Below are positions 1 through 41,159 of a DNA stretch of 41,159 nt, in pieces (the stretch's first letter is position 1; every line of letters starts with the position of its first letter). The translations under genes and the position numbers were made by a program. The stretch lies in assembly GCA_019448385.1 (NCBI GenBank), contig JAGTXO010000098.1, positions 1 to 41,159 on the forward strand. Reading direction: 5' to 3'. The DNA is from Diacronema lutheri (taxonomy: Eukaryota > Haptophyta > Pavlovophyceae > Pavlovales > Pavlovaceae). Below the pieces are notes generated by a model. The model had not been told where the DNA came from. It saw nothing but the letters and a program-made list of their open reading frames with translations, and ran no database searches.

Positions 1-25
1 ACCGCCCGCCGCCGCTGCGCCGCAC

Positions 26-458
26 CGTCGACAAACTCCATCACAATCCAGAGCGTCGCGCCGTGTATGTAACTCGCATGGTAGCGCGTCACGTAGTCCG
101 AATCGCACGCGGAGATCATCGCGATCTCCTTCTGGATGTCGTCAATCTCGTCCTCCGCAGCCTCAAGGTCGATCAGCTTGATCGCCACCGTCTCGCCCGA
201 CCGCTTGTCCACGCTGCGCGGCGCGCGGCGAGCGGCGCGTACGCACGCGCGCGCCCGGCGGCGCGTCGGCACGGGCGCGTGCCGCGCGCTGGCGGCGCGC
301 GGGCGCACGTCGGACAGCCCACGGGCGCGCGTGCGGCGCGGGCAACCGCACCCCTTGTACACTTCGCCAAACGAGCCGCGGCCGACCGGGTGGACGAGCT
401 CGTACGCGGAGCGAGGATCAAATGCGCCACCACCGCGCTCGGCGGGCCGGCCAGGCAT
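26..458 (-). CDS. Ste20-family (GCK-III/MST-like) protein kinase, 5' end only
   Basis: This is the N-terminus of a serine/threonine kinase. Exon 1 (458-352) starts at the only suitable ATG and encodes the glycine-rich loop GRGSFGEVYKG (residues 26-36). A GTGCGG donor and a GCAG acceptor remove a 138-bp intron. Exon 2 (213-26) then gives GETVAIK with the ATP-binding lysine at residue 48, an acidic helix ending in DIQKEI with the helix-C glutamate at 65, and LWIVMEFVDG, the hinge. The order and wording match STK24/25/MST4 and other GCK-III kinases, which act in polarity, stress and cell-death signalling. A second GTGCGG donor at 25-24 suggests that the rest of the catalytic domain lies beyond the left edge. 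Everything C-terminal of subdomain V is missing from the window. Confidence 0.9.
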
Positions 459-797
459 GGCGGGCGCGCCGTGCCAACAAGGCGGGGTGTCAGTCGCGCG
501 GGTGCGGCGGCCGCGTGTACGCCTGCCCACGCGAAGCCGCCCGGCTCGCCCGTCCCGAGCTGCGGCCGGCGACCACGTCGGACGCCCGCGCGCAGTTTGG
601 GCAAGGGCTTGAAAAACAAGGGATTTTCTTTTTTTTTGCTTGGTCTTTTTCTGCAGTGGCTTTGAGTGACCAAGATTTCAGAGCGGTCGGCGGTCGCTGC
701 CGGGGGCGGGCGCCAAGCCCCCAACCGAGATGCGTTGTCCATCTGGCCAGCCGTACACGCGGCCGCCGCACCCGCGCGACCGCCAACCATCGCGCGG
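459..797. promoter_or_regulatory. Intergenic region upstream of the kinase
   Basis: This 339-bp gap separates two minus-strand genes, so it should hold the kinase promoter and the 3' end of the GcvH-like transcript. It contains an AT-richer stretch with a T-run near 626-638 that stands out against the GC-rich background. I see no clear TATA box or gene in it. Confidence 0.35.
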
Positions 798-1475
798 TCA
801 TTCGCGCGGCCGCGCGGGCAGCTCCGCCTCGAGCAGCCCGAGCAGCGCCGAGGGATCAGCCGCCTCGAGCTGCACGAGCCACGTGCCCGCGCGCACATCG
901 AGCGGCTCGGCGCCGCCGCTCGCCGCCGTGCCCGCGAGGACGCGGTCGTTGTATGCGAGCACAGTGCCGTCGACGGGCGCGCGGACGGCAAAGGCTCCAG
1001 ACGCGGCCTCGAAGCGCGAGTGGTAGAGCTCGTCAGCGTCCGACATGAGCACGCCCTCCCAACGCAGGCTCACCAGCTCATCGCCCGCGCGCACGCGCGC
1101 ACCGACGTTGGCGGCCGGCAGCGCGCCGTGCACGTCGCCGCCGAGCGCGTCGAGGAGCGAGGCGGTTGGGGCGAGCCGGAGGAGCGTGACCTCGCGGCCG
1201 CTCAGCGTCTGCCCGGCCAGCTGCACCCGTACCTCCAGCTGCCCGTCCGGCGAGTAGAGCACCGCGCCGGGCGCGCTCGCCGCTCCGGGCGCGCCCGGAG
1301 CGCGTGACGAGACGTCGGCGCTGCCGCGCGAAGCGCCGAGAAGTGTGCGCACGCCGCTTGGCGTGGCAAACACGCCCCCAACGCCTCGCGCCGCCGCCAG
1401 TCCGACGCCGAGCGCCCCGGCGCACCGCCCTGCGCGCATCGACGCGCGCGCGCACACGGAAAGGGATGATGGCAT
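798..1475 (-). CDS. GcvH-like (glycine cleavage H / biotinyl-lipoyl fold) protein lacking the lipoyl lysine
   Basis: This is a single-exon ORF of 225 residues. The first ~60 residues are rich in Arg, Ala and Ser with almost no acidic residues, like an organelle transit peptide. The rest follows the GcvH fold: a G-x-x-V-x-A-G-D-E-L strand-turn (VGARVRAGDELVSL), the hairpin RAPVDGTVLAYND that matches APVSGEIVAVND in classical GcvH, and a C-terminus GTWLVQLEAADPSALLGLLEAE that matches the GGWIFKIKASD end. The lysine that carries lipoate, six residues before the APV-G turn in classical GcvH, is replaced by Ser in EAASGAF. It is therefore unlikely to be a working aminomethyl carrier and may be a regulatory or scaffold relative. 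The family call rests on motif order; no search was run. Confidence 0.7.
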   Translation of the reverse strand: MPSSLSVCARASMRAGRCAGALGVGLAAARGVGGVFATPSGVRTLLGASRGSADVSSRAPGAPGAASAPGAVLYSPDGQLEVRVQLAGQTLSGREVTLLRLAPTASLLDALGGDVHGALPAANVGARVRAGDELVSLRWEGVLMSDADELYHSRFEAASGAFAVRAPVDGTVLAYNDRVLAGTAASGGAEPLDVRAGTWLVQLEAADPSALLGLLEAELPARPRE

Positions 1476-1493
1476 GGAAGTTCGAGAGGAAGC

Positions 1494-1511
1494 GCGATAA
1501 TTTTAAAAGGC
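1494..1511 (-). promoter_or_regulatory. AT-rich core-promoter-like patch upstream of the GcvH-like gene
   Basis: On the minus strand this reads CCTTTTAAAATTATCG, an isolated AT-rich patch 19-36 bp before the GcvH-like ATG. It could be a TATA-like element with a very short leader. The position is suggestive only. Confidence 0.25.
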
Positions 1512-2092
1512 AGCGGCGGCCTGTGTGCATTGCACGCTCGAGCCGCGCCGCGCATCGCCTGTGCGCCCACCGGAAGCAGAGCCGCCTTGCCCATCGACCG
1601 ATTCCGCGTTTCGGTCCGCATCGTATGTCGCGGCGCGGGTGGCCGCTGCTCGTCCGCGCGGGGCGAGCGGCCAAGCTGGGACCCGTGCCGATGCGCGGGC
1701 CGCAACGCGCGCGCCAAGGCGGGGCGCCGCGCTGCTTGCGCGCGCGTCGCCGCCGCGAGTATGCTCGCCAGCGCCGCGCGCGTCACTGCCGCCTACGGCG
1801 CGCCTGGCGCCGCTGGGCCTGCGCGCCACCGTCGTCAACGCGTGCATACGCTCGGATTTTCCCAAAGGGCTCGCGCGATGCTTGCGCGCTCCGGCCGGGT
1901 CGGCATCGCCGAGCGCGCGGGTGCGTCGAGCGTGCGCGAGCGCGTCGGAAGCTGCGCGCCTCGCCCTCGAGCGCGCCGGGCTGCACGGCGCAGCTCGTTC
2001 GCGTTCACCACGTCCTCCGCGTACGCGCGCGGTCGGGCGATGGCGTCGATGGTTGTGGCGGCGGCGTCGGAGGCGAGGCTCGACCGGCGCAT
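1503..2092 (-). CDS. Possible divergent gene opposite homoserine dehydrogenase (uncertain)
   Basis: On the minus strand an ATG at 2092 opens a stretch (MRRSSLASDAAATTIDAIAR...) with plausible codon use. A third frame stays open down to a TAA at 1503, and the two could be joined by a splice inside 2000-1965. If real, it would share a ~125-bp promoter with homoserine dehydrogenase. Chance ORFs are common at this base composition, and the protein matches nothing I know. Treat this mainly as a note on what the 743-bp gap before homoserine dehydrogenase contains. Confidence 0.2.
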
Positions 2093-2218
2093 ACGGACCG
2101 CTCAAGCACAAAAAAATTGGCCGCCGCCGCGCCCGCGAGCAGCGGCGACGTCCTCCGCCCGCCGGCTCGTACAGCCCGCCATCGCTTTTCGAAGAGCTTC
2201 CCACACGCGTCGCGGGCG
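2093..2218 (+). promoter_or_regulatory. Probable promoter of homoserine dehydrogenase
   Basis: The patch CACAAAAAAATTGGCC near 2106-2121 contains an inverted CCAAT box (ATTGG) about 100 bp before the homoserine dehydrogenase ATG. It is the only AT-rich stretch in the leader. Confidence 0.3.
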
Positions 2219-2964
2219 ATGGCGCGCAAGGCCAACTTTGCGCTGATCGGCACGGGTGGCGTGGGCCGCGCACTGCTCGAGTCGATCCTCGCGTCGCGCG
2301 AGCACCACGCGTCGACGTATGGCGTCTGGTTCAACGCGTGCCTTCTCGCCGACTCGACCGGCGCCATCGCTCTCCCGTCCATCAGCGACGCCAAGCTGCG
2401 GCTCGCGCTCGACGCCAAGCGCTCGGGCCGCGCGCTGCGCTCGCTCGCGGAGCAGACGGACGGCGTGCGCGCGCGCGAGCCGAGCGAGTCAGCCTCGGAT
2501 TTCCTCGCCACCCTCGTCGGCGAGCTCGAGCCCGAGTCCATCATCGTCGACTGTGCGCGCGCTCGCGCGCGCACACACTGCAGGCGCACGCGCGCTTCGT
2601 CGGTCAACGACGGCGCGCTGCGCGCGCGCGCCTCCCACGCCACGCCGCGCGGTGGGCTCCGCTCAAGAGCGGGCACGCAGTTGCCTCTCAGTGCTGCCAT
2701 TCCTCACCGCTCTCGCGATGCGCCCGTGCCAACGCCCGCGCCCCTGCGCCGACGCCCGCGCGCCCGCGCCCATCCCGCGCGCGCTGCCACCCTCGCAGGC
2801 ACGGCGACGGAGGACACGATCGTCGCGCTGCGCAGGGCCGTCGGTGCGGGTCAGCGCATCGTCTGCGCCAACAAGAAGCCCTTCTCCTCCTCGCAGGCCA
2901 TGTGTGCGCCCGATCGCTCTCCTCGCCACTTTGCCTGCAACAATCCCCTCTTCCCCTCCCGCCT

Positions 2965-3013
<49 letters not shown>

Positions 3014-3645
3014 TCCAATGCCCCTCCCTCTCCTCCGCCTCTCAATTCCCCTCCCCCCCCCTCCCCCCCCCCCCCCCCCCCCCCCCACCCCCCCACACGC
3101 ACTACCCCCACGCGCAGCTACGACGCGCTCATCGGCTCGCCGCGCGCCCTGCACGCCGTGCGCCACGAGTCGACGGTGGGCGCGGGCCTCCCAGTCATCG
3201 CCGCGCTCTCGCGGCTCCTCGGCGCGAACGACCCGGTCTCCAAGATCGCCGGCACGTTCTCGGGCACGCTCGGTGAGCGATGCGCGCGCGCCGGGGCTGG
3301 GCGGCGCCGCTGCGGGCGCACGCGCACGCCTCCAAAGCAAACCGTGCGAACCCTCGAGCGAACCCCAAACCCAAATTCCACACCCTGCACCCTCACCCGC
3401 ATACGAACCCCCCTCCAAAAATTCAAATCCGTGCCATCATTTCAAAACCGGCGGCAGGGTTTGTCATGACGGGGCTGCAGGCGGGCCGCGCCTTCTCCGA
3501 GATTGTCCTCGAGGCCAAGGCGCTCGGCTACACCGAGCCCGACCCCCGTGACGACCTCGGCGGCGTGGACGTTGCGCGCAAGGCGCTCATCCTCGCCCGT
3601 GGTGCGCGCTGCAAGTTATTAGCAACCCCCTTACCCCTTCCAACC

Positions 3646-3677
<32 letters not shown>

Positions 3678-4377
3678 ACACACTCACACACACGGTGCTT
3701 CCACTAAGCCGCCCTTCCCCCCCTTTCCCCCCCTCTTCCCCCATTCCCACCCCAACCCACACAGGCATGGGCTGGCGTCTCGAGCTCTCGGACGTGGCCG
3801 TTACGCCGCTCTACCCGCCCGACTTTGCCGCGCTTTCCGTTGACGAATTCCTCGCCCGCCTGCCCGAGCTCAACGCCTCCTTCGCCGCGCAGGCGTCCGA
3901 GTGCGCGCGCAAGGGCGAGGCGCTGCGGTACGCCGCGCTGATCGAGGGCGGGAAGCTGGTCGTTGGCCCTCAGAGCGTGCCGTTGTCGTCTCCGCTTGGC
4001 TCGCTGTCTGGGACGGACAACCTCGTCGAGTTTTACACGCAGTGGTGCGCGGGCGTGCGGGCTGCTCGCTCCTCGCTGCGTGCAGCTTCCGTTACTTTCA
4101 TGGTGGTGGTGGTGATGTTGTGGGTGGTGGCGGTGGGGGCGTGGCGCGCCTGCCTCCTACCCTCTCGCTGACACGCCAAACTCCCCCTGCCCTCCCCTCC
4201 TTCCTTTCTCCCTCCGCATGCAGGTACGCGTCAAGCCCACTCGTCGTGCGCGGCGCAGGCGCTGGCGCGGGCACGACCGCCGCAGGTGTCCTTGCCGATA
4301 TGGTCGAACTCGCGTTCGCGGCCACACCGGACTTTCGGCCGCGAATCCGTCCGGACGTGCATGCGGATCTCGAGTGA
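2219..4377 (+). CDS. Homoserine dehydrogenase, monofunctional, six exons
   Basis: Homoserine dehydrogenase (EC 1.1.1.3) reduces aspartate semialdehyde to homoserine on the way to threonine, methionine and isoleucine. Exons 2219-2552, 2799-2901, 3118-3272, 3458-3601, 3765-4044 and 4224-4377 join with consistent phases to 389 residues, close to yeast Hom6 (359). Residues 11-16, GTGGVG, are the dinucleotide-binding loop. CANKKPFS follows, then the signature [19 protein letters not shown], and [12 protein letters not shown] with DVARKA carrying the conserved catalytic-site residues. The end, [19 protein letters not shown], matches Hom6. No aspartokinase domain is attached, unlike plant bifunctional enzymes. 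Donors are GTGCG, GTGTG or GTGAG; acceptors end in CAG. Introns 2 and 4 hold long poly(C) tracts. I see no clear transit peptide. Confidence 0.95.
2966..3086 (+). repeat. Poly(C) tracts in homoserine dehydrogenase intron 2
   Basis: Uninterrupted C runs at 2966-3011 and 3063-3086, separated by C/T-rich DNA, lie just before the acceptor at 3117. They act as an extreme polypyrimidine tract. Exact run lengths may be unreliable in assembly. Confidence 0.9.
3647..3677 (+). repeat. Poly(C) tract in homoserine dehydrogenase intron 4
   Basis: About 31 C residues followed by a CA-rich stretch, upstream of the CACAG acceptor at 3764. Confidence 0.9.
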
Positions 4378-4743
4378 GACATGGGGGGGGGGGGGGGGGG
4401 GGAGGACGTGCCGACGGCGGAGCGTGAGTCGGAAGGCGCGTGCGCAGGCGCGCGCCCGGCATCCAGGCAGGACCTTAGACCGGGTGTCGCGGCCACAAGC
4501 TTTGGGTGCGAGGGTGGAGGCGACCCAGACTCCCGGGACACAATTTGCGCCAAAATTTGGACAACAAGGTCGTGTCACCATTCCTCCTCGAGACCTCGAC
4601 GTCAACGTGCGCACGTCTCGACTTGCGGGCGCGTGCCGGTGCCGACGTTTGCCTGCCTCATGGTTGTGCTACTGTGGGCGCCAGTGCGGCACCACGGAAG
4701 TCAGCATGACGCTCACAGGACATTTCCCTCCTTGACGCGCGTC
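4378..4743. other. Intergenic region between convergent genes
   Basis: This 366-bp stretch lies between the stops of homoserine dehydrogenase (+) and the MYB gene (-). It begins with a 20-bp G run (4383-4402) directly after the stop and is less GC-rich toward 4540-4720. No coding signal or recognisable RNA was found; it should contain both 3' UTRs. Confidence 0.6.
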
Positions 4744-7700
4744 TCACACGTCGCATGCGCCGTCCTCGTACGGCCTCAGCGCCGCGTGCCGCGAGGCACC
4801 TCCGCCACCGCCGCCGGCGCTGCCCCCGCCACCGGCGACGCCGTCGTCGCACTGAGCGCCGTCCGTGTCAAGTCGCGCGCCATCGCCGCCCTCTCCCATC
4901 ACGCCGCCTCCGCCGCCCTCTCCCATCACGCCGCCTCCGCCGCCCTCTCCCATCACGCCGCCTCCGCCGCCCTCTCCCATCACGCCGCCTCCGCCGCCCT
5001 CTCCCATCACGCCGCCTCCGCCGCCCTCTCCCATCACGCCGCCTCCGCCGCCCTCTCCCATCACGCCGCCTCCGCCGCCCTCTCCCATCACGCCGCCTCC
5101 GCCGCCCTCTCCCATCACGCCGCCATCGCCGCCCTCTCCCATCACGCCGCCATCGCCGCCCTCTCCCATCACGCCGCCTCCGCCGCCCGCGCCGCCTCCG
5201 TCGCCCGCGCCGCCTCCGCGGCCCGCGCCGCCTCCGCCGCCCGCGCCGCCCGCAGCTCCGTCCGCGCCGCCTCCGTCCGCCGCGCGGAGCATGCCCGCGC
5301 TCGCGCGCGAGAGCGTGCCGTTCCACCGGTTCTTGATCGCATTGTCCGTACGACCCGGCAACAGCTTTGCAATCTCCGTCCACCGCGAGCCGAGCGCGGT
5401 GCGCGCGCGCACGATCGTCATGTCCTCGTCGGCGGTCCACGCGTCCTTCCGGATGAGCGGGTCGAGCTGGTTGCACCAGCGGGAGCGGCACTGCTTGCCA
5501 GTACGGCCGGGCAGGCAGCGCGCGATCGCCGACCAGTGCCGCGTGCCGAAGCGCGCGACGCACGCGCGGAGCACGTCGTCCTCCATCGCCGACCACGGGA
5601 CGGGGCAGCCGCGCCTTCCACCGGCGCCGCCAGCGCCGTCAGCGCCGCCGCGCCGCCATGCGGCGCCGCCGTCCGTGCCGTCCGCAAAGCCGCCGCCGTC
5701 ACCGTCACCGTCACCGTCACCGTCACCGTCGCCGTTGCAGTCGCCGCCGCCGCCCAGCTCGCACTTGCCGATCGCACGCGCCTCTTCCGACGTGCCGTCG
5801 CCCGCCGCGCCACCGCCCGCGCCGAGCGCGCACAGCGCCGCCGCACTGCCGCCGCGGCGCACCTTACCGTCCCCGCCGCGCAGCCGCGCCGAGCCCGCGC
5901 CATGCTCACCGCGATCGCCGCCGCCGCCGCCGCCGGCGGCACCGGTGGCGGCCACCGCCGTGCTCGTCTTGGCGTAGGCGCGCGGCGCGCATGGTGAGGC
6001 GAGCGAGAGATGGTCGAGACTAAGGTCTGCAGCCGCCCGGCCACCGTCGCCGCCGCCGCCACCGCCGGCAACGGCCGTGCCGAGCGCGTAAGAGGCCGCC
6101 GCCCCATCCACGCCCAGGCCGAGCGCGCCGCCCGCGCACACGTCGCGCGCGCCCGCGCCGCGCCACCGCCCACCCGCGCCGAAGGTGCCGCGCGCGCCGC
6201 GCGCCGACGGCGACGACAACGGCTTGCGCGCGCGCGCGCCCACGGCGCCGCCGGCGTGCGCGCGCTTGGGGCCTTGAGCGACGCGCATCGGCGAGACGGG
6301 CGTGTCGTCGTCGGCAACGGAGCAGCGGCCGGGCCCGTCGGGCCGCCGCGGCGCGCCGGCAGCGGCGACGGCAGCCGCAGCCGTCAGCAGCCGCGCGCTG
6401 AGCCCACAACGCTCCGTCGAGCTCGTGCCGGTGGGTGCCACGCGCGGCGCGCCGCCATCGTTGCCATCGCCGCCATCGTTGCCATCGCCGCCATCGTTGC
6501 CATCGCCGCCATCGTTGCGTCCAGCGCAGGCGGTGGGCGCGCGCCAGCGCGCGCGCGCGTCGACCGACGCACCCGGCGCGGCGTGGCGCACGCCACCGCC
6601 ACCCTCGCCGCCACCCTCGCCGCCACCCTCGCCGCCACCCTCGCCGCCACCCTCGCCGCCACCCTCGCCGCCACCATCGCCGCACCCGCCCGCGAACGCG
6701 CCGTCGCGGGCGCCGCCCGCGCGCCGGCCGTGCGCGCGCGGCGGCGTGGGGAGGTGGTGCTGGCGCGCGGCGCACGCGAGGGACGCGAGTTCGTGCAACG
6801 CGATCGCGGCGGAGAGCGCGCGGTGCTCGGCGGCGTGCGTCGCGTCGGGCGCGCCGCCGCCGCGCACACCGCCGCGCACGCCGCCACCCACGCCTTCGCC
6901 CGTGCCGCCGCCCGCGCCGCCGCTCAGCGCACGGCCGGACGCAGGCGGCGGTGGCGTGCACGGCGGGTCCCGCGCCGTCAACTGCGCGTGCGCGGGTCCG
7001 TGCGCCGCGCCGTCGGCCCAGCGGTGCGTTTCGTCAGGCCGACTCAGCCGGCGGCGGACGGCGGACGGAGGCGTCGCGGGCTCGCGCCGTTCGCCGCCGT
7101 CCGTTGCCGTACCCGCGCCGACGCCGGTTCCGACACCGGTTCCGACACCGGTTCCGACGCCGGTTCCGACGTCGAGTCCGACGCCGGTTCGGACGTCGAG
7201 TCCGACGCTGCTTCCGACGACAAGCCCGACATCCGCTCCAGCGCCGTCGCCTTTCTGGGCGCCCAGACCGCGCTCAGCGCGCCCGCCGCCGCCCTCGCGC
7301 TGAAGCCGCGCGCGCTTGGCGTCGGAAGCGACGGCATGCTGCTCAGCCGTAACGGCGGCTGAAACGGCGGCTGAAACGGCGGGCAAAACGGCTGCCGTCC
7401 GCGCGCGCGCCGGCGAGCCGGTGGGGAGCGGCGCGCCGTCGACGCCGCGCCACGCCGCGCCGTCAAATGCGCCGCGGGTTGCCAAGCCACCGCCGCCGCC
7501 GCCACCGCCGCCGCCAACACCGCCGTCGTCGCCACCGCCGCCAAAACCGCCGCCGTCGCCGCCACCGCCACCGCCGCCGCGCCCGCCGTCGTCGCCGCCA
7601 CCGTCGCAGCGCCCGCCGTCGTCGCCGCCACCGTCGCAGCGCCCGCCGTCGTCGCCGCCCGCGGCGTCGCCAGCGGTCGCGCGCACCGACGTGCCGAACG

Positions 7701-9375
7701 AAGGCCAGCGCCGCTTGCCCGCCGAGCCCGGCGTGCGCGCCGGCGGGCCGGCCGGCGCGCCGCCACTCGTCGATGCGGCCGCGGGCTCGCACGTCGGGCC
7801 ACACCGAGGTGCGCGTGTCGGCGTGCGTGGCGGCGGCGTGGGCGTGGTCGTGGGCGTGGAGGCGAGCGTGACGAGCTCGAGCGCGACAAGCAGGTTGGCC
7901 TTCGACAGTTCGTCCGTCGTCGCTGCCGCTGCCGCCGCCGCCGTCGCCATGGCCGCCACGCACGCGCCGCCGCGCGGCGGCGTCGACGGCGTCGACGGCG
8001 GCGATGCCGCGGCGGTGGCGGCGGCGGCGGCACGCACGTCGGCGCGCGCGCGTTCGAGAGCGCGCGTGGTGGCGAGCAGGTCGATGTCAACACAGCCGCC
8101 GGCCGCGCCATCGCCCTCGAAGGCCGGCTCGTCGATTTGCAAGCGCGCGGCATGGCGCCATGGCCTTCGCGAAGCGGCCGCGGCCGCGGGCACGGGCGCC
8201 GGCGCCGGCGCGCCACGACGCGCGCCGCCAGTTTCGTCGCCGCCAGTTTCGTCGCCGCCAGTTTCGTCGCCGTCAGCCATCGTGCCGTGCGGCGCGAGCG
8301 GCTCATCGCTGCCGTGCTGCGCGGCCTCTTCGCCGCCGCTGCTGCGCCCGGCGCTCTCGCGCGGCGCGGCGCCCGCGCGCGCGCACCGCGCCGCCCGGGC
8401 TGCGGGCGCGCGCGGCGCCGCGCAGTCCGGGCGCGTGCGCGCGCGAGAGTCCGGCGGCGGGGCGATGGCCGTCGAGCTGCCCACGGGTGCGAGGTGCGGC
8501 GCGCTCGCAAGGCGCCGGCTGCCGCCATGCTGCTCTGCGGCGGCGATGTCGGCGTGGCCAGCGCAGACAGCGTGGCTAGCATCGGCCGGCGGCGGGAATG
8601 GGGAGGAAGTCTTGTGGAAAGGAGTGGGGTTTGGAATGGGCTGCGGCGGCGATTCGCCCGCGTGCGAGCGCGGCGCGGGCGGCGACGGCGAGCCGGAGAG
8701 GCCGGGCGCGCGCACGGCGTCAAGCGCGTCCATGCCGTCCGCCGACGACGCGCTCACGCCCGTGGGCTCAGCCGCCGTACCAACGTCGACGCGATGGCCG
8801 CCAACGACCGTGCCGGCGTCGCGGCTGTCGTCAATGCCCGTGTGCGAGCGCGAGAGCCTCGAGCGCTCGGCGGCGGGCATGGCGTGCTGGTCGATCGTCA
8901 CCTCCTCCTCGTCACCACCGCCAGCGTCAGCCAGCGCGCCGGCGGCCGTGCCGCCGGGCGTGGCCGCCACGCCCGAGCTGCACAACGTGCGCGAGCCGCC
9001 GCTGCAGCCGCCGCCGCCGCCGCGCTGCTTGGAGGGCTGCGCGGCATGCGCGTCGGCAGCGCGCGCGACGAGCGGCTGGAATTTGTCACGCGCGGACGGC
9101 CGCGTCACATCCGCCTGCGCGCGCGCTGTGGGCGCCTCGCTGTGCTCGTCATCGCCCGCGTGTGGCGATTTGGAAATGGCGATGCCCGCCGAGCGCGCGC
9201 GCGCGCCGGTGGCGTGGCGGCGAGGAGCGTGGGCGCCCTCGCCCGCGGCGTGTGCGTCAAGGTGCGCGCCACTCGCCGCGCCGCGCGCACGCCCGCTGGC
9301 GGGCGCGGCGCGCGAGCAGCTGGCCGGCGAGGCCACGGGGTCGGCGAAGCCAAAGGCCGCATCGGAGAGCGCCAT
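4744..9375 (-). CDS. R2R3-MYB transcription factor with very long low-complexity N-terminal region
   Basis: A single open frame of 1,543 residues from the ATG at 9375 ([14 protein letters not shown]). The two MYB repeats lie near residues 1258-1352. The first has [19 protein letters not shown] and [11 protein letters not shown]; the second has [25 protein letters not shown] and KNRWNGTL. All six spaced tryptophans of a DNA-binding R2R3 domain are present, so it should bind DNA in the nucleus. The rest is Gly/Ala/Asp-rich with tandem repeats (GDETG, GGGE, GNDGGD, TGVG, GD). It ends with eleven 9-residue copies of GVMGEGG(G/D)G. The start was chosen because upstream codons run into the promoter and body of the divergent LRR gene; introns in the repetitive part cannot be excluded. 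Confidence 0.8.
4886..5182 (-). repeat. 27-bp tandem repeat, 11 copies, inside the MYB C-terminus
   Basis: The 27-bp unit is built around TCTCCCATCACGCCGCC on the plus strand and occurs 11 times with only C/A changes. On the sense strand it codes 9-residue repeats containing GVMGE. Being in frame, copy-number change would alter tail length without breaking the protein. Confidence 0.9.
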
Positions 9376-9649
9376 GGCCGCGCGCTGTGTGCTGTCGCGG
9401 CCGCCGAGCGGGAGGGCGGGCGGCGGGCGAACGGGAGTGGGCGAGGCCTGCGTGCCTGCGCGTGTGCCTGCGCGCCTGGCCCGCTTTCGGTCCCGAGCGG
9501 CACTGGCCGGGTCGTCGCCGAGCAAGAGCGACGCGTACCTGCCTGCTCGTTTCCCAAACGGCCCCCTTTTGGAAATGGGCCGAAGAGCCAACGGCCCTTT
9601 TTCAAAAAGGGCGGCGGGTTTGAATTTTGGAAAGGGGCGCGCGTTGGAA
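9376..9649. promoter_or_regulatory. Bidirectional promoter between MYB and LRR genes
   Basis: This 274-bp region separates divergent ATGs. Its right half (9550-9640) is AT-rich for this genome and has several TTTGGAAA-like motifs. It also contains a perfect inverted repeat at 9594-9612, GCCCTTTTT-C-AAAAAGGGC. It probably drives the LRR gene and perhaps MYB. Confidence 0.45.
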
Positions 9650-12067
9650 ATGCTGGTGGGGGAGGGGCGCGAATGCGCTGAAGCGCGCGGCGAGGAGGTC
9701 GTGCTCGACCTGCACGGCGCGGCGCTCGGTGCGTTGGGCGCCGACGCGCTCGCCCGCCGACACCTCGAGCTCGGCGCTCTCACCGTCCTTCGCCTTGGGC
9801 GTAACGGCATCGACGATCGCTCGGGCGCGGCGCTCGCGTCCGCGCTCGCGCGCATCGGCGCGCGCGAGCACGGGCGCGGCGGCGCATTACGCGCGCTGCA
9901 CCTGGAGCACAACCAGCTGGCCGATCGATCGGCTCGCGCGCTCGCCGTCCTCCTCGCCGTCGATGGTTCGCGCCTCGAGTTTCTTGACGTGAGCGCGCGC
10001 GTGGTCGAGCGCGCGCGCGCGCGCGCGCTGTGGTCGCACGGCTCCCACGGACCGGCGCCGAGTTCTTGAACGCCTTTCGCGCTGACCCGCGCACGCGCGC
10101 ACAGTGCACACGTCTTGCACCCTTGCGCATCGCGCCCACGATTGACCACCGTGACCTCGCGCGCATCCGCGCACTGCTCTGCCAACGCCCGCCCGTCTCC
10201 TCGCGTCCGCTCCCGCCCCGTCCCCTCGCATCGACCGCTCCCACCCCGGCAGGTTCGCGCCAACTGCATTGGAGACGCCGGCGCGGCGGCGCTCGCGCTC
10301 GCGCTGCGCGAGAACGTCTCGTGCACGGCGCTCGACCTGCAGCACAACGCGCTCACCGATGTGGGTGCCGCGCATCTTGCCGACGCGCTCGCTGCCGCCG
10401 CCGGCGGCGCCGCCGCGCCGCCGGCGCCGGGCGCGCGCGCAGCCGCCAGCCCGCGCGCGCTGCCCACGCCGTGCGCGCTCGTTCGGCTGTCGCTCGCGGG
10501 CAACCGCATTGCCGACGGCGCGCTCATCGACGCCATCGAGTTGGGCTGCGCGCGCAACCGCGCGCGCGCGCTCGCCCTCGACGCGTGCGCGGCCGCGGAG
10601 TGCTCTGCGGCGGTGAGCGCACGCGCCGGCGGGGCGCGCGGCTCAGCGGCGCACGGCGGAGAGGCGCGGCGGCGGACGAACGCGCCGGCATCGTCGCCGT
10701 TGCCGTTGCCGTCACCGTCACCGTCACCGTCACCGTCCTTCTCCTCGCCGCCGAGCGCGTCCGCCACCAACGTCGCCGCGGGTGGCGCGCGCGCGTGCGG
10801 TGGCGTGAGCGCAGTGGCGGGCGCGCGGCGCGACGCCGCGGCGTGGGCGGAGGTGGCGGACACGGCGGGCTGGCGCGAGCGGCTCGCCGTCGCCGCGCAC
10901 GCGTCGCCGCCGCCTGCGCTCGCGCGCGCGCATCCGGCGCGCGCGCCGGCGTACGGCACGGGCGGCGCGGGCGGCGCGCGCGACGCGGGCGACGCGCCGG
11001 CGCAGCGCGCGAGCGCGAGCGACGCTGCGCCCACGCCGCCCGCGCCGCCATCGTGCAGCACGATGGCGTCTGAACGTGCGCGCGCGCTCGACGGCGGTAC
11101 GCGCGCACATTTAAACGCCGTCGGGTACGCCATGGCGTCGCGAGCCCGCGCGCAGCCGACGTCGCCGCGCGCTGCGCCGCCCGACCGCGCGGACGACGTC
11201 GACGCCGACGCCGAGTATGGCGCGAGCGCGCGAGCGCCGCGCGAGCCCTTCGCGCCACGCACGGACGTGACGGGCTTCGTGCGCGCGGACGCCGCATCGG
11301 TGTCGGCGTCGCTCGCGCTGCCGCACGCGTCCGCGTGGGACGTGCGCATCGCCGCGGCGGAACTGGCGCGCGCCTCCGCCGCGCTGGCCGAGAAAGGGCG
11401 CGAGAATGAGCTGCTCGCGACGGCGCTTGAGGCGGTGCGTGGCGAGTTCCGTGCGGGCGTGCGCGGCGCGGCGGAGGGCGCGGCGGCGGAGTACGTGCGC
11501 GCGCGCGCCGAGGTCGCCGCGCTCGCCTCCGCGCTGCGGGACGCCGATGCGCGCGAGGCCGACACGCGCGCCCACTTTGAAAAGCTGCGCGCGGCGCGGG
11601 AAAATGACCGCCGCCAGTTCCGCGCGGCGCTCGCGCAGCTGCAGGCGGGCGTGGGCTCGGCGCTTGGCATCGCGCTGCCTGACGCCCCGCGCGCGCTCGC
11701 GCCGCCCGACGGTTGCGCCGACGGAGGCGGGGCGCGCGGCGGCGACGGCGGGGGCGGCGGCGAGGCGGGCGGCGGTGGCGGCGAGGCGGTGTACATGGCC
11801 GCGCGCGCGCGGCACCCGGCGGCACGCGCACTCGGCGCGGCCGCGCGCGGTGACGGGCGCGAGGCGGCGGCGGCCTGTGCCGCCAACTCGGCCGGCGAGG
11901 AGGCGATAGTGGGGGTGTGTAGCGGCAGCGATCGCACGCGCGGTCGAGGTGAGAGGCGCGAGGCGCGAGGCGCGCGCGCCGGTGGTGGGCCAGCGCCGCG
12001 ATACGGCTCGTCGCCCTCGTCTTCCTCGTCTGGTGGCTCCTTGTGCGGGGAAGCACTCACTGACTAG
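9650..12067 (+). CDS. Leucine-rich-repeat (RI-type) protein with C-terminal coiled coil
   Basis: Exons 9650-9988 and 10253-12067 join in phase 0 (donor GTGAGC, acceptor CCGGCAG) to give 717 residues. The splice falls within an LRR, turning [15 protein letters not shown] into a normal repeat. At least five ribonuclease-inhibitor-type repeats are visible, with L-x-L-x-x-N-x-I/L-x-D-x-G-A-x-x-L-A patterns such as [17 protein letters not shown] and [19 protein letters not shown]. An Ala/Pro/Ser-rich linker with a PSPSPS tract follows. Then comes a helical, charged segment near residues 475-580 ([17 protein letters not shown]..., [17 protein letters not shown]-like) that looks like a coiled coil, and a Gly/Ser-rich tail. 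It is likely a protein-interaction scaffold; no enzymatic domain is seen. Confidence 0.85.
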
Positions 12068-12244
12068 CCATGGAGACCGGTGTGAGGTGTCACTGTCACT
12101 GTCTGTGATGGCAGACTGGCGGCTCACCGTGAATGCCCCGTGCGCGCGTTCCACGCCGGCAATTGCCCGTCCCCGCCGCCATCGTGGTTCCTCCGCTGCT
12201 TGTGTGCCAGCCCTGTCAGCATGGTGCCAACGGCCGCGATCCCC

Positions 12245-12536
12245 TCAGCCGACGCGCGCCGCGCCATGCGCCGTTGAACGCACGTCAAAGTCGGACCCGG
12301 CGCGCACCACCTCAAGCCGTGCGCGGGGCGCGGTGAGGTCCTCGCCGCCGTCGGCGCCGTCGGCGCGCGCCGTCGGCGTGTCGCCGGCGCGCGCCGCGCG
12401 GCCGCGAGCGTCACACCACGCGCCGGCCGATGGTAACGGTGACGGTGACGGTGACGGTGACGGTGACGGTGACGGTGACGGTGACGGCAGGCCATGCGGC
12501 CGAGCAACGCGTCGCTCGGCGCGCGCCCTCCGCGCG

Positions 12537-12583
<47 letters not shown>

Positions 12584-14116
12584 AGCGCCCGAGTCGGACG
12601 GCAGGCGCGCCGCGACGAGGTTTGGCGAAACTGCCATCGTGGCGCCGTCAGCCGGCGCGCTGTGCCGTGCGCCCGCGCCCGCGCGCCGCTCGCCGGCGCG
12701 CGGGCGGCCCGCGCCGCTCCCGTCGCCGTCTCGCGCCGTCACGGCGCCTTCACCCGCGCAAGGCTGCCACGATGGCGACCGGCGCGCATGCGCGGCGAGG
12801 GCCGAGCCGATGCCGAGCCGATGAGTGAGCCCAAACCCGCCGCTGAAGCCACAGTCACAGACGCTATTTCGCTCGCTCCGCGCCCGGTTGAGGCCGGGCG
12901 CGGCGCGCGCTGCCACCGCTGCCGCCGACGCCGGCGGCGGCGGCGGCGCGCGCCGTACGGCACGCGCGCCGACGCCGCCGTCGCCGTCGCCACCGTCGTC
13001 GTCCTTGAACCAGTCGCTGAACCCAGCGTCACCGTCACCGTCACCGTCACCGTCACCATCACCGTCACCGTCACCGTCACCGCTGTCACGGTCACCGTCC
13101 TTCTCCTCGCCGTACCTACGCAGCCCGCCGCTGCTGCTGTGCGCGCAGCTGCGCGCGACGGCCGCGCCGCCGCGCGCCGCGCCGCCGCGCGCCGGGCGCG
13201 GCACGCACGCGCCGATGCCCGCGCGGCCGGCGGTTGCGGCGCGCGTGACCAGCGCGCGCCCGCTCGAAACGAGCAGGCGCGAACGCCACTGCGGTGCAGA
13301 CAAGGGCGCCGGCGCGGCCGGTGCGTCGGCCGGCGGCGCGCGGCCGAGGCGCGAGCGCGCGCGCGCGCGCGCGCTGCCGCCGCCAGCGGCGCTGGCGCCA
13401 CTGGCGGCGCGGCCGCGCGCGTCGCCCGCTGCGTCGGCGTCGTCGTCGGCGTCGGCGTCGGCGTCGCCCGTCGATGAATCGGAGAGCAGCAGTTCGTCCC
13501 CATCGTCACCCTCGCCTGGCGCGGGCGCGCGGCCGCGCGGGCGGCGGTTGCGCGCGGCGGCGACGACGCGGCGCGCGGCGGCCGCGACGGCGGCGGGGAC
13601 GGTCGGGTCATCGGCGGCGGAGGGCAGGACGGCCTTGACGTGGCAGAGGCGCTCGGAGAGCGTCTGCCTGTGCTCGCCCGTCCACGCGCCGCGCGCGTTC
13701 GCCGCGAGCGCGACGAGCGCGCACGCGGCGAGCAGCGCGCGGCGCGCCGGCTCCGCGGCCGGCGCGCGTGCTGCCTCGCCGAGCGCGGCGAGCGGTAGCG
13801 CGTCAACGAGCGGGAGCATGAGGAGGAGCGTCCAGTAATCCGCCGGCTCGCGCACCCGCTCGCCCGGCGCGACGTTCACGTACTCCCACCCGCACGCGAG
13901 CCCCTGCAGCGTCGTCGCGCGCCGCGCGCCGTGCGCGGAAATCGATGTGATCGCACAAGCCTGCAGCAGCCAGAGCACGTACCAGCCCGACGTGCCCGGC
14001 TCGGCGTACGCGTCGGTGGGCAGCAGCAGCGCCGTCCAGAGCGCGAGCCCGAGCGCGCGCTGCGCCGCGCTCGGCACCTCGTCGAGGCAGAAGCGCTCGC
14101 CGGTGGGCAGGGCCAT
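12245..14116 (-). CDS. Putative multi-pass membrane protein with dipeptide-repeat tail
   Basis: Open frame of 623 residues from MALPTGERFCLDEV. The first ~140 residues look real and hydrophobic, with four probable membrane segments: LGLALWTALLLPTDAYA, WYVLWLLQACAITSISA, YWTLLLMLPLVDALPLAAL and ALLAACALVALAANA. After a charged loop the rest is low complexity, including a (GD)n run, a (GA)n run and an (SP)n run produced by hexanucleotide repeats. I do not recognise the family. The C-terminal half could be spliced differently, because the repeats keep several frames open. It converges on the LRR gene, with 177 bp between stops. Confidence 0.5.
12429..12486. repeat. Hexanucleotide (GGTGAC)n microsatellite
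   Basis: About nine copies of GGTGAC. The same motif or its complement recurs at about 5696-5736 (MYB), 10706-10738 (LRR) and 13028-13103 (this gene). It codes different dipeptide repeats according to frame and strand. Confidence 0.9.
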
Positions 14117-14800
14117 CGCCCATCCAAGCGGCCCCGAGTTTCGTCGCTGTCCGAAGCGTTTGGATCACAGTGGGGACGGGGGAGAGACCGAAGGAGGAGG
14201 TTGGAGGCGTACTGTGCCTGTCCGAGCGCCTCGGGCCGCCGATAAGCGATAGGCGATGGCCCTTTCCCCTGCCTGCCTACAGTATGAGATCTTGTGTCGG
14301 TGAGAAGCAAAATCAATCGTGAGATTGAAAACCATGTCCGCGGCCAGACTGAGCGGTATATAGGGCGCGGTCCGGGCTGGTCCGGCCAGTGTAAGGCTGA
14401 GAGTACGACCCGGGTCGTACAATCAAGGGTTAAAAGCCAGCCAATGAGCGCTCGAGGGGTCGGGGCGAGGCTTATGACGAGCCTAGGACCGAGACACCCT
14501 CCTGACCGGCCGATTTGGAGTAGAATTCGGGGTCGAGCGGGCGCGGCGGACGGAGGGCCCGAGCCGGGCCGACGGAGGGTCCGACCCCGGAATGCGGGCG
14601 ACCGGAAGGGCTTGGGTGATTTACGCCTAGTAGAATAGAATGGCGGATTCCGGGGGGGCTCGCAACTGGCATCGCGCAAGCTGAGGCCCCCTGACTGACC
14701 GGACCGCGCCGAGTGCGCGTGCACCCCGTGGAGGGCGCGGCCAGTCGGACACTCTTCGCGACTGAGCTCGCCGCGGCATACCGTGCGCTGCGCCGGCGCG
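14117..14800 (-). promoter_or_regulatory. Promoter/leader of the membrane-protein gene; otherwise non-coding
   Basis: This 684-bp stretch has markedly lower GC than its surroundings. Reading toward the membrane-protein gene it has a CCAAT box (14441-14445, ATTGG on the minus strand), then a perfect 18-bp palindrome at 14403-14420, then TATATA at 14357-14362. The leader follows, with a small hairpin (TCAATC-GTGA-GATTGA, 14313-14328). CCAAT about 80 bp before TATA, and TATA about 240 bp before the ATG, is a credible RNA polymerase II layout. No gene is supported between 14460 and 14800. Confidence 0.5.
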
Positions 14801-15074
14801 CTACTTGCCGTTGGCCGAGCTGCGGGTGTTGCGCACCGCCGTGTTGCGCAGCCAGCGGCTGGATGCGCCGGTGGCCGGAACCTTGGCGCGCTTTGGCTAA
14901 GCGACCTCGGCCTGCACAGACTCGAACGCGTGCGTAAACTCGAGGCGTTGCAGGTGGCGAGCACGTGAGTTCGCGTAGGAAGTCTTGTACTCGGTGGCCT
15001 GACTGTCGACCGACGAGAGCTTGGGCGAGTTCGGCGGCACGTTGGCTCACTTGGGCTCGGTGCGCGGCTCTGCC

Positions 15075-15107
<33 letters not shown>

Positions 15108-15940
15108 CTTCGGACTCGCTGCCCGGCTCTGCCTGTGCGGGCGCGATGCACTCGGACTCGATGCCCGGCTCTGCCTTCGTGGGCGCGGTCGCGGGCACGG
15201 GCGCGCCCTCGACCCCGTCGCGGTTGAAGACATCGAACTCGACGCACACGCCGTGGTCCTTGAAGTCGGTGGCCTCGCTGTCGTTCGCGTAAGCCTCGGG
15301 CGAACTCGCAACGAGCGACGACATCTCGGCGTGGAGCCAGCACATCTCATGCTGCACCGCGTGTTCAGGTTCTCGAGCGCTCCGTTGAAAGAGTCACTCT
15401 CACCGAGGCGCTCGCTGCACCACACCAGATAGCCATCGAGCTTGTGAGCGTGCTCGTGCGCCCGTGCGAGGTCCTTGGAGAGCGCGTCGGCGCGCGCGCA
15501 CATGCCGTCGCATGACTTGGCCGGTGTCATGCTGTGCTTCCAAGGCCTGGTGCTCGGCGTTGAGCGTGTCGTGATCCTCGCGAACGAGCTGCAACCAGCT
15601 GCAGCAGCCGCGCGACGCCGCTGTCGCCGACGATGCGCTGGAGCATGTGGCCCATGAGGTGTGCGCGGCACGTGGCGAGCGCCACATTTTTGCGCAGCAG
15701 CGCGAGGATCCGGGCGCCGCGGACGAGCCGGCCCATGCACTTGAGCGCGTAGATTCGGCCGCACATGCACGCGCCGACGACCGAGTCGGCGGGCCCGCCG
15801 TCGAGCCAAAAGTTGGCCTCGGCCGCATCGCGGCGGCGGGCGACGCGCTGAAGGATGCGCACGCGGTAGTGCCGGTCGACGAGCAGCTCGTCGCCGAAGA
15901 TCTCGTCGGGCAGCAGCTCGGAGACGTTCTGGGGGTACAT
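14801..15940 (-). pseudogene. Broken gene of unknown family (frameshifts and in-frame stops)
   Basis: Reading starts at the ATG at 15940 (MYPQNVSELLPDEIFGDEL) and stays clean through a ~115-residue domain ending in ARLLQLV. A 10-bp tandem duplication near 15588-15607 then shifts the frame. Coding-like sequence continues in other frames: EDHDTLNAEHQALEAQHD (coiled-coil-like), then LARAHEHAHKLDGYLVWCS, then ECIAPAQAEPGSESE, and finally a segment ending in RNTAVRNTRSSANGK. The last part contains two in-frame stops before the final TAG at 14803-14801. At least three shifts plus the stops indicate decay rather than splicing. I do not recognise the protein. Its base composition is less extreme than that of the neighbouring host genes. 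Confidence 0.5.
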
Positions 15941-16026
15941 GCTGTGCGAGCGTGCACGCGACGAGATCTCGTCGGGCGTGCCGTCCGTTCGTTCAGAGCA
16001 GAGCGCGTCGGACCGGCAGACAGACG

Positions 16027-16230
16027 ATGCAGCGCGCGAAGGCACCTGCGGCGCGCGGCGTGGCCTCGCGTGCCGTCACGAAGCCGCCTGCGCGCACTGC
16101 GGAGGCGGCGAGCGCGACGAGGGCGGGCGCGGACGAGGTGCTGAGCGGCGTCACGTACGCGCCCTCGCTCGCCGAGCTCGACGCCGCGGCGCTGACGATG
16201 CGCGCGGCGTACCACACCGACCGCCCCTGA
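16027..16230 (+). CDS. Small uncharacterised ORF or 3' exon
   Basis: A 67-codon frame beginning MQRAKAPAARGVASRAV and ending AALTMRAAYHTDRP has balanced acidic and hydrophobic residues and good codon use. It overlaps the upstream region of the minus-strand pseudogene. It might be a small protein or the last exon of a plus-strand gene. No family was recognised, and the opposite strand is also open. Confidence 0.2.
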   Translation: MQRAKAPAARGVASRAVTKPPARTAEAASATRAGADEVLSGVTYAPSLAELDAAALTMRAAYHTDRP

Positions 16231-16358
16231 GACGATGCGCGGCGCCCGCGGAGGACTGGTCCGTTGGCGCGCAAACCGTGGGCGAAAGGGCGCGAAGCCA
16301 ACGGCCGTCCGCGCACGTTCAAACGCGCGCATACGGGTGGCATCCTCCCACCTTCGGC

Positions 16359-16671
16359 GCCGCTTTCCAAAAGGGTGTAGGGTGTAGGGTGTAGGATGCA
16401 AAACAAGCCCTCCCCACATTTGGGCCCGACGTCATTCCTTCTTCGAAGCCGTGACGTTACTCACATACGAGTACCTTTACTTAGTGTAGGATGTATCTAT
16501 TCTCTAGGTATTTGCATAGTGTAGGGTGTAGGATAAGTACGGTTATGAAAGTCCCATAGGGGGGAGAAGGAATGACGCTGTGACGAAAGAAGGAATGACG
16601 TCGGGCCCAAATGTGGGGAGGGCTTGTTTTGCATCCTACACCCTACACCCTACACCCTTTTAGAAAGCGGC
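16359..16671. mobile_element. MITE-like element with 85-bp terminal inverted repeats
   Basis: The arms 16359-16443 and 16587-16671 are inverted copies of 85 bp with one mismatch (CCAAAA versus CTAAAA). Each arm begins GCCGCTTTC, then has three copies of a GTGTAGG-type heptamer, then about 50 bp including CCCACATTTGGGCCCGACG. The 143-bp centre is AT-rich, carries two further GTGTAGG motifs and has no ORF. A GGC trinucleotide flanks both ends (16356-16358, 16672-16674) and may be the target duplication. The element is non-autonomous. It sits 100 bp downstream of an orphan minus-strand exon. Confidence 0.85.
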
Positions 16672-16771
16672 GGCGCCTCAGAGCATGGCGCCCGCCCGCT
16701 CGAGCCGGACCTCCGCGCAGCCGGACTCGCCCCGCCCCGGGCTGCTCTGGCTGGGCGACGTCGTGCGCGCC

Positions 16772-17066
16772 TCAGAACGCCGCGCTCGCCACGCGCACGT
16801 AGCCCTCGTCCGGGTCCGGCTCGGGCGCCGCGTCGCGCACCGAGCGCGACGCGGCCTCGACGCCCGGCGTTTCGGCACGCGAGGCGACGGATGCCTCGTC
16901 CGGCCGGCCCCACGGCAGCTGCAGCTCGAGCTGGCGCTGGATGATGCGCGGCGTCGCCACGCGCCCGTGCTGCACCTCGCGACGTCGCGCGCGCACGTAG
17001 AGCACGATCGCCACCGAGCCGCTGAGGCCCATCATCGCGCCGAGCAGCACCGAGATTGTGGTCTCA
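16772..17066 (-). CDS. Orphan 3' exon of a single-pass membrane protein
   Basis: On the minus strand, after a possible acceptor (CCCAAGCAG, about 17076-17068), the frame encodes NETTISVLLGAMMGLSGSV followed by AIVLYVRARRREV. This is one transmembrane helix with a basic cytoplasmic edge. A ~65-residue acidic tail follows, ending DPDEGYVRVASAAF and TGA. The first in-frame ATG lies inside the helix, so an upstream exon is expected. None was found, because the plus-strand DUF5871-like gene begins at 17247. This may be the remnant of a host gene cut by the element to its right. The family is unknown. Confidence 0.35.
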
Positions 17067-17246
17067 TTGTCTGCTTGGGCGCGAACGGAAAACGCGCGAA
17101 GGGTGGCGACGAAGATCGTTGGGTTGGGTTGGGCCACCGGCTCCCGAGGATTGCTTGTGGCGCTCGACTGACCGTTGGCCCAGCTTTTTTTTTTCTCGAA
17201 CCTACTGTGGAGCCGCCTGCAGCGTGATCTCCCGCGCACAACGACC

Positions 17247-19640
17247 ATGGCCGCCATCGACCTGCGCGCCTTCGACGCGGCGCTCGTCAACTGCGAGATC
17301 GTGAGCACGCGGCCGGTCAAGCCGAGCGAGCAGGCGCGCACGGTCGACAAGCTGAGCTACGGGCCGTCGCGCCGCGCGCTCGCCTTCGTCTCGCCGCCCT
17401 GCGTCGTCGACTGGCCCGAGCTCACGGGCGACGGCAACTTTGGCACCATGTACGGGCCGACGGACGTCGACAAGGCGGCGTACACGGCCGGCGTGACCGA
17501 CAAGGAGCTGCCGATTGAAGGCGCGCCGCTCGCGCAGATGGACGCCTACTTTGGCGCCCTGCGCGCCATCGACGATCAGCGCGTCGAGACGGTGCACGCG
17601 CGCCAGAAGGAGCTGCTCAACACGCGCGGCCTCTCGAAGGAGGAGGTGCGCGGCAAGCTCTCGCCCGCCGTCAAGCCCAAGTACGAGGACGACACGCTCG
17701 CGCACACGCGGCTGAACATGTCGACGCGCACGTTCACGTGGGCGGGCTCCGAGCGCGTCGTGCCGCTCGTCGACGCGCGGCGCGAACCGGTCGACGAGAT
17801 CCGGCACGAGGACGTCTGCGCCATCGCCACGCAGCTCGACCGCGTCTACACGGGGCTCACGGGCTCGATGTTTGGCACCAAGTGGAACGTGTGCGGGGTC
17901 ATGCTCCTGAAGCGCGCCGAGCAGCGGCCGCAGCCCGGCTCGGACGCCTTCGCCTCGTACGGCGTGCCCGCCTGGGCCGACACGTTCGACTCCACGGGGC
18001 TGTACGTGCCCGACGAGCGCGAGCGCGCGGCGGCGCTCGCGGCGGTGGCCGGTCTGCGCACGGCGCGCGCGCCGGCCGGGCCGGGCGGGCGCGAGCTCGC
18101 GCGCGCGCAGGGCTACCATCGCGCCGAGCGGGCTGCGAGCGCGGCGGCGGCGCGCGCGGCGATGGCCGAGGGCGGCCAGCAGTGCGCGCTCCACGGCGCG
18201 GTCGTCAAATCGGCGCTGCGCGGCGTGGGCAACCGGCTGCATCTTTGCGACGCGCCGGGCGGAACGGGCAAGACGTTCGTCGAGCGCGCCATTATCGCCG
18301 CCGTGCGCGCGGATGGGCACGCGGTCGTCGTGGGCGCGTCCTCGGGCGTCGCCGCCACGCTGCTGCCCGACGGCCGCACCTTCCACTTGACCTTCAAGGT
18401 GCCCGGCGGTGCCGACTCCGACGGGCAAGCCGTTCAATGGCGTGCCGCGCTCCGAGCGCGGGCGCTCCCTGGCCGCCGCGGCGGCTGGTCGTGTGGGACG
18501 AGGCGCCGATGCAGACGCGGTGCCACCTCGACTCGCCTGATCGGTGTTTGCGCGACGTGACGGGCGTCGACGAGCGCTTCGGCGGCGAGACGCTGCTGCT
18601 CGCCGGCGACTTTCGCCAGTGCTTGCCGGTGGTGCGGCGCGGCTCGCGCGCGCAGATCGTGCGCTCCTGCCTCAAGTACTCGGCGCCGTGGCAGCACGAT
18701 CGGCAGCACGCCTTGGTCGAGAACGTTCGCGCCTCGAGCGCGGCGCGCGACACGGGCGACGCGCTCGGCGCGGGCGAGTGGGCGGAGCTGCTGCGCAGCC
18801 CCGGCGACGGCGCCGTTCCCGCGGCGGTGCCGGCGGCCGGGGCCATGCCCGGCGCATTCCCGCTCGATCCCGTGCAGCTGCCCGAGGCCGTCGGCGGCGT
18901 CCCCATCCGCGTGGGCTCGGCCTACCCGACGGAGCTCGTGACGACTTTGTCCACGGCGCGACGTGTTGGACCGACGACGGCTCGCTGTGCGACCGCGCGG
19001 TGCTCTGCGCCAAGCAGACGGACGTGGCGCGGATCAACTGGCTGGCGATCGGCCGCTTCCCGGGCGCGGCGGCGAGGTGCGCGTCGGCGGACGAGCTGGC
19101 GCGACGACGGGGCGGGCAAGCAGATTGCGCGGGCGTCGGTCGAATTCCTCGACTCGCTCGAGCACGCGCAGATGCCGCACCGCGTCCTCGACCTGAAGCC
19201 CGGGATGGTGGTGATGCTGCCGCGCAACCTCTCGCCCGGCGAGGGGCTGTGCGGCGGCACGCGGCTGATCGTGCGCGGCGTGCGCGCCGGCGGCCGGCTG
19301 CTCGAGTGCGCACGCCCCGGCGCGGCCGCCGGGCGCGACAGCACCGTGCTCGTCGCGCGTGTCGACCACCACTCGCCCGACGACGGCACGTTCGCGCTTG
19401 TGCGGATGCGCCGCCAGTTCCCCGGTGCGGCCGGCGTAACGAGGCGCAGGGGCAAGCGCTCGGGTGCGCGGGCGTGTGGCTCGCCGAGCCGTGCTTCACG
19501 CACGGCCAGCTCCACGTGGCCGCTTCGCGCGTCGGGCACACGTCGCGCGTCCGCTTTGCGCTCGGCCCGGACCTCGTGACGCGCAGCGTCGTCTTCAAAG
19601 AGGTGCTCCGCGCGGTCAGCGGTGGCGAGGCGGCGGCGGC
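17247..19640 (+). pseudogene. DUF5871-like (viral ssDNA-binding-type) domain fused to Pif1/Helitron-type helicase, frameshifted
   Basis: Residues 1-228 read without interruption from the ATG at 17247. They show the layout of the DUF5871 family of large DNA viruses: GNFGTMYGPTDVDKA, KLSPAVKPKYEDDT, LNMSTRTFTWAG, then MFGTKWNVCGVMLLKRAEQ. The same frame continues into a superfamily-1 helicase with Walker A DAPGGTGKT (residues 335-343), GASSGVAATLLPDGRT and TFKVP. Later motifs are in shifting frames: WDEAPM (motif II), GDFRQCLPVV (motif III), LVENVRA, GMVVMLPRNLSPGEGLCGGT and EAQGQALG...HGQLHVAASR (motifs V-VI). Shifts occur near 18423, 18480, 18939, 19100 and 19430, the last with loss of several motif-V residues. 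The helicase is therefore almost certainly dead, although the N-terminal domain is intact. Such helicases unwind DNA in Helitron and viral replication. Confidence 0.8.
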
Positions 19641-21156
19641 GGCGCTCGCCGCGGCCGCCGTCGCCGCCGCGCGCGAATGCGCGGCGGCGGCGCGCGGTGG
19701 CGGCGGGCGCGGACGGCGCGCGCGGCGCCGGCGGCGGGCGGCGCGCTGGCGGCGGGCGCGCCGCCGGCGCGCGGTGCTGGCCAGCACCCGCCGGCGCGAC
19801 GCCCGCCGCGCCGCTCGCGCCGACGCGCAGCCGTCGGGTGCTCGCCAGCACCGCGCGCCGCGCGACCGGCCCGCGTACCTGCGCGCCCTTCTAGGGCGCG
19901 CAGGGCGGCGCCAATGCGGCCGGCGCGCAGGGGCCTCACGCTGGCGCGCTGCCCGCCGCCGCGTGGGTCGCCGCTGCGCGCGTGCCGTCGGCGCTGCCGC
20001 CGCCCGGCGTCGCGCTCGCGCCGCAGCCGCAGCCGCCGCCGCCGCCGTCGCCGCCGCCTGCCGCCTGCCGGCAAGCTGGGCAAGTGCGCAGCGGCGGCGA
20101 CGGCGGTGCGCGACCCGGCGAGCAGGCGGCGCGCCGCCGAGCCGGGGGCGGGCTCCGTGGGCGACGAGGCTCGCCCGCCACTCGCACTACTCGCGCGCCA
20201 AGTGCGCACAACGCGCCCCCCCCCCCCCCCCCCCCCCCCCACCCCACCCCCCGATGAATTTAATGCTCATACCATGGCGTCGCGCCACGGCAGTACGCCC
20301 GTGGCCCCGGCGGCCAGCCTCGCGCCGCTACGCCGTGTCGTCGCGGCCGGCGCACACAGCGAACTGTGTTTCCGCGGCACATGCCCGGCTGCTCGCGCGC
20401 TGCAAGCTTGCCGAACTGCTCGCGCTGGAATGGCGCGTTGCGGGCGTGCCCGCGCACCGCGCGTGTGCCATGCGCGTTCCGGGAGCGCCGCGCCGCGCGC
20501 CAAAGCGGCGCGCGGCGGACGTGCGGCCTCGGGCCGAAGAGGGGCCGGCGCGACCGGCCGCGAGGCGGGCGCAGACGCTCGGCGTGCCGGTCGATGCGTC
20601 GTCCAAATCCGCGTCGGGCGGATGCGCGCCTGGGCCGGCGCTGCGTGCAGTCGGCGGGGCCCGGCCACGCGCTCGGGCGTAACGTTCGCGCCTGTTCGGC
20701 CGAGGCGCACTCGCCGTCCCCTCGCGCCGGCAACGTGCGTGCGGGCCAGCACGCAGGCAGCGTACGATGCCACGGCAGCGGCGAGCGCGTCCCCGCCGGT
20801 GTGCCGCTCGGCGCCCCGTCACGCGCAACGTGCGCGCCGCCCGCTGCATGCGCACGCATACGCGCGCTGGCAGCGTGCGCAAAATTGCCCGGGCAAGATC
20901 GTCCCGCGCTCGCGCCGCCGACGCATCATTCCATGTGTCCGTTTCGGCATCTGCCACCATCCACCAGCCCTCGAAAGCCGGCTTGCGCGTGGGCGCCCGT
21001 CCGGTGCGAGAAGCGGCTCGCGTCCTCGCGCGGGGCGCCTCCGCGCCAGGCGCCCGGCGCGCGCTCGTCTTGCCGCGCCACCACGCTGATCTGCGCCCAA
21101 CCCTCGCTCGCCAATTCCCCCGTCGTCCCTGCTGCGCAGCCCGCAACAGCGCGCGC
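19641..21156 (+). other. Low-complexity region, no confident gene; possible exon near 20,300-20,682
   Basis: The first ~550 bp are Arg/Ala/Pro-coding low-complexity DNA with several hairpins. A 25-bp C run (20216-20240), followed by branch-point-like TTTAAT and a possible CGGCAG acceptor near 20300, marks the end of an intron on the plus strand. An open stretch then runs to a stop at 20682 and includes ARLLARCKLAELLALEWRV. It may be an exon of an unidentified plus-strand gene. Nothing could be assigned from 20683 to 21156. Confidence 0.3.
19878..19904. other. Perfect 12-bp-stem hairpin downstream of the helicase
   Basis: The arms CCTGCGCGCCCT and AGGGCGCGCAGG pair perfectly around a TCT loop. 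Two more hairpins lie just upstream: GGTGCTGGCCAGCACC at 19773-19788, and GGTGCT-CGCC-AGCACC at 19837-19852. Helitron 3' ends carry a short hairpin, but no CTRR end was identified at the expected place. Confidence 0.55.
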
Positions 21157-22580
21157 ATGGCGCGTGCACGGCGCGGCGCCTTGAGCAAGTTTTACGTCGT
21201 CGGTCGGCAGCCTGTGGAAGACGCGTTTGACGGCCCGATGTGGCCGGTGAGAGTGCCCGGCGTGCCGCGTGGTGAGCGCCTGCACGGCTTGCCGGGCTCG
21301 GCGCGCGCCCAGCCAGCCTCCCTCCATCCCGCCGCAAACCGTGCGTGCGCACCCCGCACACCCGGCGCTGCGCGGCGCGGCGCAGGCGCGAAAAACGAGG
21401 GCAGCGCGTGCTACACGACCGTCCTTATGCAATCGCTCTTCGCCCTGAACATGCTCCGTGCGATGCTTCGCTCCGCTTCGCGCCGTGCCAACAGCGTCGA
21501 GAGGGCGCGTTTTCGGGACTTTGGCACGCTGATCGAGGACACCAGGGCGCCGACACGGCTGTGTCTTGTGTCCGTCATCGACGTCATCTCGGGCCGTGGC
21601 GCGCGAAGGACGCCGCAGGATGCCGCTGAGTTCTTCCGGTTGCTGCTCGGCCGAGTGCCCGGGCTCGCTGCGGCCTTTGAAGCCGACACACGCGTCGGGC
21701 CAGTGCTCGAGCAGATCGCCGTGCCTTCAGAGGCCGGCGAGGGCATCGCCGTACTCGTCAGCGTCGGCGGCGATGCGGCGCGCGCGCTTGCACACGCTCT
21801 GGGGGGCGCCGCTGGGCCGCCGCGGGATCGCCACACGAACGCGGGCCACTCGGGCGTGCTCACGCCAGCCAGCATTGCTGTCGAGGCGCCGCGCACGACG
21901 CGCGGCAATGGCTCGCAGTGCAAGAACAACCGCGCGCTCGTGTGCGCGCCGCGGCTGCTGCTCGGCGGGCGCGACCACCTCCCCGTCGCCGGCGTGGTGC
22001 ACGTGGGCAAGGGGCCGATGAGCGGGCACCTTGTCGCCATCGTGCTCCGCAACGAGGCTTGGTTTCCGTGCGACGACTACAACGTGCGGCGGCGCGCACG
22101 GTCGCTCGGTGCCGCGACCGGCGGTCGAGCGCAGCCGCGACCGCCCCGTCCTCCCGCGCGGCACGCGCGCGTGGCCTGAAAGCTCGCGCGCGCGCCTGCC
22201 GCACGCACGCGCGTTGCCCGCGCAGATCTACAACGTGCCTGAGTCCGACGCGCTGGCGTGGGCAAGTGGTGCGAGCATGCTCGTTCACAGCCGGCTCGAC
22301 GTGGAGCCGTTGGACCCGGCGCTGGGCTCAGCGTCACCGCCGTCGGCCGCATCGCCTGCGTGGCCGAGCTCGGAGCCCGACGCGCCGACCTTGCCGGCAG
22401 CCTGGCCGCGGGTGCGGCAGATGGCAGCGGTGCCAACAGATGCGACGATCGGCATCGCGGAGACGGCTGCAGACATCTCTACGGCGGCGATCGGCCCAGC
22501 TGCGTGCGAGGCCCGCCAAGTTGTCTCCGTGACGCGCGCATTGCCAACAGCGGTGAGTGCGTCCTCGTCTCCGGCGGCCG

Positions 22581-22629
<49 letters not shown>

Positions 22630-22836
22630 ACAACTCTCCCTACCTTCTTCCTCCTTTCGCACCTCGCACGCGCACGCCGTCCGCTGTCCGCTGTCCGCGG
22701 CCCAAATTGCCTTGCGGAAGCCGAGCAGGCAGAGCCCTGCTTGGATGGCTCCAGCGCGCATCTTGTGGATGGCGACGCTGTGGGCGAGCACGGACGCTCA
22801 AATGTGACCAGTGGCGCGCACGTGCACGTGCGCTAA
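21157..22836 (+). CDS. Ubiquitin-specific protease (peptidase C19) domain protein, four exons
   Basis: USPs remove ubiquitin from proteins. Exons 21157-21271, 21386-22083, 22226-22552 and 22729-22836 join in phase to 415 residues. Donors are GTGAGC, GTGCGG and GTGAGT; acceptors end in GCAG. The Cys box is KNEGSACYTTVLMQSLF with the nucleophile at Cys47. TPQDAAEFFRLLL is the QDA-EF helix. The His box is KGPMSGHLVAIVLRNEAWF (His253), followed by DDYN (Asp268/269). Splicing out intron 2 brings in IYNVPESDALAW and ASMLVHSR, the usual final strand of USP domains, which supports the exon model. The domain is small for a USP and lacks the zinc-binding fingers. Intron 3 contains a 30-bp C run and a CA repeat. 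Intron 1 is a multiple of three and could be retained. Confidence 0.8.
22586..22631 (+). repeat. Poly(C) and (CA)n tract in USP intron 3
   Basis: A run of 30 C residues (22586-22615) is followed by about eight CA dinucleotides, inside the intron that ends at 22728. Confidence 0.9.
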
Positions 22837-23599
22837 CTGGACGTCGAGCGTGTGCGCCTTGTCCGCACGTGTGCACTCACGTGCGACTGCGGCGATCTGC
22901 CCGGCGTAGTAGTCCGCGCGCGCGGGAGCCGCGTCGGCAGTAGGAGCAGGATAACGTACTTGCGCCTGACGAGGACGGCGAGAAGTGCGGCTTTTCGCTC
23001 GGGGTCTACCATGCCGCCGAGGTTGGCGCTGGCGCGCGTGAGGCAGTCGGAGCGCGCTGGGCCCGGGTTGAAGGCCTCACCCCGGGGGACGGGAGGATTC
23101 AAGGCGCCGAGCCGCTGCGGGTGCGGCGGGAGGCCCCGGGCGGGTGTGCTAATGCGGCTCGATGGCCGCCTGCCGGGGGGGGGGGGGGGGGGGGGGGCGT
23201 TGGGCCGCCCGCGGAAACGGAGGTGAGCGTGTGGGAGCGGCGCGCGTCGGCGCGCGCGGCTGGCGTGCAGCACGGATAAGTCTTGTGTGGACTTCGCGGG
23301 GCGGATCCCGGTGCAGGGATTGCCGACGTAGGCCGCGAGCGCGAGCAGGGCGGGGATGAAGACGGATGATGGGGTTGGGGCCAAGGCCGCCGCACCCGCA
23401 GCTATCACGGTGGCAGCGACCGCCACGGTCAGTGCGAGGCTCGCGTGGCCGCTGCGCGGGCAGCTCGCCCGCCAGGTCCAGGAGGGCCGGCCTGCGGCCT
23501 CAGTGCCCAGCGTTGGGCATGTCAGCGTCTGCGTCTGCGGGCCCGCCACTGCGATGGCGCATTGAGCCTGGCGCACCAAAACGCAATCGGTCCGCCGAT

Positions 23600-23638
<39 letters not shown>

Positions 23639-25520
23639 CGAGGCGTGCGCGGGGGCTTGGGGTGGGCTCCGGGTGCCGGCGCTGTGCCAGCGGCGGGCTT
23701 GGTTGACGCCGTCTCGCCGGGGCCCTTGCGCCTTGCGGCGCGAGCGTCGCGGAGGGGCGTCGGCTGCGCTGGCTCCGCGTCGGCGGTGGCGTGGGGCAGG
23801 CTCTTGTGGAGGGCGGAGCGCTCGCGCACGAGTCGGTTGCCAAGGCGGGCTGTCTGCGTGCCGTTGGGCTGCGCTTGGGCAGGTAGGACCTGCGGCCTCG
23901 GGGGCGGGCGGGTTTTCGTGTTGGGCCAGGCGGCAACGCGCACCGGCCGTGTTCGCGGCCGGCAGGCGGACGTCCGCAGCGGGGCGGAGAATGCGGGTGA
24001 AGCGCTTGCACGGGCGCGGTTCGCACCTGGCGGCCAGGCGATCACGAACCGTTGGGTCGCCCGGCTGTTTGGTGGAGCCGAGGGCAGCAAGGATAGCGAG
24101 CTTGGCCGCCTCATCGGTGACGAGCGGCACTGTTGCCCAGCTCTGTACCTCGAAGCCCTGGATGTGCAGGCGTCGGGGAAGTTCCCGGCAGCGTCGCCTG
24201 CGTCCGTCGAGAGGCGGACCGAAGTCGCGCCCGTGCCCCCGTTGGCGACACCGAGCTCTCGCTCGTTCACACCGGCCCGCCGACGCGGGCGCGTGGTGCG
24301 CGCGCGTTGGGTGCGTGTCTGCCTCGAGCAGCGTGCCCAGTCGCAGTGTGGGCGCGTGTCCGTCTGCCTCAAAACGCCACGTGGAGGGGAAGGCGCGGGG
24401 CGGGCTCGCCGAGGAGGTGCCGCCGCTCGCTGCCACCCGGCGCGGGCTCGGGGCAGCCGTCTTCGGGTGCCGCGCTCTTCGCGCCATGCACGAACGTTCC
24501 GCCGCGCTCGCAGCGCGCGAGCGCACACACAGAGCGCGCGGCGACCCCGGCGGGGGCAGTGCGTCCCGGTGGCACTCGCGGGCGCGCGCCTGGCCTGGGC
24601 GCAGCTGGGCGCGTTGCCGCCCGCGCAGCGAGCCGCCCGCGCGCCTCGCCGCGCGCGCGCTTCGTCGCACGCGTGCGCCCTGCATGCACGCGCACAGCGC
24701 GCGGCGGCTCGGCGCAGTGCAAGGCAGAGCGTGCTGCAACGGTTGCGAGGGCGCGCACGCGCGGCGCGGCGCGCCCCTGTGTGGTCGCCTGCGCGCGGCG
24801 CGTGGTCCGGACGCAGCTCGGTGGCGTGATGCCGTTCGTGCAACACAGTGCGCGTGAGAGCCGCACGTGCACACCTGCAGTGCAACGCGGCATTGCGCGC
24901 GTTGCGTGGGCGGAGCGCGGCTGGATGTGCTTGAGGTCGCGCAGCATGCCGCGCGCCGCGCGCTGTGCGGCGCAGCGAGTCGGCCATGCCCCTGGTCCTC
25001 GTCTCCGGGGGGGGGGGGGGGGTGGTGGTGGCAACCAGGATCCGCCAGCGCGTGGTGGGCGCCGTCCAACTCCCAGCCAGGATGCGCCCCGTTCTTCCCC
25101 GACACTCTCCGTCCAAACCCGCCGCCCAGCCTGCCGCCGCACCCGCCGCCAACGCCGCCGCGCACCCATCCGCCGAGCTCACCTCGCGCGCGCTCGCGCT
25201 CACGCTGCGCGACGAGGCTGCGCAGGCCGGCGCGCGGCCGTGCAGAGCAGCGCAGGCCGGCGCGCGGCCGCGCGCGCGCGCTCACGTTGCGGCCGCGCAG
25301 CGAGCTTTCGCCGCGTCGCAGCCCCTCCGAGCAGCCACGATGCACGCCCCCGGAGGACGTTGGCCGCGCTCGGAGGCCGCGCTCGGGCGCGCAAAGAGAG
25401 GCGGCGCGGGCAAACGAGTAGGCTCGGCGCGCTGGCGGGTCCTGGTTGTGGGAGAGCGGGGCATTCTCCAGGGCATCATGTAAATTCTCCCAAGTATCAT
25501 CCGGGCCGCCATCCGGACAC
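22798..25520 (-). CDS. Probable spliced minus-strand gene(s), structure unresolved
   Basis: Three G runs on the plus strand (23175-23197, 23601-23638, 25007-25022) are poly(C) runs on the minus strand, the hallmark of sense-strand introns here. Coding-like blocks on the minus strand include: near 24200-23990, GFEVQSWATVPLVTDEAAK and LAILAALGSTKQPGDP; near 23480-23300, two probable membrane segments, LALTVAVAATVIAAGAAAL and SVFIPALLALAAYVG; and near 22990-22798, DYYAGQIAAVARECTRADK ending at a TGA (22800-22798). That end would overlap the last USP exon by 39 bp, tail to tail. Exon joins could not be settled and the family is unknown. These may be one gene or two. Confidence 0.3.
23175..23197 (-). 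repeat. Poly(C) tract (minus strand)
   Basis: A 23-bp G run on the plus strand, taken as an intronic polypyrimidine tract of a minus-strand gene. Confidence 0.8.
23601..23638 (-). repeat. Poly(C) tract (minus strand)
   Basis: A 38-bp G run on the plus strand, of the same kind as the neighbouring tract. Confidence 0.8.
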
Positions 25521-25541
25521 TGACGTGCCCACAGTCTGCAG

Positions 25542-28500
25542 ATGGAGGACTCCGTGAAGGACGCTTTGCCCGGCGGGCGGGGCGGCTCGGACAGTTTCTC
25601 GCTGGCCCTCAGCACCATTCTGTCGCCGGGAGATACCCACCCCCACGTGGTCCCATCCACTTGCCTCATCGCCCTGCTGCGTTACGCGGATTTCGGCACG
25701 AGCAGGGTTAGGGTGGGCGACACGGGGTGCTCGCAGCATGCGCTCAAGGTGGCGCTGCGCAACCTGCGCAAAGCATGCGCGGATGCGGACCGGTTTGGGC
25801 AGGTGCTCGTGGTCGTGCTACCGCTCTGCCTCCGCGCGTCCAGCGGCCTCGTGCACTGGACGGCGGCGTACCTGCTCCTCGCGCCGCCCGCGCAGCGCGG
25901 CGCGCCGCCCGGCGCCGCGCTCGCCCTGCTCGCCGATTCGCGCACCTTGGGCAACGGCGAATCGGCGTACGCCACGGCGGCCGGCGTGCTCATCAAGAAG
26001 CTTGCGCAGCGCATCGGCAGAACAGCGCCGCCCATCGATGCCTTCAAGGCGCCCCCGCAGAGTGGGGCCGCGTGTTGCTTCGCCGCGGCAACAGTCGCGG
26101 CCGAGGTCGTGGCGAGCGCATCGACGCTCTACGGCCGCCGCGCGAGTGTCCTTGTCGACATCAAGAAGGCTTTGGACGCGCGCCTCGCGCGCCTCACGAC
26201 GGCCGCGTACGAGGAGACCCGCGCGCGCACGCTCCGCGCCGCCATCGGCGCTCTGCTCGGCGACCGCGCCAGGCGCTTCGGCCCGTTCACCCGCGAGGCC
26301 GCGCGGCTCGCCGAGGCCGCGCGGCTCGCCGAGGCGTGCGATGCCAGTGTCGGCGGATCCGCGCCCGACGGGCTGCTGCAGGCCGTCGAGGCGGCGCTGC
26401 GCGCGCCCGACGACCGCATCGCACGCACGGCCGCGCTCGACGCGCTCACGGGCGCTGCAGGCCGCGCGCTGTCGACGGCGGCCAGGCCGCGCGGCGCGGC
26501 GGCGCCAAGGCCGCCGTCGCGAGCGCCACCGCCGCGTGCGCCGCAGCGGCGCGCCGCCTCGGCGTGGGGGCCCCGACCATTCAGCAGCCTCGGCGGGGGC
26601 GAGGGCGACGGGGACGATGGCGACGCCACCACCGCTGACGACGGGGAGGGCGCGGAGGACGGGGACGACGACCCCGCGGGCGCGGCGGCTGCGGCGGTGG
26701 CGACGGGCACGGCGGCGACGAGCGCGGTGGCGGCGGGCGCGGCGCCAACCTCGCCGGCGGCGGCGGACGGCGGTGGCTCGGCGCCGCTCGAACGCCGCTG
26801 CGTCTACACTGCGCCTGATGAGGGCGACGCGGACGCGCGCGTGTACGACGCCAAGGACCCCGAGCAGCTAAAAGCGGGCAGGGCGCGGCTACGGGCGAAC
26901 AGCGGGCGCGCGCCCGCCGTGGTCGACACGCTTTTCGCGCACGCGACGGGCACGATCGTCACGCGGCAGCGCACGGAGGGCGTGACCGGCGCGGGCATGC
27001 ACCACCTCGCCGCCCCGACGCAGGGCGCGGGGTACGGTACCGTCGTGCGGGCCGAGCTGGGCGAGCCCGGCTTCGCGGGGACGACATGGCACATGACGTC
27101 GGGCGTGGAGAACCAGCCGCGCGCGGTACGAGCGGCCGCGCGCGCGTACGCGCACGACGGCTGGGGCGGCGTGTACAATGCGCACGAGGACTTTGCCGCC
27201 TTCGAGGGCTTGCCGCGGCTCGCCGCGCCCGAATCGCTCGCGGCCATCGCCGGCGGGTCGGCGGACGCGGTGTTCTGCTGGCGGTCCGGCCGGTCCGTCA
27301 TCGGCGAGGTGACGACGGTTCACTTCAATGGCGACCGCGCCGCCGCCATCGACCACGCGCGGGCGCTGCGCGTCAGGCCCGATTGGCGCTCGCAGCCCAG
27401 GATCTACGAGGCGGCGTGCGGCGCGGAGGGCACGGTGCTGCTCGTGTGGGTCGTGCCCGACCGTCACAAGAACCCGCGGCTGGACTGGGCGCCGATTCTC
27501 GTCGTGATCCACCTGCCCGCCGACCCCGACTGGCTCGCGCGCGCCACGCCGGCGATCGCGAAGGCGCGGCGCGAGGTCGAGGACGGACGCGCGCGCGCGG
27601 AGGCGCGCGGCGTGCCGCAGCACCTCGCCTACACGCTGAGCCCACGCTTCCGAGGCACCGCGCCGCGCGGAGCCGCGCGCGTGCCGCCGCGCCTCGGCGC
27701 GAGCGACGCGCGCGAGGCGCGCGCGCTCGCGGCGCTCGAGCCGGCGCTCATGTTCGCGCCGGCCTGGCGGCGCGCGGTGCGCGCGGCGAGCCGCGCCCCC
27801 GGCAGTGGCGCCGCGGCCGTCGAGCGCGCGCTCGCGCGCCTGCACAACGCGCTCGAGCCCGATGACGAGAGCGCGCCCGAGTCGACGCGCGTCGCGCCGC
27901 TCGCCGCCGCGCTCGAGCAGTCGGCGGGCTGGCCGGCGGGCACGGCGCGCATGGCGGCAAGCGTGACCAAGGGCCCCGGCGTCGGAGATGGCGCAGGTGG
28001 CGACGAAGTGACCAAAGTGGAGGAAACGGCGAAGACGAGCGGCGACGGCTGCACCGGCACGCCTCCTCTGCGCCCGGCCGCGCGCGCGGCCGGCGCGGCG
28101 GACGACGGAGGGGCGGCGGTCGTGGCGGGCGTCGAGGGCGAGCGCGACGCACTCGCCAAGACGGGTGCCGGCGGCTGCGACGACGACGCTCGCGAGCCGC
28201 TGTCGGCCGGCAAGCCCGGCGCACTCGCCGCCGCGGCGACCGTCGGGGGTCTCGGCGAGCTCGTCGGCAGCCTATGCGCGTGGCTGGCGCGCGGCGCGGC
28301 TGGCGGCGCCATCGCGGCCACCTCCCCCGGGACGGCCGCGCGCGGAGCAAACGGCACGCCGCAGCGCGCCGAGCCGCCGGCCGCCGGCGATCCCGTCGCT
28401 CCGCACGCGCGCGTCGCCGCTGCGGCGCCCTTGGCGGGCAGCGCGGCGGCGCCGTCGTCGGCCGCGCGCGACGCGCAGCGCGGCGTCGCGGGAGTCGACG

Positions 28501-31500
28501 CGGCCGCGCACGCGCACGCGCGCGACGGCAGGCGGGCGGCACGGCGGATGCGCGAGCACGAGGGGGCGGTGCACAGGGCCTTCCGCATGTCCCTCTGGCG
28601 CGACGCGACGTTTGTCGAGTTCGTTGAGAAGCTGCGCCCCGACGGCGGCGCGCAGCTGCTCGCGCGCGAGCCCACGCGGCGCGCGGCGGCGGTGCTGTGC
28701 GAGCTCGCGCGCGGCCGCGACGGCGCGAGCGGCGCGGCCGGGCTGCTGCACGAGATGAGAGCCGCCGATGCGCGCGCGCGCGAGGCCGCCAAAGCGGCGG
28801 AGGCAGCGCGGCCTGCGCACGGGACGCTGCGCATCGTGGCAACCGTGGCGCTGGGCGGTGCGGTCTTCGCCGGCATGTCAGCGCTGGTCGTTGCTTGCGC
28901 GGCGCGCACGGCGACCGGTGCGCTTTTTGGGGCCCGCCGCCCGCGGGCGGCCGCGCGCGGAGCCGACGACGCGCTCGGCACGCTGCAGCGCGCCGAGCCG
29001 CCGCCCGCCGACAAGGGCAAGCGCAGGCGCGCCAGAGCCAACGACGACCCCGTCGACGCGGCGCGCAAGGCCGTGGGCAAGGCGGAGGGCAACTGCCGCA
29101 AGGCAGCCCGCCGGCTGCACCTCGCTGCACTGGGCGAGGAGGAGGCGCAGCAGCGCGTGCTCGACGCCGAGGCGGCGGAGCAGCTGGCGCGCTCGCGCGA
29201 GCCGGCCGGCGGCTGGGTAGGCAGCGCGCGCGCGCGCGCGCGCGCGCGCCCCGCCGCGCGCGCGCCCGTCGATTGGCGTGCGCGCAGCGCAGAACGGCGC
29301 GCCAGCTCCGTCACCTGCGCGCCGCCGCGCCCGTGCCCCTCGCGCGCAGGGGCGCCCTGCGGACCTGCGGCTGCAACAGGCGCACTTTGGCATGCGCGAA
29401 GATGCCGACGCGGAAGTGCGCCGCGCGCACGAGGCGCTGCGCCGGGCGAGACAGGGTGTGGCGTGCGCCAAGGCCAGCGTGCGGCAGATGGAGGCGGCGT
29501 TGCTCAACGCGACGCGCTGCGCCACCGCGGTGCTCGCGCCGCGTGGCGTGCCGGAGGGTGACGAGCAGGCCGCGGCGAGAGAGCAGGCGGCGCTGGACCG
29601 GGAGGCGCCGCCGGCCGCGCAACGCGCGGCGCCGACGGCGCGCTCGCCCTCGGAGCCGCCGTCCGAGTGGGGCCCGCCAGCGGTCGGCCGGCGCCCGACG
29701 CCGCGTGCACTGTCGCACGCCGCGGGGCGCGGGGACGACAACCCGTTTGCGCCGCTCGCAACCGTCAGCGGCGATTGGTCGCCCACGCCGAGCTCGCGCT
29801 CGCCGTCCTCGCCGCCGCGGCAGCCGCCGTCCGACCGCCGCAGCGCGCAGCGTCGCAGCGCGCGCGCGCGGCCGCCGAGGCCGACCGTTTCGCCCGAGGA
29901 CGCGCTCGCAGCCGAGCGCCAGGCGCGCGCGCTGTCGGAGCAGGCGGAGCAGAGGCGCGCCAAAAAGGCCGCCGCCAAGGCCGCGCGCCGCGCCGCGCGC
30001 GCCGCCGACAAGCGGACGGCGCGCATCGTCCACGCGTGCGTAAGCGCCGCCTTGCGGCGCGTCTGCACGAGCGTCGCCACGGGCACGCCGCTCGCCGTGC
30101 TCCGCGAGCGCGCCGAGGGGCCGCGCGCGCCGAAGCCCGCGCCCGCGCCGCCACGCCGCGCAGCGGACGGCGGCCGCGCGCTCCGCCACGCGCGCCGTGC
30201 GGCCGCCGCGGCGGCGGAGCGCGAGGCGGCGGTGGCGGCCGACGCCGACGAGCGGTTCGAGCGGCAGCCCTCCGCCGCCCGGTTCGACGGCGGCGATGGC
30301 GGCGGAGGCGGCCACGTCGAGGCGAGCGCGCGACCGCGCGCCGGCGAGGCCGGCGAGGCTGGCGCGCACGGCGCGCCTGGCGCAGCGGGGACCCCGGCGG
30401 CGTCGCTCGCGTCGCGCAGCCCGTGTGATGCGCGCCGCACGGCACGCCTCCCGCACGCACGCGCCGCAGCCACCTGCGCACGCAACGGCGGCTGGGGTGG
30501 CAACGTCGGCGGCGACGTGTGCGGCGGTTGTTTCGGCGGCGGCGGCGTCCGTCGCGACGCCTGCGGCGGCGGCGACGCCACCTGCGGCTGCGGCGATGGC
30601 GGCGTCGGTGCTGGCGCTGGCGAGGCCCCTGCACACGGTGCGCCGGCGCGCGCGACGGCGTCGCGCTTGCTGCGCTTGCTCGGCGCGCCACGCGCCGTGC
30701 TCGGTGCGATGGCGCACGCCGCGGCCGTGTTGGCGCGCGGCGTGGCCGCAGCCGTCGCTGGCGTGCGCGCCGCCGCGCGCGCCGTGCGGCGCGCGCGCCG
30801 CCGAGCGCCTCGCGCGCGCCGCACGGCTGCGCGGCGGGCTCGCGGCCCGCCGATGCGCGACGTCGACGGCGCCCTGCGGCCCTCGCCGTCCTGGTTGCGC
30901 ACACGCCTCGTCTGCGGCCGGCGCCTCGCGCCTCTGCGCCGCGCGGGCGCGCGCCCGCCGCCCGCACACGCCGCGCCGAGTTCCCGCGCGCGCGCTGCGC
31001 AACCCGACAGCGACGCGCCGGCGTGCGCGCCGCGGCGCTCGGCGCCTGTCGGTGCGCCGCCGCGCGCGCGTGGCCTGCGCGCGGCGCGCGCACGGCGCTT
31101 CCTCGACGTCGCCGGCCGCGCGGCGCGGAGCGCGCGCCTCGGCGCGCGCATCACGCGCCAGCGCACGCCGGGTTCGCCATCGGAGCCCTGCACGGCCGAG
31201 AGCGGCGACGGCGCGGGCGCCGGCGGCGTCGGCGCGGCGGCGCCTGGCGCGGCGACGATGCGCGCCACCGGCGCGCGCGCAGCGCGCGCTGCGGCGGCGG
31301 CGGTCGGTGGCGCCTCGCGTCTCGCGCGCCGCGCGATGGCAAGCGCCGCCGCCGCTGCCAACTCCATCGCCGGCGCTGCCGCCTCCACCGTCGCCGCCGC
31401 CGCCGTTGCCATCGGCGCGGCCGTCACGTCACCGGCGTTCGCCGCGGCGCGCGGCATGGCGGCCGCATGCGTCGCTGCCTGCGCCCGCCCCACCGCCGCG

Positions 31501-33797
31501 CAGGCGGCCGCGTCGCGCGCGCTCGGCGCGCTCTTCGTGCTCGTCGACGCGGCCGACGCGGCGGGCGACAGCGACGCCGCGCTCGGCGCGCTCGCGGCCG
31601 CGGTCGACGCGACGGAGCTGCGCCCGCCGCCGGCCTTTTGGCGCGCGGGCCGCGCCGCGGCGTACGCACCGCGTCCGCCGCCCCTCGACTCGGCGCGGCC
31701 GCGCTACAACCGGCGCGCGCGCGCACCTAGCCCTCCCGTCGCGGCCGCGCGGCGCAATCTCGCGCGCGCGGTGCGCGAGCTCACGCGCGCCGCGCGCGCT
31801 GAGCGCGAGCGCGCGCCGGCGCCGCGCGGCGCGCGCGGCGGCGTGCTCCACGCGCTGCGCGCGTCGCTCCCCGTGCACGCGCGTGCCGCGCTCGGCACGG
31901 ACGCGGAGCTGCGCGCGGACATCGCCGCGTTCGCGCGCGCGCGCCGCGAGCTGCACAGCCTCACCGACGCCGAGGTGGCGGCGCTCGCGCGCCCGGACGG
32001 GCCGCCGCTGCCCGTGCGGCTCGCGTGCACGGCGGTCGCGCGCGCGCGCGGCGTGACCGTGCTGCTCGACATCGTGCCGCGCGGCGGCGGCGCGCCCGAG
32101 CGGCTCGTGTGCCGCGCCCGTCGCCGCGGCGCCGCCACGCGCACGCCACGGCCGACAGCCGCCGTTATCGCGCGCGCGCCTTGCATAGCGGCGCGCGTTG
32201 GCCACACTGAGCCGGCGCGCGCGTGCGCGGGCGGATCGATCGGGGTCGCGCGCCTCCGTTCAGCGCGCCGCCGCTCTTGGCGTGGGGCGCGGCTCGACGT
32301 GCACACCCGCGAGCGGCTGGCCACACCGGTGCCAGGCCACGTCGTGGCCTGCGCCGCCGCCTCGGCCATCGGCGCGTGCGTCGCTCGCGCGCGGCTTGGG
32401 CTTGCACGGCTGGCGCGCGCGTGGCCCTGCGCCTCCGCTCCACTGGCCGCTGCTGCTGTCGCCTTCGCGCCTGCCGCCGACGGTGTTTTCTGCGCCCCGC
32501 TGGGCGCTCCTGCATCCGCCTTCGCGCCTGCCGCCGACGGTGTTTTCCCCGCCGCACTAGCCGCTGCTGCATCCGCCTTCGCGCCTGCCGCCGATTTTCC
32601 CGCCCCACTAGTTGCTCCTGCACTCGCCTCCGCGCCTGCCACCGACGGCGTTTTCCCCGCCCCGCTAGCCGCTGCCGCTGTCGCGTCCGCGCCTGCCGCC
32701 GCGGGCGCGTCTTCCGCCCCACCAGCCATCGCCGCCGCGCCCGCCGCCAACGCGCGCACCGCCAACGTGCCCGTTGCCAACGAGGCTACCGCCACCGAAC
32801 CAGCCGCCCTTGAGCTTCCCCTCCAACCCGCCAACTCGGCGCTGCTTGCGTGGGCGGGCGACGCGGCTGCGCGCCGGCTGGCCGCCGCCGCCGCGAGCGC
32901 CGGCCTCCCGCAGGCAGAGGTGGAGCGCATCGCCAGCGGCGACATGCTCGCCTCAACCGTCGACGCGTGCTGCGAGGTCGTGCTGCGCGTGCACGGGCAG
33001 GCCGGCGGCGGGCATGTCTGCCACGTGCCGCTCGCCGCGCAACCCGCGGTGTTTCAGGACGACGCCGAGCGCGCCGCGCTGCTGCACCGCCTGCGCAGCG
33101 AGGCGACAACGCAGGCTGTCATCGGCGTGTGGAGCCCGTCGGACGAGCGCGGCGGCGCGGGCGGTGACGACGGCGCGCAGCTCGCCTCCGGCCATTTCAC
33201 CGCGTTGCGCCTTGTGCGCGTCGCGCGCGCGGGCGAGCATCGCTACGACGCGGTGCTCGTCGACACGCTCGCGTCGCCCTGCAGGCGGGCGCTCGTGCTC
33301 GCCAAGGCGATAACTGCCACGCTGCACGCGGCGGGTCTCGACATTTCGCGCGTGCGCCGCGCGCGGCTGCTCGACGAGGCGGCGCAGCGTGGCGCGACGT
33401 GCGGCCTCGCGATAGTGGGCGCGCTCAACGACGCGCTCGCCGCGGCGGGCTGCTCGTCCGCGCCGCGCACGTTCAGCGTGGCGGACATGTACGCTGTCGG
33501 CGAGCGCCTCCGCGTCGCGCTGACCGGCGCGGCCGGCGATCGTGCGCCGGGCGGCGTCTGCGCGGTCACGAGCGCGGTGCGCGGCGGGGGCAGCCCCGAT
33601 GGCGCCGAAACGCCGCCGCAGACGCGCGGCGCCAAGGCCGCCGCTGGCGTCACCGCCGCCGCCACCGCCGCCGCCACGCCGCCGCCGCCCGCGCTGGGCG
33701 CCGCCGCCGCCGCCACCGCCGCCGCCGCCGCTGCTGCCGCCGCCGTGGCCGCGCCGCCACCGCCGCCACCGCCGCCGCCGGCCGGCGACGCGGGCGA

Positions 33798-33870
<73 letters not shown>

Positions 33871-36800
33871 GCCGCGCGCACGTTCTTGAAGCTCGCGCCC
33901 AGGGCGCGCGCGGCCGCCTCGGCGCGTGAGGCGTTGCGCGCCGCGTGTGCGCGCGCGGACGCGGCGGCGTCGTCACACGCGTCGGCGCCGCACGCGCCCG
34001 CCGGTGCGCGCCGCCGGCGGCGCGCGGGCGCAGGCGAGCTGGCGCTCGCGGCTGCGCGCGCGCTCGCCTCGACGGAGCACGGCGATTTGACGGACGACGC
34101 GCTCGAGGCCGCCGTCGAGCAGGAGCTGGGCGACGAGCGCGGCCAACTGCTGCTGTGCACGCGGGGCGCAGCGGCGCAAAGGCCCGCGCTTTGCCGGCTC
34201 CTGAAGCACGCGTGCGCGTCGGCGCGCGCGGCGAAGCGCGCGCAATTCACGGTGTTCGTCGTGCGCGCGGCCACGCGCGGCGAGCGGGGGGGCGCCGCCG
34301 CGAGGCGCGTGGACTCGGTGGTCGAGCTGTCGTGCGCGCTGCACGAAAAGGCGGGCGCGCTCGGCGGCCTCCAGAGCGTCTGTGTGCGTGGCTTTGCCCT
34401 CGAGCGCCGCCGGACACTCGACGGTGGCGCCGAGGCCGGCGCGTCCGCCATCGGCCAGGACGAGCAGGTCGAGGCAGAGGCGGGCGAGGCGTGCGTCGCC
34501 GGCGTGACGATGGCCAAGCAGCTGCGTCAGTTTGCCGAGCAAGCTGCCCGCGACGACGTGCTCTTCCGCGTCGCCGTGTCCGAGGCCGACGCCCACGCCC
34601 GGCTGGCGCGCGTTGCGGGTGACGATGTCGGCGCGTACAGCGTCGTGCTCGCAGTCGCCGGGCTCGTCTGGCTGGCCAAGGCCGACGAGGTTGCGCCGGC
34701 GGCCGCCCGGTCCGCCGCCGCGCCGCCCGCCGCCCCGCCTGCTGCCGCCACGTCCGCCGACGCCGAGCGCGACGCCTCGCCTTCCGACCGCCTGCGCGCG
34801 CTGACGCTCGCCGTGCGAGTCGCGCTCGCGCGCGGCGTGCTGCGCCACCTCCTCGCCGACGCGTCGCCGGGCGCGTCCGCGACCGCTGGCGGTAGTTGCG
34901 CGACGCCCGTCGAGGCGGCCACGTCCGCCGCCGCGCCGCCCGCCACGGGCGTCGTGACGAGTGGCGTCGCGGCGGGCGCTGTGGCGGCCGCACCGGCTGC
35001 TGCGGGCGGTGCGACGGCGGGTGCATCGCCCATCACGCGGCCGGCGAAGCGCGCGCGGCGCACGCTCACCGCCGCTCCAGCCGCCTCGGCCGTTGCGGCC
35101 GCTGGAGGCGCACGCGCGGGCGCACGCGGCGCGGCCGGCGCGCCTCGCGCGCGCGCCGCGCGCGCGCCGGCCGAGTACGTCTGGCTTGCCATCGCGCGCC
35201 GGATGCTGGCGGCGCGACACGCGGCGGCCGCGGGCGGCGACTTTGTCGCGTCGTGCGTCGCCGCGATGCAGGCCGAGTACGGCGACGGCTGTGCCGTCGT
35301 CGTCGGCGACGCGCCTGATGACGCCTTGGTCGAGGCTGCGGCGGCGGCGCTGCTCGAGGGCAAGCACGCGGCGGTGAGCCTCGGCTGCGTCGACCGGCCG
35401 GCGGTGCTCGTCGTGCAGCGCGCCGTGGACGCGCCCACGTCGCGCGTGCACGGGTGGTGCGCGCACGCGGCGGGCGCCGCCGAGTTTGACGAGGGCGCCG
35501 CGCACGGCGTGTTCAACGCGATCGTCGAGCGCGCGTGGGCGCTGCGTCCGGACCCGGCTGACGGCAGCCCGCCGCCCACGCGCACGTGGGAGGTCGAGCA
35601 AATCGCTGGCGACGCGCCCGACCAGGCGGGCGTGGCCGCGCTGCGCGTGCTCTACGCGCTCGTCGCGGCGCACGGCCGCTACCGCTCGGCCGCCGCGCTC
35701 TTTGGCGCGCTCGCGCAGCTGCACGCGCCCGACGCCGCCGGCGCGCGCGCGGAGGTCGTCGCGGCGGCGTGCGCGGTGCCGCACGGCGCGCGGCCGGGCG
35801 CCGCGCCGGCGGCCGCGCGGGACGACGCGAGGGAGCGCGCATGGGAGGGCGCTCAGATCGCCGCGCTCGCCGTCGGCGCGGACGCTGCGCGCAGGCGTGT
35901 CGCGCCCGTGCGCGCGCTCGTCGACGCGCTCGGCACGCCACCGACCTCGGCGATCACGGGCGGGCCGGCGGTCCGGCTCGCGGGCGCGGGCGACGGCGGC
36001 CACGGTGCACGGTGGGTGGGCGGGCAGGCGGCGACGCCCGCCGAGCAGCTGCCGAGGGAGCTGCTGCGCGCCTACCACGAGGCGGTGCTGTGCGTCACGC
36101 CCGGCAGCCTCCAGCTCGGCCCGGCGGCGCTCGACGCGGTCACGCGGCCGCGCGAAAACGACACGCTGGAAGGCCTCCTCGCGCGCGTCAGCTGGCAGTG
36201 CGGCGCGAGGGCGAGCACGTGCGCCATGCTCGCCACGTTTTCCGAGCAGGCGGGCACCGGCTCGCGCGTCGCGCTCAAGGCCCTCCGCACGAGCTCCGAC
36301 CTGACCGGGCTGACGGCGGCTGCGGTCGGGCAGCAGGCGCCGCAGACGCCGCCGCCGCCGCTGCTCGTGATGCTCGGCCGCTGCCCCAGCCCGCTCGTCG
36401 GCGGCGGCCTCTTCCCGCCCGACCGCGCGACGGGCGAGCCGGCGGTGCACGCGGCGACGTCCGAGCTCGCCGTCGAGCTGCTGCGCGACGCGCGCGCGCT
36501 GGCCGGCACGGACGGGCGGCTCGTCGTGCTGTGCCTCGAGGCGTCCAACCCGCTCTGGTTCTGCCCCAAGGTGCGCGAGCTCGAGCTGCCGCGGACGCGG
36601 TCGGACGGCGTGCGCGCGTCCGGCTGCACCTGCCCTGCGACGTGCAGCGATGCGCGCGGCGCGGCGGGTGGCGCTGCCCGCGGCGCATCGACGCGGCCGG
36701 CGGCGCGCGCGATCAACAAGGCGGTGCTCGACCACTTCGTCGCGCTTTTCGGCCGCGAGGGCTTCGCGACCTTTGAGTTTGCGGGCGGCGGCGAGGCGAG

Positions 36801-39800
36801 CTGGCTGTGCGACAGCGCGGCCGGCACGACGACCGTCGCGGCGTGCGCGTCGCTGCCGCCGCGCATGGGCGATGGGCAGCTGGCCATCCGGCGGCACACG
36901 CTCGGCACGGGCGCCGACGCGCCGGCGCACGCCGTCGTCTCGCTCCGCGTCGCGCACGTGAGCCACGCCATCCGCCGCGCGGCGGACGACGGCGGCGCGC
37001 GCGCCGAGCGGATGGCGCGCGCCGCGCGCGCGTTTTGCGATGTGGCGGCCGCGCTGCGCGTCGACGCGATCCTGGCGGAGGTGCCCGAGGACCGCCCGAC
37101 GGGCACGCCCTTCCTTGGCGGGCTGCTCGAGTTTTGGAACAAACGCCACGGGAGCTCGACGGCGCCAGCCACGCTCGCGCTCGGAGACGTGCGCGAGGTG
37201 GCCAAGCGGACGGCCGACGCAGCGGCCGGCCGAGCGGACGAGGTCCCTGCGGCTGGCCGTCCGCAGGTCGCGGCGCGCGCGTGCGCTGGCGCGATTGGCG
37301 GCGGCGCGGGCGCGGCGGGCGCCTCGGACGCTGCGCCCCGTGCACTGGCGGGCGCGTCGGGTGCGCGCACGGACGGCGGCCCTGCCGACGCACCGCGCCA
37401 GCTGGAGAGCCGCTACGGCGAGGCGAGCAAGCTCGACCTACCCCAAGATTCCACTACGGGCTGCGTCCTCGACGCTCGCGAGGCCCAGGACCGCGCGCGC
37501 GTGCCTGCTGCGCCCGACGGCACAGCGCTGCGCCGCGTGCTCGACGCCGTCGGCGCGGGCGCGCCCGCGCAGCGCAGCCCGCGCTGGCACGACGAGCGAT
37601 GGGAGGAGGTCACGGGCAGCAAGGTTGGCGACGTCGTGAACGACAACGCCGGCGTCGCGCACGAGACGCTCACCGACGAGTACGTGCACCGGCGGCGGCG
37701 CGAGGTGCGGACCAAGGCGACGACCGCGGGCATCCTCGGCGAGGCCGTCGCGCTGCGCAAGCTGGCGGCCGCGTACGGCATCACCGTCGTGTGCAACCTG
37801 CCGATGGTGCGTGCGGACCCGCACGACAAGAGCGCGCCGTTCGCCTTCTCGCCGGACGGGCTCGCGATCCTCCCCGAAAACAACGAGCAGGTCCTCGTCG
37901 AGGTGAAGACGCTCACCAAGGCGGGCGCCACGGCGCACGAGGACGGGCCGCCGCAGCCGCACCGCGATCAGCTGCAGCTCGGCATGCACGTCCTCGGCGT
38001 GAGCAAAGCGCTCTACGTGCAGTACCTCAGGCACGAGGACCGGATCGTCGTGCACGTCGTGACGCGCGGCGCCGGCTGGCTTGCATTCGCGCAGCCGAGG
38101 GTGCAGGCCTTCTGGGCGCGCGTCGTCGAGCGGCGCGCGCGGCTCGAGCGCGCGCGCGCCGACCACCCGGCTGCGAGCCGGCGGCACCGGCGGCAGCAGA
38201 CGCCGGCCGGGCCGCCGCTCGTGCTCGCGCTGGACGGGCGCATCCCCGCCGCGCGCGCCGCCGCGCTGCACGCCGTCGCGCACGGCACCGCGAGCGCGGC
38301 GGCGGTGACGGCGGCGGCGGCGACGGGCGACGCGACGGCGTTGCAAGACGCGATCGCGGCGCTGCGCGCGCCCGTCGGCAATGCGGCGATCGCCAGCGCA
38401 GCGCGTGCGGAGGGCGCGGCCGTCGAGCGGGCGATCGCGTACCTCGGGCAGCCGGCGGGCGACGCCGCCGCCCGCGGCACGGCCGAGGCGGCCGAGGAGG
38501 AGAGGACGGTCGACGCCGACATCTGCGCGTTGCTGCACCAGCTCGGCGCGAGCGTGGCGCACGTGCACGTCGAGGACGCGGATTGCGTCACGCGTGAGCA
38601 CTGGGGCGAGGCGGTGCTCGCTGCAGCGGACGACCCGTCGAGCGCCCCCGCCATTTCGAGCGTCATCGTCGCGCACATCGTGCGCCTCGCCGGCTTTGGC
38701 GTCGAGCTCCCGCAGTCGATTCGCGTCGCCCCCAGCACGGCCGACTGGCACGAGGGCTGGCTCGACGTGCAGTGCGTGCTGCTGCGCACGCGCCGGCGCG
38801 GGCGGCGCGACGACGACTTTGTGGCCGTCGTCAGGCGCGGTGGGCGCTGGTTTGCGTGCGAGCCCGGCCGCGCGCGGCGGCTGCAGTGGCGGTCGGTCCT
38901 ACGCCGCGCGCGCGGCGGCGTCGACGGGACCGGCGAGGAGGCGTTCGCGATCGTCTACGTGCGGCGCGGCGACGCGGCCGGCGACGCGGCTGGCGACGCG
39001 CAGGCCGCACGGGCGCGCGGCGGGCGCGCGCGCAGGCGCACGCGCGGCGGCACGCGCAAGCGCAAGCGCGGCGCCTCCGCCGGGCTCGAGGCGGCCGCGC
39101 CCGCCGGCGCGCCGGCGGGCGCTGCTCACCGCCCGCCCGCCAGGCGTGCCACGGTCGCCGCGCGCACCACGCGCTCTGTGACCGACGCGCGGCACTCGGC
39201 GCCTGCCGCCACGGTTGCACCTGTCTTCGACTGGCGCGCCGGCCGCCCGCCCCCTGCCGCCGCCGCCGCCGCCAAGCGCGGCCAGGCGCTCGAGCCGGGG
39301 CAGTTCGCGCGGCCGCGTGGGCGCGCGCCATGGGGCAAGGTCTGGGACAGAGTCTCGGGTGCGTGGGCGGACAAGCCGACTGGTGCTGCCGTCGCCGCCG
39401 CGCCGCCGCCGCTGCCGCCCGCCGCCGCGCCGCCGCCCGCCGCCGCGCCGCCGCCCACCGCCGCGCCGCCGCCCGTCGCCGCGCCGCCGCCCGCCGTCGC
39501 GCCGCCGCCCGCCGCCGCGCCGCCGCCGCCGCCGCCACCGGCGGCGCTCGGCCGCCGGCAGCACGTCGGCGCGGGCGGCAGCGCGGCGGGCCGGCGGCTC
39601 GCGGCCATCGCACGGCGGCAGCGCGGCGTGCGCGCGCCGCCGCCCGCCGCGCGCTTCCTCGCCACGCTGCCGCCACCGCCACGCGACGGCCTCGCGCGCA
39701 CGAGCAAGCAGGCGCGCGCGAGGCGCAACGCGGACGGACGGCCGGCGCACGCGCGCGCGGCCAACGCGCGCGCCTTCTACCGCGGCGTGGAGCTCGGCGT

Positions 39801-41159
39801 GCACGCGACGCGCGCCATCGTCGACGCGCGCCACGCCGACCTGCCGCAGGCCGTCTTCGTGGCGGAGGCGCGGGCGATCGTCGCGCGCTCCGCCGGCGGC
39901 GGCGCGCTGCTCGCGCCGGACGACGTGCGCGACCTGTGCGACGCGCAGACGGACGCCGATCGCGCTGCGATCTGGGCGTCGGTGGGCGCGCACGAGGCGA
40001 CGCGCATCTTCGCGCTCGTCACGCGCAACGCGAGCTTGGCGGGCGCGGCGCTGCTCGTGCTGCACACGCCGGCGGGCGCGCCGGCGCGCGCGCTCGGGCT
40101 CGTGGCGACGCGCTCGCGCGCGCCGTCGACGGGCGCGCCGCGCGACGCGCACAGGGCGCTGGTGCAGCGGTTGGACGTGCTGATGGACGCGATCGCCGCG
40201 GCGCGAGGCGCGTCGCCGCTCGAGCTCGAGCTCGCGCTCGCGCCCGAGCCGCAGAGCGCGTGCAACGCGCGTGCGGCCGCGCTGCTCTGCCTGCAGGCCG
40301 TCGCGGACGCGAGCGGCCGTCCCGCCGCTGAGGACGCGCTGGCCGCGCTCGACGACGCGCGCGGCATCGACCGGCACTGCCACGCCGTCCGGCAGCAGAT
40401 CGAGGCGAAGCTCGCGTGGCGGCGCGCCGACGGCGCCGTCGGCGTTGACGGCGCCGACGGCGCGCCCGCGCTCGCGCCTGCCGCCGCACCGCCGGCGTGC
40501 GCGCCGGCGCACGCTGCCGGCGAGGCGGCGGTCGACCAGGCGATCGTCACGCGGGTGCGCGACGCGCTGCGCGCGTGGGCGACGACTGGCACCGCGCCCA
40601 GCGCGGCGGTGCTCGACGACGCCTGCGCCGCGTACACGGCCCGCGCACGCGCGCGCAAGGACGCGCGCACGGCGCTGGGCCCGACGCGCGCGGCCGAGCT
40701 GCTCGCCGCGGCCGCGCGCGGCGGAGCCGACGGGGCGGATGCCGCGCGCCGCGCTGCTCGGCGGCACGCCGCGCCTGCTCGTCGTGCTCCTCTGCGTGCC
40801 CGTCGCCGCGCCGTCCGGCGAGCCGCCGCGCCCGGTCGGGCTGCTCGTCGCCGACCGGCCGACGGACGACTCGCGCCCGGCCGCGCTCGTGCGCTACGAC
40901 TTTGCGCCGCTCGACGCGGACGTGGCCGTCGCGGTCGGCGCGCATGCCGTCGCGCTGGCCAGTGCGATCTGGCCGCTGCTCGCGGCCGAGGGGGAGCCGC
41001 GGCCATCGCCCGTCGTGCGCTCGCAGCCGCGCGGCGGCGACGATGGCGCGCGTGCGCTCGCAACGTTCGCGTGCCTCGACGCGCTGATGACCGCCAGCGT
41101 CGGCGCGCACGGCCTCGCGGGCGGCGCGGGCATGCTGCCCGCGCTGGTCGCGCGAGGCG
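25542..41159 (+). CDS. Giant multidomain protein: Ulp1-like proteases, YqaJ-like nuclease and degenerate DUB-like modules (3' end outside window)
   Basis: Exon 1 (25542-29216) codes 1,225 residues. An intron (29217-29349, donor GTAGGC, acceptor GCGCAG) switches frame, and exon 2 stays open without a stop to about 40,735. Coiled-coil sequence runs across the junction, supporting the splice. Module A is Ulp1/C48-like, with His105-Trp, Asp132, Gln173 and Cys178/179. Residues 1094-1120 form a membrane helix. Module B has His2507, Asp2530, Gln2571 and Cys2576 (QRGATCGLA). A YqaJ-type PD-(D/E)XK core follows at about 3969-4148: SPDG (Asp4061), EVK (Glu4076, Lys4078) and QLQ (4099-4101). A Josephin-like module lies near 4279-4440. 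Long Ala/Pro linkers separate the modules. Near 40,735 the coding frame shifts by one and another Ulp1-like module continues to the edge. The start is the first ATG after a CTGCAG that could itself be an acceptor, so further 5' exons are possible. Confidence 0.75.
29217..29349 (+). other. Intron of the giant gene with (GC)n tract
   Basis: This 133-bp intron is bounded by TGG|GTAGGC and CGCGCAG|GGGCGC. A GC dinucleotide run lies at about 29225-29250. Without removal, the frame of exon 1 becomes Arg/Cys-rich and stops at 29561, whereas the frame of exon 2 is blocked by the TAG at 29218-29220. Confidence 0.7.
32440..32705 (+). repeat. Imperfect ~45-60-bp tandem repeats in the giant gene
   Basis: Five imperfect copies code units around (A/S)APAADGVFPAPL, forming an Ala/Pro-rich linker before protease module B. 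Confidence 0.75.
33797..33868 (+). repeat. (GCC)n tract coding a poly-alanine run
   Basis: About 23 consecutive GCC codons within a 300-bp Ala/Pro-rich linker between module B and the next domain of the giant gene. Confidence 0.9.
39403..39543 (+). repeat. Repeats coding (AAPPP)n linker
   Basis: About nine 15-bp units of the GCCGCCGCGCCGCCG type code an Ala-Pro linker between the Josephin-like module and the last Ulp1-like modules of the giant gene. Confidence 0.85.

Follow-up and report, generated by a model that had tools for sequence, protein, structure and literature searches.

The window, by which we mean the whole 41,159-nt stretch of Diacronema lutheri DNA that was analysed, is a complete contig. 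It begins with positions 1–4800, which have no other long copy in the genome and are single-copy host flank. From base 14,357 on, the window is a single truncated copy of a high-copy mobile element and not a lone host gene. Position 14357 (query 2057) is the exact start in 26 of the 39 other long matches, the remaining ones starting at query 2043–2150. The right end of the element is absent from the window; other copies (L017 versus L018) place it ∼ 3.7 kb beyond the point where the window stops. The gene order is a Pif1-type helicase, then a ubiquitin-specific protease (USP), then a giant frame from 25,542 onward. The features are as follows.

14357..41159, plus strand: mobile-element copy, starting at the left junction and truncated by the contig end
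14357..14363, plus strand: left-junction target motif TATATAG, judged to come from the host and not to be encoded by the element
14364..14396, plus strand: left end of the element proper, starting GGCGCGGTCC
16355..16675, no strand assigned: inverted repeat of 89 nt, 98% complementary, in the 5' region of the element
17172..19620, plus strand: Pif1-type helicase spread over frames 3, 2 and 1, which break near 18.47 and 19.43 kb (Pfam; last frame-1 piece by eye)
20683..22179, plus strand: ubiquitin-specific protease (UCH/USP; PF00443, 4.3e-08), Cys box at 21394, His box at 22024
25542..29219, plus strand: giant frame, N-terminal part, frame 3, ∼ 1,226 codons (ORF and coding profiles)
25854..26075, plus strand: putative Ulp1-like triad 1 (order H, D, Q, C), a motif without profile support
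29224..29265, plus strand: (GC)n run with the change from frame 3 to frame 1 in the window copy (repeat listing, copy comparison)
29320..41157, plus strand: central part of the giant frame, in frame 1, which stays open up to the contig end (ORF, coding profiles, copy comparison)
33193..33402, plus strand: putative Ulp1-like triad 2 (order H, D, Q, C), a motif
37585..37995, plus strand: core of a YqaJ/RecE-like exonuclease, in which the motifs GxxxE, D, EVK and Q are present (profiles and PD-(D/E)XK residues)

The left-end pattern has 203 genomic matches with at most two mismatches, against none for the reversed-pattern control, and the right end, which reads ...CCATCTATAC, occurs 211 times. 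Sizes were taken from the 100 left ends listed and from 96 of the 100 right ends listed (up to C49:31032), pairing each left end with a right end at most 45 kb away on the same strand. This gave 71 paired left ends using 69 distinct right ends (one is common to three C27 left ends) and 29 listed left ends unpaired. Among the ends listed, 62 of the 71 paired left ends fall into size classes of ∼ 31.0, ∼ 29.2, ∼ 26.3 or ∼ 21.6 kb. Long inverted terminal repeats were not seen in the element ends; a short inverted repeat lies close to the right end, and many copies carry further inverted copies of the 89-nt repeat block nearby. An Rfam search of the window gave no match. The terminal folds of the element were not clearly better than those of shuffles (z −0.19 to −1.45), and in the guide-RNA structure test on the last 150 nt (z −1.13) 26 of 200 shuffles folded equally well.

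At the left junction the element directly adjoins TATATA(G/C). The 39 junction rows include three copies twice and so represent 36 distinct copies; TATATA is present in 36 rows, or 33 distinct copies. The idea that TATATA belongs to the element is contradicted by the base that follows it, which varies (G/C) among otherwise identical copies: among 13 rows (12 copies) whose next 1,450 bp are identical, 8 rows (7 copies) have G at this place and 5 have C, one of the five reading AATACGC. Of 21 junction pairs one ends at a contig end, leaving 20 assessable. In 19 of these at most 1 nt is shared outside TATA, so there is no target duplication beyond TATA; one copy carries a 13-bp repeat. A 4-bp TATA duplication would be possible, since TATA is present at both junctions, but is disfavoured because the right-hand TATAC is constant (20 of 21 pairs) while on the left the base following TATATA differs between copies that are identical in other respects.

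The sequence-only reading had described the DNA from 25,542 as a single gene for a protein of > 5,100 residues, built of ubiquitin/SUMO-protease modules. The giant frame and its YqaJ-like nuclease stand, whereas the framing by protease modules does not in the form given: the DNA is a mobile element, and two motif matches are what speaks for proteases. On the plus strand coding starts in frame 3 at 25,542, continues to ∼ 29.2 kb, and from ∼ 29.3 kb proceeds in frame 1 until shortly before the contig edge. No stop interrupts frame 1 over 3,979 codons, codon-usage and GC3 profiles agree with coding, and the longest rival frame within the giant stretch has 1,154 aa. The run exceeds the size first proposed, as the contig end truncates it in the window: in other copies it continues into a chromodomain and then a Fanzor nuclease, ∼ 6,200 codons overall if two joins are assumed, spliced or slipped, one at 29.2 kb and one before Fanzor (∼ 100 nt, L017 near 3,590–3,690). 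The short intron suggested for the first join was not confirmed. The break falls in the (GC)n run, where, of five copies compared (the window among them), one has 2 nt more and is read without interruption and four are not; an intron and repeat slippage both fit. By contrast, the late frameshift is real: the window copy has one extra base near 40749 relative to copy L017, downstream of which frame 2 scores as coding. Over 34.5–40.5 kb frame 1 is open in all eight copies, window included.

YqaJ, chromo and Fanzor are the best-supported domains of the giant frame; the chromodomain and Fanzor lie beyond the window. The YqaJ core is matched by PHROG 434 (RecE-like exonuclease, E 6.2e-15); Pfam YqaJ scored below its cut-off (E 0.0017, 19.1 bits, cut-off 22). 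The chromo profile matches in other copies with E 1.6e-12. The Fanzor exon has a TNB domain (PF07282, E 4e-6, 27.3 bits against a cut-off of 26.3), for which the relatives P0005 (11.4 bits) and P0006 (23.7 bits) stay below cut-off; the NCBIfam TnpB model is far under its own (14 versus 100 bits). PMC3627910 gives the Fanzor/TnpB motif as D-X(125,275)-[TS][TS]XX-C4 finger-X(5,50)-RD. One form of this motif is matched in full in the L017 exon, a looser form fits P0004, P0005 and P0006, and the relatives (43–46% identity) keep D, E and RD. A PDB profile search with three Fanzors gave a weak Cas12f match (0.17) among unrelated ones, and PADLOC gave, on the Fanzor, Cas12f matches at 0.0065 and 0.02 and a Csx1 match at 0.023. 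A Cas11e-like PADLOC match at 0.005 was judged to be chance. The giant coding run appears to end C-terminally in Fanzor.

The two predicted H-D-Q-C triads are present; in the strung frame their first codons are 105 and 2518. The pattern, which was written after the triads had been seen, matches exactly these two sites, and block shuffles gave at least two triads in 0 of 2,000 cases with a strict pattern and 9 of 2,000 with a loose one. The residues of triad 2 are kept in a copy ∼ 8% diverged there. The degenerate Ulp1 relatives were not borne out: when each of five putative modules was left out in turn, the profile of the others never recovered it, and the catalytic motifs failed to align in a MAFFT alignment. 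Nor did a C48 fold emerge from Pfam (no C48 match in ten slices of the giant frame), from a home-made profile of SENP1 plus five host protease stretches (no credible match in the giant frame) or from a PDB sequence search for C48 (no supporting match). An AlphaFold model of the first Ulp1-like module (pLDDT 42) was not usable, and neither was a further AlphaFold model (pLDDT 41). A Josephin-like module had also been suggested; slices 37201–40200 and 38401–39201 gave no profile match for it. As far as these comparisons go, the evidence for protease modules is the two catalytic-motif matches. It is possible that the giant protein acts as a binding scaffold or a self-processing polyprotein.

Comparison of the window with a diverged copy points to selection on the giant frame. 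Over 32837–33990 the true frame has a pN/pS of 0.55 (p 0.0045, purifying selection), compared with 1.16 in each of two false frames. No selection was seen in the same comparison for the USP (pN/pS 1.05) or the helicase (1.17) in their own frames. Among eight close copies, with eight multi-change codons left out, no purifying selection was seen (pN/pS 0.99). A 425-residue Pavlova lutheri protein in EukProt (P0003), which probably derives from a transcriptome, maps to 36226–37500 in the giant frame, and part of the run is likely to be transcribed. Among 8,000 candidates scored, the N-terminal module had no homologues and the YqaJ region had them in the same species only. The helicase has profile support in frame 3 (PIF1, 3.7e-14) and frame 2 (PIF1, 1.8e-24; Pif1_2B, 6.2e-13), and its first break shows no indel relative to copy C17. 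Because the helicase is frame-broken and neither gene is under visible selection, helicase and USP may be passengers of the element.

The long run could conceivably comprise several adjacent genes, such as one for the nuclease next to another for Fanzor; we give this a minority chance. The Fanzor exon begins after a frame change, its relatives P0005 and P0006 are annotated from exactly its start, and the joins are assumed. On the other hand, frame 1 is stop-free from 29.2 kb to the last exon, most 300-base bins are coding-positive with no long gap, and in L017 the Fanzor exon opens there with a GTG codon instead of ATG.

No Pfam match to a known class of transposase (Rep, DDE, tyrosine or serine recombinase) was found in the frames scanned, which leave out 14.4–17.2 kb; the coding profile shows no consistent coding signal there. 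The absence bears on a Helitron-type rolling-circle element whose Rep has diverged past recognition or lies inside the giant frame, with the giant frame as captured cargo. The Pif1-type helicase, the lack of a duplication beyond TATA, the short inverted repeat near the right end and the occurrence of Fanzor in Helitrons (PMC3627910) would fit such an element. However, the ends lack 5'-TC/CTRR-3', the target is not A|T, and no Rep was matched in the scanned frames (helicase included, 14.4–17.2 kb left out). A loose HUH-like motif search gave three weak matches in the giant frame with no YxxKY-like motif, and it is the helicase that is frame-broken and without selection, whereas the giant frame shows selection. 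We regard this origin as unlikely. Less likely still is a tyrosine- or serine-recombinase element (Crypton/Starship/IS607-like) recombining at TATA. The short TATA common to both junctions, without longer duplication, would suit it, but the nearly invariant right TATAC (20 of 21) and variable left S favour a target origin of the left motif over core exchange. The scanned frames gave no recombinase domain match, and a crude tyrosine-recombinase motif search was also negative, although a diverged enzyme of this kind may have escaped these searches.

Nuclease, Pif1-type helicase and Ulp1-like proteases co-occur in Polinton, virophage and giant-virus types, and their combination here, with a size of ∼ 31 kb, recalls an integrated virus or a fragment of one. 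Such an origin is very improbable: three of three scans of viral contigs, which reach close relatives only, found no relatives; the frames scanned had no capsid, polymerase or integrase match; long inverted terminal repeats were not seen; and there is no duplication beyond TATA. A host giant gene spread by segmental duplication has copy number and nothing else in its favour and can be dismissed, as flanks are unrelated, ends sharp and the target motif fixed at the copies examined.

We return to the element as a young giant transposon of Diacronema lutheri with Fanzor and with the giant protein as its core product. This is probably the correct reading; its mechanism is what we infer. The element would depend on the giant protein and not on the helicase or USP, and would be mobilized by cutting and joining 3' of TATATA(G/C). 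IS200/IS605 and Helitron elements likewise leave no target duplication, and the simplest route would be a single-stranded or rolling-circle-like one of their kind. Pif1 would unwind and YqaJ trim the DNA. Fanzor, with an RNA that starts in the right end and extends into the flank, might cut the empty target, which would be repaired from an element copy; TATATA would then be the target-adjacent motif of Fanzor. The chromodomain could bring the complex to chromatin. We speculate that the Ulp1-like parts, if real proteases, cleave the giant precursor to set Fanzor free or remove SUMO from silencing factors of the host. More tentatively, and with real doubt, this could be a new transposon superfamily in which one giant protein, combining exonuclease, protease-like modules, chromatin reader and RNA-guided nuclease, does everything, Fanzor makes RNA-guided cuts beside TATATA(G/C) and so chooses the sites, making transposition effectively Fanzor-guided, and about a tenth of the compact genome has recently been overrun.

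The biological role of Fanzor nucleases is stated as unknown in PMC10432273. This young family of ∼ 200 copies has an exact target motif, which can be tested as a Fanzor adjacent motif, and Fanzor is apparently joined to a giant protein under selection in a culturable algal host. The element may thus show how RNA-guided DNA-cutting enzymes help giant elements spread. A large share of the published compact haptophyte genome is probably this one element, and a number of contigs break at element ends.

Among known systems, Polintons/Mavericks share the size class, and an Ulp1-like protease is their hallmark; in the Diacronema element no PolB, integrase or capsid match (frames scanned), long inverted repeats or 6-bp duplication was seen. 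Giant size (Starships) and the lack of classical inverted repeats recall Starships/Cryptons, but no tyrosine recombinase was found, and there are ∼ 200 copies in a compact genome of an algal host. Helitron/Helitron2 elements are alike in the Pif1-type helicase, the lack of a clear duplication and the presence of Fanzor in some. The ends here are instead GGCGCGG... and ...CTATAC, the target is TATATAS, Rep is unmatched and the helicase is without selection. IS200/IS605 elements (TnpA and TnpB) insert beside a one-sided fixed motif without duplication and have an RNA-guided nuclease partner, and in all these respects the present element resembles them. It differs in being eukaryotic and 31 kb long, and a TnpA-type HUH domain was not found. 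Fanzor1 is carried by multicopy eukaryotic DNA elements, algae included (Bao and Jurka, 2013; PMC3627910), and the Diacronema element shares with these transposons a Fanzor nuclease on a multicopy eukaryotic DNA element. Unlike in those transposons, the element is 31 kb long with no transposase recognized and a TATATAS target without clear duplication, and its Fanzor is the apparent C-terminus of a giant frame with a YqaJ exonuclease and a chromodomain.

The DNA from window position 14,357 to the contig end is part of a mobile element, and the window carries one truncated copy of it. The assembly searched holds 43,492,796 bases in 103 contigs, of which C41 (41,159 bases) is the entire window; the published Diacronema lutheri NIVA-4/92 genome is described as 43,502,671 bp in 103 contigs with 73.25% GC (PMC8379373). 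A 3-kb query from the giant frame, the plus-strand coding run that begins at 25,542, matched at ∼ 100% at all 40 scored places, the window among them (314 candidates). A second, 5-kb query (20.5–25.5 kb) gave full-length matches at 29 of 30 scored places, again including the window, and a match of 4,661 bases at the thirtieth. Window 1–4,800 found short weak matches only elsewhere in the genome. The host flank includes, on the minus strand at 4747–12063, an open frame of 2,439 aa that contains R2R3-like Myb repeats in two stretches (PF00249 4e-31); as a single exon it would encode an unusually large Myb protein.

The left boundary lies at 14,357, the exact start of 26 of the 39 other long matches; the right boundary lies past the contig end, at the point (L017 position 5,822) where L017, a copy showing the right part, and copy L018 diverge. 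Allowing up to two mismatches, 203 left and 211 right ends were counted (reversed-pattern controls, 0). For 71 of 100 listed left ends, a right end within 45 kb was found in a set of 96 listed right ends; these pairs use 69 right ends, one being common to three left ends on contig C27. Their lengths are 30.9–31.1 kb (32 pairs), 29.1–29.45 kb (9), 26.0–26.95 kb (8), 21.4–21.65 kb (13) or other (9). Together they sum to 2.01 Mb, or ∼ 1.96 Mb (4.5% of the genome) minus the overlapping C27 entries; a rough extrapolation, mean length multiplied by 203, gives 5.7 Mb (13%). At least ten contigs (C1, C3, C5, C6, C8, C10, C12, C13, C32 and C49) start or end within ∼ 10 bases of an element end, and the element therefore probably explains many assembly breaks. 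Titles and abstract openings in the literature yielded no description of the element. The genome paper puts repeats at 22.9%, mainly annotated as LTR and LINE elements (PMC8379373), and its supplement may contain an unnamed repeat-library entry for it.

At the left junction, 36 of the 39 rows (33 of the 36 distinct copies) read TATATA, followed by a variable base (G 19, C 19, T 1 in the 39 rows) and GGCGCGG; 32 of 39 distinct flanks have C immediately before TATATA. The right end is ...CCATCTATAC, with TATAC in 20 of 21 paired copies, and 15 of 22 distinct flanks continue with G. In a set of 13 rows (12 distinct copies) that agree throughout the first 1,450 bases of the element, eight rows (seven copies) have G at the variable position and five have C; one of these five reads AATACGC instead of TATATAC. 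Since the base differs among copies that are otherwise identical over this length, it and TATATA most likely derive from the target. Because TATA is on both sides, a 4-bp duplication of it may have occurred, but is disfavoured. A longer duplication is lacking in 19 of 20 assessable pairs, whose left and right flanks have at most one base in common outside TATA; a 13-bp repeat is present in one copy, C9:2907808. In some copies the element lies directly against a short repeat that ends in ...TGACGTAAGCGCCGTTAG and normally borders TAT. This repeat is found at 203 sites and in L095–L110, sometimes as head-to-head pairs, and looks like a small inverted-repeat transposon.

Features of the element (window positions unless L017 is named)
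16308–16690: 89-nt inverted repeat in the 5′ region; many copies have an extra inverted block ∼ 0.5 kb away
17247–17924 (+): helicase N-terminal region, ∼ 225 residues, no profile match
frame 3, then frame 2: Pif1-type helicase (PIF1 3.7e-14; then PIF1 1.8e-24 and Pif1_2B 6.2e-13)
21,394 and 22,024: NEGSACY and GHL of a USP (UCH 4.3e-08)
25,524–29,561: giant frame, frame 3 open
around 27261 (+): stretch ADAVFCWRSGRSVIGEVTT, no profile match
29,221 to contig edge: giant frame, frame 1 open (3,979 codons)
L017 ∼ 2257–2409: chromodomain (1.6e-12), downstream of the YqaJ/RecE part
L017 ∼ 3693–5414: Fanzor exon (TNB 4e-6)

The helicase changes frame near 18.47 and 19.43 kb with no clear intron at either place, and at the first break there is no indel between the window and C17, a diverged copy of 21.6 kb. 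Its N-terminal region may resemble a large-virus ssDNA-binding protein. The YqaJ-like nuclease core that the sequence-only reading placed in the giant frame was recovered by profile as YqaJ/RecE, with its catalytic residues; stretch ADAVFCWRSGRSVIGEVTT could represent a further, degenerate PD-(D/E)XK-like domain. In L017, ∼ 100 nt with the look of a GT...AG intron precede the Fanzor exon. The Fanzor catalytic motif is complete, and the catalytic D, E and RD are retained in all three relatives found, P0004 (99%), P0005 (46%) and P0006 (43%).

Codon usage scores the giant frame as coding in frame 3 to ∼ 29.3 kb and in frame 1 thereafter, weakly over a low-complexity stretch (∼ 29.6–32.7 kb), with frame 2 scoring best from 40.76 kb. 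The late frameshift proposed earlier is real, being one extra base near 40,749 in the window compared with L017. The short intron proposed earlier is established as a frame change at 29.2 kb, but not as an intron: the change falls within a (GC)n run that is 2 nt longer in copy L111, where the frame reads through, and alike in the window and three other copies. The run may be spliced out as an intron, or slippage may have disrupted the frame in most of the copies. With two joins assumed, the giant frame totals ∼ 1,226 + 4,420 + 570 codons, roughly 6,200. A EukProt protein carrying the label Pavlova_lutheri aligns along its full 425 residues, with 99.8% agreement to the window and 100% to copy L011; expression of the matched part is likely because the label (scaffold, coverage) suggests a transcriptome source.

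Two H-D-Q-C stretches of the predicted Ulp1-like type are present in the giant frame. The strict pattern occurred twice or more in 0 of 2,000 shuffles (loose form, 9 of 2,000), a result that is indicative only because the pattern was written after both stretches were seen. Pfam, PDB-sequence and home-made profiles gave no C48 match, no Josephin match was found, and a leave-one-out test with the two triads and three look-alike stretches picked by eye recovered none; the AlphaFold model, made without relatives, was not usable. We therefore retain the two Ulp1-like motifs as a lead but set aside the tandem protease modules and Josephin-like module of the sequence-only reading.

Among eight close copies (L009–L016, the window being L009; divergence 0–0.9%), frame 1 is open over 34.5–40.5 kb and pN/pS is 0.99 (17 synonymous, 43 nonsynonymous changes, eight multi-change codons excluded), with no sign of selection. 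C17 shares the helicase, the USP and, from 32.8 kb onward, the giant frame. It lacks window 22.6–32.8 kb, so the initial two-fifths of the giant frame are missing, and its own N-terminal region is a different one (L115 3856–7899), with Gln-Arg-Glu repeats and Ala/Pro-rich sequence. Its identity to the window is mosaic, 90–95% in the mid-part and ∼ 98% in the 3′ part. Against C17, giant frame 32,837–33,990 gives pN/pS 0.55 (Fisher p 0.0045) versus 1.16 in each of two false frames, the USP 1.05 in its own frame (0.71 in another, p 0.06) and the helicase 1.17 from 21 differences only. Among the tested parts, therefore, only the giant frame is constrained, in one copy pair and one stretch. C17 retains H, D, Q and C of the second triad, whose core shows no stronger constraint than its surroundings (0.60 versus 0.51 for the whole stretch).

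Profiles recognized no transposase in the frames scanned. We suggest a single-stranded or rolling-circle-like route in which the element joins 3′ of TATATA(G/C), with YqaJ and the helicase processing the DNA. The chromodomain may serve as a chromatin anchor, and the Ulp1-like parts could act in precursor cleavage or SUMO removal. The Fanzor would be guided by an RNA that extends from the right end into the flank, and TATATA would be the nuclease's adjacent motif; Fanzor motifs already known, such as 5′-CATA, are described as sitting 5′ of the target (PMC10432273).
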